56,746 bases of DNA from Tritonibacter horizontis (GTDB lineage Bacteria > Pseudomonadota > Alphaproteobacteria > Rhodobacterales > Rhodobacteraceae), in contig NZ_LPUY01000080.1 in assembly GCF_001518015.1 (NCBI RefSeq), positions 1 to 56,746 on the forward strand. Reading direction: 5' to 3'. This document shows positions 1 to 56,746 of the stretch, piece after piece. Numbering within the stretch: position 1 is the stretch's first letter; every line of letters begins with the position of its first letter. Both the position numbers and the translations under genes were made by a program. The notes beneath the pieces are model-generated. The model saw only the letters and a list, made by a program, of their open reading frames with translations. It was not told where the DNA came from and did not search any database.

Positions 1-53
1 TCGTCAGGCTCATAACCTGAAGGTCGTAGGTTCAAATCCTACTCCCGCAACCA
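1..53 (+). tRNA. tRNA-fMet(CAU), 3' part only
   Basis: The window opens inside the D-loop side of an initiator tRNA. The anticodon stem-loop with CAT in its loop, the T-arm (GGTTCAAATCC) and the encoded CCA at 51-53 are all present. The arrangement CAGGCTCATAACCTG followed by AGGTCGTAGG is typical of bacterial initiator tRNAs. The 5' half lies outside the window. tRNA genes are common insertion neighbourhoods, and an IS remnant follows. Confidence 0.9.
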
Positions 54-80
54 AATAACGCGTACCCTCGCAAATACCCA

Positions 81-106
81 AGCCCGCCCCCAAGGCGGGC
101 TTTGTT
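81..106 (+). terminator. Rho-independent terminator after tRNA-fMet
   Basis: An 8-bp GC-rich inverted repeat (81-88 with 94-101, loop 89-93) runs into a short T-rich tract (101-106). It lies 28 bases after the tRNA CCA end, which fits termination of the tRNA transcript. Confidence 0.8.
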
Positions 107-180
107 ATGTTCAGCATATCCAATAGCTTGCCACCTACCTCAAGCGCGTGATGCTTCGCCTCTGCGCCCCAGGTCACGTG

Positions 181-519
181 TGACGTGCTCCCCTGAAATG
201 TCCGCGTTTTGAAGGTAACCTGTTCTCCAAGCGAGGAGACAGACGATGCGGAAAAGCCGTTTCAGCGAAGAGCAGATCAGTGGCATCCTGAAGGAGCACC
301 AAGCCGGAAATGGGGGCGAAGGAACTGTCCCGGAAGCACAGCATCAGCGATGGCACTTTCTACAAATGGCATTCGAAGTATGGCAGCATGGAAGTGTCCG
401 AGGCCAAGAGGCTGAAGGCTCTGGAGGTCGAGAACGCCAAGCCCAAGAAGATGTTGGCCGAGCACATGCCTGATGTGGCAATTGGCGGCCCGGTCATAGG
501 GCTAAAAGCGATGGGTTAA
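181..519 (+). mobile_element. Degenerate IS3-family insertion sequence remnant
   Basis: Only the left part of an IS3-family element remains. The sequence starting near 181 (TGACGTGCTCCCCTGAAATG) looks like the terminal inverted repeat that precedes orfA in such elements. The orfA fragment (246-519) follows. The second transposase frame (DDE catalytic part) and the right end are absent, because sequence of the histidine kinase leader begins right after. The element cannot be autonomous. The left boundary is an inference, since I see no matching right end. Confidence 0.6.
246..519 (+). pseudogene. IS3-family transposase OrfA, frameshifted and truncated
   Basis: The first frame begins MRKSRFSEEQISGILKEHQAG, the typical start of the IS3-family OrfA helix-turn-helix protein. 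It then loses homology. A second frame starting at 310 resumes with AKELSRKHSISDGTFYKW and a lysine/glutamate-rich leucine-zipper-like stretch up to about position 480. The two parts join exactly if one extra base near 307-310 is removed, so a single-base insertion broke the gene. After the residues AEHMPDVA the reading frame runs into unrelated sequence and stops at 517-519. The catalytic OrfB frame is missing. This is a dead remnant. Confidence 0.85.
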
Positions 520-596
520 CGGCACAGGAATGTTTGTCTGCGATACAGCGGGTAAGTGGTTTTATAGAATCTCCTAGCGAGGTGGAGGTGTTTGAC

Positions 597-3077
597 GTGC
601 CCAAGTTGGTCCGGGCTTTGGTTCAAGCTGTTGGCAATCGCACGTATTTGCCGACGTGGATTGCCTTGCTCGTCGTGATCACCGCCCTGCTGTTTGCCGA
701 GGCGCAGAACAGAACTATTCACATGCAGCGGGTTCGGGCGGATGTCCTGAATGAGGCGGGCCTGATCCGGTCCCGTCTTGAGGGGTACCTGAACGCTGAT
801 ATTCAGCTCGTCAAAGGGCTTGTGGCCGTTTTGACTGCGCATCCTGAGATGACACAGGACCGGTTTAGCGAAATCGCTTCTTATGCCATCGAGAATAAAT
901 CAGAAATACTGAATATCGCGGTGGCGCCTAATCTAGTCGTCGAGATGGTGCATCCCTACGAGGCGAACAAAGCGGTTCTGGGTCTCGACTATAAGGAAAA
1001 CGATGCACAGCGCGAGGCGGCGCTTCGGATGCGCGACAGTGGCGAGATGGTTCTGGCGGGGCCTGTGAACCTTGTCCAGGGGGGGATCGGGTTCATCGGG
1101 CGGTTCCCGATTTTTGTCGGTCACGGGGCCGAGCGTCAGTTCTGGGGCATGGTTTCAGCTGTTATCGATGCGGCGGCCCTGTACCGTGCGGCCGGCGTGA
1201 TCGGTGAGGAGATGACGCTGGACATTGCTCTGACCGGGCGAGACGGCACCGGGGGGCAGGGGGGATTGTTTTTTGGTGATGCGGAGATCTACACCCAGCA
1301 GCCAATCATGATGGATATTGCTCTGCCGACAGGCGGTTGGCAGATGGCAGCCATCCCCAAGGGGGGCTGGCCCGAACAGCCCCCGAACCTGTTGCAACTG
1401 CGGCTGATCCTGATTGTCGCCGGGATCCTGATCGTGGTGCCGACGTTTATTGCCTCGCATCTTTCTGCGATCCGACGACGCACCATTCGGACGCTGCGGA
1501 AACGGGAACAGGAGCTCGAACACAAACAGGTTGAACTGGAGCAGCTTTCGACGGTTGCGCAAAACGCCTCGGACAGCATCGTGCTGACGGATGCGAATGC
1601 CCAAATCATATGGGCGAACGAGGCCTTTTCGCGCATGACCAGCTACACGCTGGCCGAGGCGATGGGCAAATCGCCGGCTCAATTGCTGAACGGTCCGGAA
1701 ACGGACATGGATACGGTCCGCGCGATTGCTGAACATTTGAAGCAGGGCAAACGCTACCGCACCGAGATCCTGAACTACACCAAAACCGGTGAGATGATCT
1801 GGGTCGACACCCATTTGGTTCCGGTGCTTGACGACGCCGGCGACGTGCGCATGGTGATCGGCATCGAACGGGACGTTACCCAGTCAAAACGCCACGCGGC
1901 CGAACTGGCGGAGGCCAAACGTGCAGCAGAACAGGCGGACCGGGCCAAGTCAGAGTTTCTCGCCAATATGAGCCACGAGATCCGGACGCCGATGAACGGT
2001 ATTATCGGCATGTCGGATCTCCTGGCTGAGGCGGATTTGCCGAGTGAAGAGCAACAGCAAGTCGAAATCATCCGGACCTCCTCCAAGGCTTTGCTGAAGA
2101 TCATCAACGACATCCTGGACTTGTCGCGCCTGGAATCGGGCAAGCTCACGCTTTCGGAAATTGATTTCGACCTGGAACAATGCATTGAAAGCGCCGTGGA
2201 TGTTCTGCGGCCGGTTGCGCGAGAAAAAGGTCTGAAGCTGAACGTGACCTACGGTGACAACCTGCCACAACAGGTCCGTGCGGACGACGGGCGGCTGCGT
2301 CAGGTGCTGGTGAACTTGATCGGCAATGCGGTGAAATTCACTGCCAAGGGACGCGTCGATGTACGGGTGCTGCGGTCGGTGGGGGATCCGTACAACATCA
2401 CGGTCGACGTTGAAGACACCGGGATCGGGCTGACCAGAGAGCAAAGAGACAATATTTTCGAACGGTTTTCGCAGGCGGATGCCGCGACGACGCGCGCTTT
2501 TGGGGGCACGGGGCTGGGCCTGACGATCTCGCGTTACCTCGCCGAACAGATGGGCGGTGGCATTGTTGTCCATTCGGCACATGGGCAGGGCAGCTGTTTT
2601 TCCCTGCAGGTTCAATTCAAGGCCGCCATTGGCGAGCGAGAGCGTCCGGACGGGGTGGAAGTCGCCGATCTGGCCCGGTTGCAGGGCCGCCGTGTCCTTT
2701 TGGCCGAGGACAACCGCACCAATCGGCTGCTGATCCGAAAATACCTGTCAGGATTGGCGATCGAACTGATCGAGGCGCAGAACGGGGTCGAGGCGATCGA
2801 CCTCTGTGCCGCCTACGACCCCGATTTGGTCTTGATGGATATGTCGATGCCAGAGATGGACGGTATCTCTGCCACCCGCGCAATTCGGACGCTGTCAATC
2901 CCGCAGCCCCCCATCATCGCACTGACCGCGAATGCCTATGCCAGTGACCGGGAGGCCTGCCTTGCGGCTGGGATGAATTCCTTTTTGTCGAAACCGATCA
3001 ACAAGAAACAGCTGTTGAGCTGCATGGCTTCTGTCATTGCCGACAGCGAGGAGGAGCGCAACGCGGCCTCTGCCTGA
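597..3077 (+). CDS. Hybrid sensor histidine kinase: CHASE, PAS, HisKA, HATPase, receiver
   Basis: An inner-membrane sensor kinase of 826 residues. In order it has a first membrane helix (about 16-34), a periplasmic CHASE-type ligand domain (about 60-240), a second helix (about 265-290) and a PAS domain with its PAC (about 310-435). The dimerisation/phosphoacceptor domain follows with SHEIRTPMNG (His460), then the ATPase domain with N box (NLIGNAVKFT) and glycine boxes DTGIGL and GGTGLGL. A C-terminal receiver has its phosphorylatable Asp748 in LVLMDMSMPEMDG and the conserved FLSKPI lysine. I chose GTG 597 because GGAGGT sits 8 bases upstream. An in-frame TTG at 534 lacks this and lies against the IS remnant. 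No response regulator or Hpt gene is adjacent, so output is unknown. CHASE domains bind small extracellular ligands. Confidence 0.88.
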   Translation: MPKLVRALVQAVGNRTYLPTWIALLVVITALLFAEAQNRTIHMQRVRADVLNEAGLIRSRLEGYLNADIQLVKGLVAVLTAHPEMTQDRFSEIASYAIENKSEILNIAVAPNLVVEMVHPYEANKAVLGLDYKENDAQREAALRMRDSGEMVLAGPVNLVQGGIGFIGRFPIFVGHGAERQFWGMVSAVIDAAALYRAAGVIGEEMTLDIALTGRDGTGGQGGLFFGDAEIYTQQPIMMDIALPTGGWQMAAIPKGGWPEQPPNLLQLRLILIVAGILIVVPTFIASHLSAIRRRTIRTLRKREQELEHKQVELEQLSTVAQNASDSIVLTDANAQIIWANEAFSRMTSYTLAEAMGKSPAQLLNGPETDMDTVRAIAEHLKQGKRYRTEILNYTKTGEMIWVDTHLVPVLDDAGDVRMVIGIERDVTQSKRHAAELAEAKRAAEQADRAKSEFLANMSHEIRTPMNGIIGMSDLLAEADLPSEEQQQVEIIRTSSKALLKIINDILDLSRLESGKLTLSEIDFDLEQCIESAVDVLRPVAREKGLKLNVTYGDNLPQQVRADDGRLRQVLVNLIGNAVKFTAKGRVDVRVLRSVGDPYNITVDVEDTGIGLTREQRDNIFERFSQADAATTRAFGGTGLGLTISRYLAEQMGGGIVVHSAHGQGSCFSLQVQFKAAIGERERPDGVEVADLARLQGRRVLLAEDNRTNRLLIRKYLSGLAIELIEAQNGVEAIDLCAAYDPDLVLMDMSMPEMDGISATRAIRTLSIPQPPIIALTANAYASDREACLAAGMNSFLSKPINKKQLLSCMASVIADSEEERNAASA

Positions 3078-3146
3078 CCGCTTGAGGCGATGCATGGGGC
3101 GCGAGAAGTCTGGGCCAAACCTTGGGTCTGCGCCCCCCCTGGGATG

Positions 3147-3953
3147 TCAGGCAGCAGGCGGGGCGGGGGCGGTCTGGCGGGCCGCCTGGGGCAGAACAAA
3201 AACGCCGGCGTTCTGCGGGACAACGCTTGTTCTCAGCGGGCAGCCGTAGACTTGCGACAGTCTGCTGTCTGTCAGGATCTCCGGGACCGGACCCGCGCCA
3301 GCCGATTGACCCGCGTGCATGATTTGAACCCGGTCGGCGTACATCGCCGTCAGGTTCAGGTCATGCATCACCGCGATCACGCCGCCGCCGTTCTGTGCGA
3401 AACGACGGGTGATTTCCATAACCGTCAGTTGATGGGCGATGTCGAGGCTGGAGACGGGCTCGTCGAGGAACAGCCAACAGGGACGCCCCTCGCGCAGCGG
3501 ACGCCAAACTTGTGCCAGAACGCGGGCCAGTTGTACGCGCTGTTGCTCGCCGCCCGAGAGTTCCTGATAGAACCGGCCGGCGTAGCCGTCCAGATCCACC
3601 TGTGCGAGGGCTTCGAAAGGGAGATCCGGATGATTGGCATCCGGTCCGGCAGCCAGGCCGAGCCGCACCACTTCCAATACGGTAAAGGGGAAGGCCAGCA
3701 CCGTCGCCTGCGGCAGCACGCCGCGCAGGCTGGCCAGCTCCCAGGGGCGGTAGGATGTCAGTGTCTGCCCGTTCAGCAAGACCTCACCGGAGGCTGGCTG
3801 TTCTCCGACCAGAACCTTGAGCAGCGAGGATTTCCCCGATCCGTTGGGACCGACAATGGCCGTTACCTCTCCGGCCTGGGCGGTGAGGCTGACATCCCGG
3901 AGGATGGATTTTTGCCCCAGAGTCAGGTTGATGTGGGTTGCTTGCAACGTCAT
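3147..3953 (-). CDS. hmuV: Haemin ABC transporter ATP-binding protein HmuV
   Basis: Cytoplasmic ATPase (268 residues) that powers haem import through HmuU. Walker A is GPNGSGKSS (about 35-43), the ABC signature LSGGEQQR (132-139), Walker B LFLDEP (161-166) and the switch histidine VMHDLN (H197). The start ATG overlaps the stop of hmuU in an ATGA arrangement, showing translational coupling. The open frame extends far upstream through hmuU in another frame, but homology begins at MTLQATHINL. The gene ends the leftward hmuSTUV operon and converges on the histidine kinase gene. Confidence 0.93.
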   Translation of the reverse strand: MTLQATHINLTLGQKSILRDVSLTAQAGEVTAIVGPNGSGKSSLLKVLVGEQPASGEVLLNGQTLTSYRPWELASLRGVLPQATVLAFPFTVLEVVRLGLAAGPDANHPDLPFEALAQVDLDGYAGRFYQELSGGEQQRVQLARVLAQVWRPLREGRPCWLFLDEPVSSLDIAHQLTVMEITRRFAQNGGGVIAVMHDLNLTAMYADRVQIMHAGQSAGAGPVPEILTDSRLSQVYGCPLRTSVVPQNAGVFVLPQAARQTAPAPPAA

Positions 3954-5038
3954 TGATCCACCAGCCCCCGTCGTTTCAGCAAAATCCAAAGAAAGACCGG
4001 CGCGCCGAGTACGGCCGTCACGATCCCGATCGGCAACTCGGCCGGCGCAATCAGGGTGCGGCTGATCAGATCCGCGCCCAATAGCAGTGTCGCGCCCAGA
4101 AGGGCTGCATTGGGCAATAGCGTGCCATGGTCGGGGCCGGTTGCCAGTCGCAGGACATGCGGCACCACAATGCCGACGAAGCCGATGCCACCGGTGGCCG
4201 CGACGGCGACGCCGGTGGCCGCCGCGACGGAAAAGATCGCGGCGTTTTTCATGCGTTGCACCGGGATGCCCATATGGGCTGCTGCCGCCTCGCCCAGGGC
4301 GAGGCAGTTCAGACCATGTGCCAACCAGGTTGCTCCGGCGATGGACAGCACGATGACCGGACCGGCGATCAGAGATTTCTCCCAGGTGGCCCCGGCCAGC
4401 GATCCCATCTGCCAGAAGGTCAGATCCCGAAGCTGCTGGTCGTCCGCCATATAGATCAGGACGCCGGACACCGCCCCGGCCAACGCACCAAGGGCGATCC
4501 CGGCGAGCAACATGGTCGCGACCGAGGTGCGCCCGCCGCGGGTGGACACCCGATAGAGGATCAATGTGCTGCCCCAGCCCCCCAAGAAGGCCGCAGCCGG
4601 GGTGACATAGGCGCCAAAGAACTCTTGCAGGGCAACGGGCAGAAACCCGCCCAGAACAATCGACAGGATCGCCCCAAGGCCGGCCCCCGCGCCGACACCG
4701 ACAAGGCCCGGATCCGCCAGAGGGTTGCGAAACAACCCCTGCATCACCGCGCCGGACACTGCCAATGCGGCCCCGACCAGCGTACACAGCACCACCCTCG
4801 GCAATCGGATATCCCAAAGGACAACACGTTCCATCATGTCGAGCGGTGTGCCGCTGGCCAGTTTCGCCAAGGCGCCCCAAAGCGAGGTCCCCGACGCCCC
4901 AAGCGCAAGGTTGATCACGATGGCCAGGGCCAGCAGACAGACCAGAACCAGGCTCAGCTTGCGGGCCTGTCGGCGGCGGTCGGGGATCTCGGCGCGCGAT
5001 GCGCCCATGCTGCGATCCGTCTCGGTCAGTGCCACCAT
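3950..5038 (-). CDS. hmuU: Haemin ABC transporter permease HmuU (FecCD family)
   Basis: Polytopic inner-membrane permease of 362 residues, a usual length for the FecCD/BtuC family, which has about ten membrane helices. The conserved motif AVMQGLFRNPLADPGLVG (about 98-115) and the GIGFVGIVVPHVLRL segment are hallmarks of siderophore/haem/B12 permeases. The N-terminus has a basic cytoplasmic stretch before the first helix (about 28-48). It overlaps hmuV by four bases and lies three bases from hmuT, so the three are one transcription unit. It carries haem handed over by HmuT from the periplasm to the cytoplasm. Confidence 0.93.
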   Translation of the reverse strand: MVALTETDRSMGASRAEIPDRRRQARKLSLVLVCLLALAIVINLALGASGTSLWGALAKLASGTPLDMMERVVLWDIRLPRVVLCTLVGAALAVSGAVMQGLFRNPLADPGLVGVGAGAGLGAILSIVLGGFLPVALQEFFGAYVTPAAAFLGGWGSTLILYRVSTRGGRTSVATMLLAGIALGALAGAVSGVLIYMADDQQLRDLTFWQMGSLAGATWEKSLIAGPVIVLSIAGATWLAHGLNCLALGEAAAAHMGIPVQRMKNAAIFSVAAATGVAVAATGGIGFVGIVVPHVLRLATGPDHGTLLPNAALLGATLLLGADLISRTLIAPAELPIGIVTAVLGAPVFLWILLKRRGLVDQ

Positions 5039-5041
5039 GGA

Positions 5042-5893
5042 TCAGAGCGCCCCGTAAAGAGACTGCGCCAGCGTCAGGGCGGCCTGTGCGGTGCGGGGGC
5101 CGAACCCAAGCAGATAAAGCCCGTTCATCCGCACCACCGCGCCGGTTTTTGCCGCCGGGGTGGTGACAAGGGCCGGCATCGACAGCAGCTCGGTGTTTGA
5201 GGCCCCATGATCACCGCCACGATCCATCATCAGGATCACATCCGGTGCCGCCTGCGAGATCGCCTCGTCGGTCATCAGCTTGTAGCCTTCGAATTCCGAA
5301 AGCGCATTGGTGCCGCCGGCCATCCGGATGATGCCATCGGCCGCTGTGCCGGTGCCAGATGCCATGACGCGGCCACCGCGTGTGGATAGAATGAACAGAA
5401 CCCGTTTGCGATCGTCTTGTCGGACCGAGGCAACCTTTGCCGCCACCTCGGTCAGTTCTGCCGCCACTTTGTCACGCAGCGCCCGCGCCGCATCGGGCCG
5501 TTCTATGGCAGTGCCGACAGCGTCGATTTTCGCGAGGATTCCGTCGCCGGTATAGGCGTCGGGTACTTCGACAAAGGGGATTTCGGCCTGGGTCAGCACA
5601 TCTAGGGTTTCGACGGGACCGGCGCCGGCCTCCGCGATGATCAGGTCTGGATTGACCGACAGCACGCCTTCGGGGGCGAGGGCACGAATGTAGCCCACAT
5701 CCGGCAAGTCCAGCGCCGGTTCGGGATAGCTGGAGGTGGTATCGCGGGCGACCAGCTTGTCCCCCGCGCCAAGCGCATAGATGATTTCGGTGACAGAGCC
5801 ACCGATGGACAGGACCCGCTCTGCTGCTTGGACCGGGAGGGTGGCGACCACAAATGCGCCGGCGGCGAGGAGTGTGAAGGAGGGGTGCCGCAT
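5042..5893 (-). CDS. hmuT: Periplasmic haemin-binding protein HmuT
   Basis: Solute-binding protein of 283 residues with a signal peptide (MRHPSFTLLAAGAFVVATLPVQA, cleaved about residue 23). The mature start ERVLSIGGSVTEIIYALGAG is typical of TroA-fold haem/B12/siderophore binding proteins, which use two lobes joined by a rigid helix. The start codon overlaps the stop codon of hmuS by one base (TGATG), so synthesis is coupled. Its role is to take haem from the outer-membrane receptor and deliver it to HmuUV. Confidence 0.92.
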   Translation of the reverse strand: MRHPSFTLLAAGAFVVATLPVQAAERVLSIGGSVTEIIYALGAGDKLVARDTTSSYPEPALDLPDVGYIRALAPEGVLSVNPDLIIAEAGAGPVETLDVLTQAEIPFVEVPDAYTGDGILAKIDAVGTAIERPDAARALRDKVAAELTEVAAKVASVRQDDRKRVLFILSTRGGRVMASGTGTAADGIIRMAGGTNALSEFEGYKLMTDEAISQAAPDVILMMDRGGDHGASNTELLSMPALVTTPAAKTGAVVRMNGLYLLGFGPRTAQAALTLAQSLYGAL

Positions 5894-6948
5894 CAGACCA
5901 AGGCCTCGACCGGGCTATGCGGCAGCGCCGCGACGACCTCTTCCCAGGCGGGGCGGCTGTCTTGTGCGTCGGTCTTGCGCCCGAAAATCTGCAAAATGAT
6001 GCTGCCCTCGGCATCAAACGCCTCGACAGAGACGGCAGGCCCGCGTTGGGTCGGCTTGGTCACCGCGTAGACTTCGGCGATGTGGTCGAGCCGCAGGTGC
6101 AGGTTGAACCGTGGGTCCATCACATTTTGCCAGGGCCCCATCGCCCGCAGGTGTTCGATCGGGCCGCCATGGATCTGGATGCAGCCCTTGTTGCCGACAA
6201 AGATCATGATTTCGGTTCCGGTGCCTGCCACCGCCTGCAGGGCCGCATCGACCGCGCCGGTTTCAAGCGGTTGCACGAAGGGTTCGCCGACGTGGCGATA
6301 GGCGCCAAGACGGTTCATGCGCAGCTTTGATGTGAGCCGCATGAACTGGTGGGTATCGGTCATGCGGGCCCATTCGGTGCGCAGCACATCCAGCTTTTCA
6401 AGGTTGGCCTTGGGGGCTTCGGGCGGCTTGCGCTCGGCCACGGTCTGTTGATCAGAGAGATCGCCGGTGGCGAGGGTGGCAACCACCTCGGCCCAGGCGT
6501 CATGGTTGGAGGTTTCGCGCAGGTGGATCTTGTGGACCGCGTCACCGGCGGCGTCAAAAACCTGAATGGAACGTTTGAATCCGGTTTCGGTTTCGCTCTC
6601 CAGGGCAAAGGCGCTGGTCCAATGCGACGGGAACAGACGCAGGTCGATTTCTGGTTGCAGGATCATCGCGGCATGGGGGCCGGAGCGGTAGTTGCCATAG
6701 TGACCCACCCGTTCGTGCACGCAGGAGGCGTTGCGGGTCAGCGCCATGACCTCGCCCAGGCGTTCGATCTGAGGCATCAGCTGATCGGGATGCGCGGCAA
6801 CCCGCGTCACGCCCTGACCCACCTGCGAGGCGACAAGCTGTGCCTCCGAGATGTCATGGCTATCGCAAAAATCGCGAGCGCGAGCGGTGGAATTTTCTGC
6901 GCGCAGCGCACGGATTTCTTCCGGAGAAGTCACTTTGTCCTGGGCCAT
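5893..6948 (-). CDS. hmuS: Haemin-degrading/haem-handling factor HmuS
   Basis: Cytoplasmic protein of 351 residues of the HmuS/ChuS/HemS family, which receives imported haem and in some members degrades it. The family is an internal duplication. Here one half carries VMALTRNASCVHERVGHYG (about 65-83) and the other GTEIMIFVGNKGCIQIHGG followed by DPRFNLHLR. It is first in the leftward operon hmuSTUV. The GAGGAC stretch on the minus strand (6952-6957) is the likely ribosome-binding site. It is divergent from the receptor gene across 254 bases that should hold the iron-responsive control of both arms. Confidence 0.92.
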   Translation of the reverse strand: MAQDKVTSPEEIRALRAENSTARARDFCDSHDISEAQLVASQVGQGVTRVAAHPDQLMPQIERLGEVMALTRNASCVHERVGHYGNYRSGPHAAMILQPEIDLRLFPSHWTSAFALESETETGFKRSIQVFDAAGDAVHKIHLRETSNHDAWAEVVATLATGDLSDQQTVAERKPPEAPKANLEKLDVLRTEWARMTDTHQFMRLTSKLRMNRLGAYRHVGEPFVQPLETGAVDAALQAVAGTGTEIMIFVGNKGCIQIHGGPIEHLRAMGPWQNVMDPRFNLHLRLDHIAEVYAVTKPTQRGPAVSVEAFDAEGSIILQIFGRKTDAQDSRPAWEEVVAALPHSPVEALV

Positions 6949-7202
6949 CAGGGTCCTCGAATTTCATGTTTGAGACAACTGCTGGCTTGCGACCCGGAGG
7001 GGAATGGCAGGCTGACGACCGGCGGTGGAGTATCCAAATGCTCGGCGGGATATTTCTTGACAGAATTAATAAATTAAATTAGGCGCCGCAAGAGAGAACA
7101 CCCGAGCAGGCCAAACTATTCGGGTCAACACCAACGCCAGATACCAAGCCAGCCCCAAGGCGAGCATGCGGTACCAGCCTGCATCGAACTATTGGGGACA
7201 TC
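6949..7202. promoter_or_regulatory. Divergent hmuS / hmuR control region
   Basis: The 254-base spacer between divergent haem operons contains an abrupt AT-rich island at 7051-7081. A perfect -35-like TTGACA lies at 7057-7062. It is followed by AATT repeated at 4- to 5-base intervals (about 7064-7080), a plausible binding site for an iron regulator (Irr, RirA or Fur in alphaproteobacteria). A good -10 hexamer at the expected spacing is not evident. The assignment of regulator is inference; no exact consensus was recognised. Confidence 0.5.
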
Positions 7203-9197
7203 ATGAAAATCAATACATTGCGCAGGGCGCTTCTTTGCTCTGCTTCAGCTGCGGCGCTTGCCGTGACCGCCGGCGCCGGCTTTGCCCAGGACCTGGTGGA
7301 TGAGGATGGGTTCCTCGGCTATCTGGTCCTCGGCAACAACAAGCGCGACGTGCAGACCGCAACGGCCGTCCCGGAAACCGTGATCAACGCCGAAGAAATC
7401 CAGGATCGCCAGGCCGGTAGCGTTGCCGAGCTGATCGATTCTGTCCCCGGTGTGACGCTGGTCAACGCGGGCACGCCGACGGGGGCGGGCATCAATATTC
7501 GCGGTTTTGGCGCGGATGGCACCTATGGGTCCAACCAAAAGGTTCAGATCCAGCTTGATGGGGCGTCGACCGGGTCCGAGGAACTCTACCGGATCGGGAC
7601 GCAGCTATATACCGATCCCTCGCTGTTTCGCGAGGTGTCGGTGATCCGGGGCACCGTTGGTTCCTATGAGTACGGGTCCGGCATCATCGGCGGCGTTGTG
7701 CAGCTTGAAACCATTGACGCGGCCGATCTGACCGAGGGCGAAATTGGCCTCTCCGGGCGCCAGACGTTTGAGTACTATGGCAACGCCAACACGCGCATTT
7801 CGTCGACCATTCTTGGCTGGCAGCCGAGCGAGAATCTGGAATTCCTGCTGAACTATACCTACCGGGAACAGGGCAATTATTCGGATGGTGACGGCAATGA
7901 GATCAGCAACACCGGCTACAAACTGCCCTCATACCTGGCGAAGGCGAAATACAGTTTTGGCAACAACGCCAATCAGTCTTTGACCTTCTCAACCACGCAT
8001 ACCACGTCGGACGAGCAGGACGTTCCCTATGATGCGTTTGCCGGAACCGGTTTTTTTGGCAATGTGGATCGATATATCGAGACGACGACGACCAGCCTGA
8101 AATATGCCTATACACCGATTGGCAACGATCTGATCGACCTGACCGCAACGCTGTCCTATGCGGATCAATTCATCGAACAGGATGAGGTCGGCAACACGGG
8201 CTCGACCTTGCTGAACGCGGATCACCGCTATGAAACCACCAAGCTGACAGTCAAAAACACCGCGCTGTTCGACGCTTTTGGCCTGAGCCATTCCTTGCGC
8301 GCGGGCGGCGAGATTATCCGCAAGGAGCGCCTTGATGCTTCTTCAGCGCCGGGTGGTACGGACAAGCGGTTTGCCCTTTTTGCCATCGACGAGATGGATT
8401 TCGGCAATGGTCTGACGCTGACACCGGCGATGCGGTTTGAAACGCAGGACATCGAATCCAGCTCGGATGGCACCTATGTGTCGCAGGGCGAACGCTTCGA
8501 CAACAGCGAACTGATGGGGGGGATCTCCGCGCGCTATGCCTTTGGCAATGGGGTCGCTGTGTTTGGCTCTGTGGCGTATACCGCCGGGCTGCCGATCCTC
8601 GACGATTTCGACTACGAAACCTATGCCACCTATATGACCCAGAGCGAAAAATCCGTGACCTATGAGCTGGGCGCCTCCTATGACCGCGAAGGGCTGTGGT
8701 CCGGGGACGATCAGCTCCGGGCCAAGGTCAATCTCTGGATGACCCGCCTGTGGGATTACACCTCCTCGACGGATTATCAGACCGTGGACCGGGTCAGCAC
8801 CGAAGGGGTCGAAATCGAAGCCTCCTACAGCCATGGGTCGGGCACCTATGTGGATATGAACGCCAACCTGTCGAGCGGCGAATGGTCCTATGTCGATGGC
8901 ACCACGGCGGATTATACCCGCATGCCTGCAAACAGTCTTGGCCTGACGGTCGGCAAGAAGTTCAATGACAAGCTGGACATGTCCTGGGAAGCGGTGATGA
9001 CCAAGAATGTCAACGCCACCCCCGGCTATGCGGTACACAACCTGCGCGCCACCTATCCGATCGACACCTCCATGCTGAAAGAGGCCGAGATCCGGCTCGG
9101 GATCGAGAACCTGTTCGACAAGCAGTACACACCGCATCTGGCAACGCGTCCAGCGGCCGGGCGGAACATCAAACTGTCGCTGGCGGCGGCGTTCTGA
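7203..9197 (+). CDS. hmuR: TonB-dependent outer-membrane haem receptor (HmuR-like)
   Basis: Outer-membrane beta-barrel receptor of 664 residues with a signal peptide ending near GAGFAQ. A TonB-box-like segment (TATAVPETVI, about residues 55-64) and a plug domain (IQDRQAGSVAELIDSVPGV, later INIRGFGADGTYGSNQKVQIQLDG) follow. The protein ends in LSLAAAF with the terminal phenylalanine used by barrel-assembly machinery. Context (hmuSTUV on one side, exbBD-tonB on the other) makes haem the expected cargo. The usual haem-receptor FRAP and NPNL boxes are not recognisable: the equivalent region reads AYTAGLPILDDF and then goes straight to the next strand. The ligand chemistry may therefore differ from Yersinia-type HmuR. 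Confidence 0.88.
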   Translation: MKINTLRRALLCSASAAALAVTAGAGFAQDLVDEDGFLGYLVLGNNKRDVQTATAVPETVINAEEIQDRQAGSVAELIDSVPGVTLVNAGTPTGAGINIRGFGADGTYGSNQKVQIQLDGASTGSEELYRIGTQLYTDPSLFREVSVIRGTVGSYEYGSGIIGGVVQLETIDAADLTEGEIGLSGRQTFEYYGNANTRISSTILGWQPSENLEFLLNYTYREQGNYSDGDGNEISNTGYKLPSYLAKAKYSFGNNANQSLTFSTTHTTSDEQDVPYDAFAGTGFFGNVDRYIETTTTSLKYAYTPIGNDLIDLTATLSYADQFIEQDEVGNTGSTLLNADHRYETTKLTVKNTALFDAFGLSHSLRAGGEIIRKERLDASSAPGGTDKRFALFAIDEMDFGNGLTLTPAMRFETQDIESSSDGTYVSQGERFDNSELMGGISARYAFGNGVAVFGSVAYTAGLPILDDFDYETYATYMTQSEKSVTYELGASYDREGLWSGDDQLRAKVNLWMTRLWDYTSSTDYQTVDRVSTEGVEIEASYSHGSGTYVDMNANLSSGEWSYVDGTTADYTRMPANSLGLTVGKKFNDKLDMSWEAVMTKNVNATPGYAVHNLRATYPIDTSMLKEAEIRLGIENLFDKQYTPHLATRPAAGRNIKLSLAAAF

Positions 9198-9213
9198 ACG
9201 CGAGGAGACACCC

Positions 9214-9663
9214 ATGAAATACACCAGCCAGGTTCACCTACTCGCCCCAATCGCATGTGTTCTGACCTTCCTCGGGGGAATGGATGCGGTTGGGGCCGAG
9301 GACACCCCGCCACCGTTGGGCGTTGAGATTGAACTCAATGCGCTCGCAGATCAGGGGGGCGCGTGTCGCCTCTCTTTTCTGGCGCAGAACACCCACGATA
9401 TGGATATCGAAGAGGCAGTCTTTGAGACCGTGCTTTTTGACCAATCCGGCGGGGTGATGATGCTCACCCTGTTTGATTTCCAAGCGCTCCCGACAGGGCG
9501 CCCCCGCGTGCGCCAGTTTGATCTGGCGGATGTGCAATGCGCGGCGGTTGGCCGGGTGCTGATCAACGGGGCCAGCCGGTGCCGGAGCGGCGGTCAAGAC
9601 AGCCAGATCTGCACCGAGGCGCTGGGGCTCAGCAGCCGCACCAAGGTCGAGTTGCTGGGATGA
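9214..9663 (+). CDS. Small periplasmic protein of unknown function in the haem/TonB operon
   Basis: A 149-residue protein that I do not recognise as a named family. It has a signal peptide-like N-terminus (hydrophobic to about residue 28, GAEDTPPP after it) and a predicted all-beta body. Four cysteines (near CRLSF, VQCAAV, SRCRSGG and SQICTEA) could form two disulfides in the periplasm. A ribosome-binding site GAGGAG lies just upstream. Its stop overlaps the exbB start (ATGA), so it is made together with the energy-transduction complex. By position it may assist the receptor or the Ton complex. Confidence 0.75.
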   Translation: MKYTSQVHLLAPIACVLTFLGGMDAVGAEDTPPPLGVEIELNALADQGGACRLSFLAQNTHDMDIEEAVFETVLFDQSGGVMMLTLFDFQALPTGRPRVRQFDLADVQCAAVGRVLINGASRCRSGGQDSQICTEALGLSSRTKVELLG

Positions 9664-10340
9664 TAGATCTGACGACGATCCTGCCTGCGGCCCTGGCGTC
9701 GCTTGACGAAATCCTGACCGTCGGGGGGCCGGTTGTCGCGCTCCTGCTCGGGCTGTCAATCGTCAGTTTTGCAACCGTCTTTTACAAGATCTGGCAATTC
9801 CGGCGGGCGGGCGTTGGGCGCCATCGCCAGATCGAGAGGGCGCTGGTGGCCTATGAACGCGGCGATGCAAAGGCCGCCGGGGCGTTTCTGACCGAAAGCC
9901 GCAGCTACCTGACGCCGACCCTGGGCCGCGCGATCCGCGGTGGCGGCGCCCCTGCGGCGCTGTCAGACCGCTGCGATGCCGAGGCAGAGAGCCTTTTTCT
10001 GCGGCTGGAAACCGGGCTTGGGTTTCTTGATCTCGTGGCGCAACTGGCACCGCTCATCGGGTTGTTTGGCACTGTGCTGGGGATGATCGAGGCGTTTCAG
10101 GGCTTGCAGGCGGCCGGCACGTCGGTTGATCCCACTGTGCTGGCGGGCGGCATCTGGGTGGCGCTGCTGACCACGGCAGCCGGTCTGGCGGTCGCGATGC
10201 CTGTGGCGGCGGTTCAGAGCTGGCTGAGCGGACTGGTCGAACGCGATCGGGTCTTTGCCAACCGTGCCCTGCGAACGGTTTTTTCGCCGGACATCGCGGC
10301 GGATGGGGCGCACCCCTTGGCCAAACACGAGGCCGCCTGA
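9660..10340 (+). CDS. exbB: ExbB: MotA/TolQ/ExbB proton-channel subunit
   Basis: Inner-membrane protein of 226 residues that forms the pentameric channel of the Ton motor. Its start ATG overlaps the preceding stop. It has an N-terminal membrane helix (about 18-42, VGGPVVALLLGLSIVSFATVFYKI). A cytoplasmic section follows, and then the paired helices LAPLIGLFGTVLGMIEAF and GGIWVALLTTAAGLAVAMPVAAV that are the signature of the family. The stop is joined to the start of the first exbD. Confidence 0.92.
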   Translation: MIDLTTILPAALASLDEILTVGGPVVALLLGLSIVSFATVFYKIWQFRRAGVGRHRQIERALVAYERGDAKAAGAFLTESRSYLTPTLGRAIRGGGAPAALSDRCDAEAESLFLRLETGLGFLDLVAQLAPLIGLFGTVLGMIEAFQGLQAAGTSVDPTVLAGGIWVALLTTAAGLAVAMPVAAVQSWLSGLVERDRVFANRALRTVFSPDIAADGAHPLAKHEAA

Positions 10341-10738
10341 TGGCTTTGCGCCTGGCCAAGCGCCGGTCCCGTCGCCTGTCGATGACCTCGCTCATCGACG
10401 TGATCTTCCTGTTGTTGTTGTTTTTCATGCTGTCATCGACCTTCTCGCGGTACGGGTCGGTTGATTTGATGGCGGCGGAGGCCGGACAGGCAGCCGCCGC
10501 GACCACGCAACAGCGCCCCGTGTTCCTGAAAATCGGGCTGGACCAGCTGTCTTTGAATGGCGACGTTCTGGCCCTGGCCGATCTTGCCTCCCGGCTGACA
10601 AGCTTTGCGCCGGAGCAGGACAGCGGTGGCGTTCAGGTTCTGTTGAACCTCGAACCGGATGTCACCTCGCAACGGTTGGTGGATGTGCTGGCGGTCCTGC
10701 GCCGCCATGCGGCGTTTTCCGTGACAGTGCTGGGCTAG
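10340..10738 (+). CDS. exbD: ExbD (first copy), proton-conducting type
   Basis: Inner-membrane protein of 132 residues with a basic N-terminus, one membrane helix and a periplasmic domain. The motif SMTSLIDVIFLLLLFFML contains Asp20, which matches the essential membrane aspartate of ExbD/TolR that carries protons. It follows exbB with a one-base overlap and precedes a second exbD by three bases. Confidence 0.92.
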   Translation: MALRLAKRRSRRLSMTSLIDVIFLLLLFFMLSSTFSRYGSVDLMAAEAGQAAAATTQQRPVFLKIGLDQLSLNGDVLALADLASRLTSFAPEQDSGGVQVLLNLEPDVTSQRLVDVLAVLRRHAAFSVTVLG

Positions 10739-10741
10739 ATC

Positions 10742-11137
10742 ATGCTGGTGCGCCGCTCCAAACCCCACAGCAAACGCGAACCCACGATTGCCTTGATCAA
10801 CGTGGTTTTCCTGATGCTTGTCTTTTTCATGGTGGCCGGCTCGCTGGCACCGACGATGGACCCGCGGGTCAGGCTGGTTCAGGCCTCCGATCTCGACTCC
10901 AGCCCGCCCCCGGACGCATTGGTCATCCGCGCGGATGGCAGTCTCAGCTTTCGCGGGGCGGAGCTGACGTCGCCACAGGCCTATGTGCGGATTGTGCGCG
11001 AAGAGGATGCGGATTTTGCGGCGCGGCTGGTGCCGGACAGGGACCTGCCGGCCACCCGGTTGATTGCGGTCGCGAAAGAGTTGCGCCGGCTCGGGGCCTC
11101 TCGCATCACGTTATTGTCGGAACGGAGTCTGCAATGA
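10742..11137 (+). CDS. ExbD-like protein (second copy) with Asn in place of the membrane Asp
   Basis: ExbD/TolR-family protein of 131 residues with the same topology as its neighbour: basic N-terminus, single helix (about 16-36) and periplasmic domain. The motif is PTIALINVVFLMLVFFMVAG. Asn20 stands exactly where Asp20 stands in the first copy and where the family's essential proton-carrying aspartate is found. The two proteins could form a heterodimer in the ExbB pore with only one protonatable residue. Its stop overlaps the tonB start (ATGA). Confidence 0.88.
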   Translation: MLVRRSKPHSKREPTIALINVVFLMLVFFMVAGSLAPTMDPRVRLVQASDLDSSPPPDALVIRADGSLSFRGAELTSPQAYVRIVREEDADFAARLVPDRDLPATRLIAVAKELRRLGASRITLLSERSLQ

Positions 11138-12216
11138 TCCCTCGCTCGCCGCTGGTCGCTGTGCTTGCTGTTGGACTTGCGCTGGCCGCACATGCCGCGC
11201 TGCTGGTCGAGACGGATCAATCGACCGTCGAGATAGATGGCGGTGGCTCTGTCGCGCCCGCCGCGCTTGGCAACAGTTTCGCCGATCTGACACAGGGCAT
11301 CCAAAGCCCGGTCGCAACCGATGACGCAGACGGGACGGTCCAGCAAGAGGCCCCCGTCGTCACTCCGGTGCAGCCCACAGAGCAGGCTCATCAGGCGATA
11401 GAGCCGCCGCCCAGTGTCGTGCAGCAGGTCGAGGTCGTGCAGCAGCTCGAGCCGGACCAGAACGCCAGAGCGCCCTCCGGTCCTGCGGCCATCAGCCCGG
11501 CACCGGTGGTCCGGGCGGAGGTGGTTGCGGTTTCCGAGGCGCCGCAGGTCACACCGGTCGAAACTGCTGCGGCCACGCCGAGTGCGGTGATACCCGTTGC
11601 GCCGCCCCCGACGGCAGCACAGGACCCGGTCGCACAGGCGCGTGTTCAGGCGCATGTTCAGGCCAGTGTTCAGACCAATCATCAGGCCAGCCCCCCGGTT
11701 GAGGCGCGTGCGGATCTGGCGCCGCAGCACAGTCCGCGCCCGGCGACGCGCCCCGAACGCCCAAAACCCCGGGAAAGGCAGGCAGAGGTCAAACCGGTTG
11801 TGCGCGCGGCCCCCGTCCAGCCGCCATCGGTGTCAGCGCCCGCGCGCGGCAACAGCAACCGAAATGCCCGGGCAGGGGCGGAGACCGGTGACGACGATCA
11901 GCCCGCGGCGCAGGCGGCCAGTGCTCAACCGGCCAAGGCATCCGGCGAAGGCAACGCGGCGACGGCAAATTACGCGGGCAAAGTCATGCGTCAGATCCAT
12001 CGTCAACGCAAAGCCCGGACCTCGCTGAGCGGGGTCACCTATGTCCATTTCGTGATTGGGCCGGCGGGCGACCTGACCTCCTTGCGGATCGCCAAAAGCT
12101 CGGGCGCGGCGGCGCTGGACAAACTGGCGCTGACCCAGGTTCAGCGCGCATCGCCCTTTCCCCGCCCTCCGGCCGGGGCGCGCAGGGATTTTACCATCGG
12201 GATCAAGAGCGACTGA
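11134..12216 (+). CDS. tonB: Energy transducer TonB
   Basis: Protein of 360 residues with one N-terminal membrane anchor (about 6-26). A long Pro/Ala/Gln/Val-rich periplasm-spanning linker (about 55-265) contains repeats such as AQARVQAHVQASVQ. The C-terminal TonB domain (about 275-360) has the segment LSGVTYVHFVIGPAGDLTSLRI and ends FTIGIKSD. The linker is longer than in E. coli TonB (239 residues in total). It is the last gene of the rightward haem operon and contacts the TonB box of the receptor to open it. Confidence 0.9.
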   Translation: MIPRSPLVAVLAVGLALAAHAALLVETDQSTVEIDGGGSVAPAALGNSFADLTQGIQSPVATDDADGTVQQEAPVVTPVQPTEQAHQAIEPPPSVVQQVEVVQQLEPDQNARAPSGPAAISPAPVVRAEVVAVSEAPQVTPVETAAATPSAVIPVAPPPTAAQDPVAQARVQAHVQASVQTNHQASPPVEARADLAPQHSPRPATRPERPKPRERQAEVKPVVRAAPVQPPSVSAPARGNSNRNARAGAETGDDDQPAAQAASAQPAKASGEGNAATANYAGKVMRQIHRQRKARTSLSGVTYVHFVIGPAGDLTSLRIAKSSGAAALDKLALTQVQRASPFPRPPAGARRDFTIGIKSD

Positions 12217-12349
12217 TCGCAGGTCCGGGCGTTGCGTGAAACGGCTCTTTTGGCGGGCGTTCCCCCGGATGCGGATGTCACGACGAAGAAATGTAATTGA
12301 AATGGCTGTCACATGCCGACAGTCTGCCCCCAGGTAATCGGGGAACAAG

Positions 12350-13597
12350 ATGGCGTCTCAACATATCGTAGTTGTCGGTGCGGGCATCGTCGGTGCGGCC
12401 AGTGCAATCTGGCTGCGCCGGGCGGGATTTGATGTAACGCTGGTGGATAAGGGCACGCCGGGCATGGGGGCATCCTACGGCAACGCCTGTCTTCTTGCGC
12501 GTTGTGCAATTGTGCCGGTCACGACGCCGGGGCTGATGCTCAAGGGGCCAAAATACCTGCTCGACCCGAATTTCCCCTTGTTCATGCGGTGGTCCTACCT
12601 GCCGCGCCTGCTGCCATGGCTGGCGACCTACATGAAACATGCCAATGACGCGGACACCCGGCGCATTGCCAGGGGAATAACGACGATTGTCGGCGACAGT
12701 GTTGAGCAGCACAAGGCGCTGACCGATGGCACGCCGACTGCGCGCTGGATCAAGGACAGTGACTACAGCTTTGTGTACCGGGATCGTGCCGCTTTTGAGG
12801 CGGATGCCTACACCTGGGAGCTGCGCCGCGAGGCGGGGTTTCTGCCTGAGATCATCGAAGGGGCCGCGGTGCGTGACCGTGAACCGATGCTGTCAAAGGA
12901 CATGCGGCTTTTGGCGGTGAACAAGGATCACGGCTATATTCTCAACCCCGGCAACTACGTCAAAGATCTGGTGGCACAGCTTCAGGCCATGGGCGGGCGG
13001 TTTCTTCAGGCCGACGTGAAGGATTTCGACCTGATGGGCGGGCAGATCACTGCTGTCGACACCGACAAGGGGCGGCTGTCCTGTGACAAGGCGGTGCTGT
13101 CCGCCGGGGTCTGGTCGGCTGCGTTGATGGCCAAACTGGGCCTTGAGGTGCCGCTTGAGGCAGAGCGCGGGTATCACATCGTGTTCAAGAACCCGAGCCA
13201 GCTACCCAACAACCCGATGATGCTGAGCGAGGGCAAATTCGTGGCGACCCCGATGGATCAGGGGCTGCGCTGCGCCGGGGTTGTGGAGTTTGGCGGCCTC
13301 AATCCCGAGAAATCCAAAAAGCCGCTGGACTTTTTGCGGCGGACGGTCGCCCGGACTTTCCCGGATCTGACCTATGAGGCCGAAGAGGAATGGCTGGGGT
13401 TCCGTCCCGCCCCAACCGACAGTTTGCCGCTGATCGGTGAAGTGCGCGGCAGCGGCGTCTACACCGCCTTTGGACATCACCACATAGGCTTGACAGGGGG
13501 GCCGAAGACAGGCCGACTGGTGGCCGACATGATTGCGGGCAACTGGCCCAACGCGGATACGAGCGCCTTTGATCCGATGCGCTTTGCCAAACGATAA
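12350..13597 (+). CDS. FAD-dependent amino-acid oxidase/dehydrogenase, DadA-like
   Basis: A 415-residue DAO-family flavoprotein. The N-terminal dinucleotide-binding motif is VVVGAGIVGAASAIWLRRAG (about 6-25), with an acidic residue ending the second strand (VTLVDKG). The C-terminal half carries the family segment LGFRPAPTDSLPLIGEV and ends with GHHHIGLTGGPKTG, the FAD-contacting region of DadA-type D-amino-acid dehydrogenases. It lies 31 bases before the gene for a TRAP binding protein on the same strand. The enzyme probably oxidises an amino or imino compound imported by that transporter. Substrate is not predictable from the sequence. Confidence 0.85.
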   Translation: MASQHIVVVGAGIVGAASAIWLRRAGFDVTLVDKGTPGMGASYGNACLLARCAIVPVTTPGLMLKGPKYLLDPNFPLFMRWSYLPRLLPWLATYMKHANDADTRRIARGITTIVGDSVEQHKALTDGTPTARWIKDSDYSFVYRDRAAFEADAYTWELRREAGFLPEIIEGAAVRDREPMLSKDMRLLAVNKDHGYILNPGNYVKDLVAQLQAMGGRFLQADVKDFDLMGGQITAVDTDKGRLSCDKAVLSAGVWSAALMAKLGLEVPLEAERGYHIVFKNPSQLPNNPMMLSEGKFVATPMDQGLRCAGVVEFGGLNPEKSKKPLDFLRRTVARTFPDLTYEAEEEWLGFRPAPTDSLPLIGEVRGSGVYTAFGHHHIGLTGGPKTGRLVADMIAGNWPNADTSAFDPMRFAKR

Positions 13598-13628
13598 AAC
13601 CAAAAACAATCAACATGGGAGACTTGAA

Positions 13629-14606
13629 ATGACCAGAATGACATTGAGCACCACGGTTGCAGGCGCGGTTTTTGCTCTGGCCTCGGGGGGCGCACTGGCC
13701 GACAGCTGGGACATGCCGATGGCCTATGCGGCCTCTAATTTTCACACCGAGATGGGCGTGGCCTTTGCAGACAAGGTGCGGGACTATACCAAGGGTGAGA
13801 TCGACATCACCGTTCATCCCGGCGGCTCCCTGTTCAAGGGGGGCGAGATCAAACGCGCCATCCAGACCGGTCAGGCGCCCATTGGCGAACGGTTCATGTC
13901 CGCCCATGCCAACGAGCTGCCGCTTCTGGGCTGGGACAACCTGCCATTCCTGGCGACCTCTTATGCGGCCAATGACAAACTCTGGTCCATCGCCAAGGAC
14001 AAGGTCAACGCGCAGCTGGCCGATCAGAACCTGGTGACGCTTTATACCTGCCCGTGGCCGGGGCAGGGGTTCTATTTCAACAAGGAAGTCTCCTCTTCCG
14101 AGGATACCCAAGGGGTGAAGTTCCGCTCCTACAACACCGCGACGGCCACCTTTGCCGAAGAGCTGGGCATGATCCCGGTGCAGGTCGAAGCGGCAGAGCT
14201 GAGCCAGGCTCTTGCGACGGGCGTTGCGGAGGCGTTCATTTCTTCCGGCTCCACCGGCTATGATCGCAAGGTCTGGGAACAGCTCAGCCATTACTACAAG
14301 GTCAATGCCTGGCTGCCGCGCAACTATGTGATGGTGAACAAACAGATCTGGGACGGGCTGGATGGTGACACCCAGGCCGCAATCCAAACCGCAGCCGATG
14401 AAACCGGCGCCGCCTGCGCGGCCAAATCCGAAGAGCTGGCAAACTGGTATTATGAACAACTCGAAGCCAACGGCATGACCGTCGCCGATGCAGGCCTAGA
14501 GTTCCTCGCAGAGCTGGAAGCCATCGGTGCCAAGATGACCGAAGACTGGCGCGCCGCGGCCGGCCCCGACGGCGAAGCGATCCTCGACGCCTTCAAGGCT
14601 GAATGA
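13629..14606 (+). CDS. TRAP transporter substrate-binding protein DctP (system 1)
   Basis: Periplasmic binding protein of 325 residues in the DctP family. Signal peptide MTRMTLSTTVAGAVFALASGGALA is followed by the mature start DSWDMPMAYAASNFHTEMG. The conserved arginine that pairs with the ligand carboxylate lies in GVKFRSYNTATATFAEELG, and the downstream AELSQALATGVAEAFISSG is the usual family segment. Start ATG 13629 has GGGAGA upstream. The gene follows a DadA-like oxidase, suggesting an amino-acid-like or other carboxylate substrate. A strong stem-loop separates it from dctQ. Confidence 0.9.
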   Translation: MTRMTLSTTVAGAVFALASGGALADSWDMPMAYAASNFHTEMGVAFADKVRDYTKGEIDITVHPGGSLFKGGEIKRAIQTGQAPIGERFMSAHANELPLLGWDNLPFLATSYAANDKLWSIAKDKVNAQLADQNLVTLYTCPWPGQGFYFNKEVSSSEDTQGVKFRSYNTATATFAEELGMIPVQVEAAELSQALATGVAEAFISSGSTGYDRKVWEQLSHYYKVNAWLPRNYVMVNKQIWDGLDGDTQAAIQTAADETGAACAAKSEELANWYYEQLEANGMTVADAGLEFLAELEAIGAKMTEDWRAAAGPDGEAILDAFKAE

Positions 14607-14623
14607 TGCCTTGACGTCCGTCC

Positions 14624-14664
14624 CGCAGGGGGAAAGGCCCGGACCGGGCGCGCCTCCCCCTGCG
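14624..14664 (+). other. GC-rich stem-loop between dctP and dctQ (system 1)
   Basis: A 9-bp perfect inverted repeat (14624-14632 with 14656-14664) encloses a second nested stem around 14637-14649. There is no T-tract, so it resembles an mRNA-protecting or attenuating hairpin more than a terminator. It would favour higher production of the binding protein than of the membrane subunits. Confidence 0.7.
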
Positions 14665-14695
14665 GCCCCTACGAACAAGCTCCAAAGGACAAGAT

Positions 14696-15409
14696 ATGCG
14701 TGACTGGCAGCCAGTTCTGGGCTTGCCCCTCTGGGTCTGGCTCTTTGTGGCCCCGACGGCCCTGATGGGACTGTGTCTTCTGCGGCCGGACCTGATGCGA
14801 CGGTGGCTGCCGCCGCTCTGGCGGGTGCTGGATCGGATCTATACCGGGGCGGGGGTGGTCGCCGCCTGCTTCATGGTGTTGATCCTGCTGCTGATCGTCG
14901 GGCAGATGGGCGCGCGCTGGGCGTCGCTGACCTTTCCGGGATCGACAGAATATGCCGGTTACGCGATGGCGGCGACGTCCTTTTTCGGGCTGGCCTACAC
15001 GCTGACCCATGGCGGCCATATCCGGGTGTCGATTTTTCTCAATCTGGGCGGGCGCTATCATTTCTGGCTGGATGCCGCTGCGATGCTGGTGTCGGCCATT
15101 ACGGCGACCTATTTCGCCCGCTATGCGATCAAGACAAATGTTCTGTCGAAATTGTTGAATGATCGCACGCAGGGGCAGGATTTTGCGCCGGAATGGCTGC
15201 TGACCGCTGTGTCGATGTTTGCCACCTGGCCGTGGAACTGGCCGGCACTTTGGGCCGAGAGCGGCAGCGGTTGGGTCTATACCCCGATCTGGCTGCCGCA
15301 GGTGCCGATGTCGATTGGAACCGTGCTTCTGGCTGTCGCCCTTTGGGATTATCTCGGCCGCATGCTGGTGACGGGGGCGTCGCAGATCAAAGGGGAGGCG
15401 GTCGAATGA
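14696..15409 (+). CDS. TRAP transporter small permease DctQ (system 1)
   Basis: Inner-membrane protein of 237 residues with an extra N-terminal hydrophobic segment (about 8-30) before the four helices of the DctQ core. The family-type region GSTEYAGYAMAATSFFGLAYTLTHGGHIRVSI (about 82-113) is clear. It is longer than most DctQ proteins (160-180 residues), owing to that N-terminal extension and an insert of aromatic residues (about 165-195). The stop overlaps the dctM start (ATGA), so the two membrane subunits are translationally coupled. Confidence 0.88.
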   Translation: MRDWQPVLGLPLWVWLFVAPTALMGLCLLRPDLMRRWLPPLWRVLDRIYTGAGVVAACFMVLILLLIVGQMGARWASLTFPGSTEYAGYAMAATSFFGLAYTLTHGGHIRVSIFLNLGGRYHFWLDAAAMLVSAITATYFARYAIKTNVLSKLLNDRTQGQDFAPEWLLTAVSMFATWPWNWPALWAESGSGWVYTPIWLPQVPMSIGTVLLAVALWDYLGRMLVTGASQIKGEAVE

Positions 15410-16710
15410 TCGAGATCTATACCACCTTGATCTTTCTCTTTGTCCTGTTTGCCCTGCTTGGCGGTTCCGTCTGGATCGGTCTGGCGCTGATGGGGGTCGC
15501 CTGGGTCGGAATGGAGCTGTTCACGGTGCGCCCGGCGGGGGACGCCATGATCACGACCATCTGGACGGGGGCTTCCAGCTGGACGCTCACCGCTTTGCCG
15601 CTTTTTATCTGGATGGGTGAAATCCTCTATCGCACCCGATTATCCGAGGACATGTTTCGCGGTCTTGCCCCCTGGATGCGGTTCCTGCCCGGGGGGCTGC
15701 TGCACACCAATATCGCAGGTTGTACGATCTTTGCGGCCGTTTCCGGCTCCTCTGCAGCGACCTTGAATATGGTCGGCAAGATGTCGATCCCGGAGCTGCG
15801 CGCCCGTGGCTACCCGGAGTTCATGATTATCGGGACCCTGGCCGGAGCCGCCACCCTCGGGCTGATGATCCCGCCCTCGCTCACGCTGATCGTCTATGGC
15901 GTCAGCATCAATGAAAGCATCACCAAGCTGTTCATGGCCGGTGTGTTCCCCGGTCTGGTGCTGGCCGGTTTGTTCATGCTTTATATCATCGCCTGGCATT
16001 ACCTTGGAAAAGGGCCGCGCCCAACGCCGGAGCCGCATATGTCGCTGCGACAGCGGATCGCGGAGAGCCGCTTTCTGGTGCCGCTCTTCGGCTTGGTCTT
16101 TGTGGTGATCGGGTCCATGTACATGGGGTTTGCTACAGCGACCGAGGCGGCAGCGGTGGGGGTCCTTGGCGCGCTGGGCCTGTCGCTGGTGCAGGGAAGC
16201 CTGAGTTGGTCCACCTTTGTCGAAAGCCTGCTGGGCGCGACGCGCACCTCTGCGATGATCGCCTTCATCCTCATGGGCGCGGCTTTTCTGTCGCTGTCGA
16301 TGGGGTTCACCGGCCTGCCACGGGCCTTGGCGGGTTTGATCGACAGTTTCGATCTGTCGCCCATCGCGCTGATCGCAGTGCTGACGGTCTTCTACCTGAT
16401 CCTTGGCATGTTCATGGATGGCCTGTCCTCCGTCGTGCTGACCATGGCGATTGTCGAGCCGATGATCCGACAGGCCGGGATTGACGTCATCTGGTTCGGT
16501 ATTTTTCTGGTGGTCGTCATCGAGACAGCCCAGGTCACGCCACCGATCGGTTTCAACCTGTTCGTATTGCAAAGCATGACCCGCCACGAGATCTCCTATA
16601 TTGCAAAAACTGCAATCCCAATGGTGGGGCTGATGCTGCTGATGGTGGTGATCCTGGTGCTGTGGCCCGAGCTGGCAACCTGGCTGCCGGATAACATCCG
16701 ACGCCCGTAA
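15406..16710 (+). CDS. TRAP transporter large permease DctM (system 1)
   Basis: A 434-residue multi-helix permease of the DctM family, which carries out sodium-driven uptake of the ligand delivered by DctP. Family markers are FAAVSGSSAATLNMVGKM, TLAGAATLGLMIPPSLTLIVYG (with the PPS motif) and, near the C-terminus, QVTPPIGFNLFVLQSM. The ATG at 15406 overlapping the dctQ stop is the real start. The longer upstream open frame is out of phase with dctQ and has no homology. It ends TRAP operon 1. Confidence 0.9.
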   Translation: MIEIYTTLIFLFVLFALLGGSVWIGLALMGVAWVGMELFTVRPAGDAMITTIWTGASSWTLTALPLFIWMGEILYRTRLSEDMFRGLAPWMRFLPGGLLHTNIAGCTIFAAVSGSSAATLNMVGKMSIPELRARGYPEFMIIGTLAGAATLGLMIPPSLTLIVYGVSINESITKLFMAGVFPGLVLAGLFMLYIIAWHYLGKGPRPTPEPHMSLRQRIAESRFLVPLFGLVFVVIGSMYMGFATATEAAAVGVLGALGLSLVQGSLSWSTFVESLLGATRTSAMIAFILMGAAFLSLSMGFTGLPRALAGLIDSFDLSPIALIAVLTVFYLILGMFMDGLSSVVLTMAIVEPMIRQAGIDVIWFGIFLVVVIETAQVTPPIGFNLFVLQSMTRHEISYIAKTAIPMVGLMLLMVVILVLWPELATWLPDNIRRP

Positions 16711-17183
16711 ACAGCGCCCACCGACCAGTGCGCGCCGGGGATCGCAGGGGGGCGGCCGGCCATCAGGAGCAGGGGGAGTTGACAGGGTGCGCCGCTGAAA
16801 GCTCTCTGTTGGCTTTCCGGCATCGGGCAGATTGTCGGGTTTTTAGTAAATTGCCGAAGAAAAACCGGGATTTTCGGGCTCAAACAACGCAAAACCTGCA
16901 TGTTTCTGCCGCAAAGCTTTCATAAACCGCCTAGAGTTTCATCCAAAATTAAGAGGCGATCACACAAAGTAAGGCTTGTTTGAAACAGGAGCCTTGTTTT
17001 GTCTGTCACGTTCAGTCCGGTTTTCAAGTCGCAGATCGAACCCGATTTTCGTCAGGGACGGTCAACATCCGACTCCGTGATAAGGCCGAATATGCGCTCT
17101 CGACTTCCTATGTCAAGCCTTCCCGTCACCGGATCCTGTGGTGCGCGCTGCACTCTTTGTGATCTCTCATCTGTTAGGGTGAA
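16711..17183. other. 473-base spacer before the chemoreceptor gene, no convincing gene
   Basis: Short open frames here have no recognisable protein features and no good ribosome-binding sites. The composition becomes less GC-rich from about 16830. It contains one terminator-like hairpin at 16971-17000, so the chemoreceptor mRNA may have a long structured leader, or an unseen short transcript ends there. Confidence 0.6.
16971..17000 (+). terminator. Terminator-like hairpin in the chemoreceptor leader
   Basis: AAGGCT (16971-16976) and TGTTT pair with AAACA and AGCCTT further on, leaving a small bulge and a one-base loop. The stem is followed by GTTTTGTC. It could end a transcript from TRAP operon 1 or act as an attenuator for the chemoreceptor gene 190 bases downstream. 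Confidence 0.45.
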
Positions 17184-19958
17184 ATGATGTCCGATACTGC
17201 TGCAACCAAAACGTCACGCCCTCGCCGCCGCGGCCTCCTGCGAAGTATTGGGGCCAAAATGGCTCTGATCCTGCTGTTGATGGCGGGATCATTCGGCTTG
17301 TTTGGGTTTGTGATGAACAAGGTTCTTGTCGAAATTGAAAACGACATGAGCCTGCTTGCAGGGGAACGGTTGCCGGCCTTGCGGGTTGCCGGGGGGATCT
17401 CGGGCACCGCCGGGCACACCAAGGACAACATGATTTCGCTGATGATGGCCAGCGATCTTGCTGCAATCGACGCCGCGCAGGCCAAGGTGACGGAAACAGC
17501 CGCCTCCCTGGATGCCCAGATCGCCGATCTGGATACAGAGCTGCAAGCCGACTTCATGGCCAAATCGCAAGCGGCCGCCGCGGCCCTGACAGATCTGGCC
17601 TCTGCCCGCCGGACCGTTCTGGAAAGCGATCAACGCATTCAGGAACGGGTGACGGAGCTGAGTGAAATCAGCGGCCAGCTGGGCGTGATCATGACAGAGC
17701 TGTCTCAGACCGCATCTGTGGAGCTGAACAAGGGCGCGGTCGCCACCTACAACGCGATTGACTCCTCGTTGAAGAAACTGGTCGAGGTCGACTTTGGCCA
17801 GCTGCAACTGCTCTTGGAAGCGCGCGCCGAATTGAACCTTCTGGCCGGGACCGCCATCGCCTTTGGCGGGACCAAGGATCCGGAAACCCTGGCGCGGCTG
17901 ACCGAACTCTCCGAGAGCTCCGACGCCCGCATCCACGAGATCGCGAATGCGCTCGAAGCGGACGCTCCGGAGTTGATTGATGTCGAAATTTTGCGCCAGG
18001 CCTCGTTTGTCTTGCAATCGGTCATTGCGCAGAGCCTCTTTCCCTCTGAAAGCCTGCGCCGCTCTGCGATGACGTCGCGCGAAGAAACCGATGCCGTCCT
18101 GGCAGAGGCGGTCGCTGGACGGATCGTGGCACTGGAAGCCGCTGCAGAAAAAGCCAGCAGCGAGAATGGCGAGGCGCTACGCCAACTGATGTCCAATCAG
18201 GTCGGCTTTTTGAACAGCCTGATGGAAATCAGCACCTGGGTGAGCAGTTTCCAGGGGGCCGCCCTTGATGTGTTGAGTGCACGAGACGAAGCGGTCGTCA
18301 GGACAGCTGCGCTCAGCCTGGAAGATGCCAGCATAAACCTGGCCGCATATGAAGATTTCAAGGATGCGCGCGTTGGTGGGCTGCTCAAGCAACTTGCGTC
18401 GCTCACGGATACCGACAATGGCCTTGCAGCGCAGAAGATCAATGCGCTCAATGCACAGGCCGCGGCAAACGAGGCGACCCGCACCACCGAAAGCTCGGTG
18501 CAGCAGATCACCAATCAGACCGACGAACTCGCCTTTAGCACCCTGGCGGCGATTGGAACCATGGCCACCAGCATCACCGATGTTGTCGCCGAGGCGGAGC
18601 GCAATATGATGGCGACCCTTGCCCTCTCTGCGTCGGTCTTTGTGCTTGCCCTGTTCCTGATCCACTTGTTGGTCTTGCGTCCGCTCAACCGCATCAGCGC
18701 CACGACAGAGCGTCTTGCCGATGGCGACCGAAGCCCGATTACCGGCTTTGATCGGGCCAGTACCGAAATCTTCCGGATCGCCCGTTCTCTTTCGATCTTC
18801 CGTGACGGCATTGTCGAGAAGGAAGAGATGGAGAGGTTGGCAGAAGAAGAACGCAGCCAGCGGGTCATGGCCCAGGAACATGCGGTCTCTGCCCTTGGTG
18901 CCGGCATGTCGCGCCTGTCCGAAGGCGACCTTACCGCCCGCATCGAAGATGAACTTGCGGAAGGATACGAGCAGCTTCGCGCTGATTTCAACCGCACCTT
19001 GGACACTTTGAACGAAACCGTGAGCCAGGTGGTCGATTCCTCCAGTTCGATCAGCAACGGGGCGTCCGAAATCAGCCAGGCCTCGCTGGATCTGTCGCAT
19101 CGTACCGAAAGCCAGGCCGCGACCCTGGAACAAACCGCGGCGGCGCTGGACCAGATGACCGCCAGTGTGAAATCTGCAGCCGAAGGCGCCCGGAACGTGG
19201 AACGCACCACCAACGAGGCCCGCAGCGAAGCGGAAACCAGCGGCGAGATCGTGCGCAATGCGGTCTCCGCGATGACTGAAATCGAGCAAAGCTCCAGCAA
19301 GATTTCCCAGATCATCAGCGTCATTGATGACATCGCGTTTCAGACCAACCTGCTGGCGCTGAACGCCGGGGTCGAGGCGGCGCGCGCAGGCGAAGCCGGG
19401 CGCGGGTTCGCCGTGGTTGCCAGCGAAGTGCGCGGCCTTGCGCAACGCTCCTCGGATGCCGCTCATGAGATCAAGACCCTCATCAGCGACAGTTCGAAAC
19501 AGGTCGAGCGTGGCGTCGATCTGGTGGGCAAGGCTGGTGATGCGTTGGAATCCATTCTGAAACGGGTCGGCGATATTTCCGAGCTGATCTCCAATATCGC
19601 GACGGGTGCACAGGAACAGTCGACGGGTCTCTACGAGATCAACACCGGCATGAGCCAGCTGGATCAGGTGACCCAGCAGAATGCGGCCATGGTTGAAGAG
19701 GCGACGGCCGCCGGGCAATTGCTGAACTCGGATGCTCAGAAACTGGGTGAACTGGTTGCGCGTTTTCAGACCGCCAAAGCGGCGGCAGGCCGGGAGGCGC
19801 CTCCCGCGACGGCGGAACCGGTCGCGCCGGCCCCGACAAGCTGGGGCGATGAAGACAACAGCGACTGGGATGTCGAAGCCTCCGCAGCTCCGGTTGCCGA
19901 GACCGATTGGTCCGACTTCAATTGGGATGACGACGCGCCGGCCACCGGTACGTCCTGA
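17184..19958 (+). CDS. Methyl-accepting chemotaxis protein with large periplasmic domain
   Basis: Chemoreceptor of 924 residues, larger than most (about 550). Membrane helix 1 lies at about 23-45, followed by a helical periplasmic domain of about 430 residues. Helix 2 (about 475-500) is followed by a HAMP domain and a second HAMP-like region ([19 protein letters not shown]). The cytoplasmic signalling coiled coil has its hairpin tip [20 protein letters not shown] (about 713-732), which binds CheA/CheW. The acidic C-terminal tail contains DWSDF (908-912). This fits the x-W-x-x-F form of the CheR/CheB docking pentapeptide, though it lies 12 residues from the end instead of at it. Start ATG 17184 and ATG 17187 are both possible. 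The gene is monocistronic with its own terminator. Confidence 0.93.
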
Positions 19959-20006
19959 CCCGACGCAAACAGTCCAAACATAGGGCCAGAGATACGGCCC
20001 GTCAGC

Positions 20007-20039
20007 CCCAACCGGACTCCTGTTCCGGTTGGGTTTTTT
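20007..20039 (+). terminator. Rho-independent terminator of the chemoreceptor gene
   Basis: A perfect 10-bp inverted repeat (20007-20016 with 20024-20033) is followed directly by six T residues (20034-20039), 48 bases after the stop codon. Confidence 0.93.
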
Positions 20040-20071
20040 GTATGTGCGGGCAGGTGTTCGCGACGCAAGCA

Positions 20072-20108
20072 ATTCCGCAATGAAAGACTAAATTCCGCAT
20101 ATTGAAAT
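20072..20108 (+). promoter_or_regulatory. Operator-like repeats before the pim-like operon (probable IclR site)
   Basis: ATTCCGCA occurs twice (20072-20079 and 20092-20099), 20 bases apart, so on the same helix face. The second copy extends to ATTCCGCATATTGAAAT, followed by TGAAATTTTT. The same sequence, with one base changed, and the same TGAAATTTTT stand before the TRAP operon at 28341-28380. The IclR gene at the end of that TRAP operon is the obvious candidate binder. The match between two separate leaders is seen directly; the regulator is inferred. Confidence 0.75.
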
Positions 20109-20172
20109 TTTTGGTGGTATCTTTAAGGTCATGGGGGAATCGTATCCATGTCGTGGAAGGAGGAGCCGCCCC

Positions 20173-22263
20173 GTGCCAGATCCCGTTTCCCTAGAGGTCG
20201 TTGATGGTATCGCCATCGTCGCAATTGCCAACCCGCCCGTCAACGCGCTGAGCCAGGCCGTTCGGGCCGGACTCGCCGGGGTCTTTGCCGCGATCGAGGC
20301 GCGGGACGACGTCCGGGCCGTTGTCATTTACGGTTCGGACCGGACCTTCATCGCAGGGGCTGACATCCGTGAATTCGGCAAGCCGCCCCTGGAGCCGTTC
20401 CTGCCTGATGTCATCAACCAGATCGAAGCCTGTCGTTTGCCTGTCATCGCGTCGTTGCATGGCACTGCGCTGGGCGGCGGGCTTGAGGTGGCCATGGGGG
20501 CGCATTTCCGCGTTGCAGACCCGGCGGCCCGGTTTGGCCTGCCGGAGGTCACTTTGGGCATATTGCCTGGGGCAGGTGGGACGCAGCGCCTGCCACGGCT
20601 GGCGGGGGCTGAGGTGGCGCTTGACCTGATCACCACCGGGCGGCAGATCGGCGCGGAGGAAGCGCTCGCCATTGGTCTGATCGACAAGATTGCCGCCGCT
20701 GGCGATCCCCGCACCGTGGGCGTTGCCTATGCGCAGGACCTGGTCCGCCAGGGGGCGGCGCCGCGCCGGTCCAGTGCGCTGCCGGTTCAGGCGGTCGCGC
20801 CGGACGTCTTTGAACAGGCCCGCACCAGGGTGGCGCAAAAATCGCGCGGACAGTTGGCCCCCTTGAATTGCATCAAGGCGGTCGAAGGTGCCATGCGCTT
20901 GCCATTCCTGGAGGGGCTCGCCAATGAGCGGGCCTTGTTTACAGAGCTGATGGGCAGTGACCAGAGGTCAGCCCTGATCCACGCATTCTTTGCCGAACGT
21001 CAGGTTGCGAAGGTTCCGGATATCAAAGGTGTCACCGCTCGGCCCATTGAAAAAATCGGTGTGATCGGCGGAGGCACGATGGGCGCGGGGATCGCGGTGG
21101 CGGCGCTGCTGTCTGGCCTGAAGGTGACATTGATCGAGCGCGAACCAGAAGCGGTGGCACGGGCAAAGGCCAATGTGACAAAGACGCTTGAGGGATCCGT
21201 CAAACGCGGCAAACTCGCGCAGACGAAATTCGATGACATCATGGCCACGACCTTTTCCGCCAGCGATGACTACAGCCAGCTCGTTGATGCGGATCTGGTG
21301 ATCGAAGCGGTTTTTGAGAGCATGGAGGTGAAAAAGGACGTCTTTACCCGGCTTGATGCGATCTGCAAACCCGGCGCGGTTCTGGCCACAAACACCTCCT
21401 ATCTCGATATCAACGAAATCGCGGCAATGACCTCGCGCCCGCAGGATGTGATCGGCCTGCATTTCTTCTCTCCGGCCCATGTGATGCGCCTGCTGGAGAT
21501 CGTCGTGGCCGACAAGACAGCGCCTGAGGTCACCGCGACCGGTTTCGAGCTGGCCAAACGGCTGAAAAAAGTTGCGGTGCGGGCGGGCGTTTGCGACGGG
21601 TTCATCGGCAATCGCATCCTCAGTCACTACCGCAAGGCCGTGGATGGCGCGGTTTTGGCCGGGGCAAGCCCGTTCGACGTTGATCGCGCCCTGGTGGACT
21701 TTGGCCTTGCCATGGGGCCCTTTGCGGTCAGCGATCTGGCGGGGCTGGATATCGGTTGGGCGACGCGCAAACGCCTCGCCCCGACCCGCGACCCGCGCGA
21801 GGTCTATGCCGCATTCTCCGACCGTTTGTGCGAGGCGGGCCATTTCGGTCGCAAAACCGGCAAGGGCTACTATGTCTACAAAGAGGACGGCCCGTGCCCG
21901 AATGAAGACGTCCTGACCCATGTTGCTGATGATCGCGCGGCAAAGGGGATCACCCCGCGCGCGATGTCCGATGACGAGATCGTCGACCGCTACATGGCGG
22001 CCATGGTCAATGAGGCGGCGCGCGTCGTCGAGGAAGGCATCGCATTGCGGCCGCTCGACGTCGATGTGACCCTGTTGAATGGCTACGGCTTTCCACGCTG
22101 GCGGGGCGGGCCGATGCAATACGCCGACACCGTCGGGCTTGAAAAAATACTTGCGGATGTGGCGCGTTTCGCGCGCGAGGATGATTTTCTCTGGCAGCCC
22201 GCGCCGCTTTTGCAACGCCTGGTCGCGGAGGGGAAGACCTTTGGAGACCTCAACGATGCCTGA
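20173..22263 (+). CDS. Bifunctional enoyl-CoA hydratase / 3-hydroxyacyl-CoA dehydrogenase (PimF/FadB-like)
   Basis: Beta-oxidation enzyme of 696 residues. The crotonase half (about 1-190) has the oxyanion-hole segments FIAGADIREF and HGTALGGGLEVAMG and the acidic catalytic region LPEVTLGILPGAGGTQRLPR. The dehydrogenase half starts with the NAD-binding motif IGVIGGGTMGAGIAVAALL (about 297-315) and has GLHFFSPAHVMRLLEIV with the catalytic histidine. GTG 20173 is chosen because AAGGAGGA lies 8 bases upstream; the frame from 20131 has no such site. It is the first gene of an operon that matches the content of the Rhodopseudomonas pimFABCDE set for pimelate breakdown. Confidence 0.92.
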   Translation: MPDPVSLEVVDGIAIVAIANPPVNALSQAVRAGLAGVFAAIEARDDVRAVVIYGSDRTFIAGADIREFGKPPLEPFLPDVINQIEACRLPVIASLHGTALGGGLEVAMGAHFRVADPAARFGLPEVTLGILPGAGGTQRLPRLAGAEVALDLITTGRQIGAEEALAIGLIDKIAAAGDPRTVGVAYAQDLVRQGAAPRRSSALPVQAVAPDVFEQARTRVAQKSRGQLAPLNCIKAVEGAMRLPFLEGLANERALFTELMGSDQRSALIHAFFAERQVAKVPDIKGVTARPIEKIGVIGGGTMGAGIAVAALLSGLKVTLIEREPEAVARAKANVTKTLEGSVKRGKLAQTKFDDIMATTFSASDDYSQLVDADLVIEAVFESMEVKKDVFTRLDAICKPGAVLATNTSYLDINEIAAMTSRPQDVIGLHFFSPAHVMRLLEIVVADKTAPEVTATGFELAKRLKKVAVRAGVCDGFIGNRILSHYRKAVDGAVLAGASPFDVDRALVDFGLAMGPFAVSDLAGLDIGWATRKRLAPTRDPREVYAAFSDRLCEAGHFGRKTGKGYYVYKEDGPCPNEDVLTHVADDRAAKGITPRAMSDDEIVDRYMAAMVNEAARVVEEGIALRPLDVDVTLLNGYGFPRWRGGPMQYADTVGLEKILADVARFAREDDFLWQPAPLLQRLVAEGKTFGDLNDA

Positions 22264-22287
22264 TCGCTCCCGAGAGGTTTTCTGACC

Positions 22288-23466
22288 ATGAAACAAGCTG
22301 TTATCGTCTCTACCGCGCGCACGGGACTGGCAAAATCCTATCGCGGCGCCTTCAACGACACCCATGGTGCGCGCATGGCCGGGCATGCGATTGAACATGC
22401 GGTTGCGCGCGCCGGTGTCGATCCGGCGCTGATCGAGGATGCCTTTGTCGGTTGTGGCTATCCCGAGGGGTGGACCGGCGGCAATATTGCGCGTCAGGCG
22501 GTTCTGCGGGCCGGGTTGCCGGTTTCGGTTGCGGCGGCGACCGTCAACCGGTTTTGCGCCTCCGGCCTGCAGGCGGTCGCGATGGCCGCCCATGCGGTGT
22601 CAGTCGAGGGCGCGCCGGCCGCCATTGCGGCCGGGGTCGAAAGCATCAGCCAGATGCCCCCGACCCGGGCGCCCCAGCGTCGCGATGACTGGTTGGAAGC
22701 GCATATTCCCTCGGTTTACATGACCATGATCGAAACGGCCGACATCGTGGCGGACCGGTATGGCATCAGCCGCGATGCGCAGGATGCCCTGGCGCTGGAA
22801 AGCCAAAAGCGCACGGCAGCGGCCCAGGCCGCAGGCCTGATGCAGGACGAGATCGTGCCGATCACGGTCACTCAAAAGATCACCGACCGGGAAACCAAGG
22901 AGGTCTCGTTCAAGGAGGTCACCTTTGCGATGGACGATTGCAACCGCCCCAATACCACCCGCGACGGTCTGGCCGGGCTGACCCCGGTGCGCGGTGAGGG
23001 CAATTTTGTCACCGCGGGCAATGCGTCGCAGCTGTCGGACGGGGCGGCGGCTCTGGTGGTGATGGAGGCGGATTTGGCCGCGCAGCAGGGGTTGACCCCG
23101 CTTGGCGCGTTCAAGGGGTTCGCAACTGCGGGCTGCGCGCCGGATGAAATGGGGATCGGACCGGTCTACGCGGTGCCTCGTTTGCTGGAACGACACGGGC
23201 TGAAAACCTCTGACATTGATCTTTGGGAGCTGAACGAAGCCTTTGCATCGCAGGCGATCTATTGCTGCAATCAGCTGGAGATCGACCCGGCGATTTGCAA
23301 CGTCAACGGCGGTGCCATTTCCATCGGCCATCCCTTTGGCATGACCGGGGCGCGCATGTCGGGCCACCTGCTGCGAGAGGGCAAGCGGCGCGGGGCGAAA
23401 CTGGGGGTTGTCACCATGTGCATTGGTGGCGGTCAGGGCGCCGCCGCCTTGTTTGAAATTTTCTGA
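22288..23466 (+). CDS. Acetyl-CoA C-acyltransferase (thiolase, PimB-like)
   Basis: Thiolase of 392 residues, which splits 3-ketoacyl-CoA with CoA to give acetyl-CoA and a shortened acyl-CoA. The nucleophile is Cys90 in [11 protein letters not shown]. His348 in [18 protein letters not shown] and Cys378 in CIGGGQGAA complete the catalytic set. It lies 24 bases after the bifunctional enzyme and 12 before the first acyl-CoA dehydrogenase, in one operon. Confidence 0.93.
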
Positions 23467-23478
23467 TCGGAGCGCAGC

Positions 23479-24675
23479 ATGGATCTGAGCTACACCGCTG
23501 AACAACAGGCCTTTCGTGCCGAAGTCCGCGCCTTTCTCGCCGAGGCGCTGCCGAAGCGCCTGAGCGAGAAGGTTCGACTGGGCAAGCGTCTCAACAAGGC
23601 AGAGATCGAGGAATGGCACGCGATCCTCAACGCACGGGGCTGGCTGGCGCCGAACTGGCCTGCGGAATTCGGCGGTGCGGAGTGGGATGCGGTCGAGCGC
23701 CAGATTTTTGAGGAAGAGGCCTGTCTGGCCCATGCGCCGCGTGTCGTGCCGTTTGGCCTCATGATGCTGGCGCCGGTGCTTTTGGCCTTCGGCAGTGAGG
23801 CGCAGAAACGTCATTATCTGCCACGGATTCTGAGCGGCGAGGACTGGTGGTGCCAGGGGTATTCAGAGCCCGGCGCGGGATCCGATCTGGCCAGCGTCAA
23901 GACCCGTGCCGTGCGTGATGGCGATGAATACGTCGTCAACGGGCAGAAAACCTGGACCACGCTGGGGCAATATGCCAATTGGATTTTCTGCCTCGTGCGC
24001 ACCGATACGGACTGCAAGCCGCAGCAGGGTATTTCCTTTCTGTTGATCGATATGACCAGTCCCGGCGTCACCGTACGGCCGATTACGCTGATCGACGGCG
24101 AGGCAGAGGTGAACGAGGTCTTCTTTGACAACGTCCGGGTGCCGACCGAAAATCTGGTCGGCACGGAAAACCAGGGCTGGACCTACGCCAAATACCTGCT
24201 GACCCACGAACGGACCAATATCGCTGGCGTGGGGTTTTCCAACGCCGCGCTTGCGACGTTGAAACAGGTTGCCGCCAATACCCTGTCCGGTGGGCGGCCG
24301 CTGGCGCAGAACCCCCACTTTGCGGCGCGAATGGCGCAGGTGGAAATCGACCTGATGGCGATGCGCACCACAAACCTGCGGGTGGTCTCGGCAGCGGCAA
24401 AAGGCCAGGCGCCCGGTGCCGAAAGCTCGATGTTGAAAATCAAGGGCACCCAGATCCGCCAGGAACTGACATCGCTGTTGCGCCGGGCGACCGGACCAGA
24501 CGCGATGCCCTTCCTGCCCGATTACCTTGAGGGTGGCGACAACCAGATGTCCGGTTTGCCGGATCATGCGCCGACCGCCGCACCGAGCTATTTCAATATG
24601 CGCAAGCTTTCGATCTTTGGCGGGTCGAACGAAATCCAGCGCGGCATTATCAGCAAGGCCATTCTGGAACTCTAA
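23479..24675 (+). CDS. Acyl-CoA dehydrogenase, large subunit (PimC-like)
   Basis: FAD enzyme of 398 residues in the acyl-CoA dehydrogenase family. N-terminal helical domain, then the beta-domain motif WWCQGYSEPGAGSDLASVKT (about 129-148). The family's usual C-terminal catalytic Glu (as in YEGT of medium-chain enzymes) is replaced here: the region reads LSIFGGSNEIQRG. A glutamate at the alternative helix-G position is present in LLTHERTNIAG (Glu244). With its partner at 24691 it looks like a heteromeric dehydrogenase of the PimCD or mycobacterial FadE26-27 type, with this subunit supplying the base. Confidence 0.88.
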   Translation: MDLSYTAEQQAFRAEVRAFLAEALPKRLSEKVRLGKRLNKAEIEEWHAILNARGWLAPNWPAEFGGAEWDAVERQIFEEEACLAHAPRVVPFGLMMLAPVLLAFGSEAQKRHYLPRILSGEDWWCQGYSEPGAGSDLASVKTRAVRDGDEYVVNGQKTWTTLGQYANWIFCLVRTDTDCKPQQGISFLLIDMTSPGVTVRPITLIDGEAEVNEVFFDNVRVPTENLVGTENQGWTYAKYLLTHERTNIAGVGFSNAALATLKQVAANTLSGGRPLAQNPHFAARMAQVEIDLMAMRTTNLRVVSAAAKGQAPGAESSMLKIKGTQIRQELTSLLRRATGPDAMPFLPDYLEGGDNQMSGLPDHAPTAAPSYFNMRKLSIFGGSNEIQRGIISKAILEL

Positions 24676-24690
24676 GGGGAAACCGACGCG

Positions 24691-25827
24691 ATGGATTTCA
24701 CACTCACCGAAGACCGCGCAATGTTGCAGGATATGTTGCGTCGCTTTTTTGCCGACACCTACGGCCATGAGAAACGCCGCGCTGTATTGGCAGAGGGCAG
24801 GCCCTTTGACAGCGCGGTCTGGGCGCAACTGGCAGAGCTGGGCATTCTTGGGGCGCTGTTTTCAGAGGCCCAGGGCGGCTTTGCCGGGGCGGGGTTTGAT
24901 ATTGCGCTGGTGTTCGAGGAACTCGGCCGTGCCGGCGCGATAGAGCCCTTGTTGTCATCGGCCATTCTTGGCGGTGGCCTGGTTGCGGCGCTGGGCACTG
25001 CCGATCAGCAGGCGCTGCTCGCGCAGGTGATCAGTGGTGAGACCCGACTGGCCTTTGCCCATTCGGAACCCGGCAGCCGCTATGACCTTGAGAACGTGTC
25101 GCTGAACGCGGTAGGCGGCGACCAGATAACCCTGACCGGAACCAAGACGCATGTGCTGGGCGGGGCCGAGGCTGAGACCGTGATCCTGTCCGCCCGTGAG
25201 GCAGGCCTGCCCGGAGACAAGGCAGGGATTTCACTGTTTCTGGTCCCAAGACAGGCTGCGGGGCTGCGCGTAGAACAGCATGTCACCGTCGATGGGTTTT
25301 CTGCGGCAACCCTGACGCTGGACGGTGTCACGGTGCCTGCCTCGGCGCGTTTGGGCGCGGCAGGCGCAGCCTTCGACGCGATTGAGGACATCACCGCCCG
25401 CGCCACCCTGGCCGTTTGCGCCGAAGCTCTCGGCGCGATGGAAAGCGCCAAGGCGATGACCATCACCTATCTCAAGGAACGCCAGCAATTTGGCCGCCCC
25501 ATCGGAAAGTTTCAGGCCCTGCAGCACCGGATGGCCGATCTTTTGATGGAGGTCGAACAAGCGCGGTCTGCTGTCGTCAACCTGGCCGGTCATCTGGATG
25601 CCCCGCGCGCGGTGCGCGAACGCCATGTCAGCGCAACCAAGAACCTGATTGGCCGGGTGGGCGCCATGGTGGCCGAGGAAACGGTGCAGCTGCACGGCGG
25701 GATCGGCATGACGGATGAATATGCGCTGTCGCATTTCACCCGGCGCATCGTGATGATTGACCACCTCTTTGGCGATGTGGATCATCATCTGGAGCGGTTT
25801 ATACAACTTGGTCTGGAGGCCGACTGA
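24691..25827 (+). CDS. Acyl-CoA dehydrogenase, small subunit (PimD-like)
   Basis: Second acyl-CoA dehydrogenase-fold protein, 378 residues, divergent from its neighbour. The C-terminal region has the FAD-binding segment RQQFGRPIGKFQALQHRMADLLM and the family's LHGGIGMTDEYALSHF. It lacks an acid both at the C-terminal catalytic position (DHLFGDVDHH) and at the helix-G position (ITARATLAVCAEA). It is therefore probably the non-catalytic, FAD-binding partner of the large subunit. The gene pair is tightly spaced, 15 bases apart. Confidence 0.87.
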   Translation: MDFTLTEDRAMLQDMLRRFFADTYGHEKRRAVLAEGRPFDSAVWAQLAELGILGALFSEAQGGFAGAGFDIALVFEELGRAGAIEPLLSSAILGGGLVAALGTADQQALLAQVISGETRLAFAHSEPGSRYDLENVSLNAVGGDQITLTGTKTHVLGGAEAETVILSAREAGLPGDKAGISLFLVPRQAAGLRVEQHVTVDGFSAATLTLDGVTVPASARLGAAGAAFDAIEDITARATLAVCAEALGAMESAKAMTITYLKERQQFGRPIGKFQALQHRMADLLMEVEQARSAVVNLAGHLDAPRAVRERHVSATKNLIGRVGAMVAEETVQLHGGIGMTDEYALSHFTRRIVMIDHLFGDVDHHLERFIQLGLEAD

Positions 25828-25828
25828 A

Positions 25829-26611
25829 GTGGCGTCGCTTTTTCGCAGCACATCGGGGGACGGCTATGTGGTTCTGTGGAACTGCAATGGCGCCCGCCGC
25901 AACGCACTTAGCCCGGAGTATTACGCGGGCCTCATTTCCGGATTGGAGGCCGCCTCTGCCGATCAGAGCTGTGCCGCCGTTGTGCTGGCCGGCGAGGGCA
26001 ATTTCTTTTGCGCGGGGGGGGATTTGACTCAGCTCAAGGCGCGCCGCGTCATGTCGGAACCGGAGCGGCGCGCCAACATCGAAAAACTGCACGATGTGAT
26101 CCGCGCCATTCGCGGGTGTCGCAAACCGGTGATCGCAGCGGTGGAGGGCGGTGCCGCCGGGGCGGGCGTGTCCCTTGCGATGGCCTGCGACATGATCGTC
26201 GCCGGGGTCGGCGCGCGGTTCACGCTGGCCTATGTCAAGGCAGGGCTGGTGCCGGATGGCGGCGCGACCTGGTCCCTGTCGCGTGTCTTGCCCCGCGCGA
26301 CGCTGGCGCAGATGGCGATGCTGGGGCGACCGCTCAGCAGCGAACGTCTGCACGCGCTGGGGGTCGTCAGTGATCTGGTCCCCGACGGGCAGGTGCTGGA
26401 AACCGCTAACGGTCTGGCCACCGAAATCGCGCGCGGACCAGAGCGCGCCATCGCCGACATCAAACAGCTGCTGAACGACGCCGAACAATCCGCATCGTTG
26501 GAAGATCAACTGACCCGCGAACGGGACGCGATGGCACAGGCTCTGGGGGGCGAGGAGGCCCGCACCGGAATCTCGGCCTTTTTGAACAAGGAACAACCCG
26601 TCTTTCGCTAA
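25829..26611 (+). CDS. Enoyl-CoA hydratase/isomerase family protein (PimE/PaaG-like)
   Basis: Crotonase-fold protein of 260 residues. Oxyanion-hole motif GEGNFFCAGGDLTQL (about 53-67) and GGAAGAGVSLAMACD. The active-site stretch FTLAYVKAGLVPDGGATWSLSR carries an Asp at the PaaG-type position and not the hydratase Glu pair. It may therefore act as a double-bond isomerase or on an unusual acyl chain, as suggested for PimE. GTG 25829 is preferred: GGAGG lies 9 bases upstream inside the previous gene's end. The longer open frame overlapping that gene has no homology. Confidence 0.85.
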   Translation: MASLFRSTSGDGYVVLWNCNGARRNALSPEYYAGLISGLEAASADQSCAAVVLAGEGNFFCAGGDLTQLKARRVMSEPERRANIEKLHDVIRAIRGCRKPVIAAVEGGAAGAGVSLAMACDMIVAGVGARFTLAYVKAGLVPDGGATWSLSRVLPRATLAQMAMLGRPLSSERLHALGVVSDLVPDGQVLETANGLATEIARGPERAIADIKQLLNDAEQSASLEDQLTRERDAMAQALGGEEARTGISAFLNKEQPVFR

Positions 26612-26665
26612 GCGCGGATGGCGTCGTGCCGGATGACATCACACAGGCACCAGGGGAGAGGAGCC

Positions 26666-28207
26666 ATGACCGACGAGATCGTCGCCAACAGAGTGCACGA
26701 CTTGCTGGATCGCGCGGCGCGCGACCGGGGGGATGCGGTCGCAGTGATCGATTCCTGCGACAGGCAAATGAGCTGGGCGCAGATCGCAGCTGCCAGTCAC
26801 GAGGCTGCCGACATCCTGACCGAGGCCGGGGTGCGCCCCGGTGATCGTGTCATTCTTGTGTTTGAGAACTGCGCTTCGGTGCCTGTTTTCTTTTTTGCCT
26901 GCAGTCGGCTTGATGCTTCTGCGGTGGTGGTGAACGCCCGCCTGTCAGAGGCGGAGCTGACACGGATCACGGCCCACAGTGACCCATCCGCCTTGGTTTT
27001 TGCAACCGATGCTTCCGAGCCGGCCCGCACGCAGGCAGAGCGTCTGGGCGCCCGGACCGCAACAGGGATGTTCGGCACGGTTGCGGTTGTGTCCCGGACG
27101 GGCGCGGCACCAGAAGCGGTTTTTGACGCCGCAGAAGAACAGGTTGCCGTGATGCTTTATACCTCCGGCACCACCGGCACGCCCAAGGCGGCAATGCTCA
27201 CCCATCGCAATTTGATCGCGGCCTCCCAGGCGACCGCAGAGGTGCGCGGTATTGCGGCAGAGGATGTGTGTTTCCTGGCGCTGCCGCTGTCGCATATCTT
27301 TGGGCTGGTCACCCTGATGGCCGTCACCCGAACCCAGGGGCGGATGCGATTGGAGGCCCGGTTCCAGGTGGACCGGCTCTACCAGGCCCTGCAGGAGGAT
27401 GTGACCTTTCTCCCGGCGGTGCCGCAGATGCATGCCCATTTGTTCCATTACGCCCGCGCCAATGGCAAGCCGCGCTATACCCGGGGGCTGTTGCGGTTTG
27501 TCTCCTCGGGCGGCGCGCCGCTCGATCCCGCCTGGAAGCGCGAGGCGGAGGCCTTTTACGGGGTTGCGCTGCAGAATGGCTATGGGCTGACCGAGGCCGC
27601 GGCCGGGGTCTGCGCCACCCGCAACAGCTTTGGCGACCCGGATATTTCGGTCGGCAATCCGATGGGGGTCTGTACCTTCCGGCTCGATATGGAGGCAAAA
27701 GGCGCCAACCCCGCCGAGGGCATCGGCGAGATCCTGGTTGGCGGCCCTCAAGTCATGAAGGGCTATTTCCGCGACCCTGAGCAGACCGCGCAGGCCTTTA
27801 CCCAGGACGGGTATTTCCGGACCGGCGACCTTGGGCGCTATGACGCGGCCGGCAAGATGCATATCGTGGGCCGGTCCAAGGAGCTGATTATCCGTTCAGG
27901 TTTCAATGTCTACCCGGTGGAGGTGGAGGCAACGCTGACGGACCATCCGGCGGTGATTGTCGCAGGCGTCGTCGGCCGTGCGGTTGCGGGCAATGAAGAG
28001 GTTCTGGCCTTTGTCAAAGTGGGGGCGGAAACCGAGGTATCAGAAGCTGAATTGAAGGCTTTCGCCGCCGAACGGCTGTCGCCCTACAAACGGCCCTCGC
28101 GAATCATTATTGCCCGCGATCTGCCGGCCGCCCCGACCGGCAAGATCCTGAAGGCAAAGCTGATCGAAACCTTCGCCGCGCAGTTGGAGGGACCGGAGCT
28201 GGTATGA
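26666..28207 (+). CDS. Acyl-CoA synthetase, adenylate-forming (PimA-like)
   Basis: Class I adenylate-forming ligase of 513 residues that activates a free acid with ATP and CoA for the operon's beta-oxidation. ATP-binding motif MLYTSGTTGTPKAAMLTHRN, the A5 region NGYGLTEAAAGVC, A7/A8 TGDLGRYDAAGKMHIVGRSKELIIRSG and the A10 lysine in PTGKILKAKL are all present. ATG 26666 follows GGGGAGAGGAG. It is the last gene of the beta-oxidation operon. Substrate by context is a carboxylic or dicarboxylic acid taken up by the TRAP system encoded next. Confidence 0.9.
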   Translation: MTDEIVANRVHDLLDRAARDRGDAVAVIDSCDRQMSWAQIAAASHEAADILTEAGVRPGDRVILVFENCASVPVFFFACSRLDASAVVVNARLSEAELTRITAHSDPSALVFATDASEPARTQAERLGARTATGMFGTVAVVSRTGAAPEAVFDAAEEQVAVMLYTSGTTGTPKAAMLTHRNLIAASQATAEVRGIAAEDVCFLALPLSHIFGLVTLMAVTRTQGRMRLEARFQVDRLYQALQEDVTFLPAVPQMHAHLFHYARANGKPRYTRGLLRFVSSGGAPLDPAWKREAEAFYGVALQNGYGLTEAAAGVCATRNSFGDPDISVGNPMGVCTFRLDMEAKGANPAEGIGEILVGGPQVMKGYFRDPEQTAQAFTQDGYFRTGDLGRYDAAGKMHIVGRSKELIIRSGFNVYPVEVEATLTDHPAVIVAGVVGRAVAGNEEVLAFVKVGAETEVSEAELKAFAAERLSPYKRPSRIIIARDLPAAPTGKILKAKLIETFAAQLEGPELV

Positions 28208-28340
28208 CTGGCCAGGGCAATGACGGTGCAAGCTGCGAATAAATAACAGTTAAATACGTCCGGTCTCGCACGGCGCACGGATCGGGACAGGCCAGACGCA
28301 GGGGAGAGGAGTGAGGAGAGGAGTGGCAGACGGCGGCAGG

Positions 28341-28380
28341 TGAAATTTTTATTGCGGAATTTTATTCCGCATATTGGAAT
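28341..28380 (+). promoter_or_regulatory. Operator-like palindrome before TRAP operon 2 (probable IclR site)
   Basis: A perfect inverted repeat TGCGGAAT-TTT-ATTCCGCA (28353-28371) overlaps ATTCCGCATATTGGAAT (28364-28380). TGAAATTTTT precedes it at 28341-28350. The 17-base second element differs by one base from that at 20092-20108 in the leader of the beta-oxidation operon. This points to one regulator for uptake and catabolism, most simply the IclR protein encoded at 31562. Confidence 0.8.
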
Positions 28381-28415
28381 GAAGGGAGATCCCAATGACT
28401 GGAGGAGGCATTCGG

Positions 28416-29477
28416 ATGAACATGCTCAAGACACTATTGGCCACAGCGGCCCTGACCCTTGGCACTGGCGCGATGGCGCTGGCCGAGACAACGATTTTTT
28501 ATGGCCACGCAGGCCCGCCACGCGGCACGGTGCCGGCGGCGCTGAACTGGGTCAACGACCGGTTGGCAGAGCTCACCGACGGCGAGGTCAAAATGGACAT
28601 CCAATGGGGCGGCGCCTTGTTCAAGGCCCCGTCGGCGGTGCAGTCCATCGGCGATGGCGTGGCCGATGCGGGCTCGATCATCTCGGCCTATTTCCCCAAG
28701 GAGATGGCAGGCTATGCGCTCGCCGATCTGCCCCTGGGCGGTCCCGACCCCTGGGTCGGCATGCGCGCCACCGACCGGATGATGCGGCTGCCTGAGATGA
28801 CAGAACATCTGGCGGCCCAGAACCTTGTCTACGTCGGCACCTTTACCGCATCGGATGTGAACGTGGCCTGCAAGGGCGGCGAGATTAACTCCATCGCCGA
28901 TATCGCGGGCAAGAAAGTGCGCGGCGCCGGGGTCTATGGCAAGGTCTTTGGCGAACTGGGCGCGACCATGGTGAACCTTTCGGTCTACGAGGCCTATCAG
29001 GGGCTCGACACCGGGTTGATCGACTGCACGCAGGGCTATTCCTACATCATTCCGGCGCTGAAATGGCACGAACAGATCGACAGCTATACCGTGCTGAACT
29101 GGGGCCAGATCGGCGGCTACGGAATGTTTTTCAACAAGCAGATCTTTGACAGCTATCCCGATGAGGTCAAAGCCGCCCTGGTGCAGGTGGGCGAAGAGCT
29201 GCCCGACAAATTCGCGCAGATCGTGATCGGGGCCAATGAGAAGGCCATCACCACCCTGCGGGAAGGTGGCTATGACCGTCCAATCAAGCTGATCGAGGCC
29301 GGTGGCGCCGAGGCCGAGGCGCTGAATGCCGCAGCGCAGCCCTTTATTGCCGAGTGGAAAGAGACCGCCCAGTCGGTTGGGCTCGACCCCGAAGCCCTGA
29401 TGAAGGTCTACGGCGATGCGGTGGTGGAATACACCGCAGATCTTGAGGCCAATGGCTATCCCTGGTTGCGGAACTAA
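28416..29477 (+). CDS. TRAP transporter substrate-binding protein DctP (system 2)
   Basis: Periplasmic binding protein of 353 residues. Signal peptide MNMLKTLLATAALTLGTGAMA, mature start about ETTIFYGHAG. The ligand-arginine segment is AGKKVRGAGVYGKVFGELG, followed by NLSVYEAYQGLDTGLIDCTQ. ATG 28416 has GGAGGAGG at 28401-28408; an in-frame ATG at 28395 with GGGAG is possible but adds seven residues before the signal peptide. Linked by operator sequence to the pim-like operon, it probably binds the acid that operon degrades. Confidence 0.88.
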   Translation: MNMLKTLLATAALTLGTGAMALAETTIFYGHAGPPRGTVPAALNWVNDRLAELTDGEVKMDIQWGGALFKAPSAVQSIGDGVADAGSIISAYFPKEMAGYALADLPLGGPDPWVGMRATDRMMRLPEMTEHLAAQNLVYVGTFTASDVNVACKGGEINSIADIAGKKVRGAGVYGKVFGELGATMVNLSVYEAYQGLDTGLIDCTQGYSYIIPALKWHEQIDSYTVLNWGQIGGYGMFFNKQIFDSYPDEVKAALVQVGEELPDKFAQIVIGANEKAITTLREGGYDRPIKLIEAGGAEAEALNAAAQPFIAEWKETAQSVGLDPEALMKVYGDAVVEYTADLEANGYPWLRN

Positions 29478-29484
29478 GCGGCCT

Positions 29485-29508
29485 GGGCGGCCGGAGCCCC
29501 GGCCGCCC
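29485..29508 (+). other. GC-rich stem-loop between dctP and dctQ (system 2)
   Basis: A perfect 10-bp inverted repeat (29485-29494 with 29499-29508) with a 4-base loop, 7 bases after the dctP stop. No proper T-tract follows. Its position matches the hairpins after the binding-protein genes at 14606, 42011 and 47686. Confidence 0.75.
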
Positions 29509-29613
29509 TTCAGGACAGAACCAGCCACATAACGCGAATGCAGGCCCGATCCGTCCCGGATGGGGCAGGGGCCTGCAGGTCACACCATCGCCATCAGGGC
29601 AGGGAGGGCGCTC

Positions 29614-30111
29614 ATGCTGAACCGGATCGAACGGATTTTTGTGGATGTGGCTGCGATGGCCATCATCCTTCTCGGGCTGCTGATCTTTGTTGATGTCGTG
29701 GCGCTCAATGTCTTTGCCGCGCCGGTGCCCGATACGATCATCATCGTGCGCGAACTGATGGTGATCGCCATCGTGTTGCCACTGGCCGCCGCGACCCTGA
29801 AACGGGCGCATATTGCGGTGGAATTCGTGACCAACTTTTTGCCGGCGCGGGTGGTCAACTGGTTCGTGGTCTTTGGCAGTCTGTTTGCCCTGCTGGCGCT
29901 TAGCCCGCTGGTTTATGCAGGGACCAAGGATCTGATCCATCAATGGACCACCGGCAGCGTCTTTTATGGTGACCTCGGGCTGCCTCAATGGCCGGGGCGA
30001 CTGGCCTTTGTCATGGGGGTCGGGCTGACCTGGCTGCGCCTTCTGGTGATGCTGTTTCAGGACAGCCTGACGGCCCTCAGAGGCGGAGAAATTGAATTCG
30101 GCGGTCACTAG
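29614..30111 (+). CDS. TRAP transporter small permease DctQ (system 2)
   Basis: Four-helix inner-membrane protein of 165 residues, the usual DctQ length. Helices lie at about 9-30, 43-63, 83-105 and 132-155. The segment PDTIIIVRELMVIAIVLPLAAATLKRAHIAVEF is the family core. ATG 29614 follows AGGGAGG at 29601-29607. It lies between the binding protein and the large permease as in typical dctPQM operons. Confidence 0.87.
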   Translation: MLNRIERIFVDVAAMAIILLGLLIFVDVVALNVFAAPVPDTIIIVRELMVIAIVLPLAAATLKRAHIAVEFVTNFLPARVVNWFVVFGSLFALLALSPLVYAGTKDLIHQWTTGSVFYGDLGLPQWPGRLAFVMGVGLTWLRLLVMLFQDSLTALRGGEIEFGGH

Positions 30112-30189
30112 GATCGCGCGATCCGGGGCCGCGCGCGTGCGGGCGAAACACAAAATCTCAGCAAGAGATGGACGAACAGGGACAATATC

Positions 30190-31530
30190 ATGGATCCGGC
30201 AACTATCGGACTGGTCGCTTTTGGCGTCATGCTCATTCTACTGGCCATGCGGGTGCCCATCGCCTTTGCGCTGATGGGCGTTGCAACGCTTGCGGCCTTC
30301 GCGATCTTTGCGTTTCGCACCGGAACCTTCATGCCAGAGCGCGCCCTGCGGGCGACCGCATCCATCGTGTTTTCAAATTCCTTCGACCTGATCCACAGTT
30401 TCGATCTGTCGATGATCCCGCTCTTTGTCGTGCTCGGCAATATCGCCTATCGCGCCGGGATCACCACGGCGGTCTACAATTCGGCCCGCGTCTGGCTGCA
30501 ACAGTTGCGCGGTGGGGTCGCCATGGCCTCCATCGTGGGCTGTGGCGGGTTTTCGGCGATCACTGGGTCTTCAATCGCCTGTGCCTCGACCATGGGGCGC
30601 ATCTGCACGCCCGAGATGTTGCGGATGGGCTATGACAAGCGGCTGGCCACGGCCAGCGTTGCCGCCGGGGGCACCATGGGGTCGCTGATCCCGCCCAGCG
30701 TGCTGTTCATCGTCTATGCGATCTTCACCGAAACCTCGGTGTCAAAGCTCTTTCTGGCGGGGATTCTGCCCGGCCTGCTGACGCTGATCGGTTTTGTCAT
30801 CGTGGTGCTGATCTGGTCCGCGATTGATCCCAAGGTGGCTCCGGTCGCCGCCGAACGCGCCAGCCGCGCAGAGCGGCTGCGCGCCGCGCTGGAGGCCTGG
30901 CCCGCCGTTTTGATCTTTCTCATCGTGGTGGTTGGCATCTACGGTGGTTTTTTCACCGCAACCGCCGCCGCTGCCGTGGCGGTCGTTGCCACCACGGCCA
31001 TCGGGTTTGCCCAACGCCGCCTGTCCCTGCGTGATCTCTGGCTGGCGGTACGCGAAACCTGCATCCAGTCCACCTCGATCTTTATTGTCGCGGCTGCGGC
31101 CAAGATCTTTGTGGCGGCCATCGCACTGACCGGGCTGGCCCCGGCGCTGGTGCAGACCGTGTCCGAGGCGCAGCTGTCCTTTCCGGTCCTGTTGCTGTGC
31201 ATCTGCGCGGTCTATCTGGCGCTGGGCATGTTCCTCGATCCGATCGGGATCATGGTGCTGACCCTGCCACTGGCGGTGCCCATGGTCGAGGCCTACGGCA
31301 TGAACCTCATCTGGTTTGGTGTCGTGGTGGTGAAGCTGCTGGAGATCGGCCTGATCACGCCACCGGTGGGCCTCAACGTGTTTGTCCTTTCCAACGTGGT
31401 GGGCAAGGCGGCGCCGATTGGCGCGATCTTTGCCGGCATCTGGCGGTTTCTGTGCGCGGATGTGATTGTTCTGGGGCTGATCCTGGCCTTCCCGGCGATT
31501 TCGCTGGTGCTGTCGGAAGCGGTGCAATGA
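30190..31530 (+). CDS. TRAP transporter large permease DctM (system 2)
   Basis: Large TRAP permease of 446 residues with many membrane helices. Family segments: FSAITGSSIACASTMGRI, ASVAAGGTMGSLIPPSVLFIVYA (PPS motif), GMFLDPIGIMVLTLPL and LITPPVGLNVFVLSNV. The gap of 78 bases from dctQ has no other gene. The IclR gene starts 31 bases after its stop and is probably part of the same transcript. Confidence 0.9.
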   Translation: MDPATIGLVAFGVMLILLAMRVPIAFALMGVATLAAFAIFAFRTGTFMPERALRATASIVFSNSFDLIHSFDLSMIPLFVVLGNIAYRAGITTAVYNSARVWLQQLRGGVAMASIVGCGGFSAITGSSIACASTMGRICTPEMLRMGYDKRLATASVAAGGTMGSLIPPSVLFIVYAIFTETSVSKLFLAGILPGLLTLIGFVIVVLIWSAIDPKVAPVAAERASRAERLRAALEAWPAVLIFLIVVVGIYGGFFTATAAAAVAVVATTAIGFAQRRLSLRDLWLAVRETCIQSTSIFIVAAAAKIFVAAIALTGLAPALVQTVSEAQLSFPVLLLCICAVYLALGMFLDPIGIMVLTLPLAVPMVEAYGMNLIWFGVVVVKLLEIGLITPPVGLNVFVLSNVVGKAAPIGAIFAGIWRFLCADVIVLGLILAFPAISLVLSEAVQ

Positions 31531-31561
31531 AGGTTCTTTTCTTTGCGGCGGAAAATTCGGT

Positions 31562-32395
31562 ATGATGGCGCCTCCGAATGCGGCAATGGGACGGAAGACA
31601 ATGCGCGATCTGGAGCAGGACCGGCGATATGCCAACACGCTGGCCCGAGGTCTGCGCATCCTTCGGGCGTTTCGTCCCTCCGACAACGGGCTGGGCAACC
31701 TGGAGATTTCGGAACGTACCGGTATTCCGCGCTCGACCGTGTCGCGGTTGACCTTCACGCTATGTGCCCTCGGCTACCTCACCCATGGCCGTCACTTCGA
31801 CAAATACCGGCTGGGCCCGGCGGCGCTTGCGCTGGGCAATATCGCGTCGGCGGCATTTGGCTTCGTCACGGTGGCCTCGCCTTTGATGCAACGGCTTGCG
31901 AATGAGGTGAACGCCCTGGTTGGCGTCTCGATCCAGGACGATGGCAACATGTTGATCGTCAAGACCTGGCGGCCCGAGGAATCCCATACCATCTGGCTCG
32001 ATGTGGGCTATCGGATGCCGGTGCTGACGTCCTCCTCCGGCATTGCCTATCTCGGGGCGTTGTCGCGCGAAGAACGGGAAAAGCTGGAAACCCTGCTGCC
32101 GGAGGATGCGGCTGCGGACTGCGCCGAGGTCTGGGACCGCGAAAGGGTGCAACTGCGCCGCGACGGCTATGCCTTTGTGCAGGGGCAGGCGCGGTATTCG
32201 CAGTCGATCAACGCGGTGGCGACCCCGTTCCACCCGTCGGAAATCGGTGAACCGGTGTCGTTCTTCTGCGGGGCAAACGTCGATGATCTCAGCGACGCCC
32301 GCATCCACAGCCAGGTTGGTCCGGCGCTGGTGCGGGCCGTCACCAGCCTCAAGGCGTTGACCGGGCAGGCGGTCTCGGCGGTTGCGTCCGGGTAA
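31562..32395 (+). CDS. IclR-family transcriptional regulator
   Basis: DNA-binding regulator of 277 residues (fewer if a later start is used). Winged helix-turn-helix at about 28-90 (NLEISERTGIPRSTVSRLTFTLCALGYL) and a C-terminal effector domain (about 100-270) with the family segments VGVSIQDDGNMLIV and the C-terminal INAVATPF stretch. In-frame ATG codons at 31586 and 31601 are alternatives; the start MRDLEQDRRYANTLARG at 31601 looks like many relatives. It closes TRAP operon 2 and is the likely reader of the ATTCCGCA-type operators at 20072 and 28353. A weaker GCGGAA/ATTCGGTAT element overlaps 31548-31563. Confidence 0.88.
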   Translation: MMAPPNAAMGRKTMRDLEQDRRYANTLARGLRILRAFRPSDNGLGNLEISERTGIPRSTVSRLTFTLCALGYLTHGRHFDKYRLGPAALALGNIASAAFGFVTVASPLMQRLANEVNALVGVSIQDDGNMLIVKTWRPEESHTIWLDVGYRMPVLTSSSGIAYLGALSREEREKLETLLPEDAAADCAEVWDRERVQLRRDGYAFVQGQARYSQSINAVATPFHPSEIGEPVSFFCGANVDDLSDARIHSQVGPALVRAVTSLKALTGQAVSAVASG

Positions 32396-32475
32396 CGATG
32401 CGGCCCGTTGTCAAACCGTTGACATGAAGCGCGCGTAGACCCGGACGGTACGAAGACCAGAGGACACCACCCGCC

Positions 32476-33213
32476 ATGGCTATTTTCCGCCCCGACCCAA
32501 TGCGCTTTTTGACCGGCACAAGTTCCGACACCGCCCGGCCAGGGGCGATCACGGAACCGGGCCAGGGCGGCAAATTCACCCCCGTGGGGGAGGTGCTGCC
32601 CTTTCCCGGCAATACGATCCTGTGTCACATCGACCCCACCAGTGACGCACATGCGGCGCTTTGCGAGATGCAGGACGACCTGCGGCAGAGCGATTTCGGT
32701 GCCTTGTTCACCTATTTGCCAGCGGCCAGTCTGCATATGACGGTCTTTCAGGGCATCTCGCCGGACGAACGCAACTGGCCCGAGGGGCTGCCGCAGGATG
32801 CGTCTCGGGATGAGGTCACGGCGGCGTTTGTGGACCGCCTGTCGGGGCAGGACCTGCCAGAGCGACGCTCTGTCGCCGCCCGCGGGCTTTATGCCGGGCA
32901 TTCCGTCACCCTCGACGGTGTCGATGCCATCGAAGAGGCGCGGCTGCGCACGACCCGCATGTCCCTGCGCGACCTGACAGGGTTGCGTCACGATCACTTC
33001 GACACCTACACTTTTCACAGTACCCTTGGTTACCTGCTGCGCTGGCTGGACGCGTCGGAGGCGACCGATCTGATCGCCTTTTCCGATGAGACCTTTGCCC
33101 GCTACGCGGACCGGCTTGCGCGGATTGAGCTTGGCCCGCTGGAATTGTGCAATTTTGAAACGATGCATTATTTCGAACCGGTGGCGCTTCTGTCACGCCG
33201 CGCTGCGTTCTAA
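32476..33213 (+). CDS. DUF1868-type 2H phosphoesterase-fold protein
   Basis: Protein of 245 residues with the two H-x-T/S signatures of the 2H phosphodiesterase superfamily: LHMTVFQG (about residues 81-88) and TFHSTLGY (about 179-186), separated by the usual 100 residues. Members with DUF1868 architecture are cytoplasmic and of unknown substrate; 2H enzymes act on cyclic or 2',3'-phosphate ester bonds. It stands alone between the IclR gene and glucokinase, 80 bases and 201 bases away. Confidence 0.75.
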   Translation: MAIFRPDPMRFLTGTSSDTARPGAITEPGQGGKFTPVGEVLPFPGNTILCHIDPTSDAHAALCEMQDDLRQSDFGALFTYLPAASLHMTVFQGISPDERNWPEGLPQDASRDEVTAAFVDRLSGQDLPERRSVAARGLYAGHSVTLDGVDAIEEARLRTTRMSLRDLTGLRHDHFDTYTFHSTLGYLLRWLDASEATDLIAFSDETFARYADRLARIELGPLELCNFETMHYFEPVALLSRRAAF

Positions 33214-33219
33214 CGTATT

Positions 33220-33231
33220 GTTTGCGCTAAC
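33220..33231 (+). promoter_or_regulatory. LacI-type operator-like site upstream of glucokinase
   Basis: GTTTGCGCTAAC is a 12-base palindrome with one mismatch around the central CG step common in LacI/GalR-family operators. It lies in the 201-base spacer before glk. No LacI-family gene is in the window, so the cognate regulator would be elsewhere. Confidence 0.4.
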
Positions 33232-33414
33232 GCTTGTGCTGCGCACCGTCCCGCGCAAGACTTGATCCGATGACTTGCGAACAGTCGCAAAGCGGGGCGC
33301 AATGGCGTTGCAGGGCTTGACCTGCGCACCGCAAGGCTGTTTGACCTTTGGCAAATGACAACCTGAGTATCGGCAACGCGCCCCCATCAGAGCGCGGGGT
33401 CTGGAGGGGCTAAG

Positions 33415-34377
33415 ATGTGGAATCTCATCGCCGACGTCGGCGGCACCAATATGCGGTTGGCCGCTGTGAACGCCGAGGGCGAAATCCTCGAGCAAGCCCG
33501 CTATGACACCAAGGGTGCGCTCAATCTCGAACAGGCCTGTGCCGATTTTGCAGATCATCGCGGCGGCGCGCCCGGACGGGCGGTGATTGCCGCCGCTGGT
33601 GTGGTGCGGGGTGGGTCGGTGCAGTTGACCAATGCGCATCAGAGCTTTTCGGAACGTGGCATCGCCTCCGCGCTCAAAATCGAACGGGCCAAGGTGCTGA
33701 ACGATTTCGAGGCCGCCGCCTGGTCGCTGGCCTCTGTCGGCGCGGGCGATGTGACCGTGCTGCAAGGCGCGGCGGTCTTTCCCAAAGAACCCTGCCTGAT
33801 CATCGGCCCCGGCACCGGTCTTGGCGTCGGCGCGCTGGTCTGGGCCAATGGCGAACCCTGCGTGGTGCCGGGCGAGGGCGGCCATGTTGCCCTGGGTCCC
33901 CGCACCCCGGACGAGGTCGCGATTTTCGAGGCCCTGCGCGAGGAATGGCCCGAGGTCGGCATGGGGCCGGGCCTCGTGGTCGAAGCGGAGGCGATCCTGT
34001 CGGGCACCGGCCTGCCGTATTTCTATCGCGCCGTGGCCCGCAGTATGGATCTGACGGCGCCGCTGACCACTGGTGCAGAAATTTTTACCTCTGCCAAGGC
34101 GCGGCTCGACACCGCAGCGATGCGCGCGGTTGCGCTCTTTGCGCAGTACCTCGGGGGGGTCGCGGGTGACCTCGGCCTCGTCTTCGCGGCCAAGGGCGGT
34201 GTGTTTGTGACCGGCGGTGTGGCCGCCGCCAATCCCTGGATCTTTGACAAGGCCTTTGTCGATGCGTTCAACGCCGGCGGGCGCCATACCTCCTGGCGCG
34301 AAGAGCTGCCGCTGCATCTCTACAACCAGCCGAACTTTGGCCTGATCGGGGCGCGCAACTACCTGTTGGCGCGCTGA
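33415..34377 (+). CDS. glk: Glucokinase
   Basis: Sugar kinase of 320 residues of the bacterial Glk family. N-terminal phosphate-binding motif LIADVGGTNMRLAAV (about 4-18), catalytic Asp in VLNDFEAAAW (about 98-107), sugar and ATP loops IIGPGTGLGVGALVW and VPGEGGHVALGPR. The C-terminal VFVTGGVAAANPW is present. It converts glucose to glucose 6-phosphate. Lying just before the sulfonate monooxygenase island, it would take up the free glucose that the island's aldo/keto reductase is expected to make. Confidence 0.92.
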   Translation: MWNLIADVGGTNMRLAAVNAEGEILEQARYDTKGALNLEQACADFADHRGGAPGRAVIAAAGVVRGGSVQLTNAHQSFSERGIASALKIERAKVLNDFEAAAWSLASVGAGDVTVLQGAAVFPKEPCLIIGPGTGLGVGALVWANGEPCVVPGEGGHVALGPRTPDEVAIFEALREEWPEVGMGPGLVVEAEAILSGTGLPYFYRAVARSMDLTAPLTTGAEIFTSAKARLDTAAMRAVALFAQYLGGVAGDLGLVFAAKGGVFVTGGVAAANPWIFDKAFVDAFNAGGRHTSWREELPLHLYNQPNFGLIGARNYLLAR

Positions 34378-34410
34378 CCGACCCGCTGCACCGGCAGCTC
34401 TGCAACAGAC

Positions 34411-34436
34411 ACGGCCGCCCCGGCAGGAGCGGCCGT
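34411..34436. terminator. Bidirectional terminator-like hairpin between glk and the Gfo/Idh/MocA gene
   Basis: Perfect 8-bp inverted repeat (34411-34418 with 34429-34436) and a 10-base loop between two convergent genes. It is followed by TTTGC on the plus strand, a weak T-tract. Confidence 0.55.
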
Positions 34437-34457
34437 TTGCATGTTCATCCCGCCAGG

Positions 34458-35564
34458 TCAGAGCAGTTCGGCAATCTCCACCGCCCGGTGCTCCGTCATG
34501 GAAATCTGCGCGGCCATGCCCATCAGCACCGCCATCTTGCCATCCTCCAGGCTGACCTCGGCGGTGTCGCGCGCGCCGCGCACAAGCTCAAGGAACCCTT
34601 TGTGCTGATAAAAGGTTGACCCGTTGTGATCGCCGGCCTCCAGGATCGTCGGATCAACCGGAATGTCGCGCACCTCCGGCCCCTTGGGGTCACGGGGCGA
34701 CACGATGACCTGCGGCACCGGGGGCGCGCCCAGATGGGCGGGCCAGAACCGGCCGGGTCCGGGCACCAGGGCCTCGATCTTGCCCTTTGGCCCCACGGCA
34801 GAGATTTCCTCCTGATAACGGGCGCCCTCGGCAAACATGCACAATTCCAGCATTGCCCGGGTGCCATTGGCGAAATCGACGATCACATACCCGTTGTCGA
34901 GGATGTCAGGCGTCTCGCCCGCGTAGCGTTCGCCCAGATGATTCACGTCCTGCCCGCCAGAGGCAAGCACCCGCAGCGGTTCCGATTTCAGGGTCAGCCG
35001 CATCAGGTCAAAGAAGTGGCAGCATTTTTCAACAAACGTACCGCCGGTGTAGCGGTTGAAGCGGTTCCAGTCGCCCACCTTTTCGAGAAAGGGAAACCGA
35101 TGTTCGCGGATGGTCAGCATGCGAATGCCACCCGTTGCCGCATCGGCATCGCGCAACAGGGTCGCGACGGGCGGCATATAGCGGTATTCCATCGCCACCC
35201 AGACCGGCGCGGGATAGCTGGCGCGAAACGCGTCCAGCCTTGAAACATGGGCAGGGTCGGTGAACAGGGGTTTTTCCACCAGCACCGGCAAGGGCCGGGT
35301 TGCAGCCAGGGTCTCCAGCTGTTCGATGTGACGATAGTTGGGGCTGGCGATCAGCAGACAATCGAGCCCCTCGACCGCCAGCAGGTCCGCAATGCTGTCG
35401 ACCAGCTGCGCGCCGGGCGCAAAGGTCAGGCTCTCGGCGGCCATGGCGGCGTCCGGCTCGAAAATCGCGCCGACGCGGGTGCCCTCCAGCAGCGCGATAT
35501 TGCGCAGGTGTTCCTGCCCCATCATGCCGCAGCCGATGACGCCATAGGTGATGATTTTTGACAC
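34458..35564 (-). CDS. Gfo/Idh/MocA-family protein; possible NAD-dependent sulfoquinovosidase (GH188/SqgA-like)
   Basis: NAD(P)-binding protein of 368 residues. Rossmann motif YGVIGCGMMGQEHLRN (GxGxxG at 11-16), VLVEKPLFT with the family EKP (97-99), and the substrate-domain motif GGTFVEKCCHFFD (K180, H183, D186). Members of this family include sugar dehydrogenases and the NAD-dependent sulfoquinovosidases of GH188. The latter are found in sulfoquinovose clusters that lack a GH31 sulfoquinovosidase, which is also the case here. The assignment as glycosidase comes from context (sulfonate monooxygenase, aldo/keto reductase and flavin reductase next door), not from a diagnostic residue I can name. 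A plain sugar dehydrogenase is the alternative. It is cotranscribed leftward with the GntR gene, 11 bases away. Confidence 0.7.
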   Translation of the reverse strand: MSKIITYGVIGCGMMGQEHLRNIALLEGTRVGAIFEPDAAMAAESLTFAPGAQLVDSIADLLAVEGLDCLLIASPNYRHIEQLETLAATRPLPVLVEKPLFTDPAHVSRLDAFRASYPAPVWVAMEYRYMPPVATLLRDADAATGGIRMLTIREHRFPFLEKVGDWNRFNRYTGGTFVEKCCHFFDLMRLTLKSEPLRVLASGGQDVNHLGERYAGETPDILDNGYVIVDFANGTRAMLELCMFAEGARYQEEISAVGPKGKIEALVPGPGRFWPAHLGAPPVPQVIVSPRDPKGPEVRDIPVDPTILEAGDHNGSTFYQHKGFLELVRGARDTAEVSLEDGKMAVLMGMAAQISMTEHRAVEIAELL

Positions 35565-35575
35565 GGGTCTCTCCC

Positions 35576-36298
35576 TTAAATCAGGCGCTGTACATAGAGC
35601 GCTTTGTCTGTGTCGAACCAGGTTCTGGAAAACTCCACCGGGGCGGCCTCCTGCGCCCAGCTGAAGCGTTCGATGTAGCCGGTGAGCGTGTCCGGCCGCA
35701 GACCAAACGTGTCAGGCGCCCAGTGCGGCACATGTCCGATGGAAACGCGATCCTCGGCCCGCGCGATCAGCAGGCCGAGTTGCATCTGGTAGGTGCGGTA
35801 GAGCGAATCCGACATCTGTTCAGGCCGGATGGTGCCCGCAGCGCCGTCCAGCCAGATCTCCTCCACCGCGACAGGCTGACGGTTCAGGAACCGCAGTCTG
35901 CGAAACCGTGTGCCATGCGTCGCCGCCCCGAAAGAAGGCAGGTCAGCGGGCTTTTCCATCGCGGCAATGTCGAGGATATCAGCCGTTGGCAGGCCGCCCC
36001 CGGTGGTCAGCTCGAGGCGAAACATACTATAGACGCTCTGGGCATGGTGGTTGGCACGGATGTAGTTTCCGGACCCTTGGATGCGCTCCAGCATCCCCTT
36101 TTTCTCTAGCTCCAGCAATGACTTGCGCAGGGTGCGCACAGTGGTTCCATGGCTGCGCGCCAGATCGCGTTCCGGCGGCAGACGTTGCCCGTCCACCAGC
36201 CGCCCGGCTGCGATTTCGCGGATCAGGAATTCGCTGATCTGCATGTAGATCGGCAACGCCGTCGGGGTGTCGCGATCGAGGTCATGTATCGGGGTCAT
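35576..36298 (-). CDS. GntR-family regulator with UTRA effector domain
   Basis: Regulator of 240 residues. N-terminal winged helix-turn-helix (about 12-75; LIREIAAGRLVDGQRLPPERDLARSHGTTVRTLRKSLLELEKKGMLERI) and C-terminal UTRA ligand-binding domain (about 95-238). This is the HutC-type architecture that often senses sugars or sugar phosphates. Start at 36298 (MTPIHDLD) is preferred. The longer frame to 36349 would begin inside the TTGATG repeats that look like its operator. It is divergent from the sulfonate monooxygenase operon and probably represses it until the sugar sulfonate or a product appears. Confidence 0.85.
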   Translation of the reverse strand: MTPIHDLDRDTPTALPIYMQISEFLIREIAAGRLVDGQRLPPERDLARSHGTTVRTLRKSLLELEKKGMLERIQGSGNYIRANHHAQSVYSMFRLELTTGGGLPTADILDIAAMEKPADLPSFGAATHGTRFRRLRFLNRQPVAVEEIWLDGAAGTIRPEQMSDSLYRTYQMQLGLLIARAEDRVSIGHVPHWAPDTFGLRPDTLTGYIERFSWAQEAAPVEFSRTWFDTDKALYVQRLI

Positions 36299-36337
36299 GG
36301 TCACACTCTGGGCACGGAAGGGGCGAGGCAGAAAAAA

Positions 36338-36354
36338 TTGATGCACCATTGATG
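36338..36354. promoter_or_regulatory. Direct-repeat operator candidate for the GntR/UTRA regulator
   Basis: TTGATG is repeated at 36338-36343 and 36349-36354, an 11-base period that places both on one helix face. The site lies in the AT-richer spacer between the divergent regulator and monooxygenase genes. The partial dyad GTACATC/GATGCAC overlaps it. Confidence 0.5.
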
Positions 36355-36409
36355 TACTTTAATTCTGCTGCTACGCAAGAGGAAATTCGATTGCTCTCAG
36401 GAGACAGAA

Positions 36410-37564
36410 ATGACCGTCGTTCCCATCACGTCCCCCGATCTGGACGCTGCCGAAGTGTCCTGGTTTTCGGCGCTGTGTTCTGATGATTATCAGTTTCTCG
36501 GGGTGCCCGACGGGGATCTGCGGTCGTCCTGGGCGCATTGCTCGGAGATCGTGAAAACCGCCGAGTCACAGGGTTTTCGCAACATCTTGTGCCCGTCCTC
36601 CTATCAGGTCGGGCAGGATACGCTGTCCTTCGTGGCGGGCTGCGCGCCGATCACCTCCCGCATCAACATGCTCGCGGCGGTGCGCTGTGGCGAGATGCAG
36701 CCGATCATGCTGGCCCGCACGCTGGCGACGCTGGATCACATGTTGGAGGGGCGGCTGACGGTCAATATCATCTCCTCCGATTTTCCCGGGGAGAAGGCCG
36801 AAAGCGGCTATCGCTATCAGCGCTCCCGCGAGGTGGTGGAGATCCTGAAACAGGCCTGGACCCGCGATGAAATCAACTATGAAGGCGAGGTGTACAGCTT
36901 CAAGGGGCTGACCACCGATCCGGTGCGTCCCTATCAAACCGGTGGGCCGCTTTTGTATTTCGGCGGCTATTCCCCCGCCGCGCTGGAGCTTTGCGGTCAG
37001 CATTGCGACGTCTATCTGATGTGGCCGGAAAAGATCGAAGAGCTGCAAGGCCGCATGCAGGCTGTGCACAGCGTGGCGGAAAAATACAATCGCACCCTCG
37101 ATTACGGTCTGCGCGTGCACACCATCGTCCGCGACACCGAAGCCGAGGCGCGCGAATACGCCGACTATATCGTCTCCAAACTGGATGACGAGCAGGGCCG
37201 GGCCATCCGCGAACGGGCGCTGGATGCCAGCTCGCTTGGGGTCAGCCACCAGTCAAAGAACCGCGAGATCGCCGATGATGACGGCTTTATCGAGCCGAAC
37301 CTGTGGACCGGCGTGGGCCGGGCGCGCTCGGGCTGCGGCGCGGCGCTGGTTGGCTCCACCGATCAGGTGATGAGCAAGCTGGAAGCCTATCAGAAAATGG
37401 GCATCCGCGCCTTCATCCTGTCGGGCTATCCGCATATCGAAGAGGCAAGGCACTTTGGGGCCCGCATTCTGCCAAACATGAAAACCTGCTCGCTGCCTCA
37501 GGCCTATGGCCGGGTTCCGGCGAGCGCGCCAGAAACACCGCTCGGTGTAGGAGTTCGCCGCTGA
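36410..37564 (+). CDS. SsuD-family FMNH2-dependent sulfonate monooxygenase (SmoC-like)
   Basis: Flavin-dependent monooxygenase of 384 residues with the bacterial-luciferase barrel. It follows the SsuD alkanesulfonate monooxygenase pattern across its length. The segment GLRVHTIVRDTEAEA carries R235 and H237, NLWTGVGRARSGCGAALVG carries R306, and ILSGYPHIEEARHFG carries Y340. These correspond to the conserved SsuD active-site residues Arg226, His228, Arg297 and Tyr331. The SsuD cysteine near residue 54 is not kept. It needs reduced FMN from a partner reductase and releases sulfite. Next to an aldo/keto reductase and a flavin reductase, and without SsuABC, it best fits sulfoquinovose monooxygenase. 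The stop overlaps the next start (TGATG). DNA ahead contains AGGAGA as ribosome-binding site. Confidence 0.85.
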   Translation: MTVVPITSPDLDAAEVSWFSALCSDDYQFLGVPDGDLRSSWAHCSEIVKTAESQGFRNILCPSSYQVGQDTLSFVAGCAPITSRINMLAAVRCGEMQPIMLARTLATLDHMLEGRLTVNIISSDFPGEKAESGYRYQRSREVVEILKQAWTRDEINYEGEVYSFKGLTTDPVRPYQTGGPLLYFGGYSPAALELCGQHCDVYLMWPEKIEELQGRMQAVHSVAEKYNRTLDYGLRVHTIVRDTEAEAREYADYIVSKLDDEQGRAIRERALDASSLGVSHQSKNREIADDDGFIEPNLWTGVGRARSGCGAALVGSTDQVMSKLEAYQKMGIRAFILSGYPHIEEARHFGARILPNMKTCSLPQAYGRVPASAPETPLGVGVRR

Positions 37565-38454
37565 TGGACCGTATCAAACTCAACGATACCCTGGAATTTT
37601 CCCGCCTGATCTACGGCATGTGGCGGATTGGCGACGACGCCGATACTTCCGTCAAACATGTCGAGGCAAAGATCAACGCCTGTCTCGAACAGGGCATCAC
37701 CACCTTCGATCAGGCCGACATCTATGGCAGCTACGCCGCCGAGGGCATTCTGGGCGCCGCGCTCAAGGCGAACCCGAGCCTGCGCGACCAGATGGAGATC
37801 GTGACGAAATGCGATATCGTCGCGCCCATCGGGATGCACAGCGACAAGCCGGGCAAATATTACGACACCTCCCGCGCCTATATCGAGGGCGCGGTGGACC
37901 GGTCGCTGACGGAAATGGCGATCGAGCAGATCGACCTTCTGCTGATCCACCGGCCGGACCCCTTGATGGACCACCATGAAACCGGCGCGGCGCTGGACGG
38001 GTTGATCGCCTCTGGCAAGGTCAGGGCCGTGGGCGTGTCGAACTTCCGTCCCTGGGACTGGACGTTGCTGCAATCGGCGATGGACACCAGACTTGTCACC
38101 AACCAGATCGAGATGTCGCTGTCAGAGCTTGCGCCCTTTACCAATGGCGATCTGGCGTTTCACCAGCAGAATGCGCAGGCGGTGATGGCCTGGTCGCCCC
38201 TGGGCGGCGGCAGCCTGATGACCGGGCAGGGGGCGCTCGCCAGCTGTCTGGATGAGATCGCCAGTGCACAGGGCGTGGACCGCGCCGCGGTCGCCGTGGC
38301 GTTCCTGTTGCGTCACCCGGCGACCATTCTGCCGGTTCTGGGCACCAACACCCTGTCGCGCATCCAGGCGATTTCGGACGCGCTGAAGGTCGAATTGGAC
38401 CGCCCCACATGGTTCCGGCTCTATCAGGCCGGTCTGGGCCAGGAGGTGCCATGA
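37564..38454 (+). CDS. Aldo/keto reductase (SmoB-like, 6-oxo-glucose reductase candidate)
   Basis: NAD(P)H-dependent reductase of 296 residues. The catalytic tetrad of the superfamily is visible as D49 and Y54 (FDQADIYG), K82 (EIVTKCD) and H129 (LLIHRPDP). The N-terminus MDRIKLNDTLEFSRLIYGMW and the C-terminal VLGTNTLSRI resemble the YdhF branch to which SmoB of Agrobacterium belongs. In the sulfo-SMO pathway this enzyme reduces the 6-aldehyde left after C-S cleavage to glucose. Its start overlaps the monooxygenase stop by one base, so the two are made together. The longer upstream frame is out of phase with the monooxygenase and is not coding. Confidence 0.87.
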   Translation: MDRIKLNDTLEFSRLIYGMWRIGDDADTSVKHVEAKINACLEQGITTFDQADIYGSYAAEGILGAALKANPSLRDQMEIVTKCDIVAPIGMHSDKPGKYYDTSRAYIEGAVDRSLTEMAIEQIDLLLIHRPDPLMDHHETGAALDGLIASGKVRAVGVSNFRPWDWTLLQSAMDTRLVTNQIEMSLSELAPFTNGDLAFHQQNAQAVMAWSPLGGGSLMTGQGALASCLDEIASAQGVDRAAVAVAFLLRHPATILPVLGTNTLSRIQAISDALKVELDRPTWFRLYQAGLGQEVP

Positions 38455-38455
38455 C

Positions 38456-38977
38456 ATGGGCCTGCAGATGAGCAAACAGACCCAACGGGCCTTTGTGCCG
38501 GACGAGAGCAACACCCGGCTCTTGCGCGATGCCTTTGGCCGGTTCGCCACCGGGGTCACCATCGTGACCGCGCAGACGCCCGAGGGCGTGGTGGCGATCA
38601 CGGCCAGCAGTTTTTCGTCCGTTTCGCTGACCCCGGCGATGGTGCTGTGGTCGCCGGATCGCAACTCGCGTCGCTTTCCCTATTTCGAGCGGGCCGAACA
38701 TTACGCGATCCATGTCCTGGCAGCGGATCAGGAGGATCTCTGCTTCAAGGTGGCAAAGGACGCCGGCGGCCTGCGCGGGCTGGATCTGGGGCAGAATGCC
38801 GAAGGGGTGCCGGTGCTGGAGGGCTGCCTGGCGCGATTCGAATGCACCCGCCGCGCGGTTTACGACGGAGGAGACCACGCCATTGTGCTGGGCGTCGTGA
38901 ACCGGGCTGAAATGCGGGAAGAAGGCGAAGCGCTCGCCTTTTTCAAAGGACAATTAGGCCGTATCTGCGCGCATTGA
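38456..38977 (+). CDS. Flavin reductase (SmoA-like) supplying FMNH2
   Basis: Flavin reductase-like split-barrel protein of 173 residues. The stretch LRDAFGRFATGVTIVTAQTPEGVVAITASSFSSVSLTPAMVLWSPDRNSR (about 21-70) is the family's flavin-binding core. The C-terminal DHAIVLGVVNRAEM also fits. AGGAGGTG at 38441-38448 inside the end of the previous gene is the ribosome-binding site. It is third in the monooxygenase operon and is the expected source of reduced FMN for the SsuD-like enzyme. The NAD(P)H preference cannot be read from the sequence. Confidence 0.88.
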   Translation: MGLQMSKQTQRAFVPDESNTRLLRDAFGRFATGVTIVTAQTPEGVVAITASSFSSVSLTPAMVLWSPDRNSRRFPYFERAEHYAIHVLAADQEDLCFKVAKDAGGLRGLDLGQNAEGVPVLEGCLARFECTRRAVYDGGDHAIVLGVVNRAEMREEGEALAFFKGQLGRICAH

Positions 38978-39036
38978 TCGGCGCGTCGCAGCCCACCGGC
39001 CGCAGGTTCGGTGGGCGATGTTCTGGGAGGAACAAC

Positions 39037-39627
39037 ATGAACGCATTGATGGCGGTGGTGACACCGCTGTACTGGCTCAACGCCGGCCTGTTGCGCTTTG
39101 GGCGCTGGCTGGGCTGCGCCGCCGTCGCGGTGATGGTGTCAGTGATCCTGGTCCAGGTGTTTTGCCGCTATGTGCTCAACAACGCCTTGCCCTGGCCGGA
39201 CGAGGCGGCGCGGTTCTGCATGCTCTGGATGACCGGGCTGATGGCGCCCACCGCCTTTCGGCAGGGCGGATTTGTGGCCATCGACACGCTGTCGTCGATG
39301 CTGCCGGCCCGGATCGGTGATCTTTTGTCGCTCTGCCTGTTGGCGCTCAGCTTGCTGGTGCTGATCTGCGCCGTCCGGATCGGCTATGGCGAGGTCACCG
39401 GGATTGGCGGCCGCTTTACCACGGCCTCGCTCTACCTGCCGACATCGCTGAGTTTTGACAGCTGGTTTCGCCTGCCGCGCAGCTGGATGATGCTGTCGCT
39501 GCTGGTTGGGCTGGCGCTGCTGATCCTGGTCAATATCGAACTGATCCTGCGCCGTGTGGTCGCTGTGCTGGGCGGCGGCGACCGTCTGCCCACCCTTGAA
39601 TTTGCCGTGACAAAAGGGGCCGAGTGA
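39037..39627 (+). CDS. TRAP transporter small permease DctQ (system 3)
   Basis: Inner-membrane protein of 196 residues. Helices lie at about 24-46, 62-80, 97-118 and 148-168. The core VQVFCRYVLNNALPWPDEAARFCMLWMTGLMAPTAFRQGGFVAIDT is the DctQ signature. ATG 39037 has GGGAGG at 39025-39030. It begins 59 bases after the flavin reductase on the same strand, so it is probably part of the monooxygenase operon. The order here is Q-M-P, unlike P-Q-M in the other two systems of the window. Confidence 0.88.
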   Translation: MNALMAVVTPLYWLNAGLLRFGRWLGCAAVAVMVSVILVQVFCRYVLNNALPWPDEAARFCMLWMTGLMAPTAFRQGGFVAIDTLSSMLPARIGDLLSLCLLALSLLVLICAVRIGYGEVTGIGGRFTTASLYLPTSLSFDSWFRLPRSWMMLSLLVGLALLILVNIELILRRVVAVLGGGDRLPTLEFAVTKGAE

Positions 39628-40916
39628 TGCTGATCTGGTTCTTGCCACTGTTTCTCGTCTTCCTGATGATCGGCCTGCCGGTGTTTTTTGGCCTTTTGGC
39701 GGCCCCGGGTCTTCTGTTGTGGCTGAACGGGCAGGAGCGTGACATCACGCTGCTGTATCGCAACCTTTACAACGGGATGGACAGTTTCCCGCTGATGGCG
39801 ATCCCGTTCTTCATGCTTGCGGGCGAGCTGATGAACAAGGGCGGCATCACCCTGCGGCTGGTCGAATTCTCGCAGGCGCTGATGGGCCATCTGCGTGGCG
39901 GGCTTGCCCATGTCAACGTGCTGTCGTCGATGCTGTTTGCAGGGCTGTCCGGCTCGGCGGTGGCGGATACCTCGGCCTTGGGCTCCATGCTGATCCCGGC
40001 GATGGAAAAACAGGGCTACACGCGCAAATTCGCCGCCGCGATCACCGCTGCAAGCTCGGTGATCGGCCCAATCATCCCGCCATCGGGGATCATGATCATC
40101 TACGCCTATGTGATGGGGGAAAGCGTCGCGGCGCTGTTCCTGGCGGGGCTGGTCCCCGGCATTCTGGTGGGCGTCGGTCTGATGCTGATGGTCAAGGTGA
40201 TGGCGGATCGCTACGATTTTCCGGTTGCCTCGCGCCGCTACAGCTGGGGCGAACGCGGTCAGGCCAGCCTCAAGGCGTTCTTTCCGCTGATGACCCCGGT
40301 GATCATCCTCGGCGGTATTCTTGTGGGGGTCTTCACCCCGACCGAGGCCGCCGCCGTTGCTGTCGCCTATGCGCTGATCATCGGCTTTTTCGTCCTGCGC
40401 ACGCTGCACCTGCGCGAGCTGCCCGATATCCTGACCCGTGCGGGCATCACCTCTTCGGTGGTGCTGTTGCTGGTGGGGGCGGCGATGTCGTTCAAAACCG
40501 TGGTCTCGCTCAGCCATGCGCCAGAGCAGCTGGCCGAATTCATCCTGACGCTGACGGAAAACCCGCTGCTGTTGCTGTTCCTGATCAACCTGTTGCTGTT
40601 CGCGGTGGGCATGTTCCTGGACGCAGGCCCGGCGATCATCATCCTTGGCCCGATCCTCGGTCCCGTCTTTGTCGGGCTGGGCGTCGACAGCATCCATTTT
40701 GCCATCATCATGTGCGTGAACCTCACCGTGGGGCTGGCAACACCGCCGATGGGGCTGGTGCTGTTTGTGGCCTCTGCCGTCTCGGGCGAACGGGTGACGA
40801 CGATCTCCCGCGCCATCCTGCCGTTTCTGGCCGTCGAAGTGGCGGTGATCTTTCTGATCACCTTCGTTCCGGCCATTTCCATGACGATCCCGCGCCTGAC
40901 CGGGTTCGCCAATTGA
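39627..40916 (+). CDS. TRAP transporter large permease DctM (system 3)
   Basis: Permease of 429 residues of the DctM family. Markers are FPLMAIPFFMLAGELMNKGG, FAGLSGSAVADTSALGSM, AASSVIGPIIPPSGIMIIYAYV and GLATPPMGLVLFVASAVSG. The start ATG overlaps the dctQ stop (TGATG). By operon membership it is the candidate importer of sulfoquinovose or its glycerol glycoside. This would be a TRAP replacement for the ABC importer of known smo clusters. Confidence 0.9.
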   Translation: MLIWFLPLFLVFLMIGLPVFFGLLAAPGLLLWLNGQERDITLLYRNLYNGMDSFPLMAIPFFMLAGELMNKGGITLRLVEFSQALMGHLRGGLAHVNVLSSMLFAGLSGSAVADTSALGSMLIPAMEKQGYTRKFAAAITAASSVIGPIIPPSGIMIIYAYVMGESVAALFLAGLVPGILVGVGLMLMVKVMADRYDFPVASRRYSWGERGQASLKAFFPLMTPVIILGGILVGVFTPTEAAAVAVAYALIIGFFVLRTLHLRELPDILTRAGITSSVVLLLVGAAMSFKTVVSLSHAPEQLAEFILTLTENPLLLLFLINLLLFAVGMFLDAGPAIIILGPILGPVFVGLGVDSIHFAIIMCVNLTVGLATPPMGLVLFVASAVSGERVTTISRAILPFLAVEVAVIFLITFVPAISMTIPRLTGFAN

Positions 40917-40952
40917 GTTGACCAAGAAGAAGAGCACTAGGGAGGAAACCAC

Positions 40953-42011
40953 ATGCTCAAGACAGTCCTGAAAACCGCCGCGGTTGCGGCCCTTCTGGCC
41001 TCCAGCGCGCTGTCGGCCGCGGCGGCCGATTACACCATCCGCGCCACCGCCAATTCCAATGAAAACGACGAGGACTACGATGGTCTCGTGGTGTTCAAGA
41101 ACTACGTCGAGGCCGCCTCCAACGGCGCGATCGAGGTCGAACTGTTCATCGGCACCCAGCTGTGTTCCAACGGTGCGGAATGCCTGCAGGGCGTCGCGGA
41201 TGGCTCCATCGACGTCTATATCTCCACCTCCGGCGGCGCGGCGGGGCTGTTCCCTTACGTGCAGGTGCTGGATCTGCCCTATCTGATGGCCGATGACCGC
41301 GTGGCGGAACATGTGCTGTCGGGCGATTTCACCCGCACCATCCGCGACATGGCGCTGGCGGATTCCGGCGATACGATCCGCCTGATGACCATCGGCAACA
41401 CCGGCGGCTGGCGCAACTTTGCCAATACCAAGCGCCGGGTGGCAGAGCCGGCCGACATGGAAGGCCTGAAAATCCGCACCGTGGTCGCCGCCCTGCCGCA
41501 GGAGCTGGTCAAGGCCCTGGGCGCATCACCCACCCCGATCCCATGGCCGGAACTGTTCACCTCGTTCCAGACCGGCGTGGTCGAAGGGTCCAAGAACGGC
41601 ATCACCGACATCATGGGCATGAAATTCCCGGACGCCGGCCTGCAATACATCACCCTCGACGGGCACGCCTATATGGGTGCGCTGTGGTGGATGTCGAATG
41701 AGACCTTCCTGGATATGCCCGAAGACATGCGCCAGGTTGTCGTTGACGGGTTCTATGCGCTGCAACAGGCCACCTTTGCCTCGCCCAAGCGCAAATCAAT
41801 CGCGGCCTACGAGGAATTCGTCGCCGGGGGCGGTGACCTGTATGTGCCGACACCGGAACAGAAAACCGCCTTCAAAGAGGCCGCTGCCCCGGTTTATGAC
41901 TGGTTCAAATCCAATGTGACCAAAGGGGACGAAGCCTTTGCCGCGCTGACCGAAGCCGTCGCTGCCGCCGAGGCAGATATCTCTGCCGCCCGGGCCAAGG
42001 ATCTCAACTGA
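40953..42011 (+). CDS. TRAP transporter substrate-binding protein DctP (system 3)
   Basis: Periplasmic binding protein of 352 residues. Signal peptide MLKTVLKTAAVAALLASSALSAAAA, mature start about DYTIRATANSNENDEDYDG. The ligand-arginine region MEGLKIRTVVAALPQELVKALGA and IPWPELFTSFQTGVVEGSKNG are the DctP core. It has two cysteines (QLCSNGAECL, about 70-77) close together that may form a disulfide in the binding lobe. It ends the operon, 36 bases after dctM, with a hairpin behind it. Predicted ligand by context is a sugar sulfonate. Confidence 0.88.
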   Translation: MLKTVLKTAAVAALLASSALSAAAADYTIRATANSNENDEDYDGLVVFKNYVEAASNGAIEVELFIGTQLCSNGAECLQGVADGSIDVYISTSGGAAGLFPYVQVLDLPYLMADDRVAEHVLSGDFTRTIRDMALADSGDTIRLMTIGNTGGWRNFANTKRRVAEPADMEGLKIRTVVAALPQELVKALGASPTPIPWPELFTSFQTGVVEGSKNGITDIMGMKFPDAGLQYITLDGHAYMGALWWMSNETFLDMPEDMRQVVVDGFYALQQATFASPKRKSIAAYEEFVAGGGDLYVPTPEQKTAFKEAAAPVYDWFKSNVTKGDEAFAALTEAVAAAEADISAARAKDLN

Positions 42012-42069
42012 TCTGCGGGTTGCCCTGGCTGCGGGCGGGGTGTTGCGCCGGATGACGGTGACACCATCG

Positions 42070-42102
42070 GAGGGGAGGCGGGCAGAGGCCGCGCCTCCCC
42101 TC
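42070..42102 (+). terminator. Stem-loop at the end of the sulfonate/TRAP operon
   Basis: A perfect 11-bp inverted repeat (42070-42080 with 42092-42102) with an 11-base loop, 58 bases after the dctP stop. It is followed by ACCGCGTTTT, so the T-tract is displaced. It probably ends or protects the operon mRNA. Confidence 0.65.
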
Positions 42103-42226
42103 ACCGCGTTTTGGCGCTGGCCTGTCTGCAGAAATCCTCCAGCCGGGACGGCGGTGACGGATTTGCGGTTTATCAGGGCCGCAGCCGCACATAGGGTCGG
42201 GGCAGACCCTCGCGACAGGAGCGCCC

Positions 42227-42538
42227 ATGATACTGCACTGCGTCTTTTGCAACCTGCGCGCTGACGCCCCGCCCGCAGCCGTAACGACGGTTCTGGAGCA
42301 GCTGCGCCGCTTCAGCCTGTCGCTGTATGGGGTTGTGGCCTTTGACGCCGGTCCGAACCGGGATTTCGAGATGAAATCCCAGCAGGTCGACACGGGGTTC
42401 GTGATCCGATTCGAGACGGCGGCGGCGCTGGAGGCCTATGCGGTACATCCAACCCACCGCAGCCTCGGCCGCGAGCTGGCCGCCCTCTGCACCGGTGGTG
42501 GCGATGGCATCGTGGTCTATGATCTGGAGGTCGACTGA
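42227..42538 (+). CDS. Dabb-domain (stress-responsive A/B barrel) protein
   Basis: Small protein of 103 residues with the dimeric ferredoxin-like Dabb pattern: strand MILHCVFCNLRA, helix, strand, then DFEMKSQQVDTGFVIRFETAAALEAYAVHPTHRSLG, which includes the family HPTH segment. Function is not established for most members; some act on aldehyde or polyketide substrates. It stands 215 bases after the TRAP binding protein, past the hairpin, so it may have its own promoter. Confidence 0.8.
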   Translation: MILHCVFCNLRADAPPAAVTTVLEQLRRFSLSLYGVVAFDAGPNRDFEMKSQQVDTGFVIRFETAAALEAYAVHPTHRSLGRELAALCTGGGDGIVVYDLEVD

Positions 42539-42619
42539 AGGCGGCTTGATCTTCCGCGACAGAAGATCAACCCTGCGCCCAGACCCCGTTCCCTGCCAGC
42601 AGGAGCCTCGCGCCGCGAC

Positions 42620-43429
42620 ATGACCGACACCGCGCCCCCCCAGCCGCCATCGCCGACGCCGCAGATCTTTACCTACCGTGGTCAACCCGTGATCCGCGAC
42701 GCGGACCTTGCGGCCCTGTTTGACTACACCACCGGCAATCTCAACAAACTGGTGAACAACAACGCCGACCGCTTTGGCGAAGAATTCGTCTTTCGCCTGA
42801 CGCAAGAGGAATTCGCCGACTTGAAACGCCAGCTTGGAAGATCAAGCCAGCATGGCGGGCTGCGGCATCCGCCGTTGATGTATACCGAACATGGCGCCGT
42901 GATGGCCGCGACGCTGATGCGCTCGCCCCGCGCCGCCGAAGCGTCGCGTTTCGTGGTCAAGACCTTCGTCGCCGCCCGTCGCAGCCTGCTTGCCAGGGCC
43001 AAGGGGCAGAATTTTCCACCAAGCCTGCCGATCAATGAGCTGGTCCCCCTGGCCGGCGCGGACCGCAGCGGGCTGGTGGCCAAACTCGACACCGCGCTGG
43101 GCCGGGTGCTGGATGCGATCGCCGATCCGCAACAGGAAACCACCGTGCGGGACGAGGCCCGCGCCATCGCGCTTGAAGGGCTGTCCGCGATCAAGGCGCA
43201 TCTCAGGAAGCAGGATATCGCCAATGAAAAGACCCTGGCGGAGGTGCAAAAACTCCTCAAGGAGGCAGAGGCAATCGACGCCGAAATCGCAACCCGTCAG
43301 ATCGAGAACAACCATCGCCAGCTGGCCTATCTGGCCAAGCAGTTGCGGATCGTGATCGAAGTGCAGCGCTATCTGGAACAGGGCAACATGGAAAACCTGC
43401 TGGCGGTGCTCAAGGATCTGGGTGGGTGA
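42620..43429 (+). CDS. Orphan ORF6N-domain DNA-binding protein
   Basis: Protein of 269 residues. The N-terminal ORF6N/KilA-N-type domain (about 15-110) reads VIRDADLAALFDYTTGNLNKLVNNNADRFGEEFVFRLTQEE and later PPLMYTEHGAVMAATLMRSPRAAEAS. A charged, probably coiled-coil C-terminus (about 185-265) follows. The domain is typical of temperate phage antirepressors and related regulators. No integrase, repressor or structural phage gene is nearby, so it is a domesticated or stranded gene in a metabolic island. The proline-rich N-terminal stretch (TAPPQPPSPTP) is unusual for the family. Confidence 0.8.
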   Translation: MTDTAPPQPPSPTPQIFTYRGQPVIRDADLAALFDYTTGNLNKLVNNNADRFGEEFVFRLTQEEFADLKRQLGRSSQHGGLRHPPLMYTEHGAVMAATLMRSPRAAEASRFVVKTFVAARRSLLARAKGQNFPPSLPINELVPLAGADRSGLVAKLDTALGRVLDAIADPQQETTVRDEARAIALEGLSAIKAHLRKQDIANEKTLAEVQKLLKEAEAIDAEIATRQIENNHRQLAYLAKQLRIVIEVQRYLEQGNMENLLAVLKDLGG

Positions 43430-43634
43430 TCGAGGGGGCTCCGGTGACCCGGCGGAGCGCCTTCGGCGCACAGGATCAGGCGCTGGCGCGCCGGCCGGCG
43501 CCTGGTCTGGAACGTCTTGAAATTATTGCGGAAGCGGCGGGTCGCGGCCTTTGGGGGCAGGGCGCTCGGCGCGATGCGACCAGCGGGCGCGCCGCAGATC
43601 CGAGCGCCATGGCGGGGGTGACGGCAGGGACCGA

Positions 43635-44306
43635 TCAGCCCTGACGCAGCATCAGGCTGGCGGCGACCTGTTCCAGATGGCGGCGCATGGCCTGCCGGGC
43701 GGCCGCCGGGGCACTGGCGCAGATGGCATTGGCGATGGTCCCGTGCTGTATGGAATTCTCGGCGATTTCATCCGGGCCAAGGGCGCTTTGACGGGCATGG
43801 GTCCAGTCGGTCGCCTGGCGCAGGCTGCGAATTTCCTCGAACAGGGTCAGAAAGACCGGGTTGCAGGCCATTTCGGCGATTTTGTAGTGGAAAATGTCGT
43901 CGGCCCGCTCATAGCCCGCCAGATCGGGCGCGCGCAGGGTGTCTTCCATCAGGCGCAGCAACAGCGCCTTGTCCTCTGCGCCGCCGCGCTCGGCGGCATG
44001 GGCGGCGACGGCGGGTTCCAGTTCCAGCCGCACCTCCATCAGATGGCGGGGCGACACCCGGCGGGCCAGTACGCCAAGCCGCCCCATCGCCTGGGCGGGT
44101 GGCGGTTTCAGAAAGGTGCCCTGCCCATGTCGGCGAAAGATCAAACCCTCGCGGGCGAGATCATCGAGAATGCCGCGCAGCCGGCTGCGCGACACCGACA
44201 ACCGCTGGGCCAGAACGCGTTCGGGCAGGAGCCTGTCGGCCTCGGCCAGATCGCCGCTCAGGATTGCGGCGCGCAGGTCCTCTGCGGAGCGTTCGGGTGC
44301 GGTCAT
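43635..44306 (-). CDS. GntR-family regulator with FCD domain
   Basis: Regulator of 223 residues. The winged helix N-terminus (about 8-70; ERVLAQRLSVSRSRLRGILDDLAREGLIFRR) is followed by the all-helical FCD domain (about 85-215) with the conserved acidic and histidine positions used for metal or ligand (DIFHYKIAEMACNP, HGTIANAI, RQAMRRHLE). ATG 44306 overlaps the tauE-like stop (ATGA), so it is translated with the exporter. It probably controls the exporter operon through the palindrome at 45202. Confidence 0.87.
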   Translation of the reverse strand: MTAPERSAEDLRAAILSGDLAEADRLLPERVLAQRLSVSRSRLRGILDDLAREGLIFRRHGQGTFLKPPPAQAMGRLGVLARRVSPRHLMEVRLELEPAVAAHAAERGGAEDKALLLRLMEDTLRAPDLAGYERADDIFHYKIAEMACNPVFLTLFEEIRSLRQATDWTHARQSALGPDEIAENSIQHGTIANAICASAPAAARQAMRRHLEQVAASLMLRQG

Positions 44307-45139
44307 AGCCACCCCGCTTGCTGGGCCAGATCGGCGAACATGCGCAGCGACGTGATCATCAGGAACACGCCGAAACAGAGCTTTAGCGCCCGGCGCGGGA
44401 TGGCATGGGCCAGTTTGACCCCGACCCGCGCGAAAGTGGTCGACAGAGGAATGATCACAGCCGCCAGCAGCAGATTGACATAGCCCAGCGACAGGGGCGG
44501 CAAGCCCTCGGCGCCAAATCCGGTCGCCATGTAGATCAGCGCACCGGGCAGGCCGATGATGAAGCCGATCGCGGCCGATGTGCCGACGGCTTTGCGGATG
44601 TCATAGCCAAGAAAGCTCAGCACCGGCACGCAGACCGTTCCACCGCCGATGCCCATCATCGCCGAGACCGCGCCGGCAAAGGTCCCGAGCCCCGCCCAGA
44701 CCGGTTTGGAAAAGGATTTCGGCTCTGGCATGTCCTTTGGTTTGCGCAGGATCATGTCCAGCGCCACGGCCATGGCCACGGTGGCAAAGACCACCAGCAG
44801 CACATTGCCCGAAACCAGCCCGCCGAGGATGCCACCGATCACCACGCCGATCAGGATCGACGGCGCCCAGAGTTTCAGCAAGGCGGCGTCGATGGCGCCC
44901 TTCTTGTAGTGGCCATAGCCGGACGACAGCGAGGTAAACACGATGGTGGCCAGCGAGGTGCCCACCGCCACCTGCATGGTCAGGGCCGGGTCCATACCGG
45001 TCAGCGACAGCGCGAAATAAAGCGCAGGCACGATGACGATGCCGCCGCCGACGCCCAGCAGACCGGCCAATATGCCGCCCAGCACGCCCGCCGCAGCCGC
45101 GACCCCGAGAAGGGGAAGCAATGTTTCAAGTTCCAGCAT
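44303..45139 (-). CDS. TauE/SafE-family sulfite/anion exporter
   Basis: Inner-membrane protein of 278 residues of the TauE/SafE family. Its two repeats are each marked by a glycine motif: LAGLLGVGGGIVIVPALYF (about 22-40) and AMMGIGGGTVCVPVLSFLGY (about 165-184). About eight membrane helices are expected. The family exports sulfite or sulfoacetate made during sulfonate breakdown. The SsuD-like monooxygenase 7 kb away must release sulfite, so this is a fitting partner, though it is in a separate leftward operon. ATG 45139 is used; extra residues upstream are not hydrophobic and not conserved. Confidence 0.88.
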   Translation of the reverse strand: MLELETLLPLLGVAAAAGVLGGILAGLLGVGGGIVIVPALYFALSLTGMDPALTMQVAVGTSLATIVFTSLSSGYGHYKKGAIDAALLKLWAPSILIGVVIGGILGGLVSGNVLLVVFATVAMAVALDMILRKPKDMPEPKSFSKPVWAGLGTFAGAVSAMMGIGGGTVCVPVLSFLGYDIRKAVGTSAAIGFIIGLPGALIYMATGFGAEGLPPLSLGYVNLLLAAVIIPLSTTFARVGVKLAHAIPRRALKLCFGVFLMITSLRMFADLAQQAGWL

Positions 45140-45201
45140 GTTTGATCGTCCCGGTGCTTTGGCCCGCATGCGGGCCGGAGAGATTGATCTCTGCCAACTA
45201 G

Positions 45202-45218
45202 ACCAATTTTGAATTGGT
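45202..45218 (-). promoter_or_regulatory. Operator palindrome upstream of the exporter/GntR operon
   Basis: ACCAATT-TTG-AATTGGT is a perfect 7-3-7 inverted repeat 63 bases upstream of the exporter start. Its AT-richness stands out from the surrounding sequence. FCD-type GntR proteins bind short palindromes of this kind (TGGT/ACCA halves), so autoregulation by the 43635 gene is likely. Confidence 0.7.
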
Positions 45219-45286
45219 TTCCAGCCTTCTGTCAAGGCCAGGGTCGCGCAACGGGTGCGGGGGGGGGCGGCAGATTGACCGGAGGA

Positions 45287-46483
45287 TCAGGAAATCGGGG
45301 AAAATCCGGAATGGCTGTCCAGAAGATATTGCGCGATCAGCGGCTTGGCCGCGGCGCCCAAGGCCGAGGCATTGGCCCCGATCCGCCCCTCCTGCACATC
45401 CGGCAGCACCAGACCGCGCGAATCCAGCTGCGGCAGTTCGGCCCGCACCCGTGCCACCAGCCGCGCCCGCAGAGGGCTGGGCATTGCGCCATCAATCACC
45501 ACCGCCTGAAAATCGATGACGGCACAGGTGGCCAGTGCGGCACGGGCCAGGGCGACGGCGGTCTCTTCCAGCCAGGGGGCGACCTGAGCCTCGATGCGGC
45601 TCCAGTCCTGCGGGTGTTGCCACAGCACGCTGGGGTCGATATCGGCCGCCAGCAGTCGCCGTTCCAGCACCCGGATCGAGGCGGTGTCCAGCAGCCGTGC
45701 CTCCTGTCCGTCCACCCCGCGCGAGGGCAGCGGACCCAGGGCGCCGGCATTGCCCCGGCTGCCTTCGTAGACGGAATTGTTCAGTACCACGCCGCCGCCA
45801 AGGAAAGACGCGATGAAGAAATAGACGCAATCGCGCCAGGCCCGGCTGCCGCCAAACATATGCTCCGCCCGGCAGGCGGCCGTGGCGTCGTTGATGACAA
45901 AGGTCCGCAGGTCGCTGAAGCGGGCGATCTCTTCTGCCGGGTCCAGCTCGCGCCAGGCCTCAAGGCTGGCCTTGGGGGCGCCGACCTGTTCGTGCCAGCG
46001 CCACAGGTCAAATGGCGTCGCCAGGCCGATGCCACAGATCCGGTCGCGCTGGTCTGCGGTCAGATCAGCTTCGATTTCGGCCAGGCTGCGCTGGATGAAC
46101 CCAAAGATTTCCTGCGGTTGCGGATAGGCATAGCGCAGGCGACGCTGGGCCCGGATGGTGCCGCAAAAGTCGGTCAGCAACAGGTCGGCGCTGCGCCGCC
46201 CCATTTTGACGCCAAAGGAAAACAACCCCTCTGGATTGATGCCCATCGGCACCGACGGCTTGCCGACGCGCCCCTTCTGGCTTTCGCCGCGGACAATCAG
46301 CCCGTCCTGTTCCAGCTTGCGCAGAATGACCGAAACGGTCTGCGACGACAGCCCGGTGCGGCGGGCCATTTCGCTGCCCGGCATTGCGCCCTCCTGGTGC
46401 AGGACAGACAGCATGAGCCGTTCGTTATAGGCGCGCACTTCGCTCTGGTTGGCGCCGCTGGCATGGGTTTGGATCTGTGACAT
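45287..46483 (-). CDS. frcR: ROK-family transcriptional repressor FrcR
   Basis: Repressor of 398 residues. N-terminal helix-turn-helix (about 22-75; RRTGLSSQTVSVILRKLEQDGLIV) and a sugar-kinase-like ROK domain with the segment FLGGGVVLNNSVYEGSRGNAGALGPLP (about 228-254). The ROK zinc cluster CxCGxxGC is absent, so effector binding does not use the usual metal site. It is divergent from frcBCAK as in Sinorhizobium, where FrcR controls fructose import. Start ATG 46483 faces the AT-rich dyad at 46539. Confidence 0.87.
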   Translation of the reverse strand: MSQIQTHASGANQSEVRAYNERLMLSVLHQEGAMPGSEMARRTGLSSQTVSVILRKLEQDGLIVRGESQKGRVGKPSVPMGINPEGLFSFGVKMGRRSADLLLTDFCGTIRAQRRLRYAYPQPQEIFGFIQRSLAEIEADLTADQRDRICGIGLATPFDLWRWHEQVGAPKASLEAWRELDPAEEIARFSDLRTFVINDATAACRAEHMFGGSRAWRDCVYFFIASFLGGGVVLNNSVYEGSRGNAGALGPLPSRGVDGQEARLLDTASIRVLERRLLAADIDPSVLWQHPQDWSRIEAQVAPWLEETAVALARAALATCAVIDFQAVVIDGAMPSPLRARLVARVRAELPQLDSRGLVLPDVQEGRIGANASALGAAAKPLIAQYLLDSHSGFSPIS

Positions 46484-46538
46484 GCGCGCTCTATGTGGGT
46501 GTCGGGGCTCTGAGGCAAGAGCCTGCCGGTTTCACATT

Positions 46539-46592
46539 AATAAATCAAGTTGAGTTATTTATTGACAGGTTTCCGGGAATCGCGGCTAACTA
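46539..46592 (+). promoter_or_regulatory. frcB promoter with AT-rich dyad (probable FrcR operator)
   Basis: AATAAAT (46539-46545) and ATTTATT (46557-46563) form an inverted repeat with an 11-base centre, resembling AT-rich ROK operators. The right arm overlaps TTGACA (46562-46567), a consensus -35. A GCTAAC/TAACTA -10-like element lies at 46585-46592. A repressor here would block polymerase. Confidence 0.7.
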
Positions 46593-46672
46593 CGGGCAGG
46601 CGGCGCATCGCTTCGGACCAACAAAGCCGGGCGCCGCAGTTCAAAATCAGTGTTCTTTGGGAGGAGATCGTG

Positions 46673-47686
46673 ATGAAATTTTTGTTGAAAACCCTTGCCG
46701 GTATTGCCCTGACAGCAGGCGTGGCCCAGGCCGACGAGACCGTGACCGCTTGCCTGATCACCAAGACCGACACCAATCCTTTTTTTGTAAAGATGAAAGA
46801 AGGCGCCACCGCCAAGGCCGAGGAACTGGGCATGGAGCTCAAGACCTTTGCCGGCAAGATTGACGGCGACCATGAAACACAGGTTGCGGCGATCGAGACC
46901 TGTATCGCGGACGGGGCAAAGGGCATCCTGCTGACCGCCTCCGACACGTCCTCCATCGTGCCTGCGGTGCAGCAGGCGCGGGATGCAGGGCTGGTGGTGA
47001 TCGCGCTCGACACGCCCCTCAGCCCCATTGATGCGGCGGATGCCACCTTTGCCACCGACAACTTTCTGGCCGGCGAGCTGATCGGCCAATGGGCTGCGGC
47101 GGCGCTGGGGGAGGAGGCGGCAAATGCCAAGATCGCCATGCTTGACCTCGGCGTCAGCCAGCCGACCGTTGGAGTGCTGCGCGATCAGGGCTTCCTCAAG
47201 GGCTTTGGCATCGAACTCGGCGATCCCAACAAATGGGGGGACGAGGACGACCCGCGTATCGTCGGCAATGATGTCACCGCCGGCAACGAAGAAGGCGGCC
47301 GCAAGGCGATGGAAAACCTGCTGGCCAAGGACCCGATGATCAACGTGGTCTATACCATCAACGAACCTGCCGCGGCCGGTGCTTATGAGGCGCTGAAATC
47401 CTTCGGGCGCGAAAACGATGTGCTGATCGTGTCAGTCGATGGCGGCTGCCCCGGTGTCCAGAACGTCAAGGACGGCGTCATTGGCGCGACCTCGCAGCAA
47501 TACCCGCTGCTGATGGCGTCACTGGGTGTCGAGGCGATCAAGAAATGGGCCGATGAAGGCGTGAAGCCGGAAGCAACACCGGGCAAGGATTTCTTTGACA
47601 CCGGCGTGGCATTGGTGACCGACAAACCGGTCGAGGGTGTGGACAGCATCGACACCACCGAGGGCACCAACCTCTGCTGGGGCTAA
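46673..47686 (+). CDS. frcB: Sugar ABC transporter binding protein FrcB
   Basis: Periplasmic binding protein of 337 residues with signal peptide [20 protein letters not shown]. The mature sequence [19 protein letters not shown], the segment [19 protein letters not shown] and the C-terminal TNLCWG closely follow FrcB of Sinorhizobium, which binds fructose, mannose and ribose. ATG 46673 has GGGAGGAGA upstream. It is first in frcBCAK and is followed by a hairpin, which should favour its own high expression. Confidence 0.92.
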
Positions 47687-47724
47687 GGCCGGGCACCGCA
47701 CCGTCTGATCCAGTGTTGTAGCGG

Positions 47725-47747
47725 GGGGCGGACCATTGGGCCGCCCC
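47725..47747 (+). other. GC-rich stem-loop between frcB and frcC
   Basis: GGGGCGG (47725-47731) pairs with CCGCCCC (47741-47747) around a 9-base loop, followed by TTCGC. It lies 39 bases after the frcB stop and 72 before frcC. Same placement as the hairpins after the TRAP binding-protein genes. Confidence 0.7.
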
Positions 47748-47818
47748 TTCGCACTCCCACGCCAACCTTTGAAAAAACAGACCATCCCCGCGCAAGGCGG
47801 GCGATTTGGAGAAGCGTC

Positions 47819-48880
47819 ATGTCTACCCCACAGAGCTACGAGGCCGCGGCGGCATCCAGCCCGGACCAGGTGGCCGAGTTCGATCAGGGCCACCAGAGTT
47901 TTATCCAGCGGCTCCAGCACGCGCTGCACGTCACCCCCTCGCTGGTGCCGCTGATCGTTTTGATCCTGTCCGTCGTGATTTTTGGCCTGTTGCTGGGGTC
48001 GAAATTCTTCTCGCCCTTCGCGCTGACGCTGATCCTGCAACAGGTTGGCATCGTCGGTATCGTGGCCTGCGCCCAATCGCTGGTGATCCTGACCGCCGGC
48101 ATCGACCTGTCGGTCGGCGCCATCATGGTGCTGTCTTCGGTGGTGATGGGGCAGTTTACCTTTCGCTACGGCCTGCCGCCTGCCATCGGCGTGACCTGCG
48201 GGCTGATCTGCGGCACCGCCTGCGGCTTTGTGAATGGCTGGTTGGTGGCGCGGATGAAACTGCCGCCCTTTATCGTGACGCTGGGCATGTGGCAGATCGT
48301 GCTCGCGGGCAACTTCCTCTATTCCGCCAATGAAACCATCCGCAGCCAGGACATCGCCGCCGAAGCGCCGCTGCTGCAGTTCTTTGGCGAGAAATTCAAA
48401 ATCGGCGGGGCCGTCTTTACCTATGGGGTGATCTTCATGGTCCTGCTGGTGGTGTTCCTGGCCTATGTGCTGCGTCACACCGCCTGGGGGCGACATGTCT
48501 ATGCGGTGGGCGATGACAAGGACGCGGCAGAGTTGTCAGGTGTCAACACCGACAAGGTGTTGATTTCAGTCTATATGCTGTCAGGCCTGATCTGCGCTTT
48601 TGCCGGATGGGCCCTGATCGGGCGGATCGGTTCCGTCTCGCCCACCTCCGGCCAGCTGGCCAATATTGAATCGATCACAGCGGTGGTGATCGGGGGCATC
48701 TCGCTCTTTGGCGGGCGCGGCTCTGTGCTTGGCACCTTCTTTGGGGCGCTGATCGTGGGGGTCTTTACCCTTGGACTGCGCCTGCTCGGGGCGGATGCGC
48801 AATGGACCTATCTCCTCATCGGTGCGCTGATCATCGCCGCCGTCGCCGTGGACCAGTGGATCAGAAAGGTATCGGTATGA
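47819..48880 (+). CDS. frcC: Sugar ABC transporter permease FrcC
   Basis: Multi-helix permease of 353 residues in the RbsC/FrcC family. A cytoplasmic N-terminus of about 40 residues precedes the first helix (about 42-62). Family segments: SLVILTAGIDLSVGAIMVLSSVVMG (about 96-120), FIVTLGMWQIVLAGNFL, and AITAVVIGGISLFGGRGSVLGTFFGALIVG near the C-terminus. The stop overlaps the frcA start (ATGA). Confidence 0.92.
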   Translation: MSTPQSYEAAAASSPDQVAEFDQGHQSFIQRLQHALHVTPSLVPLIVLILSVVIFGLLLGSKFFSPFALTLILQQVGIVGIVACAQSLVILTAGIDLSVGAIMVLSSVVMGQFTFRYGLPPAIGVTCGLICGTACGFVNGWLVARMKLPPFIVTLGMWQIVLAGNFLYSANETIRSQDIAAEAPLLQFFGEKFKIGGAVFTYGVIFMVLLVVFLAYVLRHTAWGRHVYAVGDDKDAAELSGVNTDKVLISVYMLSGLICAFAGWALIGRIGSVSPTSGQLANIESITAVVIGGISLFGGRGSVLGTFFGALIVGVFTLGLRLLGADAQWTYLLIGALIIAAVAVDQWIRKVSV

Positions 48881-49656
48881 CCCAACCCATCCTGAAAGCG
48901 CGCAATCTGGTCAAGCGGTATGGCCGCGTGACGGCGCTGGACCATTGCGATTTCGAACTGATGCCGGGTGAAATCCTGGCGGTGATCGGCGACAACGGGG
49001 CGGGCAAATCTACCCTGATCAAGGCGCTCTCCGGCGCGGTGATCCCGGACGAGGGCACGGTGGAGCTGGACGGCAAACCGATCCGCTTCCAATCGCCGAT
49101 AGACGCGCGGGAGGCCGGGATCGAGACCGTGTACCAGACCCTCGCCATGTCGCCGGCGCTGTCGATTGCCGACAATATGTTCATGGGGCGCGAGCTGCGC
49201 AAACCGGGCTGGCGCGGCCAGATCCTGCGCCAGCTCGACCGCGCCCGGATGGAGGCGATGGCGCGTGAAAAGCTCAATGAACTGGGGCTGATGACGATCC
49301 AGAACATCAACCAGGCGGTGGAAACCCTGTCCGGCGGTCAACGTCAGGGCGTTGCCGTGGCCCGTGCGGCGGCCTTTGGCTCCAAGGTGATCATCCTGGA
49401 CGAGCCGACCGCCGCGCTTGGCGTCAAGGAAAGCCGCCGGGTGCTGGAGCTGATCCAGGACGTGCGGTCGCGTGGCATTCCGATCATCCTGATCAGCCAC
49501 AACATGCCGCATGTTTTTGAGGTCGCGGACCGCATCCATGTGCATCGTCTGGGCAAACGTCTGTGCGTGATCGACCCGAAACAGCACGAGATGTCGGATG
49601 CCGTCGCCTATATGACCGGGGCAAAGGACCCCGATCCGGCGCTGAACGCCGCATGA
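48877..49656 (+). CDS. frcA: Sugar ABC transporter ATP-binding protein FrcA
   Basis: ATPase of 259 residues with a single nucleotide-binding domain, as in FrcA and unlike the double-domain RbsA. Walker A GDNGAGKST (about 39-47), signature LSGGQRQGVAVARAA (about 150-164), Walker B VIILDEPTAALGV and the switch histidine ILISHNMPHV. Overlaps at both ends with frcC and frcK mark one translationally coupled operon. Confidence 0.92.
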   Translation: MTQPILKARNLVKRYGRVTALDHCDFELMPGEILAVIGDNGAGKSTLIKALSGAVIPDEGTVELDGKPIRFQSPIDAREAGIETVYQTLAMSPALSIADNMFMGRELRKPGWRGQILRQLDRARMEAMAREKLNELGLMTIQNINQAVETLSGGQRQGVAVARAAAFGSKVIILDEPTAALGVKESRRVLELIQDVRSRGIPIILISHNMPHVFEVADRIHVHRLGKRLCVIDPKQHEMSDAVAYMTGAKDPDPALNAA

Positions 49657-50297
49657 CAGGGGGGACGATTGCGCCCCTCTGCGCGGCGGTTCTTGACCGG
49701 CTCGACCTCGCCGCGCCGGGGCGGCGTCTGGTGGCCCTTTCGGGGGCGCCGGGCAGCGGTAAATCGACCCTGTCGGTGCCGCTGGCGGCCGCGCTGACCG
49801 CGCAAGGGCTGCCCGCCACCGTGGTGCCGATGGACGGGTTCCACCTGGACAACGCCCTGTTGGCCGAGCGCGGGCTGCTGGCACGCAAGGGCGCACCGGA
49901 GAGCTTTGACCTGGGTGGGTTCGCGCGGCTTTGCCGGGCGCTGCGAACCGAGGAACAGGTGATCTATCCGCAGTTCGACCGGGCGCGGGATCTGGCGATT
50001 GCGGGCGCCGGCGCGGTCGACCCGGCGTGCCGGGTCGTGATCATCGAGGGCAACTATCTGTTGTTCGACGAAACGGGCTGGCGGGATCTGGCGGCCCTGT
50101 GGGACCTGTCGATCCGTCTCGACATTCCCATGGCAGAGCTGGAGACCCGGCTGGTCGCGCGGTGGTGCGCCCATGGTCTGGATCGCAGCGCCGCCGAGGC
50201 GCGGGCGCGGGGCAATGATCTGGCCAATGCGGCGCGCATTGATGCGGCCAGACTGCCGGCCGATCTGATCTGGTCCGGCCAGGCCGCAGCAGCCTGA
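49653..50297 (+). CDS. frcK: FrcK-like P-loop sugar/nucleoside kinase
   Basis: Kinase of 214 residues of the pantothenate-kinase/uridine-kinase-like P-loop group. Walker A GAPGSGKST (31-39), then VVPMDGFHLDNALL with the substrate-binding Asp, and VIIEGNYLLFDE as the Walker B-like strand. It starts within the frcA stop codon (ATGA). In Sinorhizobium the fourth gene of the frc operon is a kinase of this type. The substrate is unproven there and here; the isomerase downstream suggests fructose, mannose, lyxose or xylulose. Confidence 0.82.
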   Translation: MTGGTIAPLCAAVLDRLDLAAPGRRLVALSGAPGSGKSTLSVPLAAALTAQGLPATVVPMDGFHLDNALLAERGLLARKGAPESFDLGGFARLCRALRTEEQVIYPQFDRARDLAIAGAGAVDPACRVVIIEGNYLLFDETGWRDLAALWDLSIRLDIPMAELETRLVARWCAHGLDRSAAEARARGNDLANAARIDAARLPADLIWSGQAAAA

Positions 50298-50405
50298 GCG
50301 CGGCCCTCGACAGAGGGCGGCGCGGGCGCGAGATTTGAAACCACAATCGGCCAGCCGGTCCGCGACCGCGCTTGCGCCGCATTTCGACACGAAGGAGATC
50401 TGATT

Positions 50406-51071
50406 TTGAAACGTTCGGCCGTGAATGAGATCCTGGACCAGAGCTGGTCCTTCATGAAGGGGCACGGGGTGCATCTGCCGCCCTTTGCCCATTGGACACC
50501 GGACCAGATGCGCGCGCCCGAGGCCGCCGAGGTGCGTGCGCGGGGCCTCGGGTGGGACATCACCGACTACGGTCAGGGGCGCTTTGACGAAATGGGTTTG
50601 TTCCTGTTCACCGCCCGCAATGGCAGCCACGAGGATCTGACCAGCGGTCGCGGCATGCTCTACGCCGAGAAAATCATGATCTCGCGCCGCGACCAGCTGT
50701 CGCCGATGCATCGCCACAACATCAAGGCCGAGGACATCATCAACCGTGGCGGTGGCACGCTGGTGATCGAGCTGTTTGCCCCGGATCCCGCCGGTGGCAT
50801 TGATCGAGAGGCGGAGGTGACGGTGCCGACCGACGGGCTTGCCCGCACCCTGCCGGCGGGGGGAAAGCTGCGGCTGGAACCCGGTGAAAGCGTAACCCTG
50901 ATGCCGGGGATCTGGCACGCCTTCTGGGCCGAGGGGGGCGATTGCCTGATCGGTGAGGTCTCGACGGTGAACGACGACCGGACGGACAATGTTTTTGAGA
51001 TGAAGATCGGCCGGTTCAGCCAGATCGAGGAAGACGTCGCGCCTGCGCATCTGTTGGTGTCGGACTACTGA
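50406..51071 (+). CDS. D-lyxose ketol-isomerase family protein (cupin)
   Basis: Cupin-fold isomerase of 221 residues. Metal ligands are visible as H102 and H104 (MHRHNIKAEDI), E109 and H171 (PGIWHAFW). The family converts D-lyxose to D-xylulose and also D-mannose to D-fructose. TTG 50406 is the start: AAGGAGA at 50392-50398 is at ideal spacing, and no ATG or GTG alternative keeps the conserved N-terminus. It follows frcK by 108 bases on the same strand and makes sense with a transporter for fructose/mannose-like sugars. Confidence 0.85.
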   Translation: MKRSAVNEILDQSWSFMKGHGVHLPPFAHWTPDQMRAPEAAEVRARGLGWDITDYGQGRFDEMGLFLFTARNGSHEDLTSGRGMLYAEKIMISRRDQLSPMHRHNIKAEDIINRGGGTLVIELFAPDPAGGIDREAEVTVPTDGLARTLPAGGKLRLEPGESVTLMPGIWHAFWAEGGDCLIGEVSTVNDDRTDNVFEMKIGRFSQIEEDVAPAHLLVSDY

Positions 51072-51094
51072 GCGGATCGCGCTCGGATGATCCA

Positions 51095-51121
51095 TGCAGG
51101 AGGGGCGCTGCCGCTCCTGCA
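51095..51121. terminator. Stem-loop after the isomerase gene
   Basis: TGCAGGAG (51095-51102) pairs with CTCCTGCA (51114-51121), with further pairing inside the 11-base loop. It lies 24 bases after the stop, between convergent genes. No clear T-tract follows on the plus strand, so termination is a weak inference. Confidence 0.5.
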
Positions 51122-51132
51122 GCCTGCGCAAT

Positions 51133-51197
51133 TTGCCCAGAACATTTACCCAGACAACTGACCCAGACAACTGACCCGGAAAATTGACCCGGACGAA
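51133..51197. repeat. Five tandem copies of a 13-bp repeat
   Basis: Units begin at 51133, 51146, 51159, 51172 and 51185, with the consensus T-K-A-CCC-R-GA-M-AA-Y (for example TGACCCAGACAAC). The middle unit is nearly identical to the second, and the outer ones differ at a few bases. The array ends four bases before the stop codon of the racemase-like gene and sits between convergent genes. Confidence 0.85.
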
Positions 51198-51201
51198 TAG
51201 T

Positions 51202-51870
51202 CTACCCTGAGACGGACACCGGCTGCGCGCGGGTCAGGGCGATGGCGCGGGCGGTGACCAGCGGCGGCGAGGTCAGGATCGGCAGATCAAAGCCCTGCAG
51301 CTGCGGCGCGGCACCCTGCATCGACGCCTGGGCCAGCAGCAGGCAGGCCGGTCGCCCGTTGGCGGCGATCTCCGCATCGATGGCGCGGGCAATTTCCGTC
51401 GCATAGCCCGCCATGTCGCCGGCCTCGAACTGGGGCCAGGCGTCGGCGCAAAACACCGGGCGCGGCGCAATGGGCGTGGCCTGTGCCTGCGCGACCTCCG
51501 TCAGCAGCGCCAGGGTCGGCGCGCGGGTGGATTGGAGGCAAAAGGCCACCAGAATGTCCGGGGCAAAGGTCAGCGCGGTCTCCATCAGGGGACGGTCGAT
51601 GCGCAGAACATGGGGCAGGTCACCAGCGCATTGATCCACCAGCGGGCCGAGGGTGGAACAGGTGCAGACAACGGCGCGATGCCCGGCAGCAAGGTCCCGC
51701 AACAGCGCGGTGGTCTCAGGTGCAACCGTTGCCAGCCCGTGGCGGCGCGCGCGCGCCAGGAGGTCGGGGCGGACCAGCTGTTGCACCGGGCCGCGATAGC
51801 CCGCCTCAGCCACAAGACGGTCGAAGGTCGCGCGGTGCAGCTCTGCGGTATGCAGGAAGGCAAGGCTCAT
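51202..51870 (-). CDS. Asp/Glu racemase superfamily protein
   Basis: Protein of 222 residues with the aspartate/glutamate/hydantoin racemase fold. The first cysteine motif VVCTCSTLGPLVD (about 67-79) is clear. At the place of the second catalytic cysteine the sequence reads LLLAQASMQGAA, so the usual two-cysteine mechanism is not complete. The N-terminus MSLAFLHTAELHRATFD and a helix-rich middle fit the family. It overlaps the upstream kinase-like gene by four bases (ATGA) and is translated with it. Confidence 0.75.
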   Translation of the reverse strand: MSLAFLHTAELHRATFDRLVAEAGYRGPVQQLVRPDLLARARRHGLATVAPETTALLRDLAAGHRAVVCTCSTLGPLVDQCAGDLPHVLRIDRPLMETALTFAPDILVAFCLQSTRAPTLALLTEVAQAQATPIAPRPVFCADAWPQFEAGDMAGYATEIARAIDAEIAANGRPACLLLAQASMQGAAPQLQGFDLPILTSPPLVTARAIALTRAQPVSVSG

Positions 51871-52538
51871 GTGGTGCCGGCGTCTTCCAGCAGATGCGGA
51901 TCGGTCGCAGGCCGGGACTGTGTTGCGGGATGTGTCGCGGACTGATTGGCGGACGGCCCCGCGGACGGACCAGCGGACTGACCAGCGGACTGGGCGACGG
52001 GGGAGGGGGCGGGCCGGACTGCGGGCGCCGAGGGGCCGGCGGTCTCGAGAAAGGCCCGGACGTCCCTCAGGGTGCGCAGGACATAGACCTGTTTCGATGG
52101 GGCGGCCGCTGCCAGCAGATCGGCCATGGCCCGGCGCGAGCGATGCCGACTGCGCCAGATGTAGCGGTAAAACCCGAGACTGAATTGCTCCGGGCAGCCA
52201 TCGGGCATATCGGGACGGCTGCGCCCCCAATAGACCAGCGAGCGCCGGATCACCCGCCAGAACCGCAACCCAAGCGGCACATCAAGCCAGATCACCGTAT
52301 CCGCGCGGCGCAGACGTTCGGGCCAGCTGGCGGAATGGCCGCCTTCGAAAATCCAGGTCGGTCGGGCGTGGACCTCTGCACAAAGCCGGGTTTTCTCCTG
52401 GCGTGCACGTTCGCGCCATCCGGGCATCCAGTGAATATGATCTATATGCACCACCGGCAATCCGGTGCGGGCGCCAAGTTTACGGGCCAGGGTCGATTTG
52501 CCCGAGCCCGGCTGGCCGAGGATCATGACACGCTGCAT
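51867..52538 (-). CDS. P-loop kinase-like protein (DNA topology modulation FlaR type) with low-complexity tail
   Basis: Protein of 223 residues. Walker A MILGQPGSGKSTLARKLG (about 5-22), then LPVVHIDHIHWMPGW and WIFEGGHSASWPERLRRADTVIWLDVP. This is the pattern of the adenylate kinase-like group often annotated as FlaR or AAA family ATPase. The C-terminus (about 165-223) is a Pro/Ala/Ser/Gln-rich tail with repeats of AQSAGQSAGPSAG form, coded by a degenerate DNA repeat at about 51935-52005. ATG 52538 has GGTGGAG upstream; a GTG at 52550 is an alternative. First gene of a two-gene leftward unit. Confidence 0.78.
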   Translation of the reverse strand: MQRVMILGQPGSGKSTLARKLGARTGLPVVHIDHIHWMPGWRERARQEKTRLCAEVHARPTWIFEGGHSASWPERLRRADTVIWLDVPLGLRFWRVIRRSLVYWGRSRPDMPDGCPEQFSLGFYRYIWRSRHRSRRAMADLLAAAAPSKQVYVLRTLRDVRAFLETAGPSAPAVRPAPSPVAQSAGQSAGPSAGPSANQSATHPATQSRPATDPHLLEDAGTT

Positions 52539-52761
52539 TGCGGGCTCCACCCGAAAGAGCTGAAGGGAAAGGACGTCGAGAAAAAAGCTAGCACCCCAGG
52601 CCGAGCGGGAGCAAGTGAATTTGCCGGACCCGATAGGTCAGCCTTTCTGACCCAATGTTTCGCGCGCGAAACAATAGGTCAGTAGATCTGATATAATATA
52701 TTGATTTTATTAATTATTACCTCCAATTGGCAAAGCCGCCGTACGCTGGGTTGGCAACGGC
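52539..52761. promoter_or_regulatory. AT-rich spacer with promoter features
   Basis: The 223-base spacer between two leftward genes holds the 36-base near-palindrome (52647-52682). An abrupt AT-rich stretch follows (about 52683-52735) with TATAAT-like sequence, unlike the rest of the window. It probably carries the promoter of the kinase-like/racemase-like pair. Confidence 0.5.
52647..52682. repeat. 36-base near-perfect palindrome
   Basis: The two 18-base arms match at 16 positions, and the central 16 bases (GTTTCGCG/CGCGAAAC, 52657-52672) are perfect. The outer part of the right arm, ATAGGTCAG (52674-52682), is also present as a direct copy at 52633-52641. The site therefore has three related half-elements. 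It may be an operator for a multimeric regulator. Confidence 0.85.
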
Positions 52762-53646
52762 TCATCCCGGGACCAGCGGTGGGAAGCTGTCTGTCAGCAA
52801 GGGTCTGGACGGGCGCCAGCCGGTGGCCGTTTGCAGGCGGGCAGCGCTGAGTTGCTGGTCCAGCATCGGCCCCAACGCCCAGTGCCCCGCGCGGGACAGA
52901 ACATCTTGGCGCGGGGGGCAGAACAGGCGCCCGTCGTGCCCCCGCGCCCGGGCCAGGGTGGCGGCGATCTGGCCCACCGGCACGCCGGTTTCGGCCACGG
53001 CGTTGAAGTCGCCACATAATTCGGGCTGCTCGACAAGCAGACGATAGGCGACGGCAAGGTCATCGCGGTGCACCAGCGGCCAGCGGGTCTCCGGGTTGCC
53101 CCAGATTTCGATCGGGCGGTCGGCGTCGATGTCGGCCAGCATGCGGTCAAAGACGCCCCCCGTCGTGTGATAGACCATGCCGGGATGGATCACGGCCACC
53201 GACAGGGCCGCGGCGTCGCGCAACAGGGCCGCGTGGTCCAGCATCCAGGCAAAGGCGGGCAGGGGGGCAAAGGGGGTGGTCTCGTCGGCAATCCGGTCAC
53301 CGGTGTCGCCATAGAGCCAGCAGCCCCCGGTATAGATCAGCCGCAGGGGCCGGGCCCGTCGCGCGGCGGCAGTGCGGATCGTGTCCACAACGATGCGGTC
53401 GGCCCGTGCCATATCGGCATCAAATGTGGCTGCGGCCTGGATGACGGCGTCCTGTGCCTCCAGGGCCTGCGCCCAGTCATCGGGTCGGCGCATGTCGCCG
53501 CGTTGGACACTGGCGCCAAGGTCGGACACAAAGCGGGCGGCCGTGTCAGAGCGGCACAGGCCGGTGACGTCGTGACCTGCAGCAAGCAGATCGCGCAGGA
53601 TGGCGCAGCCGATGGAGCCGGTGGCGCCAAGAAGAAAAATTCGCAT
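52762..53646 (-). CDS. NAD-dependent epimerase/dehydratase family protein (atypical SDR)
   Basis: Rossmann-fold protein of 294 residues. Nucleotide motif MRIFLLGATGSIGCAILRDL (GxxGxxG at 7-13), DAVIQAAATFDAD, and the LIYTGGCWLYGDTG region where the SDR serine/tyrosine usually lie. The classical YxxxK is not evident, so this is an atypical SDR, possibly a NAD(P)-dependent reductase or nucleotide-sugar-independent epimerase. Start ATG 53646; the longer frame upstream has no homology. It has no operon partner. Confidence 0.8.
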   Translation of the reverse strand: MRIFLLGATGSIGCAILRDLLAAGHDVTGLCRSDTAARFVSDLGASVQRGDMRRPDDWAQALEAQDAVIQAAATFDADMARADRIVVDTIRTAAARRARPLRLIYTGGCWLYGDTGDRIADETTPFAPLPAFAWMLDHAALLRDAAALSVAVIHPGMVYHTTGGVFDRMLADIDADRPIEIWGNPETRWPLVHRDDLAVAYRLLVEQPELCGDFNAVAETGVPVGQIAATLARARGHDGRLFCPPRQDVLSRAGHWALGPMLDQQLSAARLQTATGWRPSRPLLTDSFPPLVPG

Positions 53647-53761
53647 GGGTGGGGTCTCCGGTTGGCAAAAGGTCTGTCCCCCGTTGTCGCGGCTCAACCG
53701 GGGTTGAGGTCAAGACTTTGTTTCGGGGGGCCTCACCCGGCCTGCCGGATGCGGTTTGCGG

Positions 53762-53796
53762 CCAAAAACAAGGGGCACCCGGAGGCGCCCCTTGTT
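53762..53796 (-). terminator. Rho-independent terminator of the iorAB-like operon
   Basis: A 10-bp perfect inverted repeat (53767-53776 with 53787-53796) with a 10-base loop. Reading leftward the stem is followed by a T-rich run (complement of 53764-53768). It lies 22 bases beyond the stop of the leftward large-subunit gene. Confidence 0.85.
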
Positions 53797-53818
53797 GGAT
53801 CGTGCAGGTCCGGCGGGA

Positions 53819-56008
53819 TCAGGCGAAATAGACGCCGGCCTCGGCCATGGGAAGCTCTGCCACCAGATCCGCGCCGTCCGACAGCGCCGCGAGCGCATTG
53901 GCCAGCGCCGGGGCCGAGGGCGGGGTGCCGGGCTCGCCGATGCCGGTGGGGGCGATGGTGGAGGCGACGATATGGGTCTCGATCTCCTTGATGTCAGAGA
54001 TCCGCAGCGGTTCGTAGTCGGGGAAGTTCGACTGTTCCACGGCCCCACCGTCCAGGGTGATCTGGTCGCGCATGGCGTGACCGATGCCATAGCCGATGCC
54101 GCCTTCGACCTGGGCCTTGATCACATCCGGGTTGATGGCGATGCCGCAATCAACCGCGGCGGTGACTTTTTCGATGACGATGCCATCCTCCGGGGTGCCG
54201 GAAATCTCCACCACCTCGGCGACATAAGAGCCGAAGGATTTATGCACCGCGATGCCCTGGGTGTGGCCTGCGGGCGCACGGCCCCAGTTGGCCTTTTCGG
54301 CGGCAAGCTTCAGAACACCGGCCTTGCGGGCCTGATCCTCAGTGCCGTCGGCCAGATGGGCTAGGCGGAACGCGACCGGATCCTGCCCGGCGGCGCGGGC
54401 CACCAGATCCATCATGGTTTCCATCACATAGGCGGTATGGGTGTGACCCACCGACCGCCACCAGAGCACCGAGGTCGCCTTTTGCGTATCGGTCAGCCCC
54501 AGCGACATGCCGGGAATGCTGTAGGGGCTGTCGGCGATGCCCTCGACGGTGGAATGGTCGATGCCGTCATGCACCATCATCGGCTCGAACGGGGTGCCTT
54601 TGGCGATGGACTGTCCCGCGACCTGATGGTCCCAGCCGACGATCTTGCCGCTTTGGTCAAGACCCACGCGGACCTTGTGGCCGGTGGCGGGGCGGTAGTA
54701 GCCGCCGCGAATGTCGTCCTCGCGGGTCCAGACCAGTTTCACCGGCCGGGCGCGGTCGGTCATCACAAAGGCCAGCGCCGCCTCGACCTGGTAATCCGCA
54801 TCCGGGGTCGCGCGCCGCCCGAAGGAGCCCCCCGCCAGCATGGTGTTGATCCGGATCTTTTCTGCCGGAAGGCCAAAGATCTGCTGATAGGCCATATGCG
54901 GCCCCGTCGGCATCTGTGCCCCGTCGTGCAGCACGATGTCCCCCTCGGCCGTCTGTTCGATGGTGCAGTTCAGCGGTTCCATCGGCGCATGGGCCAGGAG
55001 CGGGAAGTAGAAGGTCTTCTCCAGCACCGTGTCGGCCCCATCCACCGTGGCCTTCACCGCGGCGCGGTCGGCTTTGTTGACGTTATAGGTCGGCTCGGTG
55101 TTGAGGGCGGTCATGATCTCGTCCCGGATCTCCTGGCTGGAGCGGGATTCGGCGGCTGACATGTCCCAGTCGACCTCCAGCGCCTCGCGGGCCTGGATCG
55201 CGGCCCAGGTGTTTTCCGCATAGACCGCAACGCCATGCCGGGTCGGCAGGGTCTGCGCCATGAGAAAGCCCTTGATCTCCTGCGCGGCGCTGTCGTCAAA
55301 GCTGGTGACCAGGCCGCCACGCTGGGGCGTGCGTTTGATCATCACCACCATCTGGTTGGGCAGCTGCACATCCATGGCGAACATCGCGGTGCCATTGACC
55401 TTGTCGGGGCTGTCCAGCCGGCGGGTGGCCGGATTGCCGATGATCTTCCACTGTGCGGGGTCGCGCAGGGGCGGGTTTTCCGGCACCGTGCGGCGGGCGG
55501 CTGCGGCGACGAACGCGCCCAGCGGGGCGCTCTGGCCGGCCCCGGTGACCTGGCCGTCAACAATGTCGAGGGTGCCGGCATCAACCGCCCAGGCCTCGGC
55601 CGCGGCCTCGACCAGCATCTGGCGGGCGGTGGCCCCTGCGGTGCGGTACTGCTGCCAGGAGTTGGCGATGGCGGTGGAGCCGCCGGTGCCCTGGAAGGGG
55701 CCAAAGAACAGGTTGTTGTAAAGCTGCGGATCGGAGGGCGCGAATTCAAAACCGATCTGCGCCATCGTGACCCCGACTTCTTCGGCGATGATGGTGCTGA
55801 GACCGGTGCTGGGGCCCTGGCCCATTTCAAAGTGTTTGATGATGGCAAAGACCTTGCCGGTCTCGTCGATCTTGACAAATGGGGTCAGCATGGCCTCGGC
55901 AGAGGGGCTGGCGGCGAGGGCGCCACGGGCGTTGACCCCGATGAACAGGACGGTGCCTGCGGCGGCGGCGGAGGTCAGGAACCCGCGGCGGGATGTGGTC
56001 AGGGACAT
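53819..56008 (-). CDS. Molybdenum hydroxylase large subunit (IorB type), Tat-exported
   Basis: Molybdopterin-binding catalytic subunit of 729 residues of the xanthine dehydrogenase/aldehyde oxidase family, isoquinoline 1-oxidoreductase beta branch. The N-terminus MSLTTSRRGFLTSAAAAGTV is a twin-arginine signal, so the folded enzyme is exported to the periplasm. The segments GQGPSTGLSTIIAEEVGV and AGGSFGRRATPDADYQVEAA belong to the cofactor-binding regions, and the C-terminal SPTGIGEPGTPPSAPALANAL-like stretch has the family GEPG(T). Its substrate (N-heterocycle or aldehyde) cannot be predicted. No electron-accepting cytochrome gene is in the window, but it may follow outside. Confidence 0.9.
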   Translation of the reverse strand: MSLTTSRRGFLTSAAAAGTVLFIGVNARGALAASPSAEAMLTPFVKIDETGKVFAIIKHFEMGQGPSTGLSTIIAEEVGVTMAQIGFEFAPSDPQLYNNLFFGPFQGTGGSTAIANSWQQYRTAGATARQMLVEAAAEAWAVDAGTLDIVDGQVTGAGQSAPLGAFVAAAARRTVPENPPLRDPAQWKIIGNPATRRLDSPDKVNGTAMFAMDVQLPNQMVVMIKRTPQRGGLVTSFDDSAAQEIKGFLMAQTLPTRHGVAVYAENTWAAIQAREALEVDWDMSAAESRSSQEIRDEIMTALNTEPTYNVNKADRAAVKATVDGADTVLEKTFYFPLLAHAPMEPLNCTIEQTAEGDIVLHDGAQMPTGPHMAYQQIFGLPAEKIRINTMLAGGSFGRRATPDADYQVEAALAFVMTDRARPVKLVWTREDDIRGGYYRPATGHKVRVGLDQSGKIVGWDHQVAGQSIAKGTPFEPMMVHDGIDHSTVEGIADSPYSIPGMSLGLTDTQKATSVLWWRSVGHTHTAYVMETMMDLVARAAGQDPVAFRLAHLADGTEDQARKAGVLKLAAEKANWGRAPAGHTQGIAVHKSFGSYVAEVVEISGTPEDGIVIEKVTAAVDCGIAINPDVIKAQVEGGIGYGIGHAMRDQITLDGGAVEQSNFPDYEPLRISDIKEIETHIVASTIAPTGIGEPGTPPSAPALANALAALSDGADLVAELPMAEAGVYFA

Positions 56009-56012
56009 GGCT

Positions 56013-56477
56013 TCAGGCCTCCATGATTTCGGATGCGCGCAAGACGGCGGCGCGGATGCGTTGATAGGTGGCGCAGCGGCAGGCGTTGCCCCACATGTAG
56101 CTGTCGACCTCGTCGGCTGTGGGCTTTGGCGTGTCGCGCAGCAGGCCGACGGCGGACATGATCTGGCCCGACTGGCAATAGCCGCATTGCACCACGTCCA
56201 GCTCCATCCAGGCCTGTTGGACAGCGGCGCCGATCTTGTCGTCCTGCATGGCCTCGATCGTGGTGATCTCGGCCCCTTCGATGTCGTCGATATAGGTCTG
56301 GCAGGAGCGCACGGGTTCGCGGTCCAGATGCACGGTGCAGGCCCCGCAGGAGGCGACGCCGCAGCCGAACTTGGTGCCCGTCATCTTGAGGTCATCGCGG
56401 ATCACCCAGAGGAGGGGCGTTCCCGGTTCGGCATCGACCGTCTTGGTCTCACCATTGATTTTCAGTGTATAGCGCAT
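56013..56477 (-). CDS. Molybdenum hydroxylase small subunit with two [2Fe-2S] clusters (IorA type)
   Basis: Protein of 154 residues that carries electrons from the molybdenum site. The ferredoxin-like cluster is ligated by cysteines in GCGVASCGACTVH and VRSC (about 38-62). The second, alpha-helical cluster is ligated in CGYCQSG and CRCATYQRI (about 98-140). It lies four bases before the large subunit and has no signal peptide. It is therefore presumably exported piggyback with the Tat-tagged partner, as in other periplasmic members. Confidence 0.92.
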   Translation of the reverse strand: MRYTLKINGETKTVDAEPGTPLLWVIRDDLKMTGTKFGCGVASCGACTVHLDREPVRSCQTYIDDIEGAEITTIEAMQDDKIGAAVQQAWMELDVVQCGYCQSGQIMSAVGLLRDTPKPTADEVDSYMWGNACRCATYQRIRAAVLRASEIMEA

Positions 56478-56746
56478 CGCTGACGTCTCCTGTTGAGTGG
56501 CGACCCCTCCGCTTTGGGGGCCCGTGCCTTGCAGGTCGGTGGGACGGTTGGTGGCGGGTCAGACGCGCGCGGCCGTCCTGTGACCTTTCAATAGGTAGGG
56601 AGGCTGGCGCCGGGATCAAAACCAATTGGTGCCAAACTTCATGCAGATGCCGCCAGCTGGTCGAGAGGGGGGCGCTTTTTACGGAACGGGGCTGGGGTTT
56701 CGCCTCAGGCTGCGCCTGACGCGACCGGCGCGGCGCGGGCTCGAAG
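56478..56746. other. 269-base end of window, no gene recognised
   Basis: No protein or RNA gene is apparent. The stretch should hold the promoter of the leftward molybdenum hydroxylase operon, but I cannot point to a good -35/-10 pair. Confidence 0.5.

What the first reader, a model, noticed from the sequence alone, without database searches (positions are those of the whole stretch)
33415..45139. Sulfoquinovose-type oxidative desulfonation island with a TRAP importer and sulfite exporter
Seen: an SsuD-family monooxygenase keeping four SsuD active-site residues (R235, H237, R306, Y340), a YdhF-type aldo/keto reductase and a flavin reductase in one overlapping operon, followed by TRAP dctQMP. 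Divergent from them are GntR/UTRA and Gfo/Idh/MocA genes. Glucokinase and a TauE/SafE exporter flank the set. Known: SmoA (flavin reductase), SmoB (aldo/keto reductase) and SmoC (SsuD-type monooxygenase) convert sulfoquinovose to glucose and sulfite in Agrobacterium, where uptake is by an ABC system and the glycosidase is GH31. Inferred: this window holds a variant in which TRAP replaces ABC uptake and a Gfo/Idh/MocA protein (GH188 type) replaces the GH31 enzyme, with glucokinase and sulfite export close by.
Basis: partly seen in the sequence, partly recalled or inferred. Interest (0 to 1): 0.88.

Follow-up and report, generated by a model that had tools for sequence, protein, structure and literature searches.

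The report
Sulfosugar-degrading operon with TRAP importer
This marine-type bacterium carries an already known set of genes for stripping sulfur off the plant and algal sugar sulfoquinovose, but coupled to an uptake system of a different kind, which two unrelated sulfoquinovose pathways appear to share.

Summary
Window 34458-42011 carries SmoC, SmoB and flavin reductase genes plus dctQMP, divergent from GntR/UTRA and a GH188-type Gfo/Idh/MocA gene. GH188 keeps all eight published sulfoquinovose (SQ) contacts, as do the 126 other sequences aligned (52, 80). So this is a sulfo-SMO pathway with a GH188 sulfoquinovosidase, a pairing already published for Roseobacter bacteria (15).

The less-known part is the TRAP. 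In the 80 nearest SmoC loci it follows the flavin reductase in 63, an ABC module stands there in 6, none has both. Of 394 family genomes, 142 have the DctP orthologue, 109 of these with SmoC; of the other 33, 22 carry it near GH188 and sulfo-EMP-type genes. Two unrelated SQ pathways thus share TRAP and GH188, pointing to SQ or its glycerol glycoside as cargo. On a DctP tree the two contexts intermix. I found no TRAP assigned to SQ in the papers searched; two key papers were not held.

Glucokinase and TauE are not conserved neighbours: 2 and 3 of 80 loci (92). Ligand and activities are untested.

The parts
34458..35564 (-). GH188-type (SqgA) NAD+-dependent sulfoquinovosidase, Gfo/Idh/MocA fold
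   Evidence: 66.7% identity to 8zn9, 49.5% to 8qc3; all eight SQ-contact residues given for ArSqgA are kept
35576..36298 (-). GntR/UTRA regulator; start set at the internal Met because the element at 36338 is conserved
   Evidence: Pfam GntR and UTRA; orthologue in 80 of 80 SmoC loci
36338..36357 (+). conserved operator-like element TTGATNCACNATTGATNTAC in the divergent intergenic region
   Evidence: only match in the window at up to 3 mismatches; 16-base core once each in 73 of 80 genome contigs SmoC loci, upstream of smoC
36410..37564 (+). SmoC, FMNH2-dependent sulfoquinovose monooxygenase
   Evidence: 75.8% identity to 7olf, 74.5% to 7oh2; that these entries are SmoC is recalled
37564..38454 (+). 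SmoB, 6-dehydroglucose reductase (aldo/keto reductase)
   Evidence: 64.2% identity to 7bby; that this entry is SmoB is recalled; the next PDB hits, YdhF-type, score about 190 bits against 410
38456..38977 (+). flavin reductase (SmoA role)
   Evidence: PF01613; below the FerA model cut-off, 192.9 of 260 bits
39037..39627 (+). DctQ, small TRAP permease
   Evidence: PF04290
39624..40916 (+). DctM, large TRAP permease
   Evidence: PF06808 and TIGR00786 over cut-off
40953..42011 (+). DctP, TRAP solute-binding protein, inferred to bind SQ and/or SQ-glycerol
   Evidence: PF03480; co-occurrence with SmoC and with sulfo-EMP-type genes; invariant residues
33415..34377 (+). glucokinase, sole PF02685 gene found in the genome; would phosphorylate the glucose, but not a conserved neighbour
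44303..45139 (-). TauE/SafE exporter; possible sulfite exporter, adjacency not conserved
   Evidence: PF01925; 3 of 80 loci

Best explanation
The cluster is a sulfo-SMO (sulfolytic SQ monooxygenase) operon whose importer is a TRAP system. Inferred route: DctP in the periplasm captures SQ and/or its glycerol glycoside; DctQM carries it in, presumably with an ion gradient; GH188 frees SQ from the glycoside; the flavin reductase supplies reduced FMN; SmoC cleaves the C-S bond with O2 to 6-dehydroglucose and sulfite; SmoB reduces 6-dehydroglucose to glucose; glucokinase passes it to central metabolism; sulfite is oxidised or exported. The GntR/UTRA protein probably controls both directions from the conserved element between it and smoC. 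Shown here: gene identity by homology, conserved SQ contacts in GH188, conserved order, TRAP/ABC alternation, and TRAP sharing with sulfo-EMP-type clusters. Inferred: all activities, the ligand of DctP, the regulation, and the fate of sulfite.
For: Best PDB matches of SmoC and SmoB at 74-76% and 64% identity over full length. GH188 at 66.7% to 8zn9 and 49.5% to 8qc3 with 8 of 8 SQ-contact residues, and the same eight in all 127 GH188 sequences aligned, window included. In the 80 nearest SmoC loci 63 have the TRAP; 6 of the other 17 have an ABC module at that place; none has both. In 394 family genomes SmoC 164, DctP orthologue 142, both 109; Fisher p 7e-27, not corrected for relatedness. Of 100 genomes with printed coordinates for both, 94 have them within 10 kb and 6 on different contigs. 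Of 33 genomes with DctP but no SmoC match, 22 have it near GH188 and sulfo-EMP-type genes; the kinase of one of them best matches sulfofructose kinase 7ag6. 10 of 12 plasmid records matched by DctP have it at 74% identity or more, and all 10 have SmoC within 5 kb.
Against: No ligand or activity data. 55 of 164 SmoC genomes lack the DctP orthologue, and 11 of 80 loci show neither this TRAP nor a full ABC module, two of them cut short by a contig end and one (L058) with parts of the ABC module. L084, L100 and L159 carry the TRAP with no recognised SQ enzyme in the stretch, and L161, with a 50% DctP, has none clearly. The 80 loci are the closest of 561, and some fetched stretches come from the same or near species, so counts are not independent. 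The predicted DctP structure has low confidence at 199-227 and its fold neighbours do not single out a ligand. The flavin reductase was not shown to be an SmoA orthologue.
Confidence: 0.85

Rival explanations
1. The enzymes are a true sulfo-SMO/GH188 set, but the TRAP imports another solute, such as a uronate or other sugar acid met on the same plant or algal material, and SQ enters elsewhere.
For: TRAP binding proteins are described as limited to carboxylate substrates by a conserved arginine (abstract of PMC4646407 in a search listing), and that arginine is kept here. Three stretches have the TRAP and no recognised SQ enzyme (L084, L100, L159). 55 of 164 SmoC genomes lack it.
Against: The same TRAP sits near two unrelated SQ pathways whose other shared part is GH188, alternates with an ABC importer at the same place and keeps a fixed set of residues in both contexts (91 of 91 sequences). 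A TRAP binding protein for a sulfonate exists (IseP, isethionate).
Confidence: 0.12
2. The monooxygenase acts on a simple alkanesulfonate (SsuD or MsuD function) and the neighbours are incidental.
Against: 674-684 bits to 7oh2/7olf against 184-188 to alkanesulfonate monooxygenase chains; SmoB in 79 and GH188 in 78 of 80 loci.
Confidence: 0.03

Closest known systems
Sulfo-SMO (sulfo-ASMO) pathway of Agrobacterium and Novosphingobium (PMC12890257, passages and one short section; Sharma et al. 2022 recalled, not held)
   Same: SmoC, SmoB and a flavin reductase; glucose and sulfite as inferred products
   Different: Importer is TRAP rather than ABC; sulfoquinovosidase is GH188 rather than GH31. 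The Agrobacterium gene set is taken from the finding and from memory; no locus named Agrobacterium was fetched
Roseobacter sulfo-SMO clusters with GH188 (Kaur et al. 2023, PMC10755693, passages and part 1 of 2 of Results)
   Same: GH188 with sulfo-SMO genes, same clade; this window looks like a member
   Different: Its main text has 0 hits for 'transporter' and 'TRAP'; its figures and supplement were not seen, so a TRAP may be drawn there
IseP, isethionate TRAP binding protein (8t9t, 8te9)
   Same: TRAP binding protein fold; a sulfonate ligand
   Different: 24% identity in the fold search; a C2 sulfonate rather than a sulfosugar

Membership tests
Sulfo-SMO pathway | SmoC orthologue closer to SmoC chains than to alkanesulfonate monooxygenases | tested here: met
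   that 7oh2/7olf are SmoC is recalled, and one search found no paper to confirm it
Sulfo-SMO pathway | SmoB aldo/keto reductase in the same cluster | tested here: met
   that 7bby is SmoB is recalled
Sulfo-SMO pathway | flavin reductase in the same cluster | tested here: met
   PF01613; orthology to SmoA not tested
Sulfo-SMO pathway | sulfite release from SQ | not testable with these tools
   needs an assay
GH188 (SqgA) | sulfonate triad Arg166, Leu170, Lys172 | tested here: met
   R156, L160, K162 in the window protein, placed through 8qc3 with one constant offset
GH188 (SqgA) | Lys107, Tyr136, Glu189, His193, His321 contacts | tested here: met
   K98, Y127, E179, H183, H313; 127 of 127 sequences
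GH188 (SqgA) | NAD+-dependent SQase activity | not testable with these tools
   needs an assay
TRAP transporter (DctPQM) | DctP, DctQ and DctM together | tested here: met
TRAP transporter (DctPQM) | conserved ligand arginine of SiaP (R147) in DctP | tested here: met
   R175 aligns with it and is kept in 91 of 91; the role of the arginine is from the abstract of PMC4646407 in a listing
SQ importer of TRAP type (proposed) | SQ or SQ-glycerol binding | not testable with these tools
   needs a binding assay
GH31 sulfoquinovosidase | a YihQ-type GH31 in the genome | tested here: not met
   the one GH31 found, on another contig, scores 134 of the 553 bits asked by PRK10426 and best resembles alpha-glucosidases; that PRK10426 stands for YihQ is recalled

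The most novel reading that the evidence does not exclude
A TRAP transporter family, marked by an invariant DEDxDG stretch, Cys71/Cys77, Arg154, Arg175 and Asn215 in DctP, is a dedicated sulfoquinovose/sulfoquinovosyl-glycerol importer of marine Alphaproteobacteria. It travels as a cassette, often with a convergent Sel1-repeat protein that follows the TRAP rather than the pathway, and has been plugged more than once into two unrelated catabolic routes (sulfo-SMO and sulfo-EMP) and exchanged with ABC importers.
Probability: 0.72. Interest if true: 0.62.

Novelty: new variant of a known kind. Interest (0 to 1): 0.5.

Why it matters
SQ is made on a scale of about 10 billion tons a year (abstract of PMC10755693), and uptake decides who can use it. 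The SQ-binding proteins characterised so far are described as linked to ABC transporters (passage of PMC12421959). If this TRAP carries SQ, a large group of marine Alphaproteobacteria takes up a sulfosugar through a TRAP importer, and its DctP signature becomes a marker for SQ use that does not depend on which catabolic pathway follows. It would also add a sulfosugar to a transporter class described as limited to carboxylates (abstract of PMC4646407 in a listing).

Tried and rejected
Glucokinase as a dedicated pathway gene: not a conserved neighbour; 2 of 80 loci, sole PF02685 gene found in the genome, and the operator-like element occurs only before smoC in the window. TauE as a conserved part: 3 of 80 loci. 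A YeiH-type putative sulfate exporter is commoner in the stretches, 14 of 63 TRAP loci and 9 of 17 others.

The simple palindrome TTGATN4ATCAA as operator: 32 hits in the window with up to 2 mismatches against a shuffled mean of 12.4, too loose to use; the longer element gave one hit.

GH31 elsewhere in the genome as the SQase: not supported. Predicted DctP structure and fold search: no ligand discrimination.

The careful tree on 105 rows did not finish, so the quick tree was shown. A 48-row careful tree was then made; I thinned its SMO rows to 26 of the 60 (window included in both) and left out the rows labelled smo_remnant, other and paralog. L012 was dropped as too short.

G149 and G209, with 50 and 48% DctP, were removed from the DctP count before the test because of the gap between 69% and 50% identity. 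In one search coordinates of 150 of the 164 SmoC genomes were used; the printed list was cut.

Literature: searches. One search found 46 papers with sulfoquinovose and TRAP and listed 30, of which I looked for TRAP inside two. One search found two papers with sulfoquinovose and 'tripartite ATP-independent', both on taurine-respiring gut bacteria by title or abstract, not opened. One search found 108 papers with at least two of its terms and listed 15; none opened.
Full report
What is there. From 36410 to 42011 on the + strand run an FMN-dependent monooxygenase, an aldo/keto reductase, a flavin reductase and dctQ, dctM, dctP, overlapping or closely spaced. Divergent from them are a GntR/UTRA regulator and a Gfo/Idh/MocA protein. 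Glucokinase lies beyond the latter; a TauE/SafE gene with a FadR-type regulator lies beyond dctP, after an ORF6N-domain gene. The window is contig C80 of a 4.86 Mb, 139-contig genome.

Enzymes. The monooxygenase matches PDB chains 7olf and 7oh2 at 75.8 and 74.5% identity over its length, 684 and 674 bits, while alkanesulfonate monooxygenase chains (7jv3, 1nqk, 1m41) score 184-188 bits. I recall 7oh2/7olf as SmoC and 7bby/7bbz as SmoB from Sharma et al. 2022; no call confirmed it (one search found no relevant paper; the paper itself is not held). The aldo/keto reductase is 64.2% identical to 7bby, with YdhF-type chains far behind. The Gfo/Idh/MocA protein is 66.7% identical to 8zn9 and 49.5% to 8qc3. 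PMC11465081 names 8QC2, a close relative of 8qc3, as the GH188 structure (part 1 of 2 read). Kaur et al. 2023 give the SQ contacts of ArSqgA (part 1 of 2 of Results read); one constant offset on 8qc3 places all eight on identical residues here, and all 127 GH188 sequences aligned, window included, keep all eight. The one GH31 found in the genome lies on another contig and resembles alpha-glucosidases.

Already known. Kaur et al. state that GH188 is near-universal in sulfo-SMO clusters of marine Roseobacter bacteria (passages), and PMC13372026 calls the sulfo-SMO pathway prevalent in rhizobial and Roseobacter bacteria (passages). The pathway is reviewed in PMC12890257 (passages and a short section). 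So GH188 plus SmoC is not new.

Transporter. Of 561 relatives of SmoC in named genomes, the best 80 loci were kept, so this set leans towards the window's own kind. In it, 63 have the TRAP, 6 have an ABC module of binding protein, permeases and ATPase in its place, none has both, and 11 have neither in full; of these L009 and L052 end within 1.3 kb of smoC and L058 has parts of the ABC module. The ABC module, read in L035 (Marivivens donghaensis), starts directly after the flavin reductase and is followed by a YeiH-type putative sulfate exporter. In 394 genomes of the window's family SmoC occurs in 164 and the DctP orthologue in 142, after setting aside two genomes at 48-50% identity; both occur in 109, SmoC alone in 55, DctP alone in 33, neither in 197. 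The Fisher p of 7e-27 ignores relatedness. Of the 100 genomes for which both coordinates were printed, 94 have the genes within 10 kb; the other six have them on different contigs.

The 33 genomes with DctP but without a SmoC match at E 1e-100 were all looked at. In 22 the TRAP stands near GH188, a PfkB kinase and a fucose-isomerase-like protein, with a DeoC/LacD aldolase found in 21 of them, and often an aldose epimerase and an aldehyde dehydrogenase. The kinase of L101 has sulfofructose kinase 7ag6 as its best PDB match; the aldolase's best match is a DUF2090 protein, 8tnf, followed by tagatose-bisphosphate aldolases, so the sulfo-EMP label rests on the whole set. Seven others carry smo-type genes without a full SmoC hit (L086, L087, L093, L102, L103, L109, L164; L087 only a flavin reductase), one GH188 and GntR (L095), two a PhyH-type dioxygenase but no known SQ enzyme (L084, L100), and one contig is too short (L163). 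Outside the family, 6 genomes among the 385 searched in the class have DctP at 80-85%: two near sulfo-EMP-type genes, two sulfo-SMO, one short contig, and one (L159) with no SQ enzyme recognised. Of three more distant relatives at 48-51%, L160 and L162 lie near sulfo-EMP-like genes and L161 does not clearly do so. Of 12 plasmid records with a DctP match, the 10 at 74% identity or more all have SmoC within 5 kb; they include the Ruegeria sp. TM1040 megaplasmid and a Rhizobium sp. SL42 plasmid.

Tree and signature. On a 48-row careful tree of DctP the sulfo-SMO and sulfo-EMP contexts need 6 changes (5-7 in bootstraps), at least 2 forced by well-supported branches, and none of 200 bootstrap trees separates them by one branch; its bootstrap had not settled. 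The quick tree of 105 rows agrees that they intermix. 91 of 91 orthologues share Asp39, Glu40, Asp41, Asp43, Cys71, Cys77, Arg154, Arg175, Asn215 and Trp245; Glu40, both cysteines and Trp245 are not seen at those columns in the 14 paralogues compared, while Arg175 is kept in 13 of them. Arg175 aligns with R147 of SiaP. The same residues in both pathway contexts argue for one ligand. The predicted structure is weak in the region 199-227 and does not discriminate between ligands.

Regulation. TTGATNCACNATTGAT occurs once in each of 73 of the 80 SmoC loci, upstream of smoC by about 55-205 bases; in the window it occurs only at 36338. Relatedness of the loci inflates such a count. Glucokinase and TauE have no such element.

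Side observation. A small Sel1-repeat protein lies convergently downstream of dctP in 79 of the 80 loci that hold both, median gap 95 bases between the matches, in both pathway contexts; it was found in 80 of 106 loci with a DctP match and in one locus without (L020). With another query and a stricter cut-off it was in 48 of 63 TRAP loci and 0 of 17 without. The window has no match for it and none was found in its genome, a search without a positive control.

Judgement. The cluster is a sulfo-SMO operon with GH188 and a TRAP importer. The enzymes are a known combination. The TRAP as SQ importer is inferred from context, strongly, because two unrelated SQ pathways share it. I found no such assignment in the listings and passages seen, most of those papers unopened, and Liu et al. 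2023 and Sharma et al. 2022 were not held and may contain it.

Noticed in passing
L101, and L082-L112, L154, L157: The same TRAP sits near GH188 and sulfo-EMP-type genes, often with a DeoR-type regulator, in 22 of 33 family genomes that have DctP but no SmoC match.
   Followed up: yes
downstream of dctP, e.g. L174:15252-15695 (-): A Sel1-repeat protein lies convergent to dctP in 79 of 80 loci holding both, in sulfo-SMO and sulfo-EMP contexts alike; function unknown. No match in the window.
   Followed up: partly
L084:3133-3879 (-), L100:7994-8758 (-); also L089, L092, L111: A PhyH-family dioxygenase stands near the TRAP; in L084 and L100 no known SQ enzyme was recognised, so it could mark another desulfonating route.
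   Followed up: no
L095:12679-14418 (-): GH188, GntR and TRAP without SmoC, with a sulfatase (PF00884) nearby.
   Followed up: no
window 42620-43429 (+): ORF6N-domain gene (a phage-type domain, by recollection) just after the operon, in the place where many relatives have the Sel1 gene.
   Followed up: partly
window 13734-14525 and 28395-31530: Two further TRAP binding-protein genes in the same window; 34 PF03480 matches in the whole genome.
   Followed up: no
L035:17478-18467 and L174:17079-18104: A YeiH-type putative sulfate exporter near many smo clusters (14 of 63 TRAP and 9 of 17 other loci), commoner there than TauE.
   Followed up: partly
window 1-50 (+): A tRNA cut by the window start (Rfam RF00005).
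   Followed up: no
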